Positions 1 through 64,000 of a stretch of 64,000 bases of DNA are shown one piece after another (position 1 is the first letter of the stretch; each line of letters begins with the position of its first letter). Location of the stretch: assembly GCF_027625475.1 (NCBI RefSeq), contig NZ_CP115174.1, positions 3,259,001 through 3,323,000 of the forward strand, read 5' to 3'. Below the pieces are notes generated by a model. It was not told the DNA's origin. It searched no databases and was given only the letters and a program-made list of their open reading frames with translations. The DNA is from Sphingomonas abietis. Its GTDB lineage: Bacteria > Pseudomonadota > Alphaproteobacteria > Sphingomonadales > Sphingomonadaceae. Made by a program: the position numbers and the translations under genes.

Positions 1-474
1 CGCGGCACGGGGCCGGCTGACACCGCACCGCTGACCTGTATCGTCCGCGACCGGTGCTATCAGGCAGAAATCTCCATCGACCTGCTGGGCGACGCGGAAG
101 CGGGCCTGCTGCTGTTCTACAACCACAAAGCTTTCGTCGGCATCGGATTCACCCCAGAGGCCGTCAAACTCTTCGAATATTCGGACGAGCTGTCATGGGC
201 GCGCAAACGTCACGACGCCCGGACCCTGAGGCTCAGAGTGCGCAACGACGAGCATGTCGTGACATATCATTATTCCTATGACGAAGGGCGGACCTGGATG
301 CGCCATGATACACGGATGGAGGTGTCCGGCCTTCACCACAATGTGTTCGGAGGCTTTCTCAGCCTCAAGATCGCGCTCTACGCCGTCGGGACTGGCAGCG
401 TGCGGCTGCGCGATTTCCACTACGACGGCAATCCCGCTCCCGTGATCGAGACAAAGCTCGATTCGTTCGGCTGA
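1..474 (+). CDS. Glycoside hydrolase family 43 protein, C-terminal part (beta-xylosidase type), truncated by window edge
   Basis: The reading frame is open from the first base to TGA at 472-474, giving 157 visible residues. They match the C-terminal concanavalin-A-like domain that follows the five-bladed propeller in GH43 xylosidases/arabinofuranosidases, including the typical AGLLLFYN and KAFVGIGF strands. The catalytic propeller lies outside the window, so the exact specificity (xylosidase, arabinofuranosidase) cannot be read. The downstream esterase remnant, on the same strand 33 bp later, fits a xylan or arabinoxylan side-chain locus. Family assignment is from recognised motifs; function is inference. 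Confidence 0.8.
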   Translation, partial: RGTGPADTAPLTCIVRDRCYQAEISIDLLGDAEAGLLLFYNHKAFVGIGFTPEAVKLFEYSDELSWARKRHDARTLRLRVRNDEHVVTYHYSYDEGRTWMRHDTRMEVSGLHHNVFGGFLSLKIALYAVGTGSVRLRDFHYDGNPAPVIETKLDSFG

Positions 475-507
475 CACCACCGCCCTCCCCGCCTCAAAGA
501 ACAAGCG

Positions 508-1622
508 ATGCGTTTTTCGTCGAGATATCTGGTTCTCTCATGCCTGGCGATGGGGACGTCGAAGCTCATCGTCGTGCCGGTGACCACGCCATCGGCTGCC
601 TCGGCCATCTGGGCCGAGACCCGCATCGGTGGCCGCACGGTGCCAGTCGACGGCGGCAGCGAAAGGTTGCGCCGGTGGCCCGCTGCTTATTTCGAAACGA
701 TCGTCGACGGCCGGCCTTGTCATTCCAGATCGGGACGGGCAAGATCGCGCTGGACGTGATCGTGGATGGACGGACCATCGCCACGTTGATCAAGCCCATT
801 CTTGGCTTCTACCGCATCGAAGGTCTCGATGTCGGCCGTCATCGCATCAAGGCGGAGATGACCTTGGAAAGCCAGGCCGCGCCGACCGCTTTCGGGGGCT
901 TCTTCTTGCGAAGACGAGGACCTCGCGCCCTCCGCCCCGGCAGCGCCAGATCGAGTTCATCGGAGACTCCTACAGCGTGGGCTACCCGATCTCTCGGCCC
1001 AGCAGGATTGCTCGCAGGACGAGGTATGGGAGACGACGGATATGTCGAGGGCTTTCGGCCCGATGCTGGCCGCAAATATGGTGCCGATTATCAAGTGAAC
1101 GCCATTTCCGGGCGGGAGTCGTCCGCAACTATAACGGCTTTGCCGCCGACACATTGCCCCAAGACTATCCCTATGCGCTGTTTAGCGACAGACAGCAGGG
1201 CAGATGAGCCTGACTGGCATCTCCAACTCATCATGATCGCCTTGGGCACGAACGATTTTTCGACGCCCTTGCGCGTCGGAGAACGATGGACCCGCGACGA
1301 GCTTCATTCGGACTACGAAGCCACCTATGTCCGTTTCGTGCAATCGCTCCGGGGCCGCTATTCGCGCAGCGTTTTTCTATTATGGGCGACAGACAAAGCC
1401 GATGGCGAGATCGAAGACGAAGTGCACAAAGTGGTGGCCACCCTGTGCACTGCCGGAAAGATGCATCTGGCCTATGCGCCGATCGACCAGCTGACATTCT
1501 CCGCTTGTCATTCCCGTCCATCTGAGGCGGACGAGGGCGTGATCGCGACTCGCCTATCTGCGGCTCTCGATAATTTTCCCGACATCTGGGATGATCCAAA
1601 AGCGCAGCCTGATCCCCGTTAA
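508..1622 (+). pseudogene. SGNH/GDSL carbohydrate esterase (CE2-like), multiply frameshifted
   Basis: Homology runs through all three forward frames. A possible N-terminus at 508 (MRFSSRYLVLS) changes frame near 715. An N-terminal beta-sandwich follows up to FGGFF near 905. The SGNH nucleophile block FIGDSYSVGYP lies near 950-990 in another frame. Then come AFGPMLA, YGADYQVNAISG and VVRNYNGFAADTLP, each in a different frame, and finally IALGTNDFSTPL to the stop at 1622. At least five frame changes are needed, so an intact esterase cannot be made. Intact relatives are secreted acetyl-xylan-type esterases of about 360 residues with this two-domain layout. Neighbouring GH43 supports a former hemicellulose role. 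A poor assembly could mimic this, but the scattered shifts favour decay. Confidence 0.7.
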
Positions 1623-1941
1623 GCGCGGCCGACAAGACATAATCACCACGCACGGAGCGTCACATCGGCATCGGCCGGAGCATCTTCGGGCGAATTGGGG
1701 GCGCGCGTTCGTCAGCACAGCCCCGGTCAACGACCGGCGTATCGGACGGAGTAATCGTCTGCACCTCTACCAATATCGCCGTACTGTTCAGTGGTCAGTG
1801 CGTACAGCTCGCCATCGTGGCTCTAACGATATTTTCATCGGCATCGCCGTCCGGCGTGCTGATCGCGCTCATCCAACCATAACCCCTTCGATCTTGGGCG
1901 GCAGGCCACGCGGATTTGGGAGCATGTGCATGTCCAAACGT
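1623..1941. other. Intergenic stretch without recognisable gene
   Basis: About 320 bp lie between the esterase remnant and the end of the minus-strand monooxygenase gene. Both strands show only short open frames without family motifs or ribosome-binding sites. It probably holds the transcription end of the minus-strand operon, but no clear hairpin plus T-run was seen. Confidence 0.4.
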
Positions 1942-3336
1942 CTATCCAGATTTTTCACACCGATGATTTTCGGCGCCAAAGCGCCGCTGGATGTTGGGCG
2001 GGAAGGCGTGTCTGGCCGGTGCCAGCGAATTGTTCCCGGAATGTGCTGGCCCTCCGATCGCCATCAGCCGGCCCCGGCGCTGCAATTCGGGGGTTAGCAG
2101 TCGCGTGAAATCAGGGAATGTGCGGCAGGGCATGACGCCAGGGATGTTGAATCCGTCTGCCCCACTTTCTTCGATCCAGCCTTCGAGCGCGTCGGCGACC
2201 GTCTTTGCGGACCCGGCCACGATCAATCCGCCGCCGGTGATGCCGATCGTCTCGGCAAACTGACGCAATGTCGGACGCGTCTCGATCGGCCCCCGCGTCG
2301 TTTCCTCGATCACGCCGCGAATGCCGTCGGTGTCGACACGGGCCAGCGGGCGGTCGAGATCGGCGGTAGAGAGGTCGTGCTGGATGATCGCGCTGTGGCG
2401 GGCAATCACGGCCTCGGCATCGATGTAGCAGCGATAGTCGTCGAGTTGGGCCTGTGCCGCGGCATCGGTCTCCGCGACGATCACTGTCGCCAACGGGAAG
2501 AAGCGGATGGCGTCGGCGCCTCGCCCCCGGCCGGCCGCTCGATCACGGACGTCTTCGATGGTCTCGCGTAGCGATCCTGTGTCGGGCGATACCAGAAAGA
2601 CCCCTTCGGCATGGGCGGCGGCGAACCCCCGGCCCGCTTCCGACGAGCCCGCCTGAAACAGCACCGGAGTGCGCTGCGGCGAGGGTTCGACAAGGAAGGC
2701 GCTCGGTACGCTGAAATTGGCACCCTTATGGCCGATAGCATGGACTTTCGCCGGGTCTGCAAAGAGGTTCCCACCAACATCCCGGCCGACCGCGTCATCC
2801 TCCCAGCTGCCTTCCCAGAGCTTGTAGACCACCTCCATATATTCTTCGGCGATCTGGTAACGATCGGCATGGCTATGCTGACGGTCACGGCCGAGATTGC
2901 GCGCAGCGCTGTCGAGCGCTGAGGTAACGATATTCCAGCCGATCCGTCCCCCGGTCAGGTGATCGAGCGAAGCCAATCGTCGCGCCAGCAGATAGGGCTG
3001 CTCGTAACTGGTCGAGAGCGTGATTGCGAAACCGAGCCGGCTGGTGACGGCCGCCATTGCGCTGACCAGCACCAGCGGGTCGATCGACGGGGTCTGGATA
3101 CCCGCCCGCAACGTCGCGTCGATGCGGCCCTGATACACGTCGAGCACGCCGAGCACGTCGGCGATGAAGAGGCCCGAGAAACCGCCTTCCTCCAGCGTCC
3201 GCGCGGTGTCGAGCCAGTAATCGAGCTGGTTGTAACGATGTGCCTGGCTGTCGGGGTGCCGCCACAACCCGATCGCGGTATGGCCAACCGTGGCCTGTTT
3301 GAAACCGTTGAGCAGGATGGGCTTGCGCGCTGTCAT
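1942..3336 (-). CDS. LLM-class flavin-dependent monooxygenase (NtaA/SnaA/DszA type), C-terminal frameshift
   Basis: The protein is a TIM-barrel FMNH2-dependent monooxygenase. It begins MTARKPILLNGF and shows the family blocks SGLFIADVLGVLDVY, LDHLTGGRIGWNIVTS, ADRYQIAEEYMEVVYKLWEGSW, LFQAGSSEAGR and ESGADGFNIPGV. Relatives cleave C-S or C-N bonds in sulfonates, dibenzothiophene sulfone, aminopolycarboxylates or streptogramins with reduced flavin from a partner reductase. The ATG at 3334-3336 overlaps the upstream sulfurtransferase stop (ATGA), implying translational coupling; I chose it over an upstream in-frame extension. After the RRGRL block the annotated frame loses family similarity, whereas another frame reads TFREQFAG and TRLPAQHPA to a stop at 1955, as in relatives. 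A single indel near 2040 therefore altered the last roughly 40 residues. The substrate is unknown. Confidence 0.85.
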   Translation of the reverse strand: MTARKPILLNGFKQATVGHTAIGLWRHPDSQAHRYNQLDYWLDTARTLEEGGFSGLFIADVLGVLDVYQGRIDATLRAGIQTPSIDPLVLVSAMAAVTSRLGFAITLSTSYEQPYLLARRLASLDHLTGGRIGWNIVTSALDSAARNLGRDRQHSHADRYQIAEEYMEVVYKLWEGSWEDDAVGRDVGGNLFADPAKVHAIGHKGANFSVPSAFLVEPSPQRTPVLFQAGSSEAGRGFAAAHAEGVFLVSPDTGSLRETIEDVRDRAAGRGRGADAIRFFPLATVIVAETDAAAQAQLDDYRCYIDAEAVIARHSAIIQHDLSTADLDRPLARVDTDGIRGVIEETTRGPIETRPTLRQFAETIGITGGGLIVAGSAKTVADALEGWIEESGADGFNIPGVMPCRTFPDFTRLLTPELQRRGRLMAIGGPAHSGNNSLAPARHAFPPNIQRRFGAENHRCEKSG

Positions 3337-4226
3337 GGATGATCCTTGGAAATGTGGGAGGTCGCCAGCGGTCGCGCGCCATCGGCACCCCACTCCTCCA
3401 GCGATCCGTCATAGATGCGAGCGCCCGCACCGCGTCCGATCACCACAAGGGCAAGCGCGATGACCGCGGCGGAAACCCCGCCGCCGCAATAGAGGATGGG
3501 CGCCGGCCCCCCGATCAGCGGCTGCAACCGCGCCGCGAGCAACGCTGGCGCCAAGAAGCGGCCATGCTCGTCCAGCAGGCTCGCCGCCGGGAGACTGAGA
3601 CTGCCGGGGATATGCCCCGATCGCCCGTAGAGCGCCGTCTCGCCCGAGAAGATTTCCACCGGCAGCGCGCAGACGAGAGGTCGCGACGGGGCCGTGCCGG
3701 CGACGATCGCAGCGACGTCTTCCAGATCCGCGAACAGCGGCTCAGGGGCGACGGACACCGACGAGACAGCGTTCGGACGCCGTGGCGCACCGGTTGCGAT
3801 CGGATGTCCGGCTGCACGCCAAGCCTCCCACCCGCCGTCCAGCACCGCCGCCGTCACGCCGATCGCGCGCAGCATCCACCACAGCCGCGCCGCCCACATG
3901 TTCAGGCCCCGGTCGTAGATCACCACCTGCCGATCTGCGCCGACACCAAGCGCCGCCAAAGCGCGCGCCAGCGCGTCCGGCGCAGGATTGGCGAAGTGGA
4001 ACGGTCTGGCGCCATCCGACAGCGCTTCGACCAGATCGGCAAAGCGGGCACCGGGAATATGGCCCGCCGCGATCTGCGCCAGCGAGAGGCGCGCGTCAGG
4101 CCCGGCCGTGCCCCAGCCGACATGGGCATCCAGCACGACGAGCGCGGGATCCGCCAGATGCGCCGCGAGCCAGTCCACCGAGACCAGCGGACCCGGCAAA
4201 GCGAGGCCATCGTCCCCCACAATCAT
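3333..4226 (-). CDS. Two-domain rhodanese (thiosulfate/3-mercaptopyruvate sulfurtransferase family)
   Basis: This 297-residue protein has tandem rhodanese domains. The N-terminal domain has HIPGARFADL and a YDRG loop lacking the catalytic cysteine, so it is structural. The C-terminal domain carries the active-site loop ILYCGGGVSAA with the persulfide-forming cysteine, similar to the CGxGVTA loop of mercaptopyruvate sulfurtransferases. There is no signal peptide, so it is cytosolic. The start (ATG at 4224-4226) overlaps the PnuC stop by 4 nt, and its own stop overlaps the monooxygenase ATG by 4 nt. It is a paralogue of the gene at 4813-5715. Its likely job is moving sulfane sulfur released from, or delivered to, the operon's substrate; the donor and acceptor are unknown. 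Confidence 0.88.
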   Translation of the reverse strand: MIVGDDGLALPGPLVSVDWLAAHLADPALVVLDAHVGWGTAGPDARLSLAQIAAGHIPGARFADLVEALSDGARPFHFANPAPDALARALAALGVGADRQVVIYDRGLNMWAARLWWMLRAIGVTAAVLDGGWEAWRAAGHPIATGAPRRPNAVSSVSVAPEPLFADLEDVAAIVAGTAPSRPLVCALPVEIFSGETALYGRSGHIPGSLSLPAASLLDEHGRFLAPALLAARLQPLIGGPAPILYCGGGVSAAVIALALVVIGRGAGARIYDGSLEEWGADGARPLATSHISKDHP

Positions 4227-4798
4227 CGCCCGTCCCGCCCGGCACGGGACACGACCTCCAGCCACCGCTGGTAGCCGATCACCGCGAGAACCGTCATCGC
4301 CGCATAGAGGCCTGCGGTCAGCCACAGCCCCTTGAACAGAAACATGCCGACATAGATAATGTCCACCGCGATCCAGAGCAGCCAGTTGGCGGTATAGCGG
4401 CGCGCAGTCCAATATTGCGCGACCAGGCTGAAGCTGCTCAGCGCGGAATCGACCCAGGGCAACGCGGCATCGGTATAGCGGCTGGTCAGCCAACCGATCG
4501 CCAGCGATCCCGCAGCGCCCAGGCCGAGCCCGATCGCCGCTGTGACGATCGAAAGCCGGTTCACCGTCACCGCCCCCTCGGCGTCGGCGCCGCGGCGCCA
4601 CGCGATCCAGCCGTAAACCATCGAAAGACCGAAGAGCAGTTGCAGCGTCATGTCGGCATAGAGACGAACATCGTGGAACAGTTTGAAATAACAAGCGCAG
4701 GCGATCAGGCCCAAGGGCCAGCACAGCATGCTGCGCCGGGCTGTCAGCCAGATCGTCAAGAAACTGATGATGACGGCGATGATTTCGAGAAGCGACAT
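4223..4798 (-). CDS. pnuC: PnuC-family vitamin transporter
   Basis: The 191-residue membrane protein has about seven hydrophobic segments and the PnuC signatures (SLLEIIAVIISFLTIWL near the N-terminus, QYWTARRYTANWLLWI and VDIIYVGMF in the second half). The WxxW-type NWLLW segment is the family's substrate-binding region. PnuC proteins are facilitators for nicotinamide riboside, and close subgroups carry thiamin (PnuT) or riboflavin (PnuX); subgroup cannot be decided by eye. The start at 4798 follows the upstream sulfurtransferase by 14 nt. Its place between two rhodaneses, in an operon with a TonB receptor, a small-molecule kinase and a THI5-like protein, suggests a thiamin- or thiazole-like cargo rather than NAD precursors. 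That substrate is inference. Confidence 0.88.
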   Translation of the reverse strand: MSLLEIIAVIISFLTIWLTARRSMLCWPLGLIACACYFKLFHDVRLYADMTLQLLFGLSMVYGWIAWRRGADAEGAVTVNRLSIVTAAIGLGLGAAGSLAIGWLTSRYTDAALPWVDSALSSFSLVAQYWTARRYTANWLLWIAVDIIYVGMFLFKGLWLTAGLYAAMTVLAVIGYQRWLEVVSRAGRDGR

Positions 4799-4812
4799 GA
4801 ACCAGTCGAACC

Positions 4813-5715
4813 TTATTGGGCGTCGGGCGCGCAGATCAGCGGCAGGTGGGTGACAGCCGACCATTCCTGGAGGCTGTTATCGTAGAGGGCGACATTATCG
4901 CGACCGGCGACGACGAGACCGAGCGCCAGATAGGCTGCGGAAATGCCGCCGCCACAATAAAGAATGAGCCGCTCGCGGCGCCCCGCCTCGGCGCCAAGAC
5001 GCGCCGAAAACAGGGCATCGAGCGTATCGGGGCTGGCCAGACGGCCGTCCGGCGTCTTCAGATCGCGTGCCGGCAGGTTGCGGCTGCCCGGAATGGCGCC
5101 GCGCCGCGCATAGCGCGTGGGCTGACGGCCGGCAAAGACGGCCTCGGACAGTGCGCAGACCAGATGATCGGACGATGCACCAGCCACGATCCGCTCGACC
5201 TCCTCACGCTCGACCCACGCCTCCGGCCACGACCGAGCCGCCGGCGGGGGCGAAGACGGCCAGCGCGCCGGAACGCCGGCCGCGCCGCTTTCGACAGGCG
5301 CCCCGATCGCCTGCCAGGCCTGCCAGCCACCATCGAGGACCATGACCGGAACCCCCGCCGCCCTGGCCATCCACCAGAGCCGGGCGGCCCAGAAGCCATC
5401 ACTTCGGTCATAGACGACCGTCGGCCGATCCGCCGTTACGCCGAGATCGGCGAGGCTGGCGCGCAGCCCGTCGGCTTCCGGATGGCGAAAGCTGGTGAGC
5501 GGATGGGGAATGCTGAGCGCGTCGACAAGATCGGCGTGCCGGGCGCCGGGGATATGCGCCGCCTCCCAGCCGGCGGCGCCACTCGCCACCCGGTAATCGC
5601 CATCGAAGCGCGGCGCCGGCAATTCCACGGTGGCGTCCAGCACCGTCACCGTGCCCAGATGCGCCGCCAGCCACGCGGCCGACACCAGCGGCAGCGGCCG
5701 TCCTTCGTGGCTCAT
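4813..5715 (-). CDS. Two-domain rhodanese (sulfurtransferase), second paralogue
   Basis: The 300-residue tandem rhodanese begins MSHEGRPLPLVSAAWLAAHL. The N-terminal domain has AHIPGARHADLVDAL and a YDRS loop without cysteine. The C-terminal domain has the active loop LILYCGGGISAAYLALGL. Alignment by eye with the protein at 3333-4226 is continuous, so the two arose by duplication. The ATG at 5713-5715 overlaps the kinase stop by 4 nt, which decides the start against a longer in-frame extension. No export signal is seen. Role: persulfide transfer in the cytosol; why the operon needs two copies is unknown (different acceptors, or a heterodimer, are possibilities). Confidence 0.88.
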   Translation of the reverse strand: MSHEGRPLPLVSAAWLAAHLGTVTVLDATVELPAPRFDGDYRVASGAAGWEAAHIPGARHADLVDALSIPHPLTSFRHPEADGLRASLADLGVTADRPTVVYDRSDGFWAARLWWMARAAGVPVMVLDGGWQAWQAIGAPVESGAAGVPARWPSSPPPAARSWPEAWVEREEVERIVAGASSDHLVCALSEAVFAGRQPTRYARRGAIPGSRNLPARDLKTPDGRLASPDTLDALFSARLGAEAGRRERLILYCGGGISAAYLALGLVVAGRDNVALYDNSLQEWSAVTHLPLICAPDAQ

Positions 5716-6854
5716 GCCGCCACCGCCGATTCCAGACCGGCCAGCAGGGCGCGGCCCGGCGCAGTCCGGAACCATTCCGCATGACCCAGCAGATAGCCAT
5801 ACCACGCCAGATCGGCGTCAGCCTCGCGTGCCTGCACGCCGTAGAAATAGTCGATTTCGGACAGCGCGAATTCGATATGAACAAGCGGCAGCAGGCCGAT
5901 CAGGATCGCGCGGCTCGCGGGATCGAGCGGGCGGACATCGGCATAGCCCTGCAACAGCGATCGGGCCAGATCGGGCTCGGCGATGTCGACGCCGCCGCCC
6001 GCATCCAGATCCAGCCACCGGATCGCGGTCCGCTCCAGCGCCGTCGCCAGATCGGCAAACGCACAGGTCCGGTCCGCGAGCCCGAAATCGAGGATCCGGG
6101 CCACCGTGCCCCCGGCGGACCAGAGCAGATTGGAGGGGTGCCAGTCATTGTGGGTCCAGAGCGCGCGCTGCGCGACGAGCGCCGCGCCGACCGGTCCAGC
6201 ATCGTGCGCCGCAAACAGTCGCGACAAAGCGTGGCGCCACGGCTTCCCGGCAAGATAGGCCGACAGCGCCGGCCGGGCCTCGACATAGGATTCCGCGGCC
6301 GCGAGCGGATCGCGCGCCGGCAGGATGGTCAGGCTCGTGACCAGTGGCTGGACCGGGCGTGCCGGTTGGTCAAACCCCTCGGCGGCATCATGCAGCCGCG
6401 CCAGGGAGGCCCCGGCCGCTTCGGCATGGCCGGCGGTGAGGAAGGGCGTCCAGGACTGGCGATCGCGGTACAGATCGAGCCCTTCCGCCTTGCGGTGAAC
6501 CTCCCAGGTCCAGTCGCCAATGCCGATCGCCGTCTCGCCGCTGTCGGTTTGCAGAATTTCAGCGACCGGCTGCCCGCGCGCCGCGAGATGGCGAATGAAG
6601 CGATGCTCGGCGGCCAGATTGGTCGGGGTCCGCAGCCGGCTCTGGTGGCGTTTGACGAAGATGTCGCCGCTCTCGGTGCGGGCGAGAGCCGCCGACGAGA
6701 ATGGGCGGGGCGAATGCCAGTCGAGACGATCGAAACGGCCCGCCTGCGGGAACAGGGCAAGCACCGTCGCGGCCTCCGCATCGGAAATCGCCGGCCAGCG
6801 CGGCGCTTCCAGATCGCTGCCCATGCCATGCACCAGATAGGGCACCTCGTGCAT
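5712..6854 (-). CDS. APH/choline-kinase-like small-molecule phosphotransferase
   Basis: The 380-residue cytosolic protein has the aminoglycoside-phosphotransferase fold. It shows an N-lobe lysine in FVKRHQSRL, the catalytic loop THNDWHPSNLLW (Brenner motif HxDxxxxN), and the magnesium motif ILDFGLAD. APH-family kinases phosphorylate aminoglycosides, choline, homoserine, methylthioribose and thiamin (ThiK). The start at 6854 is 5 nt after the upstream stop, and the stop overlaps the next ATG by 4 nt. In an operon with a PnuC transporter, the kinase probably traps the imported compound by phosphorylation, as ThiK or NrtR-linked kinases do. An antibiotic-resistance role is less likely because of context. 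Substrate not determinable from sequence. Confidence 0.8.
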   Translation of the reverse strand: MHEVPYLVHGMGSDLEAPRWPAISDAEAATVLALFPQAGRFDRLDWHSPRPFSSAALARTESGDIFVKRHQSRLRTPTNLAAEHRFIRHLAARGQPVAEILQTDSGETAIGIGDWTWEVHRKAEGLDLYRDRQSWTPFLTAGHAEAAGASLARLHDAAEGFDQPARPVQPLVTSLTILPARDPLAAAESYVEARPALSAYLAGKPWRHALSRLFAAHDAGPVGAALVAQRALWTHNDWHPSNLLWSAGGTVARILDFGLADRTCAFADLATALERTAIRWLDLDAGGGVDIAEPDLARSLLQGYADVRPLDPASRAILIGLLPLVHIEFALSEIDYFYGVQAREADADLAWYGYLLGHAEWFRTAPGRALLAGLESAVAA

Positions 6855-6859
6855 CGCCG

Positions 6860-7768
6860 TCAGTCCAAAAAGGCGTTGGTGGTGGCCGTTTCCCAAATCG
6901 CCGCATCCGCCAGGATGCCGTGGCTGGCGAGCCATGCCGCGTAAGGCGCCAATTTGTCGGCTCGCTGGACGCCCCAGCGGCCGTCCTCCAGCCAGGTCGA
7001 GGCGATCAGATCGAGCGATTCCGCCAGCATGGCCTGCGGGAAATAGGGAATCACCGCCTCGTAGAGCGGCAACGCGGCCCGTGGCTCGGCGGCGGCAACC
7101 AGATAGCCTTCGCGGGTCGCCCGGACGAAGGCGCGGGTTAGTTCGGGATCGTCCGCCGCGAAGGCTTCGCGCGTGCCGAGCAGGTAGGAGTGATAAGGCG
7201 GCGCCCCGATCTCGTCGACCGGCCACTGGATGCGATCGCCGGCGGGCACCTTGCTCGGCAACAGCGCTTCCCACGCCCAATAGCTGCCGAAGCTCGCATC
7301 GGCGATGCCATCGCGCAGCGCCTCGGGATTGAGTTCCCGCGCGCCGCTGTCGACGATCGTGACGCGATCCGCATCGCCGCCGTCGCTCGTCACCAGATGG
7401 CGGATCATGGCGAGCCCACGCGGCGTCGGATTGAGCGCCACGCGCCGCCCGGCAAGATCGCGCGGCCGGGCGATGCCGCGCCCGGCGATCGCCTGCACCA
7501 TCTCCAGCGCCCGATGATTGATCGCCGCAATCCCGATCAACGCCTCGCCGCGATCGCGGCGGACGAGCAGGCGGTTGCTCGGGAAGATCGCGAAATCCAC
7601 GTCGCCGCGGGCCAGATATTGCAGCGCATCGCCCCAGGCCGGATCGGCGACGCGAAACTCGACGGCAAGGCCCGCCGCTTCATAGAAGCCCCGGTCGCGC
7701 GCCAGATAGAAGCCTGCCGAATTCGTCCAGGGGTGAAAATATTCGAGCATGACGGTCACACGGCGCAT
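6860..7768 (-). CDS. NMT1/THI5-like periplasmic-binding-fold protein without signal peptide
   Basis: The 302-residue protein matches the NMT1/THI5-like ABC substrate-binding fold: HPWTNSAGFYLARDRGFYEAAGL at the N-terminus (split lobe 1), ALQYLARGDVDFAIFPSN, the hinge region RPRDLAGRRVALN, and a C-terminal helical lobe. Family members bind thiamin pyrimidine precursors (ThiY), sulfonates or nitrate, and the eukaryotic THI5 branch makes HMP phosphate in the cytosol. I chose the ATG at 7768 because a GGAG lies 8 nt upstream; a GTG at 7777 also exists. No signal peptide, lipobox or ABC permease/ATPase gene is present nearby, which is unusual for a binding protein. No THI5-like cysteine-rich CCCFC motif is seen, so HMP synthase activity is not supported. 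Confidence 0.75.
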   Translation of the reverse strand: MRRVTVMLEYFHPWTNSAGFYLARDRGFYEAAGLAVEFRVADPAWGDALQYLARGDVDFAIFPSNRLLVRRDRGEALIGIAAINHRALEMVQAIAGRGIARPRDLAGRRVALNPTPRGLAMIRHLVTSDGGDADRVTIVDSGARELNPEALRDGIADASFGSYWAWEALLPSKVPAGDRIQWPVDEIGAPPYHSYLLGTREAFAADDPELTRAFVRATREGYLVAAAEPRAALPLYEAVIPYFPQAMLAESLDLIASTWLEDGRWGVQRADKLAPYAAWLASHGILADAAIWETATTNAFLD

Positions 7769-7782
7769 CGATGCCACTCCGA

Positions 7783-10161
7783 TCAGAACTGGCGCGCCAG
7801 CGTCACGACGAACGCCCGGCCGCTGCCGATATAATAAGCCGGCGCCGATCCCGAGATGAGCGTGCCGTTGACGCCCACGGTATCGCGCGCGTTGGTCGAG
7901 ATCGCCTCCACGCCGGACAGGACGTGCGGATTGGTGACGTTCAGGACATTGAGCCGGAGGTCGGTCCGCTTGCCGTCGATCCAGTCGCCCAGATGCGCGC
8001 CGATCGAGAGATCGAGCGTGGCATAACCGCGAATGCGCTCGTCATTGGTGAAGGTCGCATATTGGCGGCCGATATATTTCAAGGCAAAGCTGCCGAACAG
8101 ACGCTTGCGGTCATAGGTGCCGCCGAGACCGAACTGGTGACTTGGGCTCTCGACCGCCTGCTTGCCCCGCGTCGGCAGATAATCGCCATCGACCGGAAGA
8201 TTGTCATCCAGCCGGGCGTGGAGATATTCGGCGGAGGCGTAGAAGCTCACCCCGGCGATCGGGCGCCAGTCGATTTCGCCGTCGAGCCCATAGGACGTCT
8301 GTCGCCCGGCGTTGATCGTCGAATTGACCAGCGCGCCGTTCAGATCGACGATCGTCGCCAATTGCCTGTTGCGGAAATTATAGTGGAAGGCGGTCAGCGA
8401 CCCGGAGAGCGTCGGCCCGGTGTAGCGATAGCCGACCTCTTCCGTGATCGAATATTCGTTTTTGAGCTTCGTCGTCCCCTGCCCGTACAATTCTCCGCCA
8501 TAATAGCTGTCGTAAAGCGTCACCTCGTCAGGCGCGCGGAAATTGGTGGTGACATTGGCGAAAATCTGCTGACGATCATCGATCCGATAATGCGCCGCCG
8601 CGCGCGGCAACGCTGCGAAACTGTCGAAATGCACCTTGGTTTGCGGCCCGGGCAGATAATTCTCCCCGTGGTGGAGCACGTCCACGCCCTTGAAGCCGAT
8701 ATCCACCGTCAGACGGGGCGACAGCGCGATGTGGTCGGCCAGAAAGAAGCCCTTCACCACCGTGATCGTGCGGTAATTGAGATCGGCGAGCAAGCGCCCG
8801 TCCGCCGTGCGGATCGCATCATCGGCATAGCCCCAGATGTCCGTCGGCCGGCCGCGATCGTCGATCGAGGTGAAGCTCTCGCTGTCATGGTCCGTGCCAT
8901 AATCCAGCCACAGGCCGGCGGTGAGCACATGCTTGCCGAGATGGTAGGTCAGCTTGGTGACGTCGCCGGTCCGCATCTGGTTGCCGATGTAATTGCCGGC
9001 AACAGTCGCGGTGCCGTCCACCGCACCCGGGAGCGAGAGTGGCTGGGTCAGTGCCTCGGTGCCGAGATAATTGCCGGTCGTGCTCAATTGCGTGCCGTAA
9101 GGCGAGTTGCCATAACCGAACTGTAGATAATATGTCGTGTCGAAGCTAAACCGGTCATCGATCTTGAGATGCACGGGTGCTGACACATATTCATTGCGAA
9201 ACGGGCTACGATAGAGGCGCCAGTAATTGGTGTCGCCGGCGGTGTAGCGCTTGTCATAGTTGAACGATCGCCCATCGGCCTGCCAATCACTCAACGTCGG
9301 ACTCGGATAGCTTGAGGTCTTTGCGGCATTGAATGAAAAGGCTAGGCTCGCGCGATTTTCATCGCCCCATTCCTTCATCAGTTTGGCGTCGATATGCTGG
9401 CGTTCATCATAGCCGGCTCCCCGCCAATTTTCGGCGCGGTTATTGGAATAGGACAGAAAGCCACGAACACCAGTCTGACCGATCTCGCCGCTGTCGGCGC
9501 GAACGAACACACGTCTCTCGTTATAGGAGCCGAGCGACCCGTCGACGGCCACACCGAAGTTGTGCCGTGGGTCATCGAGGCTCAGTGACAGCAGCCCGCC
9601 AGCACCGTTGACGATCGGCGAATCGATGTCGATCGAGCCTTGGCTCAGCGCGATCTGTTTCACATTCTCGGCATCCGCGAATTGGGACGGATAGGCGTAA
9701 TAATAGCCGATATCGTTTTGCGGGGCGCCCTCCATGAGCACGCCGATCTCGTCCTGGCCAAGGCCGCGCAAGGTCAGGCTGCTGCTCGTCGACAGGCCGA
9801 ACGGATCGCTCGACGCGACATTGGCTCCAGGCAGCAGGCTGACGAGCTGGAATGCATTGAGCGTCGGAGCCTGTTTCTCGATGAAGGCCGTAGCGATCGT
9901 GCTGGTCGACTTGGGCGCACTCTGAGGTGGTAAAAGCCCCTCCGGATCGGCATGACCGATCACCTGAATCGTCCCGTTTCCCGGATCGGCCACCGACAGG
10001 CTGCCAGATGAATCCTGCGCCAAGGCCATCCCAGGCAGGACCGCGGCGGATCCGGCCAAAAGACCCGCCGAAAGCACCGCGCGGCCAGGTTTCCACTGAA
10101 CGAATGGGCCAGACGCGGCCAGGATGATCGGGCCCACGGAACGATGCTTGGCGCTTGGCAT
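7783..10161 (-). CDS. TonB-dependent outer-membrane receptor (first gene of the sulfur/vitamin operon)
   Basis: The 792-residue receptor has a signal peptide ending near ALAQ, a plug domain (STIATAFIEKQAPTLNAFQLVSLLPG, then TLRGLGQDEIGVLMEG) and a 22-strand barrel ending in the typical aromatic VVTLARQF. It belongs to the ligand-gated group that imports siderophores, vitamins or other nutrients with TonB/ExbBD energy. It is the promoter-proximal gene of a minus-strand run whose next ORF starts 14 nt after its stop. No TPP or cobalamin riboswitch was recognised in the 120-nt leader; the divergent LysR gene is the likely regulator. Ligand is unknown; the rest of the operon argues for a small sulfur heterocycle or vitamin rather than iron. 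Confidence 0.9.
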   Translation of the reverse strand: MPSAKHRSVGPIILAASGPFVQWKPGRAVLSAGLLAGSAAVLPGMALAQDSSGSLSVADPGNGTIQVIGHADPEGLLPPQSAPKSTSTIATAFIEKQAPTLNAFQLVSLLPGANVASSDPFGLSTSSSLTLRGLGQDEIGVLMEGAPQNDIGYYYAYPSQFADAENVKQIALSQGSIDIDSPIVNGAGGLLSLSLDDPRHNFGVAVDGSLGSYNERRVFVRADSGEIGQTGVRGFLSYSNNRAENWRGAGYDERQHIDAKLMKEWGDENRASLAFSFNAAKTSSYPSPTLSDWQADGRSFNYDKRYTAGDTNYWRLYRSPFRNEYVSAPVHLKIDDRFSFDTTYYLQFGYGNSPYGTQLSTTGNYLGTEALTQPLSLPGAVDGTATVAGNYIGNQMRTGDVTKLTYHLGKHVLTAGLWLDYGTDHDSESFTSIDDRGRPTDIWGYADDAIRTADGRLLADLNYRTITVVKGFFLADHIALSPRLTVDIGFKGVDVLHHGENYLPGPQTKVHFDSFAALPRAAAHYRIDDRQQIFANVTTNFRAPDEVTLYDSYYGGELYGQGTTKLKNEYSITEEVGYRYTGPTLSGSLTAFHYNFRNRQLATIVDLNGALVNSTINAGRQTSYGLDGEIDWRPIAGVSFYASAEYLHARLDDNLPVDGDYLPTRGKQAVESPSHQFGLGGTYDRKRLFGSFALKYIGRQYATFTNDERIRGYATLDLSIGAHLGDWIDGKRTDLRLNVLNVTNPHVLSGVEAISTNARDTVGVNGTLISGSAPAYYIGSGRAFVVTLARQF

Positions 10162-10212
10162 GACGTGACGACAACCTCAAAAATCTGAATTTCGGCGGGC
10201 CCACCCCGTTTC

Positions 10213-10229
10213 CCTACCAGGTAGGTAGG
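10213..10229. promoter_or_regulatory. Candidate LysR operator between divergent genes
   Basis: The inverted repeat CCTACC-AGGTA-GGTAGG contains a T-N11-A core (TACC...GGTA), the usual LysR-type binding form. It lies between the receptor start (10161) and the LysR start (10285), about 50 nt from each. Position and symmetry make it the best operator candidate. This is inference from pattern. Confidence 0.5.
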
Positions 10230-10284
10230 AAATCAAGGATGGCCGGTCCATTGACAAATAGTTTCGGAGCGATAACCAAACGGA

Positions 10285-11172
10285 ATGAACATGACAGCTC
10301 TGCGTAGTTTTGTAGCCTTAGCGGAATGCTTGCACTTCGGTGAAGCGGCGCGTCGGCTAAATCTCACCCAGCCAGCCCTGACCAAGCAGATTCGACGCCT
10401 CGAGGACGATATGGGCGCCACGCTCTTCGAGCGTGGCGGCCGAGGTAGTAAACTGACGAGTTTTGGTGAGGTTTTTTTAAGTGAGGCGGCTCCCCTTGTC
10501 GAACATGCCCGTGCCGTATGGGAGCGTGGGCGGCGCGCGGCACGCGGCGAAGCGGGTCGCCTGGCCATCGGCTTCAGCTACTCGACGGTCGACATCGTCT
10601 CCCGCGCTATGCCGCAATTCCGTCACCGGTATCCTGATGTCGAAATCGAACTCGAAGATCTGTCATCAGCCACGCAGATGGATCGTATTCTTGCAAAGAC
10701 ACTTCATCTTGGGTTCGTAAGGCTCCCAAGCCGGGCTGGGCTTCGATTCGAGCCAATCGTAACCGATCGCTTGGCACTCGTAATTCCAACGAGCATGGCC
10801 GATCTCATCACAACTTTCGATCCCGCCTACCTTGCGGATCTTCCTTTCGTACTTCTCCACCGGGATCGCGCGCCAGGACTGCATGACTTCGTAATGCGTT
10901 TCTGCGCAGGTCACGGAATTCAGCCACGAAAAATTCATTACACGAATGAGACACTGATCGCGTTGTCATTGGTCGCGGCTGAAGTCGGGGTGGCTTTGCT
11001 CCACGAATCAGTTCTGATGGGGCTCTGTGAAGGTGTTGTTGTTCATCAGATCGTCGGCCGTGATGCGCAATGGGATGTAGGAATCAGTTGGGCGAATGAG
11101 GATGCAAATCCTCTAACTCAGAAATTCGTAGACCTCGTAATATCCGAAGTGAAAAATCTGCCGACAACCTAA
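10285..11172 (+). CDS. LysR-family transcriptional regulator
   Basis: The 295-residue protein begins MNMTALRSFVALAECLHFGEAARRLNLTQPALTKQ, a typical N-terminal winged helix-turn-helix, with RRLEDDMGATLFERGG wing residues. The effector domain runs from about residue 90 (ARGEAGRLAIGFSYSTVDIVSRAM) to the end. It is transcribed away from the seven-gene operon, the classic layout for a LysR activator of its divergent neighbour. Local base composition is lower in GC than the operon (many A/T-rich codons), hinting at a different origin or weaker selection. The inducer is not predictable, but may be the operon's substrate or O-acetylserine-like sulfur signal. Confidence 0.9.
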   Translation: MNMTALRSFVALAECLHFGEAARRLNLTQPALTKQIRRLEDDMGATLFERGGRGSKLTSFGEVFLSEAAPLVEHARAVWERGRRAARGEAGRLAIGFSYSTVDIVSRAMPQFRHRYPDVEIELEDLSSATQMDRILAKTLHLGFVRLPSRAGLRFEPIVTDRLALVIPTSMADLITTFDPAYLADLPFVLLHRDRAPGLHDFVMRFCAGHGIQPRKIHYTNETLIALSLVAAEVGVALLHESVLMGLCEGVVVHQIVGRDAQWDVGISWANEDANPLTQKFVDLVISEVKNLPTT

Positions 11173-11429
11173 CAGTAATTATTGCGTTCATGTCATGAAT
11201 CAAACATATACGTATATTGTCGTTGCGATCTGAGACGTTTTTATGATGACATTGGCATTATCCGACCTGACAGAGCCGATCCCGGGTTCATCATAGGCGA
11301 TATTCTGATCCATGCTTTTTAGGCCGATCGGAGGTCGGCATGACATGATCTTATTGCCGGCCTCGATCGTCAAAAGCGCGGTGATCGACATCAAACCATC
11401 CAGCGAGTGCGATGAGCCGCTGTCGCCAG

Positions 11430-11549
11430 CTATTTTGCCACCGCCCCGGTTACCCCGGCGAGCGCAGCCAATCCCATAAGCGCAGCTTTCACCTTTTCGA
11501 CGTGGGCGGCGAAATCCTTTGCAGGATCGACTTGACCATCGTCGGTCAC
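11430..11549 (-). CDS. Possible 39-residue small protein
   Basis: A GTG-started frame encodes VTDDGQVDPAKDFAAHVEKV followed by a hydrophobic Ala/Gly/Leu-rich tail ending in GAVAK. A purine-rich GGGAGAAGG sits just upstream of the GTG. The amphipathic start and membrane-like C-terminal helix are consistent with a small membrane-associated protein. No family recognised. It lies in otherwise empty sequence (11173-11639) next to mobile-element debris, so it could also be chance. Confidence 0.3.
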   Translation of the reverse strand: MTDDGQVDPAKDFAAHVEKVKAALMGLAALAGVTGAVAK

Positions 11550-11639
11550 GACCTTCTCCCTTGCCTGTCCGTCGTCAGAACATTTGGCGCAGATCGGGGC
11601 GTAGATTAGCGGAGAGCGGGCCTCGTCTGGGGGTTGATG

Positions 11640-12604
11640 TTAGGCGGCGAGCTTGCGGTGCTGCAAGCGTCGATGTTCGATGGTCTGTCGCTTGATCCTT
11701 TCACGCTGTTTGATGATGGCGGGCGCCCTGCCGAAGTAGGCGTCGGCGGGTGTCACGTTGGCCAGGCTCTCGTGGTAGCGCCGGTTGTTGTAGTGCTCGA
11801 CGAAGGCCTCGATCTGGGCCTCGAGGTCGCCAGGCAGGAAGTAGTTTTCGAGCAGGATGCGGTTCTTCAGGGTCTGGTGCCAGCGCTCGATCTTGCCCTG
11901 GGTCTGCGGATGCATCGGAGCGCCGCGCACATGGCTCATCTTCCGGGCCTCGATATATTCCGCCAGTTCGCCGGCGATGTAGCTGGGGCCGTTGTCGCTG
12001 AGCAGTCTGGGCTTGTGCAACACCGTGGCGCTGTCGCAGCCGGAAGCCGCCAGGGCGAGGTCCAGCGTGTCGGTCACGTCCTCGGCGCGCATGTTGGTGC
12101 ACAGCTTCCAGGCGATGATGTAGCGCGAGAAGTCGTCGAGCACGGTCGACAGGTACATCCAGCCCCACCCGATGATCTTGAAGTAGGTGAAGTCGGTCTG
12201 CCACATCTCGTTCGGCCGGGTGGTTTTGGTGTGGAACGCATCGGCCGCCTTGATCACGACGTAGGCCGGGCTGGTGATCAGGTCATGGGCCTTGAGCAGC
12301 CGGTAGACCGTCGATTCCGACAGGAAGTAGCGCTGCTCGTCGGTGAACCGCACGGCCAACTCGCGGGGGCTGAGATCGGTCGCTTCCAGCGCCAGCTCGA
12401 CGATCCGGTCGTGGATCTCGGCCGGGATACGGTTCCACACCCTGCTCGGCGCGGATGGCCGATCTTCCAGCGCTTCCGGCCCGCCCTCGCGATAGCGGTC
12501 ATACCACCGATAGAACGTCCGGCGGGCGATGCCGAGCTTGTCCAGCGTGCGCTTGACCGCAGATGGCGCACTCCTGAAGGGCCGCTGCTTGTACCCTGAC
12601 CGGT
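11640..12604 (-). pseudogene. IS3-type transposase (OrfB, rve domain), 5'-truncated
   Basis: The DDE integrase core is intact: D in WQTDFTY, D in LLSDNGPSY and E in GKIERWHQTL, followed by VEHYNNRRYHESL. Upstream, the frame stays open through RRTFYRWYDRYREGG and PFRSAPSAVKRTLDKLG to about 12604, and then joins unrelated integrase sequence. OrfA and the expected right end are missing. No matching terminal inverted repeats or target duplication could be found, so this is a stranded remnant rather than a complete element. It abuts the degenerate recombinase at 12650-13165. Whether the remaining protein is made is doubtful, because there is no good start codon with a ribosome-binding site. Confidence 0.75.
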
Positions 12605-12649
12605 AAATCGATGGCCGAACATGCCGTTTATCGCAGAACCAAAGCTGAT

Positions 12650-13165
12650 TTGCTCGAGACCGAAATATCGAAACGGTCGAGCCGGCGTGACCGGGGAAAT
12701 CAGCTGGTCCGCATAAGGCTGAAGGTGCTTCACCGACATGTGCGCGTAGCGGCGCACCATCGTTTCCAACTTCCAGCCACCCAACTCCTGACGCACTCAG
12801 GTTGGCACATCATTCTGCCGTAGCCAACTTGCCCAGTTATGCCACAGATCGTGCCAGCGAAAATTTTCGATCCCGCAGGCCTTCAATGCCGCAAGCTAGG
12901 TTCTGTTGTGCGCGTTGCGCAGCGGACGGCCACGCCACGTGAACACGTGCGTCGCATGCCTGCCCCGTTGCCGAGCCAATACGCCAAGGGCCACATCGTT
13001 CAGAGGAACGCCAAGCGCCGCTCCGTTCTTGGTGTCGCCATGCGGATCGTTGCGATGCCGCGGGCGTGTCGCCCGGTCCCATGTAAGACCCAATATATTT
13101 CCCTGACGACGGCCCGTCGCAAGCGCGAACAGGACCGTCGTCCTCGTCATGTGAGTGGCCAGCCG
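12650..13165 (-). pseudogene. Phage-type tyrosine recombinase, C-terminal half with two nonsense codons
   Basis: One minus-strand frame reads LFALATGRRQGNILGLTW, VPLNDVALGVLARQ and THVFTWRGRPLRN, then TAG at 12896-12898, then [24 protein letters not shown], then TGA at 12797-12799, then ELGGWKLETMVRRYAHMS. These are the catalytic segments of a tyrosine integrase. The HxxR arginine is replaced (HDLWH instead of HDLRH), while the nucleophile tyrosine (RRYAHMS) remains. The two in-frame stops, the lost arginine and missing N-terminus show a long-dead gene. It is fused at its 3' end to the truncated transposase. Confidence 0.75.
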
Positions 13166-13302
13166 TGGTTCGGCAGAGCAGCACATGAAGACCTATCCAC
13201 CGACCTGTATATGGTGTCCACGGTTGCGCCGACACGGTCGATGCGGAACGATCCACATCCTGACCATAACCATCAAAGAACACAGCGGGAGGCTCGATTG
13301 CC

Positions 13303-15402
13303 ATGTTCGATCTCGTGCCGCGGGCCATTCCCATGAACCTTTTTCGTGCGGGTCATCGAAGACCGCTCCGGTCGTACGGTCTGCTGGCGTCTACCGTGCT
13401 GGCGGCATGGTCGCTCGGGGCTGTTCCTATCCACGCCTCTGCGCTCCCGCTCAACGAAAACGACATCGCCACCGAACGCTTCGGCAACGACGCTCCTTGG
13501 TACGAGGACAATATCCCCTTCTTCGAAGCGTCGGATCCGCTGCTGACCCGCATCTGGTATTATCGCTGGGAGCTCTTCCGCGCGCACCAGCGCGATCTGG
13601 GCGCACGGGGCTATATCAGCACCGAGTTCCTCGGCGATGTCGGCTGGCAGCGGGAACCCTATGCCAGCCTGAACGATGCCAGCGCCTTCCACATCGCCGA
13701 AGGCCGATGGCTGCGCGACCGGCGCTATACCGACGACTATGTGAATTTCCTCTATGAAGGCGGCGGCAACGACCGGCATTTCAGCGAGGGCATCGCCGGC
13801 GCGGTGTGGGGCCGGTATCTCGCTGATGGAGACGCTATGGGGGCGACCCGCCATCTCGATGCGATGCGCCACGTCTACAATCTGTGGGACGATCATTTCG
13901 ACTTCGATCGCGGGCTTTATTGGATCGAGCCGCTGCTCGATGCGACCGAATATACGATCTCGTCGATCGACGCGTCGGGCGGCAAGGACGGCTTCCGCGG
14001 CGGCGATGCCTTCCGCCCGTCGATCAACGCCTACATGTTCGACAATGCCCTCGCGATCTCCCGGATCGCCGCGCTGACCGGCGACACCGCTACCGCTACC
14101 GATTACGACGCACGCGCCGTCGATCTGAAAGCCCATGTCGAGGCCGACCTGTGGAGCCCGACGCTCGATCATTTCGTCGATCGCTATCAGAAATCGACCG
14201 ACTTCGTGCGGGCATGGCAGCCGATCCGGGGCCGCGAACTGGTCGGCTATCTGCCCTGGACGGTCGACATGGTAACCGGCGATCAGCGCTATGCGGCCGC
14301 CTGGCGGCATTCCCTCGCCCCGACCGAACTGGGCGGTGCCAAGGGTTTGCGCACTGCTGAACCCTCCTACCCTTATTATATGCGACAATATCGCTACGAC
14401 GCGGCGACGGGCGCGCGCGAATGCCAGTGGAACGGCCCGGCCTGGCCCTTTCAGACGACGCAGGCCCTCACCGGCATGGCAAACCTGATCGAAGGGCCTG
14501 CTCAATCGATCGTCACCCGCTCGGACTATGTGCGCTTGCTCCGCCAATATGCCGCGCAGCATATGCTGGGCGACCATCCCGACCTGCAGGAGGATTACGA
14601 CGCGGACAGCGGCCGGCCGATCGTCGGCCTGGCCCGCAGCCATCATTACTTCCACTCGGGCTTCGATGATCTCGTCGTGACCGGCCTGGCAGGGCTCCGC
14701 CCCCGCGCTGACGACAATCTGGAGGTCGCGCCGCTGATCCCGGCCGATCCGGCCGATCCTGAATATCTGCGCTGGTTCGCGCTGCAGGACCTGCCTTATC
14801 ACGGGCATCTGGTGACCATCCTGTGGGATGCCGACGGCACCCGTTACGGCCATGGCGCCGGGCTCAGCCTGCTCGTCGACAATGTGCCCGTCGCCCACAC
14901 GGCACGGCCGGAACGCATCGTCGTGCCGCTGGCCCGCAAGGCACCGCCGCCGATCGCGCGACCGATCGACCTCGCCGTCAATGTGGTGCGATCCGCCTAT
15001 CCCAGCGGGTCGGCCTCGGTGAATGCGGAGCCGGAGGCGCTGCACGGCGCGCTGGACGGCCGCGTCTGGTTCTTCCCCGAAACTCCCAATGGCTGGCCGA
15101 CGACAGGCTCGGCGCACGACTGGGACTGGTTCGCCGTCGACTTCGGCGCACCGACCCGCCTCCATAGGGCCGAACTCGCCTTCTACGTGGAGGGCCAGGC
15201 GTTCGCGGTGCCGTCTGCCTACCGGCTGCAGATCGAGACCAGGCGGGGCTGGACAGATGTACCGGCCGCCACGCTTCCAGCCGCGGTGGCGAACGGCGTC
15301 ACCCGTATCGAGTGGCCGGCGACGACGGGCCGCCGCCTGCGCCTGCTGGTGAAACGGCCGGCGCAGGGCGCGGTGCGGCTGGTAGAGCTCAAGGCGTTCT
15401 GA
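13303..15402 (+). CDS. Secreted (alpha/alpha)6 glycoside hydrolase, MGH1-like, with C-terminal carbohydrate-binding-like domain
   Basis: The 699-residue protein has a signal peptide (cleavage likely after IHASA near residue 47). It carries a six-hairpin glycosidase domain of the MGH1/GH63-like type (residues about 70-500; blocks WELFRAHQRDLGARGY, ATEYTISSIDASGGKDGFRG and ECQWNGPAWPFQTTQAL). A beta-sandwich and a galactose-binding-like module follow (about 560-699, HDWDWFAVDFGAPTRL). A GGGAGG lies 10 nt before the ATG at 13303, favouring it over a later ATG at 13333. It converges on the GH51 gene across a bidirectional terminator. Relatives act on arabinose- or mannose-containing oligosaccharides in polysaccharide loci; exact linkage is unknown. 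Long open frames on the opposite strand are composition shadows. Confidence 0.8.
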   Translation: MFDLVPRAIPMNLFRAGHRRPLRSYGLLASTVLAAWSLGAVPIHASALPLNENDIATERFGNDAPWYEDNIPFFEASDPLLTRIWYYRWELFRAHQRDLGARGYISTEFLGDVGWQREPYASLNDASAFHIAEGRWLRDRRYTDDYVNFLYEGGGNDRHFSEGIAGAVWGRYLADGDAMGATRHLDAMRHVYNLWDDHFDFDRGLYWIEPLLDATEYTISSIDASGGKDGFRGGDAFRPSINAYMFDNALAISRIAALTGDTATATDYDARAVDLKAHVEADLWSPTLDHFVDRYQKSTDFVRAWQPIRGRELVGYLPWTVDMVTGDQRYAAAWRHSLAPTELGGAKGLRTAEPSYPYYMRQYRYDAATGARECQWNGPAWPFQTTQALTGMANLIEGPAQSIVTRSDYVRLLRQYAAQHMLGDHPDLQEDYDADSGRPIVGLARSHHYFHSGFDDLVVTGLAGLRPRADDNLEVAPLIPADPADPEYLRWFALQDLPYHGHLVTILWDADGTRYGHGAGLSLLVDNVPVAHTARPERIVVPLARKAPPPIARPIDLAVNVVRSAYPSGSASVNAEPEALHGALDGRVWFFPETPNGWPTTGSAHDWDWFAVDFGAPTRLHRAELAFYVEGQAFAVPSAYRLQIETRRGWTDVPAATLPAAVANGVTRIEWPATTGRRLRLLVKRPAQGAVRLVELKAF

Positions 15403-15416
15403 GGCGAGCACCCTTG

Positions 15417-15449
15417 CTAAAACCCTCATCCTCGAGGGGAGGGTTTTAG
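15417..15449. terminator. Bidirectional terminator hairpin
   Basis: Perfect 11-bp arms CTAAAACCCTC and GAGGGTTTTAG flank an 11-nt loop. It sits between the convergent glycosidase (ends 15402) and GH51 gene (ends 15495). A/T-rich stem ends supply U-runs in both directions. Confidence 0.8.
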
Positions 15450-15494
15450 TAAGAAGCGGGTTTCAAGCGGCAGGCGGTTCGGAAGAGCCCCTGC

Positions 15495-17060
15495 TCACTT
15501 CAGCCCCAGCACCACCACCGATTTCGCCGGCAGCGTGACGGTCAGCGTATCGCCGGCCAGCTGCGCCCCATCGAACGGCTGCGGTCGCACGGTGTCCGGC
15601 CGATCGAAGCTGTTCAAGGCGTGCATGTCGGGCGCGGTAATGATCTGGCCGTTCGCCGTCGTCGCCCCGACGCCGGCAATCTTGACGCTCACCGTCATCG
15701 GGCGGTTCGGATTGGCATTGGCCAGCGCGACATGAACCTGTCCTGCGACATCCTTCACCGCTGACGCGCTGACCGCAGGGATCGCGAACTCATCCTTGTC
15801 GTACCAGGGCGAATGGAGGTCAATCGGGATCACCGTCGCGTCCTGCCAGGGCTTGTAAAGATCGAACACCCAATAGGTCGGGGTGCGGACCATCTTCGGC
15901 CCGTCGGTCAGCAGCATCGCCTGCAATACGTTCACCATCTGCGCGATCGACGTCATCTTCACGCGATCGGCGTGCTTGGCAAAGATGTTGAGGTTGATCG
16001 CCGCGACCAGCGCGTCGCGCAGCGTGTTCTGCTGGTAGAGGAAGCCCGGATGGGTGCCGGGCTCCACATCGTACCAGGTGCCCCACTCGTCGACCACCAG
16101 CCACACGCGCTTGGCGGGATCATATTTGTCCATGATCTCGCCATGCCTGGTGAGCAACTCGTCCATCTTCCAGGTGTTGGCGAGCGTCGAGGCCCAATGA
16201 TGCTCGTCAAACTGGGTGGCCGAGCCCTTGTCCTCCCATTTGCCGGGGAAGGTGTAATAATGCAGCGAAAGACCGTCGATCTGCGTGCCGGCCTCCCGCA
16301 TCATCACCTCGGTCCAGTGATAATCGTCGATATTGGGGCCGCTGGCGATCTTCATGATCTTCTGGTCGGCAGGCGCTTTCACGAAGGTCGCATAGCGCCG
16401 CGTCAGATCGGCGGCATAGTCGGGCCGCATGTTGCCGCCGCAGCCCCACAGCTCGTTGCCGATACCGAAATAAGGCAGTTTCCACGCTGCCGGGTGGCCG
16501 TTGGCGGCGCGTTCCCTAGCCAGCGTCGAGCCGCTCGGCGAAGTCATATACTCCACCCACTCCGCCATCTCGGCCGGGCTGGCGTCGCCGACATTGCCGG
16601 CGACATAGGGCTCTGCGCCGAGCAACGCCATGAAGCCCATATATTCATGGGTCCCGAAGCTGTTGGGTTCGGTCACGCCGCCCCAGTGCGTGTTGATGCT
16701 GACCTTGCGGGCCTTCGCCGGCCCGATGCCGTCGCGCCAGTGATATTCGTCGGCGAAGCAGCCGCCCGGCCAGCGCACGACCGGCACCTTAATCTCGCGC
16801 AACGCCTCGATCACGTCCTTGCGATAGCCGTCGATGTTGGGAATGGGCGAGCCCTTGCCGACCCATATGCCACCGTAGATGCCATGGCCGAGATGTTCGG
16901 CGAATTGCCCGAAAATCTGTCGATCGTAGCGGGGGCCGACTTGGTCCGCATGGAGGGTCAGTTCGGCCGCTCCCGCCTGCGCGTTCAGCGTCGCCGGCAT
17001 CGCGGCTCCGATCATCAGAGCGCACACTACATGTCTGAGCGATCGCGCGAGACTTGGCAT
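15495..17060 (-). CDS. Secreted alpha-L-arabinofuranosidase, GH51
   Basis: The 521-residue protein has a signal peptide to about TLNAQA. The GH51 (beta/alpha)8 core shows FAEHLGHGIYGGIWVG, VVRWPGGCFADEYHW, the acid/base glutamate in GIGNELWGCGG and the nucleophile glutamate in LVVDEWGTWYD, followed by a C-terminal beta-sandwich. Function: release of terminal alpha-L-arabinofuranosyl units from arabinan, arabinoxylan or arabinogalactan oligosaccharides. GGGGAGG lies just before the ATG at 17058-17060. Export, presumably to the periplasm, is notable because many GH51 enzymes are cytosolic. It is divergent from the GH27 gene and belongs to the arabinan locus. Confidence 0.93.
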   Translation of the reverse strand: MPSLARSLRHVVCALMIGAAMPATLNAQAGAAELTLHADQVGPRYDRQIFGQFAEHLGHGIYGGIWVGKGSPIPNIDGYRKDVIEALREIKVPVVRWPGGCFADEYHWRDGIGPAKARKVSINTHWGGVTEPNSFGTHEYMGFMALLGAEPYVAGNVGDASPAEMAEWVEYMTSPSGSTLARERAANGHPAAWKLPYFGIGNELWGCGGNMRPDYAADLTRRYATFVKAPADQKIMKIASGPNIDDYHWTEVMMREAGTQIDGLSLHYYTFPGKWEDKGSATQFDEHHWASTLANTWKMDELLTRHGEIMDKYDPAKRVWLVVDEWGTWYDVEPGTHPGFLYQQNTLRDALVAAINLNIFAKHADRVKMTSIAQMVNVLQAMLLTDGPKMVRTPTYWVFDLYKPWQDATVIPIDLHSPWYDKDEFAIPAVSASAVKDVAGQVHVALANANPNRPMTVSVKIAGVGATTANGQIITAPDMHALNSFDRPDTVRPQPFDGAQLAGDTLTVTLPAKSVVVLGLK

Positions 17061-17513
17061 CGTCCTCCCCTTCTTTTTTGTCAGACATAACAGCTACAGC
17101 CGGAATTTATCACAATCAAGCGGCCGTCATGATCTGGACAGTACTCGACGCGAGTCGATAAGTGGCGAGAGAGCAAAAACGAGAGGACATGGCGCTCGTC
17201 AAAGATCGAACCGCTCACACATCGGTGTCGCTCCAGGTCGATCGGTGGCCATGGGCGGCAGGGAGCGGCCGCGCGCGATCTTGGCACCGGCCACCGTCAT
17301 CGGCCTCACCAGCATAGCGCCAGCCTCTTTAGGACCCTTTCATTTGCCCAACAATTGTAGGCTTCACGAGAGGCGCCTGGCGACGCGATGCAAATCTCGC
17401 GCGCTGCGCGGTGATCAAGCTGGCACACGTCGCCTTGCTCGACATGCAAGGCTCGAACGGTTTTCTCACCGGCCGGAACGCTCGAGACCACGACCGAGGA
17501 CAGGGCAATCGTA
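17061..17513. other. Divergent intergenic region between GH51 and GH27 genes
   Basis: About 450 bp that should hold both promoters. A small symmetric element ACTCGACGCGAGT lies near 17143-17157 and could be an operator. The right half (17306-17513) has a minus-strand frame with a signal-peptide-like start that overlaps the GH27 start; it has no recognised family and I do not call it. No transcription factor gene is present in the locus. Confidence 0.4.
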
Positions 17514-18851
17514 ATGGACAGTAATCGACGCATGGTGTTGGCAGGCGGGATGGCAGGCCTCACCGCCGCATCGTTGAGCGGCGCGGCGGCGGCGCCCGGG
17601 GCGCGCCTTGCGCCGCGCCCGCCGATGGGCTGGAACAGCTGGAACAGTTTCGCGACCACGATCAACGAGGCGCAGGCCCGCGAGACCGCTCAGATCATGG
17701 CCCAAACGCTACTGCCCTTCGGCTACGAGATCTTCACGATCGACATCCAATGGTATGAGCCCGGCGCATCCGGCTACGCCTATGCCGCAAATCCGGTGCC
17801 TACGATCGACGGCCATGGCCGGCTCCTCCCCGCCCCGAACCGTTTTCCATCGAGCGCGGGTGGCCGCGGTTTCGCGCCGCTGGCTGCGGAAATCCATGCG
17901 CTGGGCCTGAAATTCGGCATCCACCTGATGCGCGGCATTCCCCGCCTCGCGGTCGATCGCAACCAGCCCATCCTGGGTACCGAGCACCGCGCCGCCGACA
18001 TCGCCGATCGCGACAGCATCTGCTCGTGGAATCCCGACATGTACGGCGTCGACATGACGAAGCCGGGCGCGCAGGCTTATTATGACAGCGTCTTCCAGCT
18101 CTATGCCGATTGGGGCGTCGATTTCGTGAAGATGGACGACATGAGCCGCCCCTATGACGCGCATGTGCCGGAGATCGAGGCCGCGCACCGCGCCATCGTC
18201 GCAACGCGACGCCCCATCCTGCTCAGCCTGTCACCCGGCGAAACCCCCGTGATCCGCGGCGATCATGTCCGCCGCTTTGCCCAGATGTGGCGGATCGCGG
18301 ACGATTTCTGGGACGAATGGCCAATGCTGGAGGCACAATTCGTCCGCCTCGAAAACTGGACGCCGTATCGCGGCTTGGGCGCGTGGCCTGATGCCGACAT
18401 GCTCCCGCTCGGGCGACTTGCGCTCGGCCAGCGCGACAGTCGCTTCACGCCCGACGAGCAACGGACGCTGATGACGCTGTGGTCGATCGCCCGCTCACCG
18501 CTGATCATGGGCGGTGATCTGCGCGATCTGGACGCCGACACACTCGCCCTGCTCACCCATCGCGACGTCCTTGCGGTCAGCCAGACCAGCACGGACAATC
18601 GCCCGCACTTCGTCGAGGACGGCGCGCGCATCTGGTCCGCTCGGCCGCAGGCCGGCCGTGGTCGTTACCTTGCGCTCTTCAACACCACGGACCAGCCGAA
18701 GGACGTGGGTATCAATCTTCGCGATCTGGGCTTTTGTGAGTCGGCCGACGTGCGCGACCTCTGGGAAGGGCGCTCACTGGGCCGCTGCGCCGGGCGTATG
18801 TCCCGGACGCTCCCCGCACATGGCGCAGGCCTCTATCTGCTCTCCGATTGA
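17514..18851 (+). CDS. GH27 alpha-galactosidase / beta-L-arabinopyranosidase
   Basis: The 445-residue protein begins MDSNRRMVLAGGMAGL, a twin-arginine-like signal, followed by APRPPMGWNSWNSF, the GH27 entry motif. The nucleophile aspartate is in VDFVKMDDMS and the acid/base aspartate in WRIADDFWDEW; the substrate loop is MGGDLRDLD. The C-terminal beta-domain is present and the length is normal. GH27 includes alpha-galactosidases and beta-L-arabinopyranosidases; with GH51 and GH43 enzymes nearby, the second is plausible, but the distinction needs assay. An AGGACAGGG sequence precedes the ATG. Export by Tat would place it in the periplasm. Confidence 0.88.
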   Translation: MDSNRRMVLAGGMAGLTAASLSGAAAAPGARLAPRPPMGWNSWNSFATTINEAQARETAQIMAQTLLPFGYEIFTIDIQWYEPGASGYAYAANPVPTIDGHGRLLPAPNRFPSSAGGRGFAPLAAEIHALGLKFGIHLMRGIPRLAVDRNQPILGTEHRAADIADRDSICSWNPDMYGVDMTKPGAQAYYDSVFQLYADWGVDFVKMDDMSRPYDAHVPEIEAAHRAIVATRRPILLSLSPGETPVIRGDHVRRFAQMWRIADDFWDEWPMLEAQFVRLENWTPYRGLGAWPDADMLPLGRLALGQRDSRFTPDEQRTLMTLWSIARSPLIMGGDLRDLDADTLALLTHRDVLAVSQTSTDNRPHFVEDGARIWSARPQAGRGRYLALFNTTDQPKDVGINLRDLGFCESADVRDLWEGRSLGRCAGRMSRTLPAHGAGLYLLSD

Positions 18852-19272
18852 CTGGCCATCGTCTTGACTGGCCATTGTGGACGGCCATTGCCGACGGACG
18901 AACGAAGCCGAGCCTACCAGACGCGCCGTCGACCTCGCTGCAGCGCAGCAATCATTTCAAAGAAGAACTGATTCGCTTTGAAATAGCATCAGCCACGTCA
19001 TCCGTTCCATAATACTGCGTTCACGCAGACTGTCCGGTCATGCGAGCCGACCCGGACTACTCGGTCGACGCGACAGCTTGCCGTTCAGCTGGAAACCGGA
19101 GGATCCCAGGCGAATCCGACCCGGCTTCTCACATTGATTATACGCTTATTTCTCCATCCCAAGATGCTGCTTGGCAAAGCTCTTGCCAGCACCATCCGGG
19201 TTCGATAGGAATTGTCTGAGTAAATCACATCGATGCCGCAGATAGCGGTGCGAATTATAGGGAGGGGATGGA
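18852..19272. other. Intergenic region upstream of the arabinan TonB receptor
   Basis: About 420 bp without a gene. It contains the inverted repeat at 18954-18984 and an A/T-richer stretch around 19120-19270 that probably includes the receptor promoter. No riboswitch fold was recognised. Confidence 0.4.
18954..18984. repeat. Inverted repeat, possible operator or terminator
   Basis: Exact 9-bp arms ATTTCAAAG and CTTTGAAAT are separated by 13 nt. It follows the GH27 gene by about 100 bp and precedes the receptor by about 290 bp. A/T-rich arms with this spacing could bind a dimeric regulator; without a T-run it is a weak terminator. Confidence 0.45.
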
Positions 19273-21912
19273 ATGGCTTCCGTTCGTCATACGCTGTTGT
19301 CCGCATGTTCGGCACTCGCGCTCGGCATGATCGTCGGGCCCGCCTTTGCGCAGGATCAGTCCATTCAGACCGACGGTTCTGGCACAGCCGCCTCCGCCGC
19401 CACCGTCGATCCGGGTGCTGCGAGCCAGGAAATCATCGTCACCGGCGTCCGCGCCAGCCTGTCGAGCGCACAGTCGATCAAGCGCAACGCGCCGCAGATC
19501 GTCGACTCGATCGTGGCCGAGGATATCGGCAAGTTGCCGGACAATACCGTGGCCGACGCACTCCAGCGTGTCACCGGCGTGCAGGTGATCCGTGGCAATG
19601 GCGAGACCACCGGCGTCGACATCCGCGGCCTGCCCAACGCCGCGACGCTGCTCAACGGCCGCGAGGCCTTTACCGGCACCGGCCGCGGCGTCGCGCTGCA
19701 GGACATTCCGGCCGAGTTGCTCGCCGGCGTCGATGTCTACAAGACCAGCACGCCGGACATCATCGAGGGCGGCGTTGCCGGCGTGATCGACATTCGCCTG
19801 CATCGCCCATTCGATTTCAAGGGCTTCACGATCGCCGGCGACGGCCGCGCCGTCTATTCGGATCAGGCGAAGAAGTGGAGCTATCTCGGCGGCGGCCTGG
19901 TCTCGGACCGGTGGGACACCGGCATCGGCGAACTCGGACTGTTGATCGGCGCGTCTTACAACAAGCGCAGATATGAGGATCAGGTTGCCTTCGATTTCGA
20001 TGCGAGCGGCACGCCGGTCGCGACGCCCGATACCGTTGGCGGCACATACACGGATGGCAATCGCCGCCGGATCGGCCTCAACGCGTCCGCCCAGTGGCGC
20101 CCTTCCGACAAGCTAGAATTCTACGCCGACGGTACCTACACCCAATATAAGGAGCGCTACGGCGTCAATTTCTTCATCGGTCTACCGAAGGCCGGCAATG
20201 TCGTCTCCATCACCCCGCGGTCCGACAGCCCGTCGCTTGCGCAGGGCGCGACGACGCTCAACGATTATACGCTGACCAGCAAGCAGGCTTATCAAAACAA
20301 GACGCAGACATATCAGGGTGACCTCGGCGGCAAGTGGCACATTGATGACCAAACCACGCTGACCGGCGAGTTCGTCTATAATTACAGCAAGATCGTCGAT
20401 CGCAACGCTATTCTCGATACCTCGTTCAACGCACCGTCCGTCACCTATGATTTCGACAATAACGGCACACCCAACGTGGCGATCAGCGGCGTGGACATCA
20501 CTGATCCGTCCAACTTCTACATCCGCACGCTGTTCGACAATCACAGCCTCGCGACCAGTAAGCAATATGCCTATCGCGCCGATCTGCAGCATGATTTCGA
20601 AGGCGGCTTCCTGCAGAACTTCAAGCTTGGCGCCCGCTACACCAATCGCAAGGCGAACTCGCAGGCCACCGCCTCGATCGGCCAGGCCAATCCCGATCCC
20701 GATGGCACGCAATTGACCAGCATTCCGGGCCTCGCTTCGTTGTCACCCGGCGGCCTCGTCGACGGCAAGCTAGGCATTGATCAGTTCGCGCTCAGCGACA
20801 CTGATTTCCTGCTCGATAACACCGACACGATCCGCCAGATATTCGGCTACACCGGCGCACGTGCGTTCGATCCGACCCTGGCTTTCTTCGATAAGGAGAA
20901 GACCTATGCGGCCTACGCACAGGTTGGTTATCATCTCGATGCTGGCTCGATCCCGATCGATGGCATCGCGGGTGTCCGCGTCGTCAATACGGTCGAGCAA
21001 CTCAACGGCGACGGGGTGAACGCCCGTGAGAATTATCTAGACTGGCTGCCCAGCGCGACCCTGCGCGCCAAGCTGACCGATAAGCTCCAGGCACGGCTCG
21101 CTTATGGCAAGACGATCACGCGCCCGGAATTCTCCGCGCTCAATCCGCTGGTGACTTACACCCCGAACGGCGCGACCGGTGGCGACAGCTATTACGGCAC
21201 CGGCGGTGGCGGCAATCCGATGCTCACCCCGATCAAGTCGCAAGCCTTCGATGCGTCGCTGGAATATTATTTCAACCGGACCTCATCGGTCACCGTCGCC
21301 GGCTTCTATCATAAGCTGAAGGGCTATATTCAGACCTACTCTGCTCCGGAGGTCTATGGCGTCGACGGCAACGGGGATCCCGCTACCTATCTGGTCAGCC
21401 GCCCCCGCAACACCGGCGACGGCAAGCTCTACGGCGCGGAAGCCGCCTATCAGCAATTCTTCGATTTCCTTCCCGGGGCACTCTCCGGCTTGGGTGCCCA
21501 GATCAACGGCACCTTCCTGATCGGCACAACGGCCGATCCCAATACCGGTGCGCAGGAGCGGCTCGTCAACGTCTCCAAATATTCCTACAACGCGATTCTG
21601 ATCTACGAGAAATACGGCATTTCGGCCCGGCTTGCCTATAATTGGCGCTCGAATTTCATCGACAGCTACACCTCCGGCGGCTCACAGGGCGGCACGATCC
21701 GGGTGAGCCCGGTTCAGCAACTGGATTTTTCCGGCAGCTACTCGCCGATCCCATGGCTGACCCTGACCTTCGATGCCACCAACCTGCTTGATCGCACTTA
21801 TCATGATCGCTTCGTCGGTGTGAGCCAGACCACCGGCCTTGCCTCCAACACCCCGCGCGACACCCGCATGTACGACCGAACCTTCGAGTTCGGCGCGCGC
21901 TTTAAATTCTGA
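19273..21912 (+). CDS. TonB-dependent receptor for oligosaccharides (arabinan locus)
   Basis: The 879-residue receptor has a signal peptide ending in GPAFAQ. Next come the N-terminal EIIVTGVRASLSSAQSIKRN block typical of Caulobacter/sphingomonad carbohydrate receptors, a plug with LPDNTVADALQRVTGVQV and DIRGLPNAATLLNGRE, and a barrel ending EFGARFKF. The GH43 endo-arabinanase starts 14 nt downstream, so the two are co-transcribed. Role: TonB-driven uptake of arabino-oligosaccharides across the outer membrane. The lack of a visible SusD-like protein is normal for this group. Ligand specificity is inferred from neighbours. Confidence 0.92.
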   Translation: MASVRHTLLSACSALALGMIVGPAFAQDQSIQTDGSGTAASAATVDPGAASQEIIVTGVRASLSSAQSIKRNAPQIVDSIVAEDIGKLPDNTVADALQRVTGVQVIRGNGETTGVDIRGLPNAATLLNGREAFTGTGRGVALQDIPAELLAGVDVYKTSTPDIIEGGVAGVIDIRLHRPFDFKGFTIAGDGRAVYSDQAKKWSYLGGGLVSDRWDTGIGELGLLIGASYNKRRYEDQVAFDFDASGTPVATPDTVGGTYTDGNRRRIGLNASAQWRPSDKLEFYADGTYTQYKERYGVNFFIGLPKAGNVVSITPRSDSPSLAQGATTLNDYTLTSKQAYQNKTQTYQGDLGGKWHIDDQTTLTGEFVYNYSKIVDRNAILDTSFNAPSVTYDFDNNGTPNVAISGVDITDPSNFYIRTLFDNHSLATSKQYAYRADLQHDFEGGFLQNFKLGARYTNRKANSQATASIGQANPDPDGTQLTSIPGLASLSPGGLVDGKLGIDQFALSDTDFLLDNTDTIRQIFGYTGARAFDPTLAFFDKEKTYAAYAQVGYHLDAGSIPIDGIAGVRVVNTVEQLNGDGVNARENYLDWLPSATLRAKLTDKLQARLAYGKTITRPEFSALNPLVTYTPNGATGGDSYYGTGGGGNPMLTPIKSQAFDASLEYYFNRTSSVTVAGFYHKLKGYIQTYSAPEVYGVDGNGDPATYLVSRPRNTGDGKLYGAEAAYQQFFDFLPGALSGLGAQINGTFLIGTTADPNTGAQERLVNVSKYSYNAILIYEKYGISARLAYNWRSNFIDSYTSGGSQGGTIRVSPVQQLDFSGSYSPIPWLTLTFDATNLLDRTYHDRFVGVSQTTGLASNTPRDTRMYDRTFEFGARFKF

Positions 21913-21926
21913 TCGGGAGCCGTTCG

Positions 21927-22964
21927 ATGCGTCGTTTCACCAGGTCCGCCCTCGCCGCCTCCTTCGCCGTCTTCGGGATGGCGGCAGCACCGGCCCCGCC
22001 CTCGTCGGCCAATGCTTCGATCAATGCAGCGATGGTCGGCGATCTTGTGCCCACCCATGATCCCGTCATGATCAAGCAGGGCGATAAATTCTACGTCTAC
22101 GGCACCGGCACCGACAAGGCGACCGGCCGCCATATTCTGTCGCGTACATCGACTGATCTGATCCACTGGACCGCGCAGGGCGGCCTGTTCGCGGGCATCC
22201 CGGACTGGGGCGCGAAGGCGATCCCCGGCACCGAGGAATATTGGGCGCCCGACGTCCATTTTTTCAACGGTCAATATTATCTCTATTATGCGCTTTCGAC
22301 CTTCGGCAGCAATCGCTCGGCGATCGGGCTGTTTACCAGCCCGACGCTCGATCCCCAGTCCTCCGATTATCACTGGACCGACCAAGGGCTGGTCGTGATG
22401 TCGACCGCGCAAAGCGACTTCAATGCGATCGATCCCAATCACTTCATCGATCGCGACGGCAAGCACTGGCTGTCGCTCGGCAGTTTCTGGAGCGGGATCA
22501 AGCTGTTCGCGCTGAATCCGAAAACCGGGAAACTGCTCGATCCGAACGAGAGGCCGATCTCGCTGGCCAAGCGGCTGGCCCCGGCCGGCGCGGCCGCGCC
22601 GATCGAAGCGCCCTATTTGTTCAGCCATGGTGGCTGGTATTATTTGCTCGCCTCCTACGACTATTGCTGCAAGGGCGTGAACAGCACTTATTATACCGTG
22701 GTCGGCCGCTCGAAGGATATTCGCGGGCCTTATCTGGGCGAAGATGGCAGTCGCATGCTCGATGGCCAAGGGACCGTCATCCTGAAGGCCGACCTGCAGG
22801 AAAAGCAGCGCTTCCGCGGTCCCGGCCATTCCGCCTATCTTTCGGACGGCGGCAAGGATTACATCGTCTATCACGCCTACGATAAGGAGCACGATGGCGC
22901 TCCGACGCTGCGCATCTCGCAGATCAGCTGGACCGCCGATGGCTGGCCACGCGCAGCGCTCTGA
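21927..22964 (+). CDS. Endo-1,5-alpha-L-arabinanase, GH43
   Basis: The 345-residue secreted protein has a signal peptide (AAPAPPSSANA) and a GH43 propeller. The catalytic base aspartate is in THDPVMIKQGDKFYVYG, the pKa-modulating aspartate in NAIDPNHFIDRDGK, and the acid glutamate in PIEAPYLFSHGGWYYL. The ASYDYCCKGVNSTY segment is characteristic of endo-arabinanases. It cuts the alpha-1,5-arabinan backbone to oligosaccharides, which the adjacent receptor would import and the GH51 enzyme would finish. It is the second gene of the receptor operon and is followed directly by a terminator hairpin. Confidence 0.92.
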   Translation: MRRFTRSALAASFAVFGMAAAPAPPSSANASINAAMVGDLVPTHDPVMIKQGDKFYVYGTGTDKATGRHILSRTSTDLIHWTAQGGLFAGIPDWGAKAIPGTEEYWAPDVHFFNGQYYLYYALSTFGSNRSAIGLFTSPTLDPQSSDYHWTDQGLVVMSTAQSDFNAIDPNHFIDRDGKHWLSLGSFWSGIKLFALNPKTGKLLDPNERPISLAKRLAPAGAAAPIEAPYLFSHGGWYYLLASYDYCCKGVNSTYYTVVGRSKDIRGPYLGEDGSRMLDGQGTVILKADLQEKQRFRGPGHSAYLSDGGKDYIVYHAYDKEHDGAPTLRISQISWTADGWPRAAL

Positions 22965-22966
22965 TC

Positions 22967-22988
22967 CGCGGGCGATCGAGCGCCCGCG
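22967..22988 (+). terminator. Terminator hairpin after the arabinanase gene
   Basis: Arms CGCGGGCG and CGCCCGCG enclose a 6-nt loop, 2 nt after the stop codon, followed by the A/T-rich ATTATAAT. Confidence 0.65.
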
Positions 22989-23001
22989 ATTATAATGCCG
23001 C

Positions 23002-23076
23002 ATGTCGGAAGTCGACGATGCCACCGCGGGCAATGATCGTCCCTTCCTCATGGCCCTCAGTCCGCCAAGGATCTGA
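23002..23076 (+). pseudogene. N-terminal fragment, probably of the interrupted MFS transporter
   Basis: A 24-residue frame (MSEVDDATAGNDRPFLMALS, then PPRI) ends 30 nt before the IS701 insertion. Its polar start and FLMALS block resemble the N-terminus of NupG-like MFS sugar transporters, whose next conserved part appears just beyond the insertion at 24528. Some 25 codons between them are lost or frameshifted. The assignment rests on position and weak similarity. Confidence 0.45.
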
Positions 23077-23109
23077 TAGCAGCGCCGTTATTGATCTGAC
23101 CTCCTCTAG

Positions 23110-23123
23110 CATTACAGTTGCAT
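23110..23123. repeat. IS701 terminal inverted repeat, left
   Basis: CATTACAGTTGCAT, exact complement of the copy at 24510-24523. The transposase stop codon lies inside it. CTAG directly outside is the target duplication. Confidence 0.9.
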
Positions 23124-24478
23124 TCTAGTTTTGAGATGAGCTCGTCTGGCAGCGGCTTGGTGCGCGCGTCGCCAGCATGACCAGGCGATGATGTACGCGG
23201 GCCGTATGCGGCGCTGAGCGAGCTTGTTGGCGATCCGCCGAACTTCCTGGATCGACCAGCGGATCAGATCCTGACGGTCCGCGTCCTCGATCTTTTTGGG
23301 GGCGTCACGGCATTGGCGCGGTATCGGATCACCGCCATCATGGCGAAGGCGAGCATGACCAGAGAGACGTGGCGATGCCAGCCATGCCACGAACGGCTTT
23401 CGTTATGATCGAGGCCGAGTTCGTTTTTGGTGGTCTCGAAGCTATCTTCAATCGCCCAACGACGGCCTTCGACAGCGACGAGTGTCTGGATGTTGGTGCC
23501 GGCCGGGCACCAGGTCGTGAAGTAGGCCAGGTCACCGTCGCTGATGTTACGGCGGATCAGCAGGCCCCGGGTCCACACGCCTGATTTCGTCTCGTCATAT
23601 TCATCGGCATCGAGATCGGCGAGCTCGCAATATGCCCAGTCATGAAGACGGGCGCCCTTTGTGCCCTCACCAGCGGACAGGCGTTTCCATGCGTCTGCAT
23701 CGAGGTCTTGTGCGATCTCCTCCGCCTTGCCTGCGACCGGGGGCTTGTCGCCCCAAGAGCCAAAATAGTGATCCGACTTCACGCCGAGAACGTAGCCCTT
23801 GCAGGCTCGACGCAGGGCCTGCTCGACGTCACCGACCCCATATACGGCGTCCGCCGCGACCCATGAAAATGGGACCTTGGCCGCCAAAGCCCGCTGTATC
23901 ATCTGAACAGCCAAAGCCGGCTTGGTGGCGAAGGCTAACGCTTCAGGGACATGGGTTGCGGCAAGTCGTGCGGGATCACCCGTCCAGCTCTTTGGAAGAT
24001 ACAAAGCGCGATCGATAAACGCGTGCCCGCGAGCCGATACATAGGCCACGAATACACCGATCTGGCAGTTCGTGATCTTGCCAGCCGATCCGGTATATTG
24101 ACGCGCAACGCCACAGGAAGCCTTGCCTTGCTTGAGGAAACCGGTCTCGTCGATGACCAGGACTGCCTCGTCGGTCGCAAGGCTCTCAACAACATAGTCT
24201 CGTACGATGTCGCGAAGCTCGTCTGCCTCCCATCGCCCGCGGCCCAAAATAGCCTGTTGCCGCCAAGGCCCCGGATCCCCTGCAGCCTCGGCGCGCATCC
24301 AACCCGTCTTGCGGCGCTCGTCACTCAGCAAGCCGTCCAGAAACAGGTTCGCAGACGCCGCAACGCGCTCCTGCGTGAACAACCCGCGCATACGGCTCTT
24401 CACGTCCCGCAGCGAGGACGCCCACAACTCCAGTGTCGCTTCTATCGATGCACCCGTCATCCACGGCCTCCTTACCAT
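23112..24478 (-). CDS. IS701-family transposase, with -1 frameshift at a slippery heptamer
   Basis: The first frame (24478 down to 23264, 404 residues) has DDE-type blocks LVIDETGFLKQGKASCGVARQY, VAADAVYGVG and EGRRWAIEDSFETTKNELGLDH. Near its end the family similarity switches to the -1 frame: DAPKKIEDADRQDLIRWS and AQRRIRPAYIIAWSCWRRAH, ending at the stop 23112-23114. The switch falls on C-CCA-AAA at 23294-23300, a canonical X-XXY-YYZ slippery site, giving a 455-residue product of normal family length. Either the frameshift is programmed or a homopolymer indel has broken the gene. The gene fills the IS. Confidence 0.8.
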
Positions 24479-24509
24479 GGAGACCTATTGATTCAGAGTT
24501 CCGCTTGAT

Positions 24510-24523
24510 ATGCAACTGTAATG
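24510..24523. repeat. IS701 terminal inverted repeat, right
   Basis: ATGCAACTGTAATG, exact complement of the left end. Its last three bases form an ATG in frame with the downstream transporter fragment. Confidence 0.9.
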
Positions 24524-24527
24524 CTAG

Positions 24528-25282
24528 TGCTACAAACCCGCGGTCTGGGCGCGCAAATCGGAAACGCCTTCTCGGTCGGCCCGATCGCGTCGATCGCCGG
24601 CTCACTCCTGCTCGGCATGGCGGCAGCACGCTACCTCAACCCGCGCATGCTCCTCGTCGTGCTACATCTCGTCGGCGCAGCGATCCTGTTGGCATTGCCG
24701 CGTCTGATAACCCCTGCCGCCGGCGGCAGCTTCGTCTGGCTCCTGCTCGGCTATATGATCCTGTACATGCCGACCGTAGGGCTCGCCAACACGATCGCGC
24801 TGAAGAGCTTTGGCGGACGCGTCGATCGTTTTCCACTGGTCCGCGCGTTCGGCACGATCGGCTGGATTGTCGCAGGACTCGGCATCGGCCGGGCGGGACT
24901 CTCAGCCAGCCCGCAGGTCTTCACCATTGCCGCGATCGCGTCGCTGGTACTTGGCCTTTACAGCTGCACGCTGCCCGACGTCGCCGCCGATGCGCCGCGC
25001 AGCGGTAGCCTGGCTCGGGAGATCTTCTGTGTCGAGGCGTTTGCGCTGTTGCGGCAACGATCGTTCTGCATCTTCATCGTCTGCGCGACACTCATCTCGA
25101 TCCCGCTCGCCATGTATTATGCCTATGCATCACCTTTCATCGGTGCGACCGGCATTGCCAATGTCGGTGGAACGCTTGCGATAGGGCAGATGTCGGAGCT
25201 CGGCTTCATGCTGTCGATGCCATGGCTCTATCGCCGGTTCGGGGTGAAGGCCCGGTCGGCCGAAGCGAGCGCACCACGGTGA
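24528..25282 (+). pseudogene. MFS (NupG-like) sugar transporter, both ends lost
   Basis: After the IS the sequence reads QTRGLGAQIGNAFSVGPIASIAG through about seven membrane segments to PWLYRRFGVKARS near 25244, then leaves the family. Normal relatives have 12 segments and about 400 residues. The first segment is missing at the IS junction and the C-terminal third is missing at a second break. The IS right end supplies an ATG at 24521, so a 253-residue fragment could be translated but is unlikely to transport. It was probably the inner-membrane importer of arabinan breakdown products, being just downstream of the receptor-arabinanase operon. Confidence 0.7.
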
Positions 25283-25658
25283 TAATATTCATAGGCCGCG
25301 AGGATAAGGGCGGAAGCGACCGCCAGATCGTGCTCGAACGCCTCGGTGCGGATACGAACGTGGGCTTTCTGGACGATGTCGATATCGTCTGGACCGCGCC
25401 GAGCGGAGGCACATGATCGCGGACGGTGGTGGGCTGGTACCGCCATGCTAGGCTCTACCGTCAGCGGCAGTTTTTCAGCGGGCATTATCCGTCACGCCAG
25501 CATCGTAACGCCGGGATTGATACCTACAGGGTCAGGGCGCGTCCGGGCGACGCATTCCTCCTCCCCGAAGAAGAAAGGACCTTAGCCCTAGGTCATGGTG
25601 ACGGCTGGAGCGGTCACGCCTCGCACCGGAAGATCGCAATCGTCTGGTCTCCGAACTC
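25283..25658. other. Gene debris, unrecognised
   Basis: No intact gene. A minus-strand frame (25485 to 25228) reads DIDIVQKAHVRIRTEAF and LAVASALILAAYEYYH, which looks like real protein sequence of a family I cannot name, cut at both ends. The plus strand has short frames of arginine-rich composition only. Confidence 0.35.
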
Positions 25659-26087
25659 ATGGCCGCGCGACGAGACGTCGGAAAGAAGACCGTGATGCCG
25701 GAAGATCCGGCGGAGCGCGTCGTGGCGGGCGCCTGTGCGCTCTCGCCCAATCTTGGTGAGCGGATGATTGCGGCGAAGCTGCTTGGAAGGCCCGTCGTGC
25801 TCCGCGAGCTTGCCCCACAAGACCTCAAGATCGAGGTCGACCAGTTCTCCCGGAAGGAAGCGATCGAGGCGGCGACCTACCTTGCCTACGTTGTCGGGAT
25901 CGCCCACGCGCGCCAGCTGACACCGGACCAGCGCCTGACCTGGCGGCAACAACTGGTGTCGGGACAGGAGGGCGACCTCGATGCGCCATCCTGGCTCTGG
26001 CGGAGCATCATCGATCTCGCGGGCGCGCACGAGACGGAGTATCTCGAACATTGTCGGCGCTTCGCTCTCGGCACGGAGCACGCTTGA
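25659..26087 (+). pseudogene. DUF2252 protein, C-terminal fragment
   Basis: The frame carries the end of a DUF2252 protein: ALSPNLGERMIAAKLLGRPVVLRELAPQDLKIEVDQ, then AATYLAYVVGIAHARQLTPDQR, then DAPSWLWRSIIDLAGAHETEYLEHCRR. Full-length members have more than 400 residues and a kinase-like fold of unknown activity; only about 130 residues remain. No good start site is present. Its TGA overlaps the ATG of the deaminase gene (TGATG), so the deaminase was once, or still is, translationally coupled to it. Confidence 0.65.
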
Positions 26088-26581
26088 TGGGCGCGCATCT
26101 CGACGAGAAGTGGATGCGGCTCGCCATCCAGACGGCCACCCAGGATGGATCGGACCCCGCGAAGTCCCCAATCGGCTGCGTCATCATACTCGATGGGAAG
26201 GTATTCGCCGCGGAGCGAAACCAGACCGAGCCGCTGAACGATGCGACGGCACATGCGGAGATGATGGCGATCCGCAAGGCCGGCGCTGCCCATGGCGACA
26301 TGGAATTGCGCGGAGCAACGCTCTACTCGACGCTCCAACCCTGTGGCATGTGCACCATGGCCTCGGTCTGGTCGAAAGTCGGGCGCGTCGTCTACGGGGC
26401 CGAGCGTGAAGACGTTCATCGGATGTATTTCGAGGCTCACCACGTTGACACGCTCGGCTTCGTGCGGTCCGCCTATCGTGACGACCTTGAGATAGAAGGC
26501 GGCTGCCTGCGCAGTGAATGCGCCAGGCTCTATTATGGTCCTAACGACGAAGTACCTGCCGACGATCAGGGGAATCTGTAG
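26087..26581 (+). CDS. Zinc-dependent nucleoside deaminase family protein
   Basis: The 164-residue cytidine/guanine-deaminase-fold protein has the zinc and proton-shuttle motif ATAHAEMMAI (HAE) and the two-cysteine motif LQPCGMCTMAS. The IGCVIILDGKVFAAERN strand and an extended C-terminal helix resemble guanine deaminase/TadA-like nucleoside deaminases. Substrate (guanine, cytosine, tRNA adenosine or other) is not clear; TadA is less likely because of the C-terminal extension and context. The ATG overlaps the preceding DUF2252 stop. It may be intact cargo of the island. Confidence 0.8.
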   Translation: MGAHLDEKWMRLAIQTATQDGSDPAKSPIGCVIILDGKVFAAERNQTEPLNDATAHAEMMAIRKAGAAHGDMELRGATLYSTLQPCGMCTMASVWSKVGRVVYGAEREDVHRMYFEAHHVDTLGFVRSAYRDDLEIEGGCLRSECARLYYGPNDEVPADDQGNL

Positions 26582-26753
26582 CAAGTGAAGCCTCGCTATC
26601 GGCGCGTCATGAAGTCGAATGACCACCGCAGATCGATACTGCACTGCACAATGCCTGAGTCACCGAAAGGATGCCGCCGATAAGCCGATCGGTTTTACGC
26701 CGGACCGATCGCCGCCCTTTGCGACCTAACATCACCGGCCGAGACCAGGCGTA

Positions 26754-26776
26754 CCGGGCCGAGATCATCGGCCCGG
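26754..26776. terminator. Hairpin between convergent genes
   Basis: Arms CCGGGCCGA and TCGGCCCGG with a 5-nt loop, between the deaminase end (26581) and the minus-strand gene end (26806). No clear T-run, so moderate support. Confidence 0.45.
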
Positions 26777-26805
26777 CGATCACACGCCGGGAAAAGGACG
26801 CCGTA

Positions 26806-26994
26806 TCAATTTTTTGCGGGTTTTTGATCTTCGTGCACGCCTTCCTCGTTACCTTCGGTAACTACGCCCCCCTCATCCTCACCACCCTCTCCCGCGCCGT
26901 CTTCATTGTTTGGCGGCATGTCCGTTCCACCTTCCTTGGAGCCCGTCATCTTTTCGATCTTATGAGGATCATCCTGCTTTGGGACTTCGGACAT
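26806..26994 (-). CDS. Small acidic, probably disordered protein (62 residues)
   Basis: The protein begins MSEVPKQDDPHKIEKMTGSK and continues as Gly/Glu/Asp-rich sequence (GAGEGGEDEGGVVTEGNEEG) ending QKPAKN. A GGAG 8 nt before the ATG at 26994 decides the start against a longer frame. It has no hydrophobic core, so it is likely intrinsically disordered. No family recognised with confidence. It is divergent from the manganese catalase gene and adjacent to other stress-type genes, suggesting a stress or desiccation role, but that is only context. Confidence 0.6.
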   Translation of the reverse strand: MSEVPKQDDPHKIEKMTGSKEGGTDMPPNNEDGAGEGGEDEGGVVTEGNEEGVHEDQKPAKN

Positions 26995-27317
26995 GTTAAT
27001 CGCTCCAACAAATGGGTATCGAAGGGGATCGTCTTTCGACGGCTTTCTTGGACTGGCGCTTTGTCGATCCGAGCGTCCGGTCACACGAATGCCGCTCGAG
27101 ATAGGTACTATTTCGAGCTTTTATGGATTTGCCTGCGCCGAACGACACTTCTCCACAGTACATAGAATATGGAAATTTGTTAGCGTTGGTACTAATGTAG
27201 ATCATTAAATGCACTTTTTGCGATAAATCCGAACTTAATTTCTGATTCTTCGTTCGCAATAGGAACGTATCGTCGCCGCATTCGCTGAACGCATAATCCT
27301 AAAACAAGGAAACATGC
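26995..27317. other. Divergent promoter region, small acidic gene and catalase
   Basis: About 320 bp, A/T-richer than neighbours toward the catalase side. It must hold promoters in both directions; a candidate EcfG-type site for the catalase lies at 27262-27286. No ORF with a ribosome-binding site was found. Confidence 0.45.
27262..27286 (+). promoter_or_regulatory. Candidate EcfG-type (general stress) promoter for the catalase
   Basis: GGAAC, 16-nt spacer, then CGCT, compared with the alphaproteobacterial stress consensus GGAAC-N16/17-CGTT (three of four in the -10). It ends 31 nt before the catalase ATG, a sensible distance. Confidence 0.4.
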
Positions 27318-28265
27318 ATGTTCATGCACAACAAGCGCCTGCAATATACTGTGCGGGTCGCCGAGCCGAACCCGCGTCTCGCCTGCATGATGCTCGAGCA
27401 ATTCGGCGGCGCGGATGGCGAACTTGCGGCAGCGATGCGCTATTTCACGCAGGGGCTCGGCGAGATCGATCCTGGTCGCAAAGACCTCCTGCTGGACATC
27501 GCGACCGAGGAGTTGAGCCACCTCGAGGTGATCGGTTCGATCGTCGCCATGCTCAACAAGGGCGTGAAGGCACAGCTCGCCGAGGGTGCGCTCGAAGAGG
27601 CCGAACTTTACAACATGATCGGCGCGAGCAGCTCGAGCGCCAAGGAAGCGCTGCTGTTTGGCGGCGGTCCATCGCTGACCGATTCCGCCGGTGTCCCTTG
27701 GACCGCGGCCTATATCGATAGCCGGGGTGACCCGACCTGCGATCTGCGATCGAACATCGCTGCGGAGAGCCGCGCCAAGGTCGTCTACGAGCGGCTGATC
27801 AATATCACTGATGATCCCGGCGTCAAGGAGGCGCTTGGCTTTCTGATGACGCGTGAGATCGCGCATCAGAAGTCGTTCGAGAAAGCGCTCTACGCGATCG
27901 AGGACAATTTTCCGAGCGGCAAGCTCCCCGGGATCGCGGCCTATGCCAACCTTTACGTCAACTCCTCGCAGGGCGAGGGTGATGTCGAGGGGCCGTGGAA
28001 TAGCGGCGCGCAGTGGGATCGGATCGACGATCTCGAAAAGACGATGCCGATCGACGATGGTGACGGAACAGCGTCCGTGAAACTCTCGGCCGCCGATGAG
28101 GCCGTCGCGACGAAGCTCGCTCTTCGCACCGCATCTGATCGTTCGACCGATCCTGAAACCGGCGTTGATCTGGGCGCAGGTCCCGGTGCCGGGTTGATCT
28201 CGGGCGAAGATATGGGCGCCGCGAAGGATATTGGCGAAGCGATCAAAATGGCGGAAGACCTCTGA
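27318..28265 (+). CDS. Manganese (non-haem) catalase
   Basis: The 315-residue cytosolic protein matches the dimanganese catalase family. It has a ferritin-like four-helix bundle with ligand glutamates in MRYFTQGLGEIDPGRKDLLL region helices and the EELSHLEVIGSIV helix (Glu, His), then AAESRAKVVYERL and MTREIAHQKSFEKAL. It converts hydrogen peroxide to water and oxygen. The length fits the family with its usual extended C-terminal tail (GADLG-type Gly/Asp-rich end). AAGGA precedes the ATG at 27318. A hairpin follows the stop. Likely stress-induced through the promoter candidate upstream. Confidence 0.93.
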   Translation: MFMHNKRLQYTVRVAEPNPRLACMMLEQFGGADGELAAAMRYFTQGLGEIDPGRKDLLLDIATEELSHLEVIGSIVAMLNKGVKAQLAEGALEEAELYNMIGASSSSAKEALLFGGGPSLTDSAGVPWTAAYIDSRGDPTCDLRSNIAAESRAKVVYERLINITDDPGVKEALGFLMTREIAHQKSFEKALYAIEDNFPSGKLPGIAAYANLYVNSSQGEGDVEGPWNSGAQWDRIDDLEKTMPIDDGDGTASVKLSAADEAVATKLALRTASDRSTDPETGVDLGAGPGAGLISGEDMGAAKDIGEAIKMAEDL

Positions 28266-28270
28266 CGAAG

Positions 28271-28294
28271 CCCGGCCGGCGCAAGCCGGCCGGG
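28271..28294 (+). terminator. Terminator hairpin after the catalase gene
   Basis: Perfect 10-bp arms CCCGGCCGGC and GCCGGCCGGG with a GCAA tetraloop, 5 nt after the stop. The T-run is weak. Confidence 0.7.
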
Positions 28295-28470
28295 TCCGTT
28301 CAGGCTACCATCAGAACTGCCAATCACGCGCAAGGTCCCCGGCCATAAGGGCCGGAAGACATCATATAATGTCCGTAATCGAGCACTAAACATCGGCGAT
28401 TGACTAATGTTTAAACACGATTGGCATGATTACATGCGTCGTACACTTAGAATATAAAATGGAGCGGATT

Positions 28471-28773
28471 ATGCAGCGTATTTTGATTGCAGTTGCCATG
28501 GTGACTGCGCTTCCCACGGTCGCGTCCGCGCAGATGGCCAGCCCTCACAATCCGGCGGTGACTGATCCGTCACCCCGAGCAACGAGCAACGCGGTGCAGG
28601 GGCGTAACTCCTTCACGCAATCCCAGGCGCAGAGCCGTATCGCCAAGGCCGGGTATAGCAAGGTCGACAAGCTCGCCAAAGACGAGAATGGAGTCTGGCA
28701 GGGCAAGGCGATGAAAAACGGAAAACCCGTCACTGTCGCGCTCGATTACAATGGCGACGTCATGACGCGCTGA
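28471..28773 (+). CDS. Small secreted PepSY-like protein
   Basis: A 100-residue protein with a signal peptide (MQRILIAVAMVTALPTVASAQ). The mature part has SFTQSQAQSRIAKAGYSKVDKL and GVWQGKAMKNGKPVTVALDYNGDV, which resembles the helix-plus-sheet of small PepSY-type periplasmic proteins common in alphaproteobacteria. The chosen ATG has GGAG 6 nt upstream; an earlier in-frame start would bury the signal peptide. Exact function unknown. The gene at 28797 follows within 25 nt, so they probably share a transcript. Confidence 0.7.
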   Translation: MQRILIAVAMVTALPTVASAQMASPHNPAVTDPSPRATSNAVQGRNSFTQSQAQSRIAKAGYSKVDKLAKDENGVWQGKAMKNGKPVTVALDYNGDVMTR

Positions 28774-28796
28774 ACAGCCCTTTTAGAGAGACAGTT

Positions 28797-29438
28797 ATGA
28801 CCCAGACAATCACGCGGCTGTTCGACAGCTATACCGACGCCACTTCTGCCGTCCGCTCGCTGGAGACAGCCGGGACGGCGCACGACGATATCAGCGTCAT
28901 CGCCAACAATGCCGATGGCACCCACGCGGAGCGCGCCAATGATGGGGTCGACACCCGCGACGGCGTCAACGACCATGGCGACGTAACCCGGGGCACATCG
29001 ACTGGTGCGGTGCTCGGCGGTGCTGGCGGGCTGCTCGCCGGCCTCGGCCTTCTCGCCATCCCGGGCCTCGGCCCGATCGTTGCCGCAGGCTGGCTTGCTG
29101 CCACGGCAGCTGGTGCCGGCATCGGTGCTGTCGGAGGTGCCGCGACAGGCGGCATCGTCGGCGCGCTCAAGAATGCCGGGCACAGCGACGAGGACGCGCA
29201 TGTCTATTCCGAGGGGGTTCGCCGCGGCGGGACGCTGGTGAGCGTTCGTGCGCCAGAAGACCGCCGTGCCGCGATCGAGGCAATTCTCGACCAGAATGGC
29301 TCGGTCGATGCGGCGTCGCGTGGCCAGGCCTATCGCAGCTCCGGCTGGAACGGCTTCGATGCGGAGGCACCCGCCTATGATGCATCGCAGGTCCAGGGCG
29401 AACGCGCGCTCTATGCGCGGGATACCACGCGCGTCTGA
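28797..29438 (+). CDS. General-stress-protein-17M-like / glycine-zipper protein
   Basis: The 213-residue protein starts with a ferredoxin-like domain TITRLFDSYTDATSAVRSLETAG, typical of the general stress protein 17M/YflT group. A long Gly/Ala-rich hydrophobic centre follows (AVLGGAGGLLAGLGLLAIPGLGPIVAAG), then a second small domain GGTLVSVRAPEDRRAAIEAIL. The centre could insert into membrane. Members are stress-induced and of unknown biochemistry. It is placed in an apparent operon with the PepSY-like gene and near manganese catalase, which fits a stress island. Confidence 0.72.
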   Translation: MTQTITRLFDSYTDATSAVRSLETAGTAHDDISVIANNADGTHAERANDGVDTRDGVNDHGDVTRGTSTGAVLGGAGGLLAGLGLLAIPGLGPIVAAGWLAATAAGAGIGAVGGAATGGIVGALKNAGHSDEDAHVYSEGVRRGGTLVSVRAPEDRRAAIEAILDQNGSVDAASRGQAYRSSGWNGFDAEAPAYDASQVQGERALYARDTTRV

Positions 29439-29518
29439 ACATCAAACCGCAACGGGCTTGCTTGAAGCTGAGCGGGTCCGTCGGTGGCGTACGACACACT
29501 GTCCGGATCGGATCACGT

Positions 29519-30094
29519 ATGAAACAACCCATTCTTCTGGCTTCGGCCTTCGCGCTTCTCGCCTTTGCCGCCCCCGTCTCCGCCCAGGATCCCACCTCGA
29601 TGACGGGATCAATGACTGCAGCAGACGTCGGCGCGTCCCCGATGACGAGCACGTCTGCAGCCGACTATGTGAAGCTCGCTGCCGACGGCGACAATTACGA
29701 GATCCAGTCGAGCAAGCTTGCCGAGATGCGCAGCAAGCGCGCGGACGTGAAGGCGTTCGCCAAGCAGATGATCACCGACCATATGCAGACCAGCAAGTCG
29801 CTCATGGCGGCGCTCAACAACGCCGACCGCAAGATTGCGCCGCCGTCGTCGATCTTGTCCACGGCGAACATGTCGAAGATCCAGTTGTTGAAGCAGGCGC
29901 CGCGCGCGAGCTTCGACGACCTGTATCTCCAGCAGCAGCTTCAGGCCCACCAGATGGCCTGGTCGGTGCACAAGGGCTATGCGAAGACCGGCACCGATCC
30001 GGCGCTCAAACAGGTCGCCTCCACGGCCGTCCCGGTCGTTGAGATGCATCTCCAGCATCTGAAGGCGATGGCTGGCGCAATGAGCGCCAACTGA
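29519..30094 (+). CDS. DUF4142 periplasmic protein
   Basis: The 191-residue protein has a signal peptide (LLAFAAPVSAQ) and a DUF4142 ferritin-like helical domain: SAADYVKLAADGDNYEIQSSKLAEMR, then VKAFAKQMITDHMQTSKSL, then QQLQAHQMAWSVHKGYA, then VPVVEMHLQHL. The start was placed at 29519 in front of the signal peptide. Family function is unknown; its members are often in stress or envelope clusters. It follows the stress protein gene by about 80 nt on the same strand and precedes the alcohol dehydrogenase. Confidence 0.85.
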   Translation: MKQPILLASAFALLAFAAPVSAQDPTSMTGSMTAADVGASPMTSTSAADYVKLAADGDNYEIQSSKLAEMRSKRADVKAFAKQMITDHMQTSKSLMAALNNADRKIAPPSSILSTANMSKIQLLKQAPRASFDDLYLQQQLQAHQMAWSVHKGYAKTGTDPALKQVASTAVPVVEMHLQHLKAMAGAMSAN

Positions 30095-30152
30095 ACGCGA
30101 TCGCAAAACCTCGGAACGTCGGCTGAGCCGGCACATTATCGGAGACTGAACG

Positions 30153-31328
30153 ATGCGTGCACTGTGCTGGCACGGCAAGGGCGATGTTCGCGTGGACACC
30201 GTGGCCGATCCCGAGATCAAACATCCGCGCGACGCGATCATCAAGGTGACCGCATGCGCGATTTGTGGCTCCGATCTTCATCTGCTCGATGGCTATCAGC
30301 CGACGATGGAAGCCGGCGATATCCTCGGTCATGAGAATATGGGCGAGGTCGTGGCGCTCGGATCCGACGTCACCAACCTCAGGATCGGGGACCGCGTCGT
30401 CGTCCCGTTCACGATTAGCTGCGGTGAATGCTGGTTCTGCCAGAAGGGTCTGTTTGCAGCGTGTGAACGCACCAACCCCAATGCCGAGATGGCGATCAAG
30501 GCGATGGGTCACTCGCCTGCGGGACTGTTCGGCTTCAGCCACATGCTGGGTGGCTATTGTGGCGGTCAGGCGGAGTATCTGCGCGTGCCCATGGCCGATA
30601 TCGGGCCCATCAAGGTGCCGGACAACGTCACCGACGAGCAGGCGCTTTTCCTGTCGGACATCTTCCCGACCGGATACATGGCCGCTGAGAACGCGCAGAT
30701 CGAACCGGGCGATACGGTCGCTGTTTGGGGCTGTGGTCCGGTCGGCCAGTTCGCTATCCGCTCGGCGCTAATGCTGGGCGCTGGTCGGGTCATCGCGATC
30801 GACGAGGTGCCTGAACGGCTGGCCATGGCAGTAGCGGGCGGTGCCGAGACGATCAATTTCGCCGAAACCGATGTCTATGACGAGCTTCAGGCGCGCACCA
30901 AGGGGCGCGGCCCCGACAGCTGCATCGATGCCGTCGGCTGTGAGGCCTCCGGCCACGGCGGAGCGGACGCGATCATCGATAAGATCAAGGCGGCGACCAT
31001 GCTCGCGACCGATCGGGTCCACGTCCTGCGCCAGGCAATCATGAGTTGCCGCATGGGGGGCACAGTGTCGATCCCCGGTGTCTATGTCGGCATGGGCGAC
31101 AAGATCCCGCTTGGTGCGATGATGAACAAGGGGCTGACGATCAAGACCGGCCAGACCCACGTTCAAGCATACACCAAGCCGCTGCTCGCCCGCATCGAGG
31201 CCGGCGACATCGACCCGAGCTTCGTCGTGACACACCCTGCAAGCCTCGAAGACGCGACGGAGATGTACGCCAAGTTCCGCGACAAGGAGGACGGCGTCAT
31301 CAAGGTCGTATTGCGGCCGGGCCTCTGA
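30153..31328 (+). CDS. Zinc-dependent alcohol/formaldehyde dehydrogenase
   Basis: The 391-residue medium-chain dehydrogenase has catalytic-zinc residues in [13 protein letters not shown] and [13 protein letters not shown], and structural-zinc cysteines in [16 protein letters not shown]. The Rossmann motif is [13 protein letters not shown]. The long insert and [13 protein letters not shown] end resemble the glutathione-independent formaldehyde dehydrogenase group. NAD-dependent oxidation of a small alcohol or aldehyde is expected; the substrate is unknown. A CGGAGA ribosome-binding site precedes the ATG. Its position among stress genes fits aldehyde detoxification. Confidence 0.9.
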
Positions 31329-31591
31329 CCTTATCCTCCTCGGTGGCGGGTTGGCGGTTCGCTTCAAGGCAGTCTGTAAAGCGGCATCTCAGCCAGTTCC
31401 TCCGGGTCTACCGACGCGGGTAGAAAGCTCCACCACGAAAAGGAATTATTAAGTCGACGCCCGAAGACCTCAAGGAAGTCTACACGGAAAGCCGAGCTGG
31501 AGAACGGCGACCCGTCATGGACGACAGACAACGGCCCCGCGAATGAACTCGCTGGAATCTCGGTGGTTCATAGCGGGAGAGGAGACGGACG

Positions 31592-31777
31592 ATGGCAGAC
31601 GACAAGACGAACCGCGGCCCGCAGGACGCTTCGCGGATCAACATCCACGAGGATTACGAGGTCGAATATTGGACCAAGAAGTTCGAAGTCAGCCGCGCGG
31701 AATTGGAGGCGGCCGTCGGAAAGGCGGGAGTGAGCGCGGACGCAGTCGCCCGTGAACTGGGCAAAGCGCCCGCTTGA
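31592..31777 (+). CDS. DUF3606 protein
   Basis: The 61-residue protein reads RINIHEDYEVEYWTKKFEVS and then a helix-rich end (AELEAAVGKAGVSADAVARELG), the DUF3606 pattern of small cytosolic proteins frequent in alphaproteobacteria. A GGGAGAGGAG stretch upstream is a strong ribosome-binding site. The family is of unknown function and often stress-associated. Complete and of normal length. Confidence 0.85.
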   Translation: MADDKTNRGPQDASRINIHEDYEVEYWTKKFEVSRAELEAAVGKAGVSADAVARELGKAPA

Positions 31778-31790
31778 ATTCCACATAACA

Positions 31791-31824
31791 AAAAGGGCCG
31801 CTCCCGAAGGGGCGGCCCTTCCAT
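31791..31824. terminator. Intrinsic terminator, strongest on the minus strand
   Basis: Arms AAGGGCCGCTCC and GGGGCGGCCCTT (one T-G pair) with a 4-nt loop. Read on the minus strand it has a TTCG loop and a TTTTTGTT run, a textbook terminator for the mini-gene at 31896-31970. On the plus strand it can end the DUF3606 transcript. Confidence 0.85.
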
Positions 31825-31895
31825 TGTCAGCCGCTCGACATGCGGCTCAAAGACGACGTGCGGCTCGCTCCAACGAGCCTGCCGTCAGAGGCACC

Positions 31896-31970
31896 TCAGG
31901 CGCCGAACGCTCCGAAGAAGCTGTCGCTACCCTTGATGTGCCGGTCGAGCGGCATAGGACAATGAGACAT
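31896..31970 (-). CDS. 24-residue mini-protein gene with perfect Shine-Dalgarno
   Basis: The frame starts MSHCPMPLDRH and ends GSDSFFGAFGA. It is preceded by AAAGGAGGT with 6 nt before the ATG, an optimal ribosome-binding site. About 70 nt downstream is the minus-strand intrinsic terminator at 31791-31824, so a transcript of roughly 200 nt is well defined. Upstream on the same strand, CTTC-N17-CCCATAT resembles a heat-shock sigma-32 promoter (consensus CTTG-N17-CYTATNT). No family recognised. It may be a true mini-protein, a leader, or a regulatory RNA that carries a short frame. Confidence 0.55.
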   Translation of the reverse strand: MSHCPMPLDRHIKGSDSFFGAFGA

Positions 31971-31997
31971 TCGACCACCTCCTTTCGCGTTGTTGAA

Positions 31998-32027
31998 CTC
32001 ATGTCGAATATGGGAGTGTTTGATCGA
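31998..32027 (-). promoter_or_regulatory. Candidate RpoH-like promoter for the mini-gene
   Basis: On the minus strand CTTC, a 17-nt spacer and CCCATAT match the heat-shock consensus at three of four and six of seven positions. It lies about 30-60 nt upstream of the ATG at 31970. Pattern evidence only. Confidence 0.3.
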
Positions 32028-32044
32028 ATGAGAAGTGCCTCCGC

Positions 32045-32590
32045 TCAAATCCTTGCGACGAACCGGTAACTGACCTGGCGCAAACCCAGCGCGCGAAGGA
32101 AGCCGTTGGCGTTTCTTATCTCGATGTCGCTCATGCCCTCGATGAGCCCGACCTTGCGCTTACCAAACTCCTCGACCACCGCCTCGTAAAGCGCCTTCCC
32201 GACACCATCGCGACGGTCATGCTCGTCCACAACGACGACGGATATGCGACCCACGGCACCCGCCAGGACGTCGGCGATGACGGTCCAGGCCAGGATACCT
32301 ATGACGTCGGCGCGCTCCGCGACGAGTATCGGCTCCTTTCGCGCATTCGCAGAGGCGATCGCCTTTCTCGCGCCAGACGCGTCCCCTTCGAAGCCGACGG
32401 TCGACAGGAGTCTCCCCACCGCCTCCGCATCGGACGCGCGCGCTTGCCTGATCGTCAGCTTCGGAACCGGCGGCGGCGCTTCGGGCGCGGTCCGCATGGG
32501 CCGACGTTCGGAGCGGGTTGCCTCCTCGTCATTGGTTCGAGCTTTTGCCTGGTTGGCAGACGCTCCCGCATCTCCCGCCGGTTGGCTCAC
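32045..32590 (-). CDS. GNAT-family N-acetyltransferase
   Basis: The 181-residue protein has a disordered N-terminal tail of about 45 residues and a GNAT domain (LTIRQARASDAEAVGRLL; acetyl-CoA loop DEHDRRDGVGKALYEAV; then RNANGFLRALGLRQVSYRF). The acetyl acceptor is unknown. I used the GTG at 32588-32590, with a GGAG 11 nt upstream; an internal ATG at 32497 would remove most of the tail. The frame stays open further upstream without a good start. The mini-gene lies downstream on the same strand, but separate. Confidence 0.8.
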   Translation of the reverse strand: MSQPAGDAGASANQAKARTNDEEATRSERRPMRTAPEAPPPVPKLTIRQARASDAEAVGRLLSTVGFEGDASGARKAIASANARKEPILVAERADVIGILAWTVIADVLAGAVGRISVVVVDEHDRRDGVGKALYEAVVEEFGKRKVGLIEGMSDIEIRNANGFLRALGLRQVSYRFVARI

Positions 32591-32944
32591 CGCAGACGAT
32601 GCTCCGCTGCGACGCGGTCGCGGTCGGATCGCGGATAACGTTGCCTCTGGAATGTCGTCCTTACTGGCCTTCGCTTTGCTGACGGCCTGCGGCGTGAGCC
32701 ATGCTGATCACGTCCAATCGCAGCGTGGGGGAATGGGGAACGGTTTTTGGAGACCCGGTTGTCGCGACGGCGAATGTCCTTGAGCATGCAGCCTGTCCCG
32801 TCTCGCGATCCCGACGCGTTGCGCCGGCGGTGTTGTAAAGGAGCCGGCATCTCGATCGCAAAACCCGATGCTCATTACGGAAACGGAACCGTCACGTGGG
32901 TGGGCGGTTCCGGTCGCTCGTTCAGCCGTGGCGCCTTTGTCGCC
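32591..32944. other. Intergenic region with a stress promoter
   Basis: About 350 bp upstream of both the GNAT gene (minus) and the AI-2E-family transporter (plus). Open frames on the minus strand are arginine-rich and lack motifs. The EcfG-type promoter at 32885-32909 is the one recognisable signal. Confidence 0.4.
32885..32909 (+). promoter_or_regulatory. EcfG-type general stress promoter
   Basis: GGAAC, 16-nt spacer, GGTT: close to the alphaproteobacterial EcfG consensus GGAAC-N16/17-CGTT. It ends 35 nt before the ATG at 32945, supporting that start for the transporter and a general-stress role. Confidence 0.6.
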
Positions 32945-34171
32945 ATGGCTGATCCGCAACTTGATCGGCTCGTGCCGATGGCAAAGCAGCAGGACGATAT
33001 CGTGGAAGAGAATGACGCGCCCATCGCCAAGCCCGGCACCTATAGACAGGGTGGAAAGCTGGCGATGTCGCGCGCGCAGCTCCGCGCGAGCCTCTTGGCC
33101 GCAGCGATCCTGTTCATCGCCGGCATCATCACGCTGAAGGACTTCCTGCCGGCGCTCGGCTGGACAGCGATTTTCGCGATCGCATTATGGCCGATCTACG
33201 TCCGTCTGTCGACGCGATGGCCGCAGCACCGCCGCGGCGCGGTGCCGGCGCTGCTGGTCTGCGGAATTCTGCTGGCCTTCGTGGTGCCGTTGCTGATCGT
33301 CGTGGTGCCGCTCGTCGCCGACACCCATGCCGTGATGCAATGGGTGTCGCAGACCCAGCAGAATGGCATCCCCGCCCCCGCCTTCCTGTCGAGCCTGCCG
33401 TTCGGCACGAAGCTGGTGCCGCTCTGGCAGAACGAGCTTGGCCAGCCCGGCGGCTTGGCCGGGCTCGCCCATCATGCCGTGCAAGCCAGCGGTGCGGGCC
33501 TGGGACGAAAGATCGCCGGCGAGGCCGTTCATCGCCTGGTGTTGATCGGGTTCATGCTGCTGACCCTGCTGTTCCTGCTGCGCGACGTCGGCGATGTCGT
33601 CGACGGCCTGCGCATCGGGAGCCATCGCGCATTCGGGCCCGCGGGCGAAAGTGTCGGGCGCCAGCTCATTCGCGCCGTCCAGGGCACGGTCAACGGGCTG
33701 GTCTTCGTGGGACTTGGCGAAGGCGTGCTGATGGGGATCGCCTATGCGGTTGCAGGCGTCCCCCATCCGACATTATTCGGGCTGCTGACCGCCATATTGG
33801 CGATGGTCCCCTTCGGAGCGGCCCTTGCCTTCTGTGCGGCCGGGATCGCCCTGCTGGTATCGGGAAGCACGGTCGCCGCGATCGTCATCGTCGTGCTGGG
33901 CTTCGCCGTGACCTTCATCGCCGATCATTTCGTGCGCCCGGTCCTGATCGAGGGAGCGACGCGCCTGCCCTTCGTGTGGGTGCTGCTCGGCATTCTTGGT
34001 GGGGTCGAGGCCTGGGGCCTGATCGGCCTCGTCATGGGGCCGGCGATCATGGCCGGGCTGATGCTGCTCTGGCGCGAGTGGATCGGTTCGCAGAAAGGGC
34101 CGATCAACCCGGCGCGCGGGGTTTCGGCCGAGGCCGGTGCCGGCATCGAGCAGGGTAGCGTTAGATCCTGA
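32945..34171 (+). CDS. AI-2E-family (TqsA/PerM-like) membrane transporter
   Basis: The 408-residue protein has a short cytosolic start (MADPQLDRLVPMAK) and eight or so membrane helices with the family layout: two pairs at the N-terminus, a long soluble stretch, then VRPVLIEGATRLPFVWVLLGILGG near the end (the PVLIxGxxxLP signature). The family exports or passes small solutes; proven roles include autoinducer-2 export and Na+/H+ exchange, so function is not certain. The start was placed behind the EcfG-type promoter; the frame is open upstream but has no promoter support there. Likely stress-induced. Confidence 0.85.
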   Translation: MADPQLDRLVPMAKQQDDIVEENDAPIAKPGTYRQGGKLAMSRAQLRASLLAAAILFIAGIITLKDFLPALGWTAIFAIALWPIYVRLSTRWPQHRRGAVPALLVCGILLAFVVPLLIVVVPLVADTHAVMQWVSQTQQNGIPAPAFLSSLPFGTKLVPLWQNELGQPGGLAGLAHHAVQASGAGLGRKIAGEAVHRLVLIGFMLLTLLFLLRDVGDVVDGLRIGSHRAFGPAGESVGRQLIRAVQGTVNGLVFVGLGEGVLMGIAYAVAGVPHPTLFGLLTAILAMVPFGAALAFCAAGIALLVSGSTVAAIVIVVLGFAVTFIADHFVRPVLIEGATRLPFVWVLLGILGGVEAWGLIGLVMGPAIMAGLMLLWREWIGSQKGPINPARGVSAEAGAGIEQGSVRS

Positions 34172-34270
34172 CTGTCCTACCATCGGGTGATGCGGCGATA
34201 GGCCGGGCACGCCGACGACCTGGCGATGGCCTGTTCGCCGCTTCCCTGACCGCTCATGCGTTCGGATCGC

Positions 34271-34426
34271 ATGGCCCATAAGAAGCCCCACCTCCCGACA
34301 AAAACGTGCGTCGTCTGCGGCCGTCCCTTTGCCTGGCGCAAGAAGTGGGAGCGGGACTGGGACAATGTGAAATTCTGCTCGGACCGATGTCGGACATCGG
34401 CAAAGGCAGATCCCCCCAAGCCATGA
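34271..34426 (+). CDS. DUF2256 zinc-finger-like small protein
   Basis: The 51-residue protein reads [20 protein letters not shown], then [19 protein letters not shown]. This is the DUF2256 pattern of four metal-binding cysteines (CxxC and CxxxC-type pair) with the aromatic WRKKW block. Complete and of normal length. An in-frame ATG 15 nt upstream (34256) is an alternative start. Members are often found near photolyases or cryptochromes or redox enzymes; here it precedes an Old Yellow Enzyme. Function unknown. Confidence 0.85.
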
Positions 34427-34591
34427 CGACCGGGCCGGCCCAACTGCCGGTTGCGCTTCGAGACAGGCGAGTACTGTTCCGATGCGCATGGGAACCCGCC
34501 GGCAACAGACGAATAATCGGGGGCCGGACCATTGAGGCCGCTCGTCTGTTCAGCGTCCGGATCCACCACCCTTGCCATGGGATTCTCGATC

Positions 34592-35704
34592 ATGCCTGAC
34601 CGCTCCACCTCCCCCGTCCTGCAGCCTGTCACGATCGGCGACCTGCCGTTGAAGAACCGCATCGTCATGGCACCGCTTACCCGGAGCCGCTCCGACGATG
34701 CTGGCGTTCCGCCTCCCTACGCTGCCGACTATTACGCCCAGCGCGCCGACGCTGGCCTCATCGTGACCGAGGCGATCAATATCTCGCCGCAGGCGATCGG
34801 ATATGCGCTGACGCCCGGCATCTGGACGGACCAGCAGGTCGAGGCATGGCAACCAATCGTCCAGGCCGTCCACGATCGCGGCGGCAGCTTCTTTCTCCAG
34901 CTCTGGCACACCGGCCGCATCTCGCACCCGGACCTGCAGGACGGAGCGCTGCCGGTCGCGCCTTCCGCGATAAAGCCGGTCGGGCAGGCCTTCACCAAGG
35001 ACGGCATGAAGGACCATGTCACGCCGCGTGCGCTGGAGACCGACGAGATTCCACTGATCGTCGAGGATTATCGCCGCGCGGCCGCCAACGCCAAGGCGGC
35101 GGGCTTCGACGGGGTCGAGGTCCATTCCGCCAACAATTATCTGCTGGAACAGTTCGTCCGCGACAGCACCAACAAACGTGACGACCGCTATGGTGGCTCC
35201 ATCGAGAACCGCCTGCGCTTTCCGCTGGAGGTGGTCGACGCGGTGGTCAGCGTCTGGGGCGCCAACCGGGTGGGGATCCGACTTTCGCCGGCAACGACGA
35301 TGCCGGGCGAGACACCGCTCGATAGTGCGGTCATGGAGACGTTCGGCACCTATGTCGATGCGCTGTCCGCACGCGGACTTCTTTATATCCATGATATCGA
35401 GGGGGTGACGCAGCTGACGCGCGAGGCTCCGGACGACGTTGATTTCCCGGCGCTTCGCCGGCGCTTCTCGGGCGCCTACATCGCCAATAACCAATATACG
35501 CTCGATCTGGCGGAACAGGTCCTGGAAAAGGGCGATGCGGACCTGTTCAGCATGGGCCGGCCGTTCATCGCCAACCCCGACCTGATCGAGCGCCTTCGCC
35601 ATGGGGCGCCGCTGGCCGAGGCGCCGAAGCAATATTGGTATGGTGGCGGGTCGGTCGGATATTCGGATTGGCCGCCGATGCGACCCATCACGCCGGCAGG
35701 CTGA
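34592..35704 (+). CDS. Old Yellow Enzyme family alkene reductase (NemA-like)
   Basis: The 370-residue TIM-barrel flavoprotein has LKNRIVMAPLTRSRSD near the N-terminus, FFLQLWHTGRISHPD, the substrate-binding His/Asn pair in GVEVHSANNYLLEQF, then RYGGSIENRLRF and YIANNQYTLDLAEQVL. It reduces electron-poor C=C bonds (enones, N-ethylmaleimide, nitrate esters) with NAD(P)H through FMN. The start at 34592 gives the usual family length; a GGGA lies 9 nt upstream. It is followed by a large hairpin. Role: detoxification of electrophiles. Confidence 0.92.
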   Translation: MPDRSTSPVLQPVTIGDLPLKNRIVMAPLTRSRSDDAGVPPPYAADYYAQRADAGLIVTEAINISPQAIGYALTPGIWTDQQVEAWQPIVQAVHDRGGSFFLQLWHTGRISHPDLQDGALPVAPSAIKPVGQAFTKDGMKDHVTPRALETDEIPLIVEDYRRAAANAKAAGFDGVEVHSANNYLLEQFVRDSTNKRDDRYGGSIENRLRFPLEVVDAVVSVWGANRVGIRLSPATTMPGETPLDSAVMETFGTYVDALSARGLLYIHDIEGVTQLTREAPDDVDFPALRRRFSGAYIANNQYTLDLAEQVLEKGDADLFSMGRPFIANPDLIERLRHGAPLAEAPKQYWYGGGSVGYSDWPPMRPITPAG

Positions 35705-35782
35705 AGCCTCCATCCGGCAACTCCAATCAAGGATGTGGAGAGAAGCTCGCGCTTATCTCAATCCATGATCGTGCGGCGGGTT

Positions 35783-35823
35783 CGATGGGAGACGATGGTG
35801 GAGGCCACCATCGTCTCCCATCG
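35783..35823. terminator. Large perfect hairpin between convergent genes
   Basis: Nineteen-nt arms (CGATGGGAGACGATGGTGG and its exact complement) separated by AGG. It lies between the reductase (ends 35704) and the integrase (ends 35839). The long stem fits a bidirectional terminator or a palindromic recombination scar; only a short T-run follows. Confidence 0.6.
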
Positions 35824-35838
35824 TTTGTAGATAGATAC

Positions 35839-37077
35839 CTAGGCTGTGGCGGAATACGGCCTGCCGAAACTCGGCTTCCCCGGGCGAACATCGTCACGCA
35901 GGCGATCGAGATCGTCGGACCAATGCTGCATCATGCCGACACGCTCGCTCCAATATTCGCCGCGCGTATAGGCCCTGCGGACGGCGTTGTTCTCCATATG
36001 CGCAAGCTGGCGCTCGATCGCATCGGGATTGAACCTGCCCGATTCGTTGAGCAGCGTCGCGGCCATCGCGCGAAAGCCGTGGGCCGACATCTGATCCTGG
36101 CCGAAACCGAGAACCCGCAAGGCTGCGTTGACGGTGTTCTCCGACATCGGGCGCCGGGGCGACCGGAATGACGGAAAGCAGTATCGCCCGGTGCCGGTCA
36201 GGTCGTGAAGCTGCTCGAACAGCTTCATGACCTGACGCGAGAGCGGGACGCGGTGCGGCCGGCGCATCTTCATCTTCTCGGCCGGGATGTCCCACAGGCA
36301 GCGATCGAAATCGAATTCGCTCCACTCCGCCTGCCGAAGCTCACCGGGGCGGACGAACAGATGGGCTGACAGGCGCAGCGCGAACAGCGTGACCGCGTGG
36401 CCGGTATAGGCCTCGATCGCGCGCATGAGATCGCCCGCCCCTTTCGAGGTCGTGATGGCCGCGAGATGCCTGGCCTTGGGCACGGTGAGCGCGCCCCTGA
36501 GGTCACGTGCCGGATCCCGCTCGGCGCGGGTGGTGGCGATGGCGTAGCGGAAGACGCGGCTGAGCACGCTGCGCATCCGCCGCGCGCTTTCGTAGCGGCC
36601 GGTTGCCTCGACGGCGCGCAGCACGGCGAGCACCTCCTGCGCCGTGATCTTGGCGACGGGCCGGTTGCCGATCCTGGGATAGGCCTTGGCGAGCAGCCAG
36701 CGGATCTTGCTGAGCGTGATCTCGGCCATGCCTTCGCGGGCATTCTTCGCAACCCATTCCTCGGCGACGAGCTCGAACGTGTCGTCCTCCGCGACCTTCG
36801 CTCGCGCGGCATCGAGTTTCTGCTGGTGGCAGGGGTCCACGCCCGAGGCGATCAGGCGGCGCGCCTCGTCCCGGCGCGTCCGCGCGTCGGCGAGGCCGAC
36901 ATCGGGCCATGCCCCGAACGCCAGGGTCCGGTGTTTTTCGAGATAGCGATAGTTGAGGCGCCACAGCTTGGCGCCATTCGGCCGAACGAGGAGATAAAGG
37001 CCACCGCCGTCGGAAAGTTTGTAATCCGCATCCCTGGGCTTGGCGCTGGCGACCGTCGTTGCGAACAGCGTGCTCAT
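35839..37077 (-). CDS. P4-type tyrosine integrase (DUF4102 N-terminus)
   Basis: The 412-residue integrase begins MSTLFATTVASAKPRDADYK with the P4 arm-binding domain (LSDGGGLYLLVRPNGAKLWRL). Next is a core-binding domain (VAEEWVAKNAREGMAEITLSK) and the catalytic domain: Arg in FVRPGELRQAEW, HGFRAMAATLLNE and Tyr in RRAYTRGEYW. All catalytic residues seem present, so it may be active. The ATG at 37077 has a weak GGA upstream. It lies 165 bp from the 3' end of tRNA-Leu, the classic integration site of P4-like islands. It appears to be the island's integrase. Confidence 0.9.
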   Translation of the reverse strand: MSTLFATTVASAKPRDADYKLSDGGGLYLLVRPNGAKLWRLNYRYLEKHRTLAFGAWPDVGLADARTRRDEARRLIASGVDPCHQQKLDAARAKVAEDDTFELVAEEWVAKNAREGMAEITLSKIRWLLAKAYPRIGNRPVAKITAQEVLAVLRAVEATGRYESARRMRSVLSRVFRYAIATTRAERDPARDLRGALTVPKARHLAAITTSKGAGDLMRAIEAYTGHAVTLFALRLSAHLFVRPGELRQAEWSEFDFDRCLWDIPAEKMKMRRPHRVPLSRQVMKLFEQLHDLTGTGRYCFPSFRSPRRPMSENTVNAALRVLGFGQDQMSAHGFRAMAATLLNESGRFNPDAIERQLAHMENNAVRRAYTRGEYWSERVGMMQHWSDDLDRLRDDVRPGKPSFGRPYSATA

Positions 37078-37242
37078 CGAGGTATCGTCCTTGCTAGGAC
37101 GGAGAACGGATACCCTCGGATATACCCTCATTGTTCCCGATTGGTGCCGTATCCGCCCGGATTTGACCGGACGGTTATAGCACAAGAAACGGCTGAAATC
37201 AGCCATTTCCGGGACGTCCACGGACGTCCCCGGAAGAACAAA

Positions 37243-37328
37243 TGGTGCCCAGAAGAGGACTCGAACCTCCACGGCCTTGCGACCGCCAGCACCTGAAGCT
37301 GGTGCGTCTACCATTCCGCCATCTGGGC
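37243..37328 (-). tRNA. tRNA-Leu (CAG anticodon)
   Basis: Acceptor stem GCCCAGA pairs with TCTGGGC, followed by discriminator A and an encoded CCA. The anticodon stem CCAGC/GCTGG holds the loop TTCAGGT, giving anticodon CAG. A long variable arm and GGTTCGAGTCC T-arm are typical of tRNA-Leu. An integrase gene begins 165 bp away on the 3' side. Confidence 0.95.
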
Positions 37329-37470
37329 ACGGGGTAGGCCGCGGCGGATAGCGGCGGGTGCGCTCCCTTGTCAACGCCTTCTTCCACTCTTTTTGTTGAA
37401 CGCTTGTTTTCCCGCCCCCGCGGAGGCAGAGCGACACCCGACGGATTTCGCAGATGAGGATGGTGCGACG

Positions 37471-38406
37471 ATGGTTGAGCTGGTGACGCTCTTCGGCGGC
37501 GGCGGGTTCCTGGGGCGCTATGTCGCGCAGGCCCTGCTGCAACGCGGCATGCGCGTGCGGATCGTGGAGCGCGATCCCAAGCGCGCCTTCTTCGTGAAGC
37601 CGCTCGGCGGCCTCGGCCAGACCCAGTTCATCGCCGCGGACGTCACCAAGCCCGCCACCGTCGCCCGCGCCGTGCAGGGCAGCGATGTCGTGGTGAACCT
37701 CGTCGGCATCCTCTCCGGCAAGTTCGAGGCGGTGCAGGTCGAGGGCGCCCGCAACGTCGCCGAAGCGGCCCGCGCGGCGGGCGCGAAGGCGCTGGTCCAC
37801 GTCTCGGCGATCGGCGCCGACGCGGCATCGGACATCCCCTATGCCCGCACCAAGGGCCAGGGCGAGGCGACGGTGCGCGAGGCCTTCCCCGCCGCCACCA
37901 TCGTCCGCCCGTCGATCATCTTCGGCGCCGAAGATGATTTCGTGAACCGTTTCGCCGGCATGATCCAGTCCGCCCCGGCGGTGCCGATCATGAGCCCCGA
38001 CACCCGGTTCCAGCCCGTCTATGTCGCCGATGTCGCCAAGGCGATCGCGGAGACCGCGTTGTCGCCGGAGCGCTTCGGCGGCCGCACCTTCGAACTGGGC
38101 GGCCCGGAGGTGATCAGCATGGCCGACCTGATCCGGCGCACGGCGGCGATGATCGGCGCGACGCCGCGCTTCATCACCCTGCCCGATGCGCTGTCCGGCC
38201 TGATCGCCAGCTTCGGCTTCCTGCCCGGCGCGCCGATCACCCAGGATCAGTGGCGGATGCTGAAGCAGGACAATGTCGTGACGCCGGGCGCCGACAACCT
38301 CGCCACGATCGGCGTGCGGCCGACGCCGATCGCCACGGTCGCGCCGTCATGGCTGGTGCGATACCGGCGGCTGGGCCGCTTCGGCGCCGAGCGCAAGGCC
38401 TCCTGA
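37471..38406 (+). CDS. Complex I NDUFA9-family atypical SDR
   Basis: The 311-residue protein has the N-terminal Rossmann motif TLFGGGGFLGRYVAQAL, then NLVGILSGKFEAVQVEGARN, VSAIGADAASDIPYARTKGQGE and VRPSIIFGAEDDF. This is the atypical short-chain dehydrogenase group whose mitochondrial member NDUFA9 is a complex I accessory subunit; alphaproteobacterial homologues are the closest bacterial relatives. It binds NADP(H) structurally and may have no turnover. The ATG at 37471 was chosen over an upstream TTG. It is just ahead of uppP, a common core order in this group. Confidence 0.85.
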   Translation: MVELVTLFGGGGFLGRYVAQALLQRGMRVRIVERDPKRAFFVKPLGGLGQTQFIAADVTKPATVARAVQGSDVVVNLVGILSGKFEAVQVEGARNVAEAARAAGAKALVHVSAIGADAASDIPYARTKGQGEATVREAFPAATIVRPSIIFGAEDDFVNRFAGMIQSAPAVPIMSPDTRFQPVYVADVAKAIAETALSPERFGGRTFELGGPEVISMADLIRRTAAMIGATPRFITLPDALSGLIASFGFLPGAPITQDQWRMLKQDNVVTPGADNLATIGVRPTPIATVAPSWLVRYRRLGRFGAERKAS

Positions 38407-38529
38407 TCGCGGCAGGCCGGCGGCGGGCGCCCGCCCGCCCCCGCTTTCCGCATCCACCGCTTGTTCATGGGCAAGAATTAACCGGCGGGCATCTTCCCTT
38501 GTGCGCCGCGATAAGGGAGACAGGCCCGC

Positions 38530-39336
38530 ATGATGATCATCCAGCCCATTCTCCTCGGCATCGTCGAGGGGCTCACCGAATTTCTGCCGGTCTCCTCCAC
38601 CGGCCACCTGATCCTGGCCGGCGCGCTGCTCGGCTATGACGACAGCCAGTGGCAGGTGTTCGACATCGTCATCCAGCTCGGCGCGATCCTGGCGATCGTG
38701 GTGCTCTACTGGCGGACCTTCTGGGCGGTGCTGGGCGGGCTGCTGGAGCGGCGCCCGACATCGTGGCGGTTCGTGCGCAACATCCTGCTCGCCTTCCTGC
38801 CGGCGGCGGTGATCGGCCTCGCCCTGCACAAGCAGATCGAGGCACTGCTCAGCAAGCCGGAGCTGGTCTGCGTCACCCTGATCCTCGGCGGCATCGCGAT
38901 CCTGATCATCGAGCGGCTGGCCAAGCGCCAGACCATCGTCGGCGTCGCCGACATCCCGGTGAAGACCACGATCGGCATCGGCTTCTTCCAGTGCCTGGCA
39001 ATGGTGCCCGGCGTCAGCCGCTCGGGCGCGACGATCATGGGCGCGCTGTCGCTGGGCGTCGAGCGCCGCACCGCGGCCGAGTTCAGCTTCTTCCTCGCCA
39101 TCCCCACGATGATCGGCGCGACGGCGCTGGAACTGGTCAAGAACCGGCACACGCTGGCGACGCCGGGCGCGGTCGGCGTGCCGGAGATCGCGATCGGCTT
39201 CATCGTCTCCTTCCTCGTCGCGATCCTGGTCGTGAAGGCGTTCGTCGGCATCGTCACCAAGCATGGCTTCGGCCCGTTCGCCTGGTATCGGATCATCGCC
39301 GGCAGCGCCGCCTTGATCTGGCTGATCAATAAATAG
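38530..39336 (+). CDS. uppP: Undecaprenyl-diphosphatase
   Basis: The 268-residue integral membrane enzyme has the two conserved blocks GIVEGLTEFLPVSSTGHLIL and MVPGVSRSGATIMGAL with the catalytic Glu/Ser/Arg set, and about eight membrane segments. It removes phosphate from undecaprenyl pyrophosphate to recycle the lipid carrier for peptidoglycan, and gives low-level bacitracin resistance. Normal length. The GGGAGA upstream of the ATG is a good ribosome-binding site. Confidence 0.96.
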   Translation: MMIIQPILLGIVEGLTEFLPVSSTGHLILAGALLGYDDSQWQVFDIVIQLGAILAIVVLYWRTFWAVLGGLLERRPTSWRFVRNILLAFLPAAVIGLALHKQIEALLSKPELVCVTLILGGIAILIIERLAKRQTIVGVADIPVKTTIGIGFFQCLAMVPGVSRSGATIMGALSLGVERRTAAEFSFFLAIPTMIGATALELVKNRHTLATPGAVGVPEIAIGFIVSFLVAILVVKAFVGIVTKHGFGPFAWYRIIAGSAALIWLINK

Positions 39337-39493
39337 GACCGTAACGGACTTATCATGATCGATCGACAGTCGATCAGGACGAAGCGAGCGAAAATTCCGA
39401 CATATCCACGTCAGCAATGCTGACCTATCGCCGAATCCTTTCGTGACTCACCCCTGAATCTATGCTTTTCGCGTCTTCCGAGTGGAGGGCGCG

Positions 39494-40954
39494 ATGGCAG
39501 CTGAAAATCCGATGTTGAAGTTCGTGGGGACGGGCCAGGCCTATCCCGAGAAGCGCGCGCCCGAAATCCGCGCCGAGGACTTCGCCGAAATCACCCAGGC
39601 CTATCTGGCGGCCAAGGCAGAGGAGCAGGCCGGGCGCTGTTCGCAATGCGGCGTGCCCTATTGCTCGACCCATTGTCCGCTGCACAATCACATCCCGGAC
39701 TGGCTGCGGCTGACCGCCGAGGGTCGCCTGCGCGAAGCCTATGAGCTCTCCGCCGCGACCTCGACCATGCCCGAGATCTGCGGCCGCATCTGCCCGCAGG
39801 ATCGGCTGTGCGAAGGCAATTGCGTCATCGAGTTTTCGGGCCATGGCGCGGTCACCATCGGTTCGATCGAGAAGTTCATCACCGATACCGCGTGGAAGGA
39901 AGGCTGGGTCGAGCCGATCGTGCCGGCGCGCGATCGCTCCGCGCAGTCGGTCGGCATCATCGGCGCCGGCCCCGCAGGCCTCACCGCCGCCGAATATCTG
40001 CGCGGCCACGGCTATGACGTGCATGTCTATGATCGCCACGATCGCGCCGGCGGCCTGCTGGTCTATGGCATCCCCGGCTTCAAGCTGGAGAAGGAGGTGG
40101 TCACCCGCCGCTTCGAGCGGCTGCGCGACAGCGGCATCCAGTTCCACCTGAACTTCGAGGTCGGCCGCGACGCGACGATGGCGGAGCTGCGCCAGCGCCA
40201 CGATGCGCTGCTGGTCGCCACCGGCGTCTACAAGGCGCGCGCGATCAAGGCGCCGGGCGTCGGTTCGCCGGGCGTGGTCAAGGCGCTCGACTATCTGATC
40301 GCCTCCAACCGCAAGAGCTTCGGCGATCAGGTGCCCGACTTCGAGAGCGGCGCGCTCAACGCGCAGGGCAAGCATGTCGTCGTCGTCGGCGGCGGCGATA
40401 CCGCGATGGACTGCGTGCGCACCGCGATCCGCCAGGGCGCCAAGTCGGTGAAGTGCCTCTATCGCCGCGATCGCGCCAACATGCCCGGCTCGCAGCGCGA
40501 GGTCGCCAATGCCGAGGAGGAGGGCGTGGAGTTCGTCTGGCTCTCCGCCCCCGATGCTTTCGACGCGGAAGAGCGCGTGAAGGGCGTGCGCGCCTCGCGG
40601 ATGCGCCTCGGCGCGCCGGACGCCTCCGGCCGCCGCGCGCCCGAACCCGATCCGGGCAGCGATTTCCGGCTCGATGCCGACCTCGTCATCCAGGCGCTCG
40701 GCTTCGATCCGGAAGACCTGCCGCAGATGTTCGGCACGCCGGAGCTGTCGGTGACGCGCTGGGGGACGCTGCGGGTCGACCACAAGACCATGCAGACCTC
40801 GCTCCCCGGCGTGTTCGCCGCCGGCGACATCGTCCGCGGCGCCAGCCTGGTGGTGTGGGGCGTGCGCGATGGCCGCGACGTCTCCGAGCGGATGCACGCC
40901 TGGCTCAAGGCCAAGGCGAAGGCCGCGAAGCCGGCCGAGACGGTGGCGGCGTGA
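39494..40954 (+). CDS. gltD: Glutamate synthase small subunit
   Basis: The 486-residue protein has the N-terminal 4Fe-4S cysteines in GRCSQCGVPYCSTHCPLHN and GRICPQDRLCEGNC, then FAD-binding IGAGPAGLTAAEYL and NADPH-binding VVVVGGGDTAMDCV. It passes electrons from NADPH to the large subunit GltB. GGAGG 5 nt before ATG 39494 beats an upstream GTG. Its TGA overlaps the GTG of the next gene, and gltB follows 595 nt downstream, so the glt operon is interrupted by one extra gene. Confidence 0.96.
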   Translation: MAAENPMLKFVGTGQAYPEKRAPEIRAEDFAEITQAYLAAKAEEQAGRCSQCGVPYCSTHCPLHNHIPDWLRLTAEGRLREAYELSAATSTMPEICGRICPQDRLCEGNCVIEFSGHGAVTIGSIEKFITDTAWKEGWVEPIVPARDRSAQSVGIIGAGPAGLTAAEYLRGHGYDVHVYDRHDRAGGLLVYGIPGFKLEKEVVTRRFERLRDSGIQFHLNFEVGRDATMAELRQRHDALLVATGVYKARAIKAPGVGSPGVVKALDYLIASNRKSFGDQVPDFESGALNAQGKHVVVVGGGDTAMDCVRTAIRQGAKSVKCLYRRDRANMPGSQREVANAEEEGVEFVWLSAPDAFDAEERVKGVRASRMRLGAPDASGRRAPEPDPGSDFRLDADLVIQALGFDPEDLPQMFGTPELSVTRWGTLRVDHKTMQTSLPGVFAAGDIVRGASLVVWGVRDGRDVSERMHAWLKAKAKAAKPAETVAA

Positions 40955-41538
40955 TCCGGCGCCTGCTCCTCGTCAGCGCGGTCGGCGCACTGGCCGCCGC
41001 TGCTTTGCCCGCCTGGGCGGATGTCGCGCCAGCACCCGCCGCGCCTGCGGCAGCCACGCCCGACGCGGCGACGATGGCGGCGGCGCGCGCGCTGATGCGC
41101 GCCACCGACATCCAGGCGCAGATGCGTGCGATCGGGCCGCGCATGGGTCAGGCGGTGACGATGCAGCTCCAGCAATCCTTCGCCGACCATCAGCTTCCGA
41201 CCGAGCTGCAAAGCCAGATTGCGGGCGCGATGCAGGACTTCGTGGGATCGATGGACACCATGTTCACCCCCCAGCTGATCGATCAGATGGCCGCCATCTA
41301 CGCACGCCATTTCACCGCGGCAGACCTGCAGCACCTCAGCCAGATGATGCAGGATCCGGCGATGGTGCGCTTCCGCAAGGTAATGCCCGACACGCTGGCC
41401 GAGATGATGCCCCTGATCATGACGGCGATGCGCCCCCAGCAGGACGCGTTCCAGGCGCGCATCCAGAAGATCGTTGCGGACTGGATCCAGCAGCACCCCG
41501 AAGACCAGGCGAAGCTCCGCTCGCCCACCGCCCACTAG
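40951..41538 (+). CDS. Secreted DUF2059 protein inside the glt operon
   Basis: A GTG start overlaps the gltD stop (GTGA). The 195-residue protein has a signal peptide (LLLVSAVGALAAAALPAWA) and a helical DUF2059 domain: RALMRATDIQAQMRAIGPRMGQ, then PQLIDQMAAIYARHFTAADLQHL, then MVRFRKVMPDTLAEMMPLIMTAM. Members are periplasmic and of unknown function. Its place between the cytosolic gltD and gltB subunits is not obviously linked to nitrogen metabolism. Ten nt separate its stop from the gltB start. Confidence 0.8.
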   Translation: MIRRLLLVSAVGALAAAALPAWADVAPAPAAPAAATPDAATMAAARALMRATDIQAQMRAIGPRMGQAVTMQLQQSFADHQLPTELQSQIAGAMQDFVGSMDTMFTPQLIDQMAAIYARHFTAADLQHLSQMMQDPAMVRFRKVMPDTLAEMMPLIMTAMRPQQDAFQARIQKIVADWIQQHPEDQAKLRSPTAH

Positions 41539-41548
41539 GATGACGATC

Positions 41549-46071
<4,523 letters not shown>

Positions 46072-46075
<4 letters not shown>

Positions 46076-46719
46076 GCATGACGCTTCCCGTCGTCACCCC
46101 ACCCTCGATCGCGATCGCCGGATCGGCGGAGCGCTTCCCGGTGCGGCGCATCTTCTGCGTCGGCCGCAACTATGCCGATCATGCCCGCGAGATGGGGCAT
46201 GATCCCGATCGGGAGCCGCCCTTCTTCTTCACCAAGCCCGCCGATGCCGTGTGCGCCGGCGGCGCCCTGCCCTTCCCGTCGCACACCGCCGACCTCCATC
46301 ATGAGGTCGAGCTGGTGGTGGCACTCGGCGAGGGGCTGGCGGTGTTCGGTTGCGCGGTCGGCCTCGATCTCACCCGCCGCGATCTCCAGGCCGAGGCGAA
46401 AAAGCTCGGTCGCCCGTGGGACATGGCCAAGGGCTTCGATCGCTCGGCCCCGATCGGCCCGCTCCGCGTCGGCCCCCTGCCCTCGGCGAGCGCGGCGATC
46501 AGCCTGACCATCGACGGCAAGACCCGCCAGAGCGGCCATCTCGCCGACATGATCTGGTCGGTGCCGGAGATCATCGCGACGATCGCCGGCTATGTCACGC
46601 TGATGCCGGGCGACCTGATCTTCACCGGCACGCCCGCCGGCGTCGGCCCGATCCGACCGGGCGAGAGCGTGGTCGGCACGATCGACGGCCTCGATCCGAT
46701 CGAATTGCGCTTCGACTGA
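46072..46719 (+). CDS. FAH-family hydrolase (fumarylpyruvate hydrolase-like)
   Basis: The 215-residue protein has the fumarylacetoacetase fold: IFCVGRNYADHAREMG, metal-binding glutamates in LHHEVELVVALGEG, and FDRSAPIGP, then VPEIIATIAGYVTLMPGDLIFTGTPAGVGP. Members hydrolyse or decarboxylate beta-diketo acids (fumarylpyruvate, acylpyruvates, oxaloacetate). The ATG overlaps the gltB stop (ATGA), so it is translated with the glt operon. Physiological substrate unknown; acylpyruvase or oxaloacetate tautomerase activity is likely for this size class. Confidence 0.85.
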
Positions 46720-46759
46720 GCGGTTCTCCGCCGGGAAAGCTCGGCTGTCGCCCATATCT

Positions 46760-46849
46760 CGTCACCCCGGGGCTTGATCCGGGGGCCAGCTCCTTGGATT
46801 TTGGCGGGACACGCAAGCAGCGGGATCCCGGATCAAGTCCGGGATGACG
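46760..46849. repeat. Inverted pair of palindromic repeats (copies A and B)
   Basis: Copy A (46760-46791) has the form CGTCACCCCGG-N8-CCGGGG-gCCAGCT. Copy B (46822-46849) is the same family in reverse orientation (CGTCATCCCGG-N6-CCGGGA on the minus strand). A short 30-nt spacer separates them, making a REPIN-like pair after the FAH-family gene. Confidence 0.75.
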
Positions 46850-46898
46850 GAGAAGATGGAATAACTGCTCCCGCCCAGATGCGGACATTTGATTATAT

Positions 46899-46929
46899 CG
46901 TCACCCCGGCCCTGAGCCGGGGTCCAGCT
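46899..46929 (+). repeat. Palindromic repeat copy C (forward)
   Basis: CGTCACCCCGG-CCCTGAG-CCGGGGTCCAGCT, 31 nt. It lies 4 nt beyond the stop of the GIY-YIG gene. It matches copy D at 28 of 31 positions in inverted orientation, differing only in the centre. Confidence 0.85.
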
Positions 46930-46933
46930 GCTT

Positions 46934-47224
46934 TCAGGCGAACGTGGCGAACAGATCTTGCCAGTCTGGATTCCCGCTTTCGATCAATGCAAACTTCCAG
47001 TCTCGCCGCCAGCGTTTCAGCCGTTTCTCATGTGCGATGCAGGCCGTTATGTCGTCGCCACGCTCGGCCCAGACGAGGCGAGTGAGGTCGTAGCGTCTGC
47101 AAAAATCGGATCCGTCACCGCTGCGATGCTGGCCGACCCGCGCACGAAGGTCGGCTGTGACGCCAACGTAGATCGTGCCGCGATAACGACCTGCCATCAT
47201 GTAGACCCAGCCGCCGGTCGTCAT
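46934..47224 (-). CDS. Small GIY-YIG nuclease-superfamily protein
   Basis: The 96-residue protein has the GIY-YIG core: GGWVYMMAGRYRGTIYVGVTADL (the GIY and YIG tyrosine elements), the helix arginine in RARVGQHRSG, and the HEKRLKRWRRDWK segment with the metal-binding glutamate region. It is the UPF0213/YhbQ-like single-domain class. The start at 47224 has GGGA 6 nt upstream; earlier ATGs (47236, 47245) are in frame. The gene is bracketed by inverted 31-nt palindromic repeats (46899-46929 and 47260-47290). This recalls REP-associated transposase cassettes and is a candidate self-mobile or repeat-processing unit. Confidence 0.82.
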   Translation of the reverse strand: MTTGGWVYMMAGRYRGTIYVGVTADLRARVGQHRSGDGSDFCRRYDLTRLVWAERGDDITACIAHEKRLKRWRRDWKFALIESGNPDWQDLFATFA

Positions 47225-47259
47225 ATCCGTTCCCATCCCTCGCATGGAAAGCGAAGACA

Positions 47260-47290
47260 AGCTGGACCCCGGGTCAAGCCCGGGGTGACG
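47260..47290 (-). repeat. Palindromic repeat copy D (reverse)
   Basis: On the minus strand CGTCACCCCGG-GCTTGAC-CCGGGGTCCAGCT. It lies 36 nt upstream of the GIY-YIG start, in opposite orientation to copy C. Confidence 0.85.
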
Positions 47291-47460
47291 CGACCGAGAT
47301 CAATCGCTATCCACCACGTCCCGTCATCACCAGCGCGCCTTCGCACCGGCGATGAGCATACCCCCACATCACCCTTCGCGACGACCATCCGGCGATGACC
47401 CCATGGCCCACAACGCGCCCCCTTCCCCCCCGCCGCGCTCGCCCCTAAGCAGGGCTGACC

Positions 47461-48132
47461 ATGTGGCAACTTCTTCAATTCCCATTATGCCCCTTCTCCC
47501 GCAAAGTCCGGCTGATGCTCGGCGAGAAGGGCGTCGGTTACGAGATGGTGCGCGAATCGCCGTGGCTGCGCCGCGACGAGTTCGTCGATCTGAATCCGGC
47601 CGCGACCACGCCGGTGATGGTGCAGGGCCAGCTCAAGCTCTGCGACAGCTGGGCGATCTGCGAATATTTCGAGGAGACCATCGATCGCGCGCCGATGATC
47701 GCGGGCGATGCCGCCGCGCGCGCCGAGATCCGCCGCCTCGTCGCCTGGTTCGACGAGAAATTCTATGGCGAGGTGGTGAAGCCGCTGATGGACGAGCGGA
47801 TGCTCAAGCGCCTCGTCCACCGCACCTCGCCCGACGCCAAGATGCTGCGCGAGGCGATGAAGAACGCCAACGGCCATATCGACTATATCGACTGGCTGCT
47901 CGATCACCGCCGCTGGCTCGGCGGCCCGGTGCTGAGCCTCGCCGATCTCGCCGCCGCCGCGCATATCTCGGTCGCCGACTATCTCGGCGGGATCGACTGG
48001 CGCGGGCATGAGCAGACCAAGCAATGGTATTCGGGCCTCAAGAGCCGCCCCTCCTTCCGCCCGATGCTGTCGGAACGGATGGAGGTGATCAGCCCGCCCG
48101 CCCACTACGACAAGGTCGATTTCTGGGAATGA
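47461..48132 (+). CDS. fzlA: GST-family protein, FzlA-like cell-division factor
   Basis: The 223-residue glutathione-S-transferase-fold protein has a thioredoxin-like N-terminal domain (WQLLQFPLCPFSRKVRLML) and a helical C-terminal domain (VAWFDEKFYGEVVKPLMDERM, LSLADLAAAAHISVADYLGG, RPSFRPMLSERM). It has an SWAICEYFEE block. This pattern matches the FtsZ-binding GST-like protein FzlA that is conserved in alphaproteobacteria and helps constriction. Catalysis as a GST is not implied. The next ATG overlaps its stop, so it is coupled to the peptide transporter gene. The FzlA name is by pattern, moderately sure. Confidence 0.68.
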   Translation: MWQLLQFPLCPFSRKVRLMLGEKGVGYEMVRESPWLRRDEFVDLNPAATTPVMVQGQLKLCDSWAICEYFEETIDRAPMIAGDAAARAEIRRLVAWFDEKFYGEVVKPLMDERMLKRLVHRTSPDAKMLREAMKNANGHIDYIDWLLDHRRWLGGPVLSLADLAAAAHISVADYLGGIDWRGHEQTKQWYSGLKSRPSFRPMLSERMEVISPPAHYDKVDFWE

Positions 48133-49544
48133 GCACCGCCGACGCCCCCGCGATCCCCGCGCTCGAATATCAGTCCGACCGCGCCTTTCTCGGCCATCCG
48201 CGGGGGCTGGGCTATCTCTCCTTCGCCGAGGCGTGGGAGCGCTTCTCCTATTACGGCATGGCGACCCTGCTGGCGCTGTACGGCAAATATCAGCTGTTCC
48301 AGCCCGGCCATATCGAGCGCATCTGGGGCTTTGGCGGCTTCCGCGCGATGCTGGAGGGGCATTATGGCCCGCTCTCGCCGCTGACGATGGGCGGCGCGAT
48401 CGCCGGGCTGTATGGCGGCTTCGTCTATCTGACCCCGATCGCCGGCGGGATCATCGCCGATCGCTGGATCGGCCGCACCCGCGCCGTCACCATCGGCGCG
48501 GTGCTGATGGCGTTCGGCCATTTCTGCATGGCGTTCGACCAGACCTTCCTGATCGCGCTGGCCTGCCTGCTGGTCGGCGTCGGGCTGTTCAAGGGCAATA
48601 TCGCCGCGCAGGTCGGCGATCTCTACGCGCCGGGCGACCTGCGCCGGGCGGACGCCTTCCAGATCTACATGATCGGTATCCAGATCTCGGTGGTGGCAGC
48701 GCCGCTGGTGTGCGGCGGCCTCGGCCAGAAGGTGGCATGGCATTTCGGCTTCGGCGCGGCCGGCGTCGGCATGCTGATCGGTCTGATCGTCTATCTGTCC
48801 GGCCGCCGCTGGCTGCCGGCCGAACCGGCCCGGATCGCGGGCAGCCTCGCAGAGCCCCGGCCGAAACTGGTCGCCGGCGAGGGCAAGCGCATCGCCGTGC
48901 TCGCCCTGCTGGTGCCGGTGCTGGCCTTCACCGCGGTCGGCAATCAGCAATTATTCGCCGCCTACGAGCTGTGGGGCGATGCCCATTACCAGCTGCGCTT
49001 CTTCGGCTGGGAGATGCCCTCCACCTTCCTAATCTCGTTCGACGCGGCGATGTCGTTCGTGACGATGGTGGGATCGGTCGCCTTCTGGCGCTGGTGGGCG
49101 ACGCGCCGCAAGGAGCCGGACGAGCTCACCAAGCTGACCATCGGCAGCATCATCGCGACGCTGGCACCGGCGACGCTGGCGCTCGCCTCGCTCCACGAGG
49201 CGGCGACCGGCGAGAAGGTGAGCTTCGCCTGGGCGGTGGCATTCCACTTCTTCAACGATGTCGGCTTCGCCAACATCTTCCCGGTCGGTCTCGCCCTCTA
49301 TTCGCGCGCCAGCCCGAAGGCGATCGGCAGCACGATGATGGCGGTCTATTATCTCAACCTGTTCATCGCCGGGCTGATCGTCGCCCAGTTGGCGACGTTG
49401 CTCGACCGGATGAGCGGCTTCGAATTCTGGGGCCTCCATGCCGTGCTGATGGCCGCGGCGGTCGTGGTGCTGCTGGTCGTGCGCGGCGTCGCCGGCCGCC
49501 TGCTCGCGCCGGCGATCGATCCGGAGTCCCCGGCGACCGCCTGA
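48129..49544 (+). CDS. Proton-coupled oligopeptide transporter (POT/PTR family)
   Basis: The 471-residue membrane protein has the POT family signatures: AEAWERFSYYGMATLLALY (ExxERFxYY) at the first helix, LTPIAGGIIADRWIGRTRAV, and FFNDVGFANIFPVGLALYSR in place of the usual FxFSEL-like region. About 12-14 membrane helices are predicted. It imports di- and tripeptides with protons; substrate details are not clear. The ATG at 48129 overlaps the FzlA-like stop (ATGA). Normal length. Confidence 0.9.
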   Translation: MSTADAPAIPALEYQSDRAFLGHPRGLGYLSFAEAWERFSYYGMATLLALYGKYQLFQPGHIERIWGFGGFRAMLEGHYGPLSPLTMGGAIAGLYGGFVYLTPIAGGIIADRWIGRTRAVTIGAVLMAFGHFCMAFDQTFLIALACLLVGVGLFKGNIAAQVGDLYAPGDLRRADAFQIYMIGIQISVVAAPLVCGGLGQKVAWHFGFGAAGVGMLIGLIVYLSGRRWLPAEPARIAGSLAEPRPKLVAGEGKRIAVLALLVPVLAFTAVGNQQLFAAYELWGDAHYQLRFFGWEMPSTFLISFDAAMSFVTMVGSVAFWRWWATRRKEPDELTKLTIGSIIATLAPATLALASLHEAATGEKVSFAWAVAFHFFNDVGFANIFPVGLALYSRASPKAIGSTMMAVYYLNLFIAGLIVAQLATLLDRMSGFEFWGLHAVLMAAAVVVLLVVRGVAGRLLAPAIDPESPATA

Positions 49545-49600
49545 CGGCGATCGCTACGCTTCGGTCGGATTCGCATCCTGCCCCCGTGGATTGTCCAGCC

Positions 49601-50038
49601 TCACTCCGGCTGCACGATCCCCAGCGCCATCTCGCCGAGCGGCCGCCCGCTCGTGCGATCGACCACGATCGGGTAGACCGCCATACCCGTCGCCGTATCG
49701 ATCGCGCGATGGATCCCGCCCTCGCCATGATGCTTCGCGCCCCAGGCGCCGATCGCCAGCAGGATCGGGAGGAAATCGCGCCCCTTGTCGGTCAGCACAT
49801 AGTCGTCGCGGGGCGGCCGTTCGGAATAGCGGCGCTTCTCCAGCAATCCGGCGTCGGTCAGCGCCGCCAGCCGGCGGGTGAGGATGTTCGGCGCGATGCC
49901 GAGCGAGGTGCGGAACTGATCGAAGCGCGTCGCCCCCTGCCCCGCATCGCGCAGGATCATCATGCTCCAGGCGTCCCCCACCTTCAGCAAGGCCCGGCCG
50001 ATGGGGCACGGCCCGGCGGAATATTTCTCGATGTCCAT
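49601..50038 (-). CDS. HxlR-family transcriptional regulator
   Basis: The 145-residue winged-helix protein has the family start KYSAGPCPIGRALLKVGDAWSMMILRD with a conserved cysteine at position 11, then FDQFRTSLGIAPNILTRRLAAL and the wing YSERPPRDDYVLTDKGRDFL. HxlR members commonly sense quinones, aldehydes or disulfide stress through this cysteine. It is divergent from an SDR gene 72 nt away and very likely controls it. The binding site is probably within 50039-50110. Confidence 0.88.
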   Translation of the reverse strand: MDIEKYSAGPCPIGRALLKVGDAWSMMILRDAGQGATRFDQFRTSLGIAPNILTRRLAALTDAGLLEKRRYSERPPRDDYVLTDKGRDFLPILLAIGAWGAKHHGEGGIHRAIDTATGMAVYPIVVDRTSGRPLGEMALGIVQPE

Positions 50039-50110
50039 TGCACAATGATAGCGACATAACTATCAAAATGCAAGTGACTCGTCGGATCGAGTCGAGCAGG
50101 AGATACGGAC

Positions 50111-50911
50111 ATGAGCACATTCACGGGCACCGCCCTGATTACCGGCGCTTCCAGCGGCATCGGCGCCGTCTATGCGGATCGGCTGGCGAAGCGCGGGCAT
50201 GACCTCGTGCTGGTCGCCCGCGACACCGCACGGATGGAGACGCTGGCCGAACGCCTGCGCGCCGAAACCGGCGTTGCCGTCGAGATCCTCGCCGCCGACC
50301 TCACCGCCGATGCCGACACCGCCAAGGTCGAAGCCCGCCTCGCCCAGGGTGATATCGCGCTGCTGATCAACAATGCCGGCATGTCGCTGAACGGCGGCAT
50401 CCTCGACAATGGGCCGGCCGAATTCGCCCGGATCATCACCCTCAACATCACCGCGCCGACGCGGCTCGCCTCGGCCGCAGGCAAGACGTTCGTCGCCCGG
50501 GGCGCCGGCGCGATCGTCAACATCGCGTCCGTCCTCGCCTTCGCACCCGAGATGTTCGACGGCATCTACAGCGGCACCAAGGCCTATGTGCTCAATCTCA
50601 GCCAATCGATGGCGGCGCAGTTGGCCGACAGGGGCGTCTATGTGCAGGCCGTCCTGCCCGGCGCGACCCGCACCGAGATCTGGGAGCGTTCGGGCAAGGA
50701 CATCGATGCCTTCCCGGCCGAGATGGTGATGGCGGTCGACGATCTGGTCGATGCGGCGCTGGTCGGCTTCGATCGCCGCGAGACGGTGACGATCCCGCCG
50801 CTCGCCGACGAGGGCCAGTTCACGGCGCTGACCGCCGCGCGGCTCGCCATGGCTCCCAACCTCTCCAAGCGCGACGTCGCCCCGCGCTATCGGGAGACGG
50901 TGGCGGCTTAA
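50111..50911 (+). CDS. Short-chain dehydrogenase/reductase
   Basis: The 266-residue Rossmann enzyme has the NAD(P)-binding TGASSGIGAVYADRLAKRG, LINNAGMSLNG, catalytic Ser in NIASVLAFAPEMFDG, and YSGTKAYVLNLSQS (YxxxK). The substrate is unknown; control by the divergent HxlR regulator suggests carbonyl or quinone stress. Its TAA shares bases with the TAA of ubiG in a palindrome (50896-50923 region). An AGGAGA lies before the ATG. Confidence 0.9.
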   Translation: MSTFTGTALITGASSGIGAVYADRLAKRGHDLVLVARDTARMETLAERLRAETGVAVEILAADLTADADTAKVEARLAQGDIALLINNAGMSLNGGILDNGPAEFARIITLNITAPTRLASAAGKTFVARGAGAIVNIASVLAFAPEMFDGIYSGTKAYVLNLSQSMAAQLADRGVYVQAVLPGATRTEIWERSGKDIDAFPAEMVMAVDDLVDAALVGFDRRETVTIPPLADEGQFTALTAARLAMAPNLSKRDVAPRYRETVAA

Positions 50912-51684
50912 GCCGCCACCACCGCCATCAGATAATCCATGCGGATGTCGTTCGAGAGGATGAAGCCCTTCATCGGATCGAACGACAGCCCGCGCGTCTC
51001 CACCACGGTCAGCCCGGCACCGGCCAGCAATGCCTCCAGTTCGGCGGGCTGGAGGAATTTGGACCAGTCGTGCGTGCCCCTGGGAATCTGCCCCAGCCCC
51101 TCGCCGACCGTGATCAGCGCGAGGCGGGACAGCGCGGTGCGGTTCGGCGTCGACAGCAGCATCAGCCCGCCCGGCGCCAGCGCGCGCGCCAGCCCCGCGA
51201 CGAACGCCGCCGGATCGCTGACATGCTCGACCACCTCCATCGAGCAGACCAGATCGAAGCGCTCGTCCCCGCCCAGCGTCTCGACGCTGCCGGCGCGATA
51301 GTCGATCGCCAGACCCTGCCCCGCGGCATGGACCTGCGCCGCCGCGATATTTTCGGGCGCCGCATCGAGCCCGGTCGCCGCCGCCCCCATCCGCGCCAGC
51401 GGTTCGGTCAGCAGACCGGCGCCGCAGCCGACGTCGAGCGCGCGCTTGCCGGCGAGCGGCCGCCGCTCGGTGCGGTCGCTCCCGAAATGGCGATCCACCA
51501 TCTCGCGCACGAAGCCGAGCCGCACCGGATTCAGCCGGTGGAGCATCGCGGACGAGCCCTTGGGATCCCACCATTCGGCGGCGAGCGTGCCGAAATGCGC
51601 GGCCTCGGCCGGGTCGATGGTGGTGGTGGGGGAGCCCGTTACGGGGTCTGTTACGGGGGCGGTCACATGGCTTGCGTCGGTCAT
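50908..51684 (-). CDS. ubiG: Ubiquinone biosynthesis O-methyltransferase
   Basis: The 258-residue SAM-dependent methyltransferase has DPAEAAHFGTLAAEWWDPKG, motif I LDVGCGAGLLTEPLARMGA, the CSMEVVEHVSDP block, and the end region GTHDWSKFLQPAELEALL and DPMKGFILSNDIRMDYL, all UbiG hallmarks. It catalyses both O-methylation steps of ubiquinone synthesis. The first 20 residues hold a short repeat (PVT twice) not seen in the core. GGGGGAAG precedes the ATG. It is divergent from lysC and converges with the SDR gene, sharing overlapping TAA stops. Confidence 0.95.
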   Translation of the reverse strand: MTDASHVTAPVTDPVTGSPTTTIDPAEAAHFGTLAAEWWDPKGSSAMLHRLNPVRLGFVREMVDRHFGSDRTERRPLAGKRALDVGCGAGLLTEPLARMGAAATGLDAAPENIAAAQVHAAGQGLAIDYRAGSVETLGGDERFDLVCSMEVVEHVSDPAAFVAGLARALAPGGLMLLSTPNRTALSRLALITVGEGLGQIPRGTHDWSKFLQPAELEALLAGAGLTVVETRGLSFDPMKGFILSNDIRMDYLMAVVAA

Positions 51685-51753
51685 GGCTTCCCCCTAACAG
51701 GGCGCCGCTTTCTTTCCCAACGGCAATTCCCGCCGCAACTTTCGAGCAGTCGC

Positions 51754-53022
51754 ATGGCCCGTATCGTGATGAAGTTTGGTGGCACGTCGATGGCGGGCAT
51801 CGAGCGCATTCGCAACGTGGCGCGGCAGGTGAAACGCGAATGGGCCAAGGGCGAGCAGGTCGCCGTCGTCGTCTCGGCGATGTCGGGCGAGACCGACCGG
51901 CTGGTCAATTTCTGCCGCGAGGCCTCGCCGCTCTACGATCCCAAGGAATATGACGTCGTCGTCGCCGCCGGCGAGCAGGTGACCTCCGGCCTGCTGGCGA
52001 TCGCGTTGCAGGCGATCGGGGTGCCGGCACGCAGCTGGCTCGGCTGGCAGCTGCCGATCCGCACGTCGGACGCGCACGCCTCCGCCCGCATCGCCACGAT
52101 CGATACCGACGCACTCGACGCCAGCCTCGCCCAGGGCGAGGTCGCGGTGATCCCCGGCTTCCAGGGCCAGACCGAGGATGGCCGCGTCACCACGCTGGGC
52201 CGCGGCGGGTCGGATACGTCGGCGGTCGCCGTGGCGGCGGCGATGAAGGCCGATCGCTGCGACATCTATACCGACGTCGATGGCGTCTACACCACCGATC
52301 CGCGCATCGTCCCGCGCGCGCGCAAGATCGGCAAGATCACCTATGAGGAAATGCTGGAGCTCGCCTCGGTCGGCGCCAAGGTGCTCCAGACCCGCTCGGT
52401 CGGCCTCGCGATGAAGGAGAAGGTGCGCGTCCAGGTGCTCTCCTCCTTCGGCGATCCGGACCAGGAACCCACCCCCGGCACCTTCGTGGTCGGCGAAGAC
52501 GAACTTAGGGACGAGATCGGAGATTCGAACGTGGAACAGCAGCTCATCACCGGCATCGCCTATGATCGCGGCGAGGCCAAGATCACGCTGGTGGCCGTGC
52601 CCGATCGCCCCGGCGCGGTGTCGTCGATCTTCAATCCGCTGGCCGAGGCCTCGATCAACGTCGACATGATCGTGCAGAACATCGCGCACAACACCGGATC
52701 GACCGACGTGACCTTCACCGTGCCCGGCGCCGAACTGGCCCGCTCGCTCGACGTGCTGGAGAAGGCCAAGGCGACGATCGGCTATGAGAAGCTGATTTCG
52801 GACCCGGAGGTCTGCAAGATCTCGGTGGTCGGCGTGGGCATGCGCAGCCATGCCGGCGTCGCCGCCACGATGTTTCAGGCACTCGCCGCGCGCGGCATCA
52901 ATATCCTCGCAATCACCACCTCGGAGATCAAGGTCTCGGTGCTGATCCACCAGGATTATACCGAACTCGCGGTGCGCGTGCTGCACACCGCCTACGGGCT
53001 GGACGCCGACGACGCGGCGTAA
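51754..53022 (+). CDS. lysC: Aspartate kinase
   Basis: The 422-residue kinase has the start VMKFGGTSMAGIERIRNVA, GRGGSDTSAVAVAAAM and DGVYTTDPRIVP, then two ACT domains (ITLVAVPDRPGAVSSIF and ISVVGVGMRSHAGVAATMF). It phosphorylates aspartate, the first step toward lysine, threonine and methionine, and the ACT domains suggest feedback control by lysine and/or threonine. Normal length. ATG at 51754 follows a 69-bp gap from the divergent ubiG. Confidence 0.96.
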   Translation: MARIVMKFGGTSMAGIERIRNVARQVKREWAKGEQVAVVVSAMSGETDRLVNFCREASPLYDPKEYDVVVAAGEQVTSGLLAIALQAIGVPARSWLGWQLPIRTSDAHASARIATIDTDALDASLAQGEVAVIPGFQGQTEDGRVTTLGRGGSDTSAVAVAAAMKADRCDIYTDVDGVYTTDPRIVPRARKIGKITYEEMLELASVGAKVLQTRSVGLAMKEKVRVQVLSSFGDPDQEPTPGTFVVGEDELRDEIGDSNVEQQLITGIAYDRGEAKITLVAVPDRPGAVSSIFNPLAEASINVDMIVQNIAHNTGSTDVTFTVPGAELARSLDVLEKAKATIGYEKLISDPEVCKISVVGVGMRSHAGVAATMFQALAARGINILAITTSEIKVSVLIHQDYTELAVRVLHTAYGLDADDAA

Positions 53023-53052
53023 AGACCGAGCTTAGCTGGTCAGCTTTTCTTC

Positions 53053-53080
53053 CGTCATCCCAGCTTCCGCTGGGATGACG
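53053..53080. repeat. Palindromic hairpin after lysC
   Basis: Perfect 12-bp arms CGTCATCCCAGC and GCTGGGATGACG with a TTCC loop. It shares the CGTCAYCCC start with the repeats near the GIY-YIG gene. It lies 30 nt after lysC and directly before the candidate starts of the next gene, so it may act as terminator or affect translation initiation. Confidence 0.75.
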
Positions 53081-53100
53081 AGATGGTTATGGACGCTTCC

Positions 53101-54153
53101 ATGACAACGCTCGAAACCACCGCTCCTCCTGCCGCCATCGGCCATGACCGCCTCGCCCGCCTGATGACGCGCGGCACCGAATTCCTCGGCAGCGAGGTCG
53201 CGATCATGGCGGGTGCGATGTCGTGGGTGTCGGAACGCCATCTCGTCTCGGCGATGTCCAATGCCGGCGGCTTCGGCGTGATCGCCTGCGGGGCGATGAC
53301 GCCCGAACTGCTCGATGCCGAGATCGTCGCGACCCAGGCGCTGACCAGCAAGCCGTTCGGCGTCAACCTGATCACCATGCACCCGATGCTGTCCGACCTG
53401 ATCGACGTCTGCGCGAAGCATGGCGTCACCCATGTCGTGCTGGCCGGCGGCCTGCCCCCGGCCGGCGCGATCGATCGGATCAAGGCATCCGGCGCCAAGG
53501 TGATCTGCTTCCCGCCGACGCTCGCCTTCGCCAAGAAGCTGATCCGCTCGGGCGTGGACGCGCTGGTGATCGAGGGGATGGAGGCCGGCGGCCATATCGG
53601 CCCGGTCTCGACCAGCGTGCTGGCGCAAGAGATGCTGCCCGAAATCTCGGACAAGGTGCCGGTCTTCGTGGCGGGCGGCATCGGCCGGGGCGAGGCGATG
53701 GCCGGTTATCTCGAGATGGGCGCGGCCGGCGTACAGCTCGGCACGCGCTTCGTGTGTGCCACCGAATGCATCGCGCACCCCAATTTCAAGAAGGCGTTCA
53801 TCCGCGCCTCGGCGCGCGAAGCGGTCGCCTCGGTGCAGATCGATCCGCGCCTGCCGGTGATCCCGGTGCGCGCGCTCAAGAACGCCGCCGGTGAGCTGTT
53901 CACCGCCAAGCAGCGCGAAGTCGCCCAGCTGCTCGACGAGGGCAAGGTCGAGATGATCGAGGCCCAGCTCCAGATCGAGCATTATTGGGCGGGCGCGCTG
54001 CGCCGCGCGGTCATCGAGGGTGACGTCGAGAACGGGTCGGTGATGGCCGGCCAGTCGGTCGGCATGGTCAGCCAGGAAGAGCCGATCGCCGATATCCTCG
54101 CCCGCCTGATCGATGAGGGCGCCCATGCGCTGGAGCGCCGCTCGGGCGGCTGA
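53101..54153 (+). CDS. Nitronate monooxygenase (2-nitropropane dioxygenase / FabK-like)
   Basis: The 350-residue FMN TIM barrel has IMAGAMSWVSERHLVSAMSNAGGFGVIACG, VVLAGGLPPAGAIDRIKASGAKV, the phosphate-binding VIEGMEAGGHIGPVSTSVL and FVAGGIGRGEAMAGYLEMGAAGVQLGT. Family activity is oxidative denitrification of nitronates, or enoyl-ACP reduction in FabK relatives. I used ATG 53101; in-frame ATGs at 53083 and 53089 sit on the 3' side of the hairpin. No partner gene suggests the substrate. Confidence 0.85.
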   Translation: MTTLETTAPPAAIGHDRLARLMTRGTEFLGSEVAIMAGAMSWVSERHLVSAMSNAGGFGVIACGAMTPELLDAEIVATQALTSKPFGVNLITMHPMLSDLIDVCAKHGVTHVVLAGGLPPAGAIDRIKASGAKVICFPPTLAFAKKLIRSGVDALVIEGMEAGGHIGPVSTSVLAQEMLPEISDKVPVFVAGGIGRGEAMAGYLEMGAAGVQLGTRFVCATECIAHPNFKKAFIRASAREAVASVQIDPRLPVIPVRALKNAAGELFTAKQREVAQLLDEGKVEMIEAQLQIEHYWAGALRRAVIEGDVENGSVMAGQSVGMVSQEEPIADILARLIDEGAHALERRSGG

Positions 54154-54175
54154 GCCATCATCTGGCCGGCCGGAT

Positions 54176-54814
54176 TCAGGGCGCGGCGCTGGCCACCGTG
54201 GTCGGCGTCGCCTGATCGTCGAGGATCGGGGCGGACGGATCGGCCGGGGCATCCTGCGGCGTCGCCGGGAGCGCGTCCGCCATGGTGGTGCCATCCTCGG
54301 TGATCGCGACCACCGCGCCGAGATCGGTCTGCCCGTAGAGCGCCTTGGCGAAGGCGACCGGCATATGCACGCAGCCGTGCGACTCGCGATAGCCCGGCAC
54401 GCCGCCGGCATGGAGCGCCACCCCGTCCCAGGTCAGCCGCTGCATATAGGGCATCGGCGCGGCGTTATAGAGGTTGGATTTGTGCTCGACCTGCTTCTGC
54501 AGGATCGGGAAGGTGCCGAGCGGCGTCTCGTGCCCCTCCCGGCCGGTGGAGACGGTGGTGATGCCGATCAGCGCGTCGCCGCGATAGACGAACGCCACCT
54601 GCCGCTGGAGATCGACCACCATGCCGATCGGCCCGGCCGCCGCGACCTCCGGGTGCCACAGATAGCTGCCGGGTTTCAGCGTGTCGGCATCGGCGATGGT
54701 GAGCGGCGCCGCCGACGAATCCAGGCTGCTCGGCGCCGCATCCTGCGCGACGGCGGCAAATAGAGGCGTGGCGGCCAATAAGGGCACGGCAAGAAGCAAG
54801 GCGACCCGGCGCAT
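54176..54814 (-). CDS. L,D-transpeptidase (YkuD domain)
   Basis: The 212-residue protein has a signal peptide (LLLAVPLLAATPLFAAVA) and a YkuD domain ending in the catalytic motif HAGGVPGYRESHGCVHMP (His and Cys; the usual final Arg is His here). Domain residues include VSTGREGHETPLGTFPIL. It cross-links or anchors to peptidoglycan in the periplasm. The C-terminal tail is Pro/Ala/Asp-rich and probably disordered. Start at 54814 precedes the signal peptide; an upstream extension was rejected. Confidence 0.9.
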   Translation of the reverse strand: MRRVALLLAVPLLAATPLFAAVAQDAAPSSLDSSAAPLTIADADTLKPGSYLWHPEVAAAGPIGMVVDLQRQVAFVYRGDALIGITTVSTGREGHETPLGTFPILQKQVEHKSNLYNAAPMPYMQRLTWDGVALHAGGVPGYRESHGCVHMPVAFAKALYGQTDLGAVVAITEDGTTMADALPATPQDAPADPSAPILDDQATPTTVASAAP

Positions 54815-54994
54815 GGGCGATCCCCTTCGATGAAGAACGACGGCCAGTATTCGCGGGAGCAGATCTCCCGGCGTCATGCCGATCGTCGTGATGATGAACT
54901 GGGAACCCAACGCGGCGATCGGCGATAAGTGCCGCATTGCAGCGGACATGAAGTCGATTTTTGTTGACGACCGCGAAATGTCGTCTGGGTGCTG

Positions 54995-55783
54995 TCAGCG
55001 CGCGCCGACGCGCTCCGCAATGGCGGCATAGGCGGCCAGCCGCGCAACCGCCGCGTCGTGGATGCCGGGCGCGGTGACCAGCACGCCGAAGGCTTCGGCG
55101 CTCGGCGTGTTGAAGGCCAGCGGCGCGCCCAGCGCATCGGTGATCGCCGCGCCGGCCTCCGATGCGATCAGCACCGCGGCGGCGATGTCCCATTCATGCC
55201 CCCAGCGCAGCGTGGCGACCAGATCGGCCTCGCCCGCCGCCACCATTGCGATGCGCAGCGCGATCGAATTGGGCTTGGCGACGGCAACCAGATCGCTGTC
55301 GCGCCGCGGCAATTGGTCGGCCGGCACCCGCGATCCCGCCAGGGCGTCGCGCGGGCTTACCGCGATCGGCAGGCCGTTGCGCCGCGCGCCCTCGCCCGCT
55401 TGCGCCGTCCAGCGTTCACCACGCGCCGGCGCATCGAGGATGGCGAGGACCGGCTGCCCCGCCTCGACCAGCGCGATCGAGATCGCCCAGCCGGGCCGGC
55501 CGCGCAGATAATCGCGGGTGCCGTCGATCGGATCGACCACCCAGCAGCGCTCCGCCGCCAGCCGCGCCTTGTCGTCCACGCTTTCCTCGGACAGCCAGCC
55601 GGCCGCCGGATCGATCGCCGTCAGCCGCTCCCGGAGCAGCTTGTCGACGGCGAGGTCGATCTCGCACACCGGCTCGCCACCGCTCTTCTCCCAGCGCGCA
55701 AATCCCTGCCCCGATCGCGCGAGCGCCAGGGCGCCCGCCTCGGCGGCCACCGCCGCCACCCGATCGAGGAGGGTATCAGGCAC
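54995..55783 (-). CDS. Inositol-monophosphatase-family phosphatase (CysQ-like)
   Basis: The 262-residue protein has the family motifs EIDLAVDKLLRERL with GWLSEES (metal glutamate), CWVVDPIDGTRDYLRGRPGW (metal aspartates) and GHEWDIAAAVLIASEAGA. In this group the likely substrates are 3'-phosphoadenosine-5'-phosphate or inositol phosphates; CysQ-type is favoured by the short first domain, but not certain. Its start overlaps the end of pmbA by 8 nt, so it is in one operon with it. Confidence 0.82.
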   Translation of the reverse strand: MPDTLLDRVAAVAAEAGALALARSGQGFARWEKSGGEPVCEIDLAVDKLLRERLTAIDPAAGWLSEESVDDKARLAAERCWVVDPIDGTRDYLRGRPGWAISIALVEAGQPVLAILDAPARGERWTAQAGEGARRNGLPIAVSPRDALAGSRVPADQLPRRDSDLVAVAKPNSIALRIAMVAAGEADLVATLRWGHEWDIAAAVLIASEAGAAITDALGAPLAFNTPSAEAFGVLVTAPGIHDAAVARLAAYAAIAERVGAR

Positions 55784-57122
55784 CGGCGACGGTCATCCCG
55801 TCGATGCGGATGGTCGGTACGTTGGTGGCGCGATCGAAGGTCAGGTCGCTCGCTGGCACCAGCGCCCGGAACATGTCCTTGAGGTTGCCGGCGATGGTGA
55901 TCTCGGCGACCGCCGGGCCGATCTCGCCATCCTCGATCAGGAAGCCGGAGGCGCCGCGCGAATAATCGCCGGTCACGCCATTCACGCCCTGCCCCATCAT
56001 CTCGACCACATAGAGGCCGCGCTTGACGTCCTTCATCAGTTCGGCGGGAGAGAGCGGCCCTGCTTCCATATAGAAATTGGTGATGCCGACGCCGGGCGGC
56101 CCGCCGACGCCACGCTGGGCGTTGCCGGTCGGCTGGAGGCCGAGCTGGCGGGCCGAGGCGCTGTCGAGCAGCCAGCCGGTCAGTACGCCGTCCGCGATCA
56201 ATTCGCGCCGCGCGGTGGGCAGGCCCTCGCCATCGAACGGCTTGGAGCCGAGACCGCGCAGGCGCAGCGGATCATCCACGATCGACACGCCATCGGCGAA
56301 CACCTGGGTCTCCAGCGCGTCGAGCAGGAAGCTGGTCCGCCGGGCGATGGCGGAGCCGGTGATCGCGCTGGCGAAATGGCCGAGCAGGCTGGCGCCGACC
56401 CGCGGATCGAACAGGATCGGCATCGCCCCGGAAGCCAGCTTGGCCGGATCGAGCCGCGCCACCGCCCGCTCGCCGGCACGGCGGCCGATCGCTTCGGCCG
56501 CTTCGAGGTCCGCCAGATAGCGCGCCGATCGGTGCGCGTAATCGCGCTGCATCGATCCGCCCTCGCCGGCGATCACGCTGGCCGAGCAGCCATGGCCGCT
56601 GGTCGAATAGCCGCCGGTGAAGCCGTGGCTGGTGGCGAGGCCGACGATGGTACGGCCGGCGCTGGCGGATGCGCCCTCGCTGTTGGTGACGCCGGCGACC
56701 GCCCGCGAGGCGTCTTCCGCCGCCAGCGCGCGTGCGCGCAGCGCCTCGGGGGAGACATGGACGCCATCGTCGCCATCGACAGAAGGGGCCGCGCCGGTGA
56801 GCAGCCGATCCTCGGGCGCGAGGCCGGCATAGTGATCCTCGGGGGCTTCGCGCGCCATCGCCACGGCGCGATCGACCAGGGTGGCGAGCGCATCGGCCGA
56901 CAGATCGGAGGAGGAGACGCTGGCCGAGCGACGGCCGACGAACAGCCGCAGGCCGATCGTCTCGCCCTCCGAACGCTCGACATCCTCCAGCGCGCCCAGC
57001 CGCACCGAAACGGCGGTCGATTCGGCGCAGACATAGAGGCTGTCGGCAGCGTCGGCACCGGCGCGCTTGGCCTGGGCGACGAGATCATGGACGCGGGACT
57101 GGGCTTCGGCAACGGTCAGCAT
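55776..57122 (-). CDS. pmbA: Metalloprotease-related TldE/PmbA
   Basis: The 448-residue protein matches the PmbA/TldE subunit: TAVSVRLGALEDVERSEGETIGLRLFVG, SGAMPILFDPRVGASLLGHFASAITG, then NAQRGVGGPPGVGITNFYME and VEMMGQGVNGVTGDYSRGASGFLIEDGEI. With TldD (not in the window) it forms a heterodimeric protease that trims peptides such as microcin B17 precursors and the antitoxin CcdA. ATG 57122 is preceded by GGGG; a GTG 9 nt upstream is possible. The CysQ-like gene follows with overlap. Confidence 0.93.
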   Translation of the reverse strand: MLTVAEAQSRVHDLVAQAKRAGADAADSLYVCAESTAVSVRLGALEDVERSEGETIGLRLFVGRRSASVSSSDLSADALATLVDRAVAMAREAPEDHYAGLAPEDRLLTGAAPSVDGDDGVHVSPEALRARALAAEDASRAVAGVTNSEGASASAGRTIVGLATSHGFTGGYSTSGHGCSASVIAGEGGSMQRDYAHRSARYLADLEAAEAIGRRAGERAVARLDPAKLASGAMPILFDPRVGASLLGHFASAITGSAIARRTSFLLDALETQVFADGVSIVDDPLRLRGLGSKPFDGEGLPTARRELIADGVLTGWLLDSASARQLGLQPTGNAQRGVGGPPGVGITNFYMEAGPLSPAELMKDVKRGLYVVEMMGQGVNGVTGDYSRGASGFLIEDGEIGPAVAEITIAGNLKDMFRALVPASDLTFDRATNVPTIRIDGMTVAGA

Positions 57123-57175
57123 CCCCGGCACTTAGGTAGCCGGTGCCGCTCCGTCTACCCCACCAAGCCTGACGT

Positions 57176-58123
57176 CTACCCCGCGCTGCCCACGACCAGC
57201 GCCGCCAGCGCCATCAGCACGCCGGCGTTGCGGTTCGATCGGAAGCGCCGGAGCGCGCCGACGGCGTCGGCCACGTCGAGCGTCGCCACCTGCCAGATCA
57301 GGTGCAGCGCCAGCGGCAGCAGCGCCAGCAGCGCCAGCGGATCGGGCCGCCGCAGCCAGAAGGCGCCGGCCCACAGCAGCAGCGCCACGGCATAGCATCC
57401 GGCGACGCCGGCGCGGACATGCCGCCCCATCGCCCGCGCCGACGATTTGACGCCGGCCAGCACGTCATCCTCGATATCCTGCAGGGCATAGATGGTGTCG
57501 TAGCCGACCACCCAGGCGATCGCGCCGCCGTACAGCAGCAGCCCGGCCGCCGGCACGGCGCCCGCCACCGCCGCCCAGCCGACCAGCGCCGCCCAGGAGA
57601 AGACCAGCCCGAGCCAGACCTGCGGCCACCAGGTGATCCGCTTCATGAACGGATAGCAGGCGACCGGCGCCAGGCTCGCCACCGCGATGATCCGCGCCGG
57701 CCAGTTGAGCGCGACCAGCACCGCCAGCCCGATCAGGCACAGCGCGATCAGGAAGGTCCATGCGCCGCGCAGGCCGACCCGCCCGCTCGCCAGCGGCCGA
57801 TCGCGGGTGCGCGCCACCCGTGCATCGAGATCGCGATCGACGATGTCGTTATAGACGCAGCCGGCGCCGCGCATCGCGATCGCGCCGACGCCGAACAGCA
57901 GCAGCAGCCCCCCGGCCTGCGACAGCGGGCCGCCGGCGAGCAGGATCGCCCATGCGCCGGGCCAGAATAGCAGCCATGCCCCGATCGGCCGATCGAAGCG
58001 CGCGAGCGACGCATAGGGCCGCGCCGAGGCCGGCAGCACCGCCAGCAGCCCGCGCCGCTCGGTATCGGGAACGGCGCTATCGGGGCCGGCATGATCGGCA
58101 ACGGAGGTATCGGACGGGATCAT
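57176..58123 (-). CDS. ubiA: 4-hydroxybenzoate polyprenyltransferase
   Basis: The 315-residue membrane enzyme has the first Asp-rich motif GCVYNDIVDRDLDARVARTRDRPLASG and the second GYDTIYALQDIEDD, with RFDRPIGAWLLFWPGAW at the first helix. It attaches the polyprenyl chain to 4-hydroxybenzoate in ubiquinone synthesis. The first 25 residues are an extra hydrophilic start. It has seven or more helices and normal length. Its partner ubiG lies 6 kb away in the same window. Confidence 0.95.
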   Translation of the reverse strand: MIPSDTSVADHAGPDSAVPDTERRGLLAVLPASARPYASLARFDRPIGAWLLFWPGAWAILLAGGPLSQAGGLLLLFGVGAIAMRGAGCVYNDIVDRDLDARVARTRDRPLASGRVGLRGAWTFLIALCLIGLAVLVALNWPARIIAVASLAPVACYPFMKRITWWPQVWLGLVFSWAALVGWAAVAGAVPAAGLLLYGGAIAWVVGYDTIYALQDIEDDVLAGVKSSARAMGRHVRAGVAGCYAVALLLWAGAFWLRRPDPLALLALLPLALHLIWQVATLDVADAVGALRRFRSNRNAGVLMALAALVVGSAG

Positions 58124-58270
58124 CGCGGACGGATGGCAGACCCGACCCGTTTAGGAAAGCCGGAAGCGCGCCGCGCCGGACCATCGCCCCCGCGCCTGCG
58201 CCCACCGGCGTGCAGGCCACGGGCCGGGCGTGGCGGTGGCTCCAGATGCCGTCCCGTGCGTTGATCGGCC

Positions 58271-59035
58271 ATGGCATGGTCGACAGCAGAGACGCGCAGA
58301 TATCAGGGTTCCTTGCGAGAGAGGCTGGTCGCCGCCCTGATATCGGCCCTGATCGTGACGCTGACCGGCTATCTGCTGGTCTACGGCCTGACCGTCCCGC
58401 TCGGGCATGTCCGCGATCGTGCGATCACCCTGCTCGCCTTGCATTCGCCCGCGCCGCCGCCGCCGCCGAAGCCGCGTATCGAACGCGCCCCCTCGAAGGC
58501 CACCAGGCGCGCACCATCGGCCCGCAACCTGCATAATGAGGCGACCAAGGTGGTGGTGCCGCCGCCGATCATTCCTATTCCCGCCCCGCCACCGATCATC
58601 GCCGCGCCCAAGGCCGGCATCGGCATGGCCCCCTCCAACGGCGCTTCCGACCGCGCCGGGCCGGGACAGGGCGCCGGCGGACAGGGCCACGGCACGGGGG
58701 GTGGCGGCACCGGAGAGGGCGACGGCGACGATATCGCGCCGCGCCAGATCAAGGGCAGATTGTCCTTCTCGGATCTGCCCGCGGATATCAAGGCGGCGCA
58801 CCGGGGCGCGTCGCTGGATGTCCGCTACCGGGTGGGAATCGATGGCCGGGTGAGCGGATGCACCGCCACGAGATCGAGCGGGAGCGCGGAACTGGACCAG
58901 CTGGCCTGCCAGTTGATCCAGCAACGCTTCCGCTTCAGGCCGTCACTGGATCCGGACGGCCGCCCGGTGCCCTCTTTCGTTGAGGAGACCCATAGCTGGT
59001 CCATCGATCGGAGCCCCGAAGACTCCGATCGATGA
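58271..59035 (+). CDS. TonB-like energy-transducing protein
   Basis: The 254-residue protein has one N-terminal membrane helix (LVAALISALIVTLTGYLLVYGL) and a Pro-rich linker (PAPPPPPKPRIER, PPPIIPIPAPPP). A Gly-rich stretch and a C-terminal TonB-type domain follow: ASLDVRYRVGIDGRVSGC, and CQLIQQRFRFRPS, with two cysteines likely forming a disulfide. It would span the periplasm and feed proton-motive energy to TonB receptors, with ExbBD encoded elsewhere. The start has no clear ribosome-binding site, so it is uncertain. It converges with the glycine-zipper gene. Confidence 0.8.
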   Translation: MAWSTAETRRYQGSLRERLVAALISALIVTLTGYLLVYGLTVPLGHVRDRAITLLALHSPAPPPPPKPRIERAPSKATRRAPSARNLHNEATKVVVPPPIIPIPAPPPIIAAPKAGIGMAPSNGASDRAGPGQGAGGQGHGTGGGGTGEGDGDDIAPRQIKGRLSFSDLPADIKAAHRGASLDVRYRVGIDGRVSGCTATRSSGSAELDQLACQLIQQRFRFRPSLDPDGRPVPSFVEETHSWSIDRSPEDSDR

Positions 59036-59052
59036 TCGAGACGATGACCGGC

Positions 59053-59379
59053 TCAGCAGCCGTTTTCGCGGTTCTGATGCTGATCATGCTTCTTGTCGAG
59101 ATGACGGCCGAGCAGCGCGCCGCCGCCGGCGCCGGCCAGCGTGCCGACCGTGCCGCCGCCGAGCAGATTGCCGGCGAGGCCACCGCCGACCGCACCCGCG
59201 ATCGTGCCCGTCGTGCCCTTGCTCTTCTTGCAGCGATAATGATAATCGCCGTCATTGCCATGATAGTCGCGGCCATTGGCGTCGCGATCGTCCTGATGCT
59301 GGGCGAGCGCCGGTGCCGGCACCGCTACGGGCACGGCGAGCATGGCTGCGAGCGCCGCCAAAGTGATTGTCTTGGTCAT
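59053..59379 (-). CDS. Glycine-zipper 2TM-type secreted protein (first paralogue)
   Basis: The 108-residue protein has a signal peptide (TITLAALAAMLAVPVAVPAPALAQ) and an acidic segment. It then has DYHYRCKKSKGTTGTIAGAVGG and a long Gly/Ala-rich stretch GLAGNLLGGGTVGTLAGAGGG, and ends LLGRHLDKKHDQ and ENGC. This matches the 17-kDa surface-antigen glycine-zipper group, which inserts into outer membranes. The ATG at 59379 has GGAGA upstream. It is a paralogue of the protein at 63073-63381. It converges with the TonB-like gene. Confidence 0.82.
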   Translation of the reverse strand: MTKTITLAALAAMLAVPVAVPAPALAQHQDDRDANGRDYHGNDGDYHYRCKKSKGTTGTIAGAVGGGLAGNLLGGGTVGTLAGAGGGALLGRHLDKKHDQHQNRENGC

Positions 59380-59489
59380 CAAACTCTCCTTCATATCCCC
59401 GGTCCAACGAAAAAGGAGCGAAACGGTTTCGGCCTGATCGCCCGATCACCGGCTTGAACCGCCCCCGGTCGAGCGCCTAAGCCTCGCGG

Positions 59490-60236
59490 ATGCCCGCACT
59501 CCCTGCCTGGCCGCCCGAAAGCGCGCCCCGCCTGTTCATCGATCAGCCGTTGTCGGAAGGCGCCGAAGTGACGCTCGATTCCGGGCAGGCCAATTATCTC
59601 CTCAACGTGATGCGCCTGAAGGCCGGCGACGCGGTGCGCTGCTTCGACGATCGCAGCGGCGAATGGGGGGCGGAACTGTCCTCCGCCGGCAAGCGCGACG
59701 CGCGGCTGCGGATGGTGCGCCATCTCGCGCCCCGCGAGCCGGTGCCCGATCTGTGGCTGGTCGCCGCGCCGATCAAGCGCCAGCGGATCGACTGGATGGC
59801 GGAGAAGGCCTGCGAGCTCGGCGTCGATCGCTTCATGCCGGTGCTGACCCGGCGCAGCGTGGTCGACAAGCTCAACCTCGAACGGCTGCGCGCCCATATG
59901 ATCGAGGCGGCCGAGCAGTGCGGCCGCACGGCGCTGCCCGGGCTGGACGAGCCGGTGAAGCTCGATCGACTACTCAGGGACTGGCCCGAAGATCGCACCC
60001 TCTATTTCGCCGACGAGACGGGCGGTGAACGGTTCGCCCCGGCTCCCGGCCCGGCGGCGATCCTGATCGGCCCCGAAGGCGGCTTCGACCCCGCCGAACG
60101 CGCGGCGATCCGGGCCTTGCCGCAGGCGCGCGGCGTCTCGCTCGGCCCCCGGATCCTTCGCGCGGAAACCGCCGCGCTGGCGGCCGCGGCGGTGTGGATG
60201 AGCATGGCCGGCGATTGGGCGCTGAGCGACAACTAA
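59490..60236 (+). CDS. rsmE: 16S rRNA m3U1498 methyltransferase
   Basis: The 248-residue SPOUT methyltransferase has an N-terminal PUA-like domain (RLFIDQPLSEGAEVTLDSGQANYLLNVMRLKAGD) and a trefoil-knot domain with LIGPEGGFDPAERAAI and VSLGPRILRAETAALAA. It methylates U1498 of 16S rRNA in the 30S subunit. Normal length; gshA follows 41 nt later, so they may be co-transcribed. Confidence 0.94.
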   Translation: MPALPAWPPESAPRLFIDQPLSEGAEVTLDSGQANYLLNVMRLKAGDAVRCFDDRSGEWGAELSSAGKRDARLRMVRHLAPREPVPDLWLVAAPIKRQRIDWMAEKACELGVDRFMPVLTRRSVVDKLNLERLRAHMIEAAEQCGRTALPGLDEPVKLDRLLRDWPEDRTLYFADETGGERFAPAPGPAAILIGPEGGFDPAERAAIRALPQARGVSLGPRILRAETAALAAAAVWMSMAGDWALSDN

Positions 60237-60277
60237 CACCTCTTTTCATACCAATCGGTAACCGCTAGGGCGCGGCG

Positions 60278-61651
60278 ATGTCGACCCGCACCTCCTCCGC
60301 AGACGCCGATCCGATCATCGAATCGCGCGACGACCTCCTCGCCATCTTCGCGAAGGGCGAGAAGCCGAAGGACCATTGGCGGATCGGCACCGAGCATGAG
60401 AAGTTCGTGTTCTGGAAGGGCGATCACCATGCCCCCTCCTATGAGGAGAAGGGCGGCATCCATGCCCTGCTGATCGGCCTGACCAAGTTCGGCTGGGAGC
60501 CGGTCTACGAGGGCGAGAACATCATCGCGCTGTCCGGCGCCGATGGCGGGATCAGCCTGGAGCCGGCCGGCCAGTTCGAGCTGTCCGGCGCGCCGCTCGA
60601 CAATCTCCACGAGACCTGCGCCGAAACCGGCCGCCATCTGGCCCAGGTGAAGGAAATCGGCGACAGGCTCGGCATCGGCTTTCTGGGGCTGGGCTTCTGG
60701 CCGGACAAGACCCGCGCCGAGCTGCCGATCATGCCCAAGGGCCGCTACGACATCATGCTCCGCCACATGCCGCGGGTCGGCACGCTGGGCCTCGACATGA
60801 TGCTGCGCACCTGCACCATCCAGACCAACCTCGATTATGCGAGCGAGGCGGACATGGTGAAGAAGTTCCGCGTCTCGCTGGCCCTCCAGCCGCTCGCCAC
60901 CGCGCTGTTCGCCAACTCGCCGTTCACCGAGGGCAAGCCCAACGGCTATCTCTCCTACCGCTCGCACATCTGGACCGACACCGATCCGCAGCGCACCGGG
61001 ATGCTGCCCTTCGTGTTCGAGGACGGCTTCGGCTATGAGCGCTACGCCGATTACATGCTCGACGTGCCGATGTATTTCGCCTTCCGCAACGGCGGCTATG
61101 TCGATGCGGCCGGGCTGTCGTTCCGCGATTTCCTGAAGGGCGAGCTGTCCGTCCTGCCGGGCGAGAAGCCGACCAAGGCCGACTGGACCGATCATCTCTC
61201 CACCGCCTTCCCCGAGGTGCGGCTGAAGAGCTTCCTCGAAATGCGCGGCGCCGATGGCGGCCCGTCGGACACGATCTGCGCGCTGCCCGCCTTCTGGGTC
61301 GGGCTGCTCTATGACGACCAGGCGCTCGATGCGGCGTGGGATCTGGTCAAGCATTGGACGGTCGAGGATCATCACCGGATCCGCGAGCAGGTGCCGCGCA
61401 TCGCGCTCGACACCAAGGGGCCGCGCGGCCGGTCGTTCCGCGATCTCGCCCGCCAGGTGCTGGATATCGCCCATGGCGGCCTGTCACGCCGCCGGCGCCT
61501 CAACGCGGCCGGCGACGACGAGACCGGCTTCCTCACCCCGCTGCGCGAGATCGTCGACAGCGGCAAGGTGCCGGCGCAGCGGCTGCTCGATCGCTACCAT
61601 GGCGAATGGGCGGGCAATCTCGATCGCATCTATGACGAGATGGCCTATTGA
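60278..61651 (+). CDS. gshA: Glutamate-cysteine ligase, alphaproteobacterial type
   Basis: The 457-residue enzyme has the alphaproteobacterial/plant-type signatures: WRIGTEHEKFVFWKGDH, ALSGADGGISLEPAGQFELSG, IMPKGRYDIMLRHMPRVGTLG and CTIQTNLDYASEADMV, and ends DRYHGEWAGNLDRIYDEMAY. It makes gamma-glutamylcysteine, first step of glutathione synthesis. The last 118 bp (61534-61651) is repeated at 62891-63008 with one mismatch (position 61624 T, 62981 C), including the stop. The gene itself is intact and normal in length. Confidence 0.96.
   Translation: MSTRTSSADADPIIESRDDLLAIFAKGEKPKDHWRIGTEHEKFVFWKGDHHAPSYEEKGGIHALLIGLTKFGWEPVYEGENIIALSGADGGISLEPAGQFELSGAPLDNLHETCAETGRHLAQVKEIGDRLGIGFLGLGFWPDKTRAELPIMPKGRYDIMLRHMPRVGTLGLDMMLRTCTIQTNLDYASEADMVKKFRVSLALQPLATALFANSPFTEGKPNGYLSYRSHIWTDTDPQRTGMLPFVFEDGFGYERYADYMLDVPMYFAFRNGGYVDAAGLSFRDFLKGELSVLPGEKPTKADWTDHLSTAFPEVRLKSFLEMRGADGGPSDTICALPAFWVGLLYDDQALDAAWDLVKHWTVEDHHRIREQVPRIALDTKGPRGRSFRDLARQVLDIAHGGLSRRRRLNAAGDDETGFLTPLREIVDSGKVPAQRLLDRYHGEWAGNLDRIYDEMAY
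61534..61651 (+). repeat. Direct repeat, copy 1 (3' end of gshA)
   Basis: 118 bp identical to 62891-63008 except for one base. Together they bracket about 1.24 kb containing the TonB-like gene at 61793-62623. Direct orientation. Confidence 0.97.
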
Positions 61652-61792
61652 CGCGCGAATCGGGCGCGCGTCTCCCATCGCTTTCCATCCGGCCGTCGTC
61701 CATCGCCAGCGCAGCCCCGGAACGCGGCAGGGTGACGGGTGGGGAAAGACGAGGCGGAGAACCGCGCCCACGGCGGCCTTATTCCGGCGCGC

Positions 61793-62623
61793 TCACTTGT
61801 TCTCCGGCGCCCGGTTGAAGAAGGCGATCGGGATACGCGCCGGGATACGATTCATGTCTGTCCCGTCGATATTCGCCACCCGGACCCGAAATAAGTGGGT
61901 CAGCGACAGCGCCGCCGCGCCGAATCCGTAATCGCGCGGGGTCTCGCTCAGAACGTGGCACCGTTTGGCCCGCGCATGATCGTCGATCAGGCAGGACAGC
62001 ATGACGAAGCCCGAGACGTGATCGAGCCGCGCCCGGAACGGATCGACCTTGGCTATCTCCGCCTCAGTGGGTTTGCGGATCCAGTCTGCCGCCGAAAAGG
62101 AGAACGGCGCCGATCCGTCGCCTCGTCCGTCGCCCGCGGCTTTTCCCGGCCCGCTTCCCGAGCCGGCGCCGTTATCGCCGATCTGGGCCGGAGCGGACGG
62201 CCCGACAACCGCCGACGTCGTGGAAAGCGGCATCACGGGCCGGTCTATCGATAACGGCACGACGGGAAGATCGGGCACGTCGGCAACGACCGTCCGGCGA
62301 TCATGATTCGGCGGCGCCGAGCCCTTGGAGAGCGGCCTCGCGACCGGTCGGGGCCGATGCGGCACGATCGGGGGAGGAAGCGGCGGCCGGGGAACCGGCG
62401 GCGGGGGCAGCAAGGCGAACTCATGCTCCACCGTGACGGCCTCCGGTTCGGGAACGACGGTGAACCGGACGATGAGGCTCTGCAGAAAGGCAATCAGGAT
62501 GATTGCCCAAACGAGCGCGGACACCAGCAGACTGACGACTTGCGACCTCGTCAGACCGGCGCGGCGATCGGGAGGGGCGCCGTTCACGAACCGACGACGC
62601 CGCGCGCTCCAGTTATCCGGCAT
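61793..62623 (-). CDS. TonB-like energy-transducing protein bracketed by gshA-end repeats
   Basis: The 276-residue protein has one N-terminal membrane helix (QVVSLLVSALVWAIILIAFLQS) and a Pro/Arg-rich linker (LPPPPVPRPPLPPPIVPHRP). The C-terminal TonB-type domain has GFVMLSCLIDDHARAKRCHV and DYGFGAAALSLTHLFRVRV, with a cysteine pair. It is expected to couple the inner membrane to TonB receptors. Antisense to gshA and lying in a 1.24-kb segment between direct repeats, it looks acquired after the backbone order gshA then glycine-zipper gene was set. Start at 62623 has only a weak ribosome-binding site. Confidence 0.8.
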   Translation of the reverse strand: MPDNWSARRRRFVNGAPPDRRAGLTRSQVVSLLVSALVWAIILIAFLQSLIVRFTVVPEPEAVTVEHEFALLPPPPVPRPPLPPPIVPHRPRPVARPLSKGSAPPNHDRRTVVADVPDLPVVPLSIDRPVMPLSTTSAVVGPSAPAQIGDNGAGSGSGPGKAAGDGRGDGSAPFSFSAADWIRKPTEAEIAKVDPFRARLDHVSGFVMLSCLIDDHARAKRCHVLSETPRDYGFGAAALSLTHLFRVRVANIDGTDMNRIPARIPIAFFNRAPENK

Positions 62624-62890
62624 GCCGCCATGAAAGACTGCTCCGCAACACGAGACACACTATAGTTAGCCAGGATGGACCCCCCGATCCAGTCTAGAAT
62701 CCTCGCCGCAAAGCGCAAGCGAATGGACCCCGCGGTGTCCGATCGACATGGCCGCGAAGCCTCACGGAATGCCGAGCGTCTCGATGGTTGGATCGCATAG
62801 ACCTGGAGCAAGTCCTCGCTGAGCGTCGATGCCACCGCGTCGTTCGTCCCGCACCACGCGCCGGTCGCTGGACTTGCGGATCAGGATCTC

Positions 62891-63008
62891 CACCCCGCTG
62901 CGCGAGATCGTCGACAGCGGCAAGGTGCCGGCGCAGCGGCTGCTCGATCGCTACCATGGCGAATGGGCGGGCAATCTCGACCGCATCTATGACGAGATGG
63001 CCTATTGA
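62891..63008 (+). repeat. Direct repeat, copy 2 (duplicate of gshA 3' end)
   Basis: 118 bp matching 61534-61651 with a single mismatch. It encodes the last residues of GshA and the stop in a frame without a start. It marks the right edge of the inserted or duplicated segment. Confidence 0.97.
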
Positions 63009-63072
63009 TCGGGTGGATCGATTGCGGCGGAGCGACGTTGGCTTGCCGCCATTCACTTCGAGGATAGACACC

Positions 63073-63381
63073 ATGCGCAAGACCCTGCTGATATCGGCCA
63101 CCATGGCGGCGATGCTGAGCCCGGTGGCGGTCTCCGCCCCGGTCGCTGCGGCCACGAATACCCACAGCTATCGCGGCACGGACGGCCATTATCATTATCG
63201 CTGCCACCGCAGCAAAGGCACGACCGGCCTGCTCGCCGGTGCCGGTGCGGGTGGCCTGGGTGCGGCGGCGCTGGGTGCCGGCCCGGTCGGCCTCGCGGCC
63301 GGCGTGATCGGCGGCGGCCTGCTCGGCCGTCATATCGACAAGCGCAGCAGCGCCGCGCATAATCGCAAGAACGGCTGCTGA
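63073..63381 (+). CDS. Glycine-zipper 2TM-type secreted protein (second paralogue)
   Basis: The 102-residue protein has a signal peptide (MAAMLSPVAVSAPVAAA), then GHYHYRCHRSKGTTGLLAGAGAGG, a Gly/Ala-rich zipper (GPVGLAAGVIGGGLLGRHIDK) and the end NGC, the same pattern as the protein at 59053-59379. It likely inserts in the outer membrane. The ATG at 63073 follows AGGATAG. In the presumed original order it lies directly downstream of gshA. Confidence 0.82.
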   Translation: MRKTLLISATMAAMLSPVAVSAPVAAATNTHSYRGTDGHYHYRCHRSKGTTGLLAGAGAGGLGAAALGAGPVGLAAGVIGGGLLGRHIDKRSSAAHNRKNGC

Positions 63382-63445
63382 TATCGCGATGTCGCTGGCC
63401 CTGCGGCCAGCGACATCGCCCTTAATCCGCCGCCCTTAATCCCCC

Positions 63446-64000
63446 CTAATCCACCGGAGCCGCCGAGACATTGTTCGCGGCCCGCATCGTCCAGAGCCTC
63501 GCCGCGCGCGACAGCCATTTGGTGATCGCGCCGCGCTCCGCCATCCAGTCGGCATAGGCCCGATAGGCGGGATCGGCGCCGAGCAAGTGCCGCTCCTCGG
63601 TCTTCGCCCGCCAGACATAGACCCCGCTGATCAGCGCCAGGATCGCCGTGTTGCGCACGCCGTCGGCCCAGCCGGTCGAGGTCAGCATCGGGATCGCCGC
63701 CAGCCACCAATAGAGATTCTTGGCGAGATAGGCCGGGTGCTTGGTGAAGCGGTACGGCCCGTGGGTGAGAATGCCGCGATAGGTGAGGTTGGAGAAACGG
63801 ATGCCGAACGCCACCGTCGCCCAGGCATAGCAGGCGGTGAGGAAGATCAGCGCGAACGCCCAGATCGGCAGCAGCAGCGGATGATCGGACAAGATCCGCT
63901 CCCACCCCATCTGGCCGGGGCCGTAATCGAGCGGGCCGCCGCCGTTCATCAGGATGAAGGGCGGATAGCAGATCAAGGCCGCCGTCCAGCCCTGCATGAA
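63446..64000 (-). CDS. Isoprenylcysteine carboxyl methyltransferase-family protein, start outside window
   Basis: The frame runs off the right edge, giving the last 184 residues. It has the ICMT/PEMT-type membrane methyltransferase pattern: RGILTHGPYRFTKHPAYLAKNLYWWL and KTEERHLLGADPAYRAYADWM, with several membrane helices. In bacteria such proteins methylate unknown small or lipid substrates. The first visible methionine (63997) is probably internal. Confidence 0.78.
   Translation of the reverse strand, partial: FMQGWTAALICYPPFILMNGGGPLDYGPGQMGWERILSDHPLLLPIWAFALIFLTACYAWATVAFGIRFSNLTYRGILTHGPYRFTKHPAYLAKNLYWWLAAIPMLTSTGWADGVRNTAILALISGVYVWRAKTEERHLLGADPAYRAYADWMAERGAITKWLSRAARLWTMRAANNVSAAPVD

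Follow-up and report, generated by a model that had tools for sequence, protein, structure and literature searches.

What compound is handled, and to what end, by a run of seven minus-strand genes that descends from position 10161 to 1942 in the 64,000-nucleotide stretch of Sphingomonas abietis DNA analyzed here (the window)? The first-pass annotation had described these genes and a LysR gene facing away from them, and proposed that the operon imports, phosphorylates, and desulfurizes a small heterocyclic compound. The open reading frames of the window confirmed the layout, and the operon proteins were assigned to families with Pfam and NCBIfam profiles, as follows:

10285..11172, plus strand: LysR-type regulator, divergent (PF00126 and PF03466)
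7783..10161, minus strand: TonB-dependent outer-membrane receptor (PF00593 and PF07715)
6860..7768, minus strand: NMT1/THI5-fold protein (substrate-binding protein [SBP] fold), cytosolic, proposed to be an enzyme acting on thiamin or thiamin phosphate (PF09084)
5712..6854, minus strand: APH-fold small-molecule kinase, proposed thiamin kinase (PF01636)
4813..5715, minus strand: double rhodanese 1, the SBP gene's core partner (two PF00581 domains)
4223..4798, minus strand: PnuC-family inner-membrane transporter, PnuT-like by context (PF04973 and tree)
3333..4226, minus strand: double rhodanese 2 (47% identity to rhodanese 1)
1942..3336, minus strand: NtaA/DmoA-type FMN monooxygenase (LLM; TIGR03860)

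As annotated before, three pairs of neighboring operon genes overlap by 4 nt (5712-5715, 4223-4226, and 3333-3336), and the remaining gaps measure 14, 5, and 14 nt; an alternative GTG start of the SBP gene upstream, at 7777, would reduce the first gap to 5 nt. The LysR and receptor genes are spaced 123 nt apart. A consensus scan of both strands of positions 1700-11300 returned 10 promoter-like sites (shuffle mean 2.5) and two terminator-like sites (shuffle mean 6.3). The minus strand carries only one of the former, at 8207-8179 within the receptor gene, and one of the latter, at 4713-4698 within pnuC. Consistent with the earlier expectation of a run undivided by separate promoters, no convincing internal promoter splitting the seven genes was found in the scanned interval.

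Conservation of the gene set around the SBP gene

The NMT1/THI5-like gene is the most diagnostic gene of the operon. Its SBP-fold product makes thiamin the leading substrate and also defines the cassette; the gene was omitted from the title of the first-pass annotation, the interpretation of which made no use of it. Searching for the neighborhood in other genomes, as that annotation had advised, revealed that it recurs around the SBP gene in at least 48 loci from three phyla, which is beyond chance (tblastn matches of at least 70 bits no more than 8 kb from the SBP gene; kinases at E 1e-6). A double rhodanese lies beside the SBP gene in 45 of the 48 loci listed, whatever the importer or kinase, although the gene stands without kinase, rhodanese, or importer in two Ralstonia loci (L038 and L048) and without a rhodanese in locus L042. 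Similarly, a kinase is present in 45/48 loci, either APH-type (30) or PRK06547-type (15); these two unrelated kinds replace each other around the SBP gene, with both found together in no locus and neither in three. Importers, present in 44/48, swap in the same way among three unrelated kinds, namely TonB receptor with PnuC (22 loci), thiamin-type ABC (18), and YkoE-type ECF (4; Pfam names the YkoE-type subunit cobalt permease), and four loci have none and no locus has two. In the 18 ABC loci, a separate periplasmic SBP plays the transport role, and that of one Paenibacillus locus matches 4nmy, by its entry title a thiamin-bound SBP, at E 2.3e-134. Further, of 398 genomes, 5 have the strong rhodanese subfamily, and precisely these 5 also have the SBP, which is found in no other.

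With regard to regulators, a LysR gene sits at the matching site, also divergent, in two Acetobacter loci among the 48 listed; MerR-type regulators of the loci were assigned by eye, without HMM. The operon was probably gained by horizontal transfer. A plasmid origin was rejected, as a search of 72,556 plasmid records for the SBP gave no match at E 1e-40.

The SBP-fold protein, the kinase, and the likely substrate

The SBP-fold protein is closest to thiamin- and FAMP-binding proteins (FAMP is N-formyl-4-amino-5-aminomethyl-2-methylpyrimidine), and its model best resembles thiamin-bound 4nmy and FAMP-binding 3ix1 (VIA-align). It does not have the marks of the substrate-binding protein of an ABC transporter: no signal peptide was found, and no permease or ATPase adjoins its gene within the window. 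An SBP fold without signal peptide is a trait of THI5-type proteins, but the features of THI5, the PLP lysine Lys62, His66, and the CCCFC motif, are not conserved in the window protein, and THI5-type synthesis was therefore rejected as its function. Residues R66, N84, E89, R117, E145, H193, and Y195 are found in 49/49 cytosolic members of the SBP-fold family and R144 in 48/49, whereas each of the eight is found in no more than 4 of the 19 alignment rows counted as importing SBPs (two of these rows, retained in the count, look cytosolic-like and are perhaps misassigned).

The kinase model is closest to N-acetylhexosamine and homoserine kinases and resembles sugar, homoserine, and choline kinases; thiamin kinases were absent from its best 50 matches (VIA-align), a result that says nothing on its substrate. 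ThiK was rejected as its identity, given no HMM match to E. coli ThiK and a best pairwise E of 0.024 over 55 residues. Relatives of the kinase, however, adjoin TPP riboswitches: in kinase-bearing Pseudomonadota genomes without the SBP, six of nine receptor/kinase/PnuC sets carry one, and no match was found at the other three or at the second receptor-kinase-PnuC set of the host genome, the receptor of which is 76% identical to that of the operon. In a midpoint-rooted tree of 59 rows, the window PnuC clusters with PnuCs from TPP-riboswitch sets (support 93/85, under the tool's star level), apart from E. coli PnuC, which falls in a different, six-row group (100/100); one over-long frame (L113) was dropped from this tree, and three PnuCs are present twice under two ids. 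A firm placement of PnuC with nicotinamide riboside transporters, which would have spoken against the first-pass reading, was thus not obtained.

Because importers and kinases swap around the SBP gene, and because six of the nine sets without it carry TPP riboswitches, thiamin or a close vitamer is very likely the substrate of the cassette. Of the route proposed in the first-pass annotation, import and phosphorylation, now of a thiamin-type compound, are well supported; desulfurization is drawn from the chemistry of rhodaneses and LLM monooxygenases and would follow if the scheme below holds.

Proposed breakdown of thiamin and competing explanations

No TPP riboswitch was detected in the window or in the 44 scanned loci of the 48 listed (all but L036, L037, L038, and L048), and the sole TPP riboswitch of the host genome precedes ThiC. 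ThiG is present in all five SBP genomes tested. TenA, the known route from aminopyrimidines, was not found in the host genome. A cassette without TPP riboswitch in genomes that keep ThiG suggests breakdown over vitamin supply, and, on balance, we favor an operon that takes up thiamin or one of its vitamers and breaks it down.

We infer the direction of breakdown, the bond cut, and the order of steps in the following scheme, which is tentative. Thiamin would enter through the TonB receptor and then the PnuT-like transporter PnuC, and the APH-fold kinase would phosphorylate it, probably at the hydroxyethyl group, trapping it in the cell as thiamin phosphate. The cytosolic THI5-fold protein, as an enzyme and not a transport protein, would bind the phosphorylated, ring-opened thiamin and hydrolyze it to FAMP and 3-mercapto-5-phosphooxypentan-2-one, although it may only bind its ligand without catalysis. 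The rhodanese, resembling 3-mercaptopyruvate sulfurtransferase, would then remove the sulfur of this alpha-mercaptoketone as persulfide; with mercaptopyruvate as substrate, the sulfurtransferase carries out a persulfide reaction of that type. Further C-S, C-N, or C-C steps could fall to rhodanese 2 and to the LLM monooxygenase (486.9 bits against TIGR03860, above the cut-off of 279.7), the latter oxidizing the remnants.

The catalytic loops of the two window rhodaneses, YCGGGIS and YCGGGVS, place a Cys in the CGxG loop, and rhodanese 1 has the motifs CAL, TRYxRRG, and CGGGIS. Among the 45 rhodanese ORFs, 32 have CAL instead of DAR, and 38 have CGGG[IV][SA]A instead of a CGSGVT-type loop (L007 and one L039 fragment, which stop short of the catalytic loop, were scored as misses); the five Bacillota rhodaneses have the ordinary DAR/DSR and CG[SA]GVT motifs.

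Alternatively, damaged or altered thiamin (oxidized, or an antivitamin such as methoxythiamin) might be imported and its bad part cut off, so that a usable pyrimidine is returned or a poison removed. Such repair or salvage would be served by importers that suit thiamin-like compounds and by an SBP fold related to FAMP- and thiamin-binding proteins, and Microcystis is described as releasing thiamin antivitamins (PMC12345177); however, the missing riboswitches, the retention of ThiG, and a host without detected TenA argue against it, and we regard it as rather improbable. Less probable again is uptake alone, with the receptor, PnuC, and kinase supplying thiamin, the SBP-fold protein storing or sensing it, and the rhodaneses and LLM merely co-resident. 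Although receptor/kinase/PnuC sets do exist without the SBP gene, most with a TPP riboswitch, and the LLM is found at 50% identity or more in just 11 of the 48 loci listed, the rhodanese accompanies the SBP gene regardless of importer or kinase, and its strong subfamily is confined, among the 398 genomes, to those with the SBP. Biosynthesis, with the SBP-fold protein producing the pyrimidine of thiamin like THI5 and the rhodanese giving the thiazole sulfur, is very doubtful, as the THI5 residues are not conserved, the host genome has ThiC and ThiG, and synthesis needs neither importers nor a kinase. Import of nicotinamide riboside or another nucleoside-like compound is scarcely credible: PnuC passes the nicotinamide-riboside model TIGR01528 (79.8 bits, cut-off 42.45), but this model does not separate substrates, and the PnuC tree, the riboswitches of the sister sets, and the replacement of PnuC by thiamin-type ABC and ECF importers all disfavor it.

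Comparison with known systems

Thiamin synthesis, uptake, and salvage are already well mapped. Like the first-pass annotation, which knew of no described pathway with this gene set, we found no description of a bacterial thiamin-consuming operon or a matching gene set in the open-licence literature, by which subscription papers are mostly uncovered. It is possible that a THI5-fold hydrolase of opened thiamin phosphate and a new rhodanese subfamily acting as a mercaptoketone sulfurtransferase form a catabolic pathway for vitamin B1 in three phyla, one that would also generate FAMP enzymatically. If so, the SBP fold would gain an enzyme activity and the sulfurtransferases a new substrate, and the cassette would provide a genetic marker for vitamin B1 consumers in communities. 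FAMP is a vitamer measured in seawater, and dark cultures of heterotrophic bacteria are described as making it, likely via oxidation in the authors' view (PMC10470507). The cassette offers a concrete enzyme candidate for its formation in place of oxidation.

Like thiaminases I and II (TenA), the cassette would act on thiamin. However, thiaminase I combines the SBP fold with a conserved nucleophilic Cys, and no invariant or near-invariant Cys was found in an SBP-family alignment of 26 sequences. The window SBP also differs from ThiY (3ix1) and 4nmy in having neither a signal peptide nor permease or ATPase neighbors, from the importing SBPs of sister loci in its Arg/Glu/His set, which is rare there, and from the THI5/NMT1 HMP-P synthase in the catalytic Lys/His and CCCFC motif. 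The rhodaneses share with 3-mercaptopyruvate sulfurtransferase the double-rhodanese architecture and the catalytic-type Cys, but score below the cut-off of its NCBIfam model NF008557 (114.4 and 143.6 versus 250 bits), and the DAR and CGSGVT-type motifs are mostly replaced in the family. A close parallel for the uptake half is OMthi-PnuT-Tnr3 of Bacteroides thetaiotaomicron, outlined in PMC5613172 as thiamin uptake genes under TPP riboswitch control. Both encode together a TonB receptor, a PnuC-family transporter, and a (here proposed) thiamin-phosphorylating enzyme, and the sister sets share the riboswitch control; relative to that outline, the operon has no riboswitch, uses an APH-fold kinase in place of Tnr3, and adds the SBP-fold protein, the rhodaneses, and the LLM monooxygenase.

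Layout and origin of the operon

The source genome consists of one contig of 4.43 Mb. Gene calls in the window bore out the seven minus-strand genes and the divergent LysR gene of the first-pass annotation at their claimed positions, with three overlaps of 4 nt and gaps of 14, 5, and 14 nt between the seven genes, and family searches agreed with its protein families. The product of the second gene, which is absent from the title of that annotation, is an NMT1/THI5-like protein (SBP) 302 aa long. On the minus strand a consensus scan returned a single promoter-like site and a single, weak terminator-like one, each intragenic, and as a prediction does not argue for splitting the run. The LLM monooxygenase reading frame extends 40 residues beyond its family match, which ends at residue 424 of 464 (window 1942–2080). 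The features considered here are as follows.

6860–7768, minus strand: SBP gene
11640–12440: integrase-core gene, LysR side of the operon
23264–24478: DDE transposase gene, LysR side of the operon
L092:5750–9853 (G000:C1, about 4113749–4117852): second receptor-kinase-PnuC set of the same genome, downstream of a pirin gene

The products of the second set (about 4.114–4.118 Mb), which had no TPP riboswitch match, are 76%, 67%, and 71% identical to those of the window's receptor, kinase, and PnuC genes. In the PnuC and kinase trees the window copies adjoin the second-set copies with full support, and the import part of the window therefore looks akin to this resident uptake set rather than to PnuCs found in other SBP cassettes. 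Searches for the SBP gene drew a blank in the nine further genomes of the genus (1 of 10 positive) and in the 295 further genomes sampled from the order (1 of 296), so the cassette was probably acquired recently; the integrase-core and transposase genes are in line with this. Window 13303–25282 also carries carbohydrate-use genes (MGH1-like glycoside hydrolase, melibiase-type hydrolase, TonB receptor, GH43, and nucleoside/MFS symporter).

Conservation of the cassette

Scanning species genomes with an SBP family alignment yielded a sample of at least 48 loci, spread over Pseudomonadota, Actinomycetota, and Bacillota. Among the 48 listed loci, at most 8 kb from the SBP gene, a rhodanese was present in 45, an APH kinase in 30, and a PRK06547-type kinase in 15 (both in none, neither in 3); the APH kinase gene followed the SBP gene within 90 bases in 29 of those 30. 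PnuC with a receptor occurred in 22 loci, a periplasmic SBP with a permease in 18, and a YkoE-type ECF importer in 4, with two kinds in no locus and none in 4. The importer-less loci are a 4.6-kb contig (L014), L037, which reaches a contig end, and the Ralstonia loci L038 and L048, where the SBP gene stands alone; the latter two also lack kinase and rhodanese, as do, respectively, L029 (reaching a contig end) and L042. In Ralstonia (L048:9860–12109 and L038:9941–12109) the cytosolic SBP gene had no kinase, rhodanese, or importer matches; both loci have a LysR-like gene nearby, and in L048 the gene that follows encodes a VOC/glyoxalase domain. The Acetobacter loci L039 and L045 have in common with the window the divergent LysR gene and the order receptor-SBP-kinase-rhodanese-PnuC.

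Less constant neighbors were an LLM monooxygenase of at least 50% identity (11 of 48; weaker in 8), a GntR/UTRA regulator (17 of 48), and an e(P4)-related acid phosphatase (8 of 48; 171 bits, below the model cut-off of 216, although PF03767 passes). A periplasmic phosphatase would fit dephosphorylation of a vitamer ahead of PnuC. Near the Kineosporia cassette lie four consecutive luciferase-like monooxygenase ORFs (L028:13694–18027).

In the reverse direction, SBP was present in 5 of 398 Pseudomonadota genomes. The rhodanese query matched 116 of them at E 1e-25, and strong matches to rhodanese 1 (at least 252 bits) were confined to exactly the five SBP genomes, the next-best genome reaching 143 bits at 38% identity; the five are not independent because four belong to one family (f49). 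The kinase was found in 14 genomes, including all five. Each of the nine without SBP has it with a receptor and PnuC, as seen in longer loci for six and from receptor and PnuC positions for G387, G584, and G669.

Substrate and direction

The first-pass annotation had proposed import, phosphorylation, and desulfurization of a small heterocycle such as thiamin. In the listed SBP loci one common core is served by three interchangeable importer types. For the ABC type, a Paenibacillus binding protein matched thiamin-bound 4nmy with 451 bits. The ECF type is a PF09819/ATPase/CbiQ trio (Pfam, L046; PF09819 also in L041), which we read from its families as YkoEDC, a system that PMC5613172 mentions when discussing thiamin transporters. 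The third is the receptor/PnuC pair, with TPP riboswitches in its sister sets: in six of the nine kinase genomes without SBP one lies within the set, between kinase and receptor (G383, G387, G503, G584, and G669) or at most 0.3 kb ahead of the aligned part of the receptor (G598), and in G460, G535, and G605 they are located away from it. Thiamin or a close vitamer, the simplest candidate common to all three, is very likely the substrate.

Scans for TPP riboswitches gave no match in the window or in any of the 44 loci scanned out of the 48 listed; the sole one found in the window's own genome lies ahead of a ThiC gene, and the four other SBP-bearing genomes have one each, located elsewhere. The regulators encoded beside the cassette are of LysR, GntR/UTRA, or MerR type (MerR judged by eye). 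ThiG is present in the window's own genome and kept in 5 of 5 SBP genomes tested; TenA was looked for in the own genome and not found. The missing riboswitches, the regulators, and the kept ThiG together suggest that substrate-driven breakdown is somewhat likelier than vitamin supply. In the open-licence literature, which takes in few subscription papers, neither this gene set nor any bacterial operon for consuming thiamin was found described, and an earlier description may exist.

Rhodanese motifs and proposed chemistry

Among 45 ORFs of the double rhodanese, the near-constant partner of SBP, 38 have a CGGG[IV][SA]A loop (five, from Bacillota, have CG[SA]GVT, and two end short of the loop) and 35 have [ST]RYxRRG. 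Rhodanese 2 of the window likewise has CAL and CGGGV but lacks TRYxRRG. In Acetobacter persici (L039:12126–12964) the rhodanese match of the cassette is split into two pieces in different frames, perhaps a broken gene or a sequencing error.

The motifs fit sulfur transfer from an α-mercapto compound without a carboxylate. Hydrolysis of ring-opened thiamin yields N-formyl-4-amino-5-aminomethyl-2-methylpyrimidine (FAMP) and 5-hydroxy-3-mercaptopentan-2-one; the latter has an α-mercapto group without a carboxylate. We tentatively propose, as a possible rather than probable scheme in its exact steps, that the opened ring would be hydrolyzed to these two products, that the rhodanese would take sulfur from the carboxylate-free α-mercapto compound, its arginine-rich motif possibly binding the phosphate added by the kinase, and that LLM enzymes would oxidize the remnants. 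In 3-mercaptopyruvate sulfurtransferase, the arginine of the DAR motif binds the carboxylate; compared with that enzyme, the rhodanese has CAL in place of DAR (32 of 45 ORFs).
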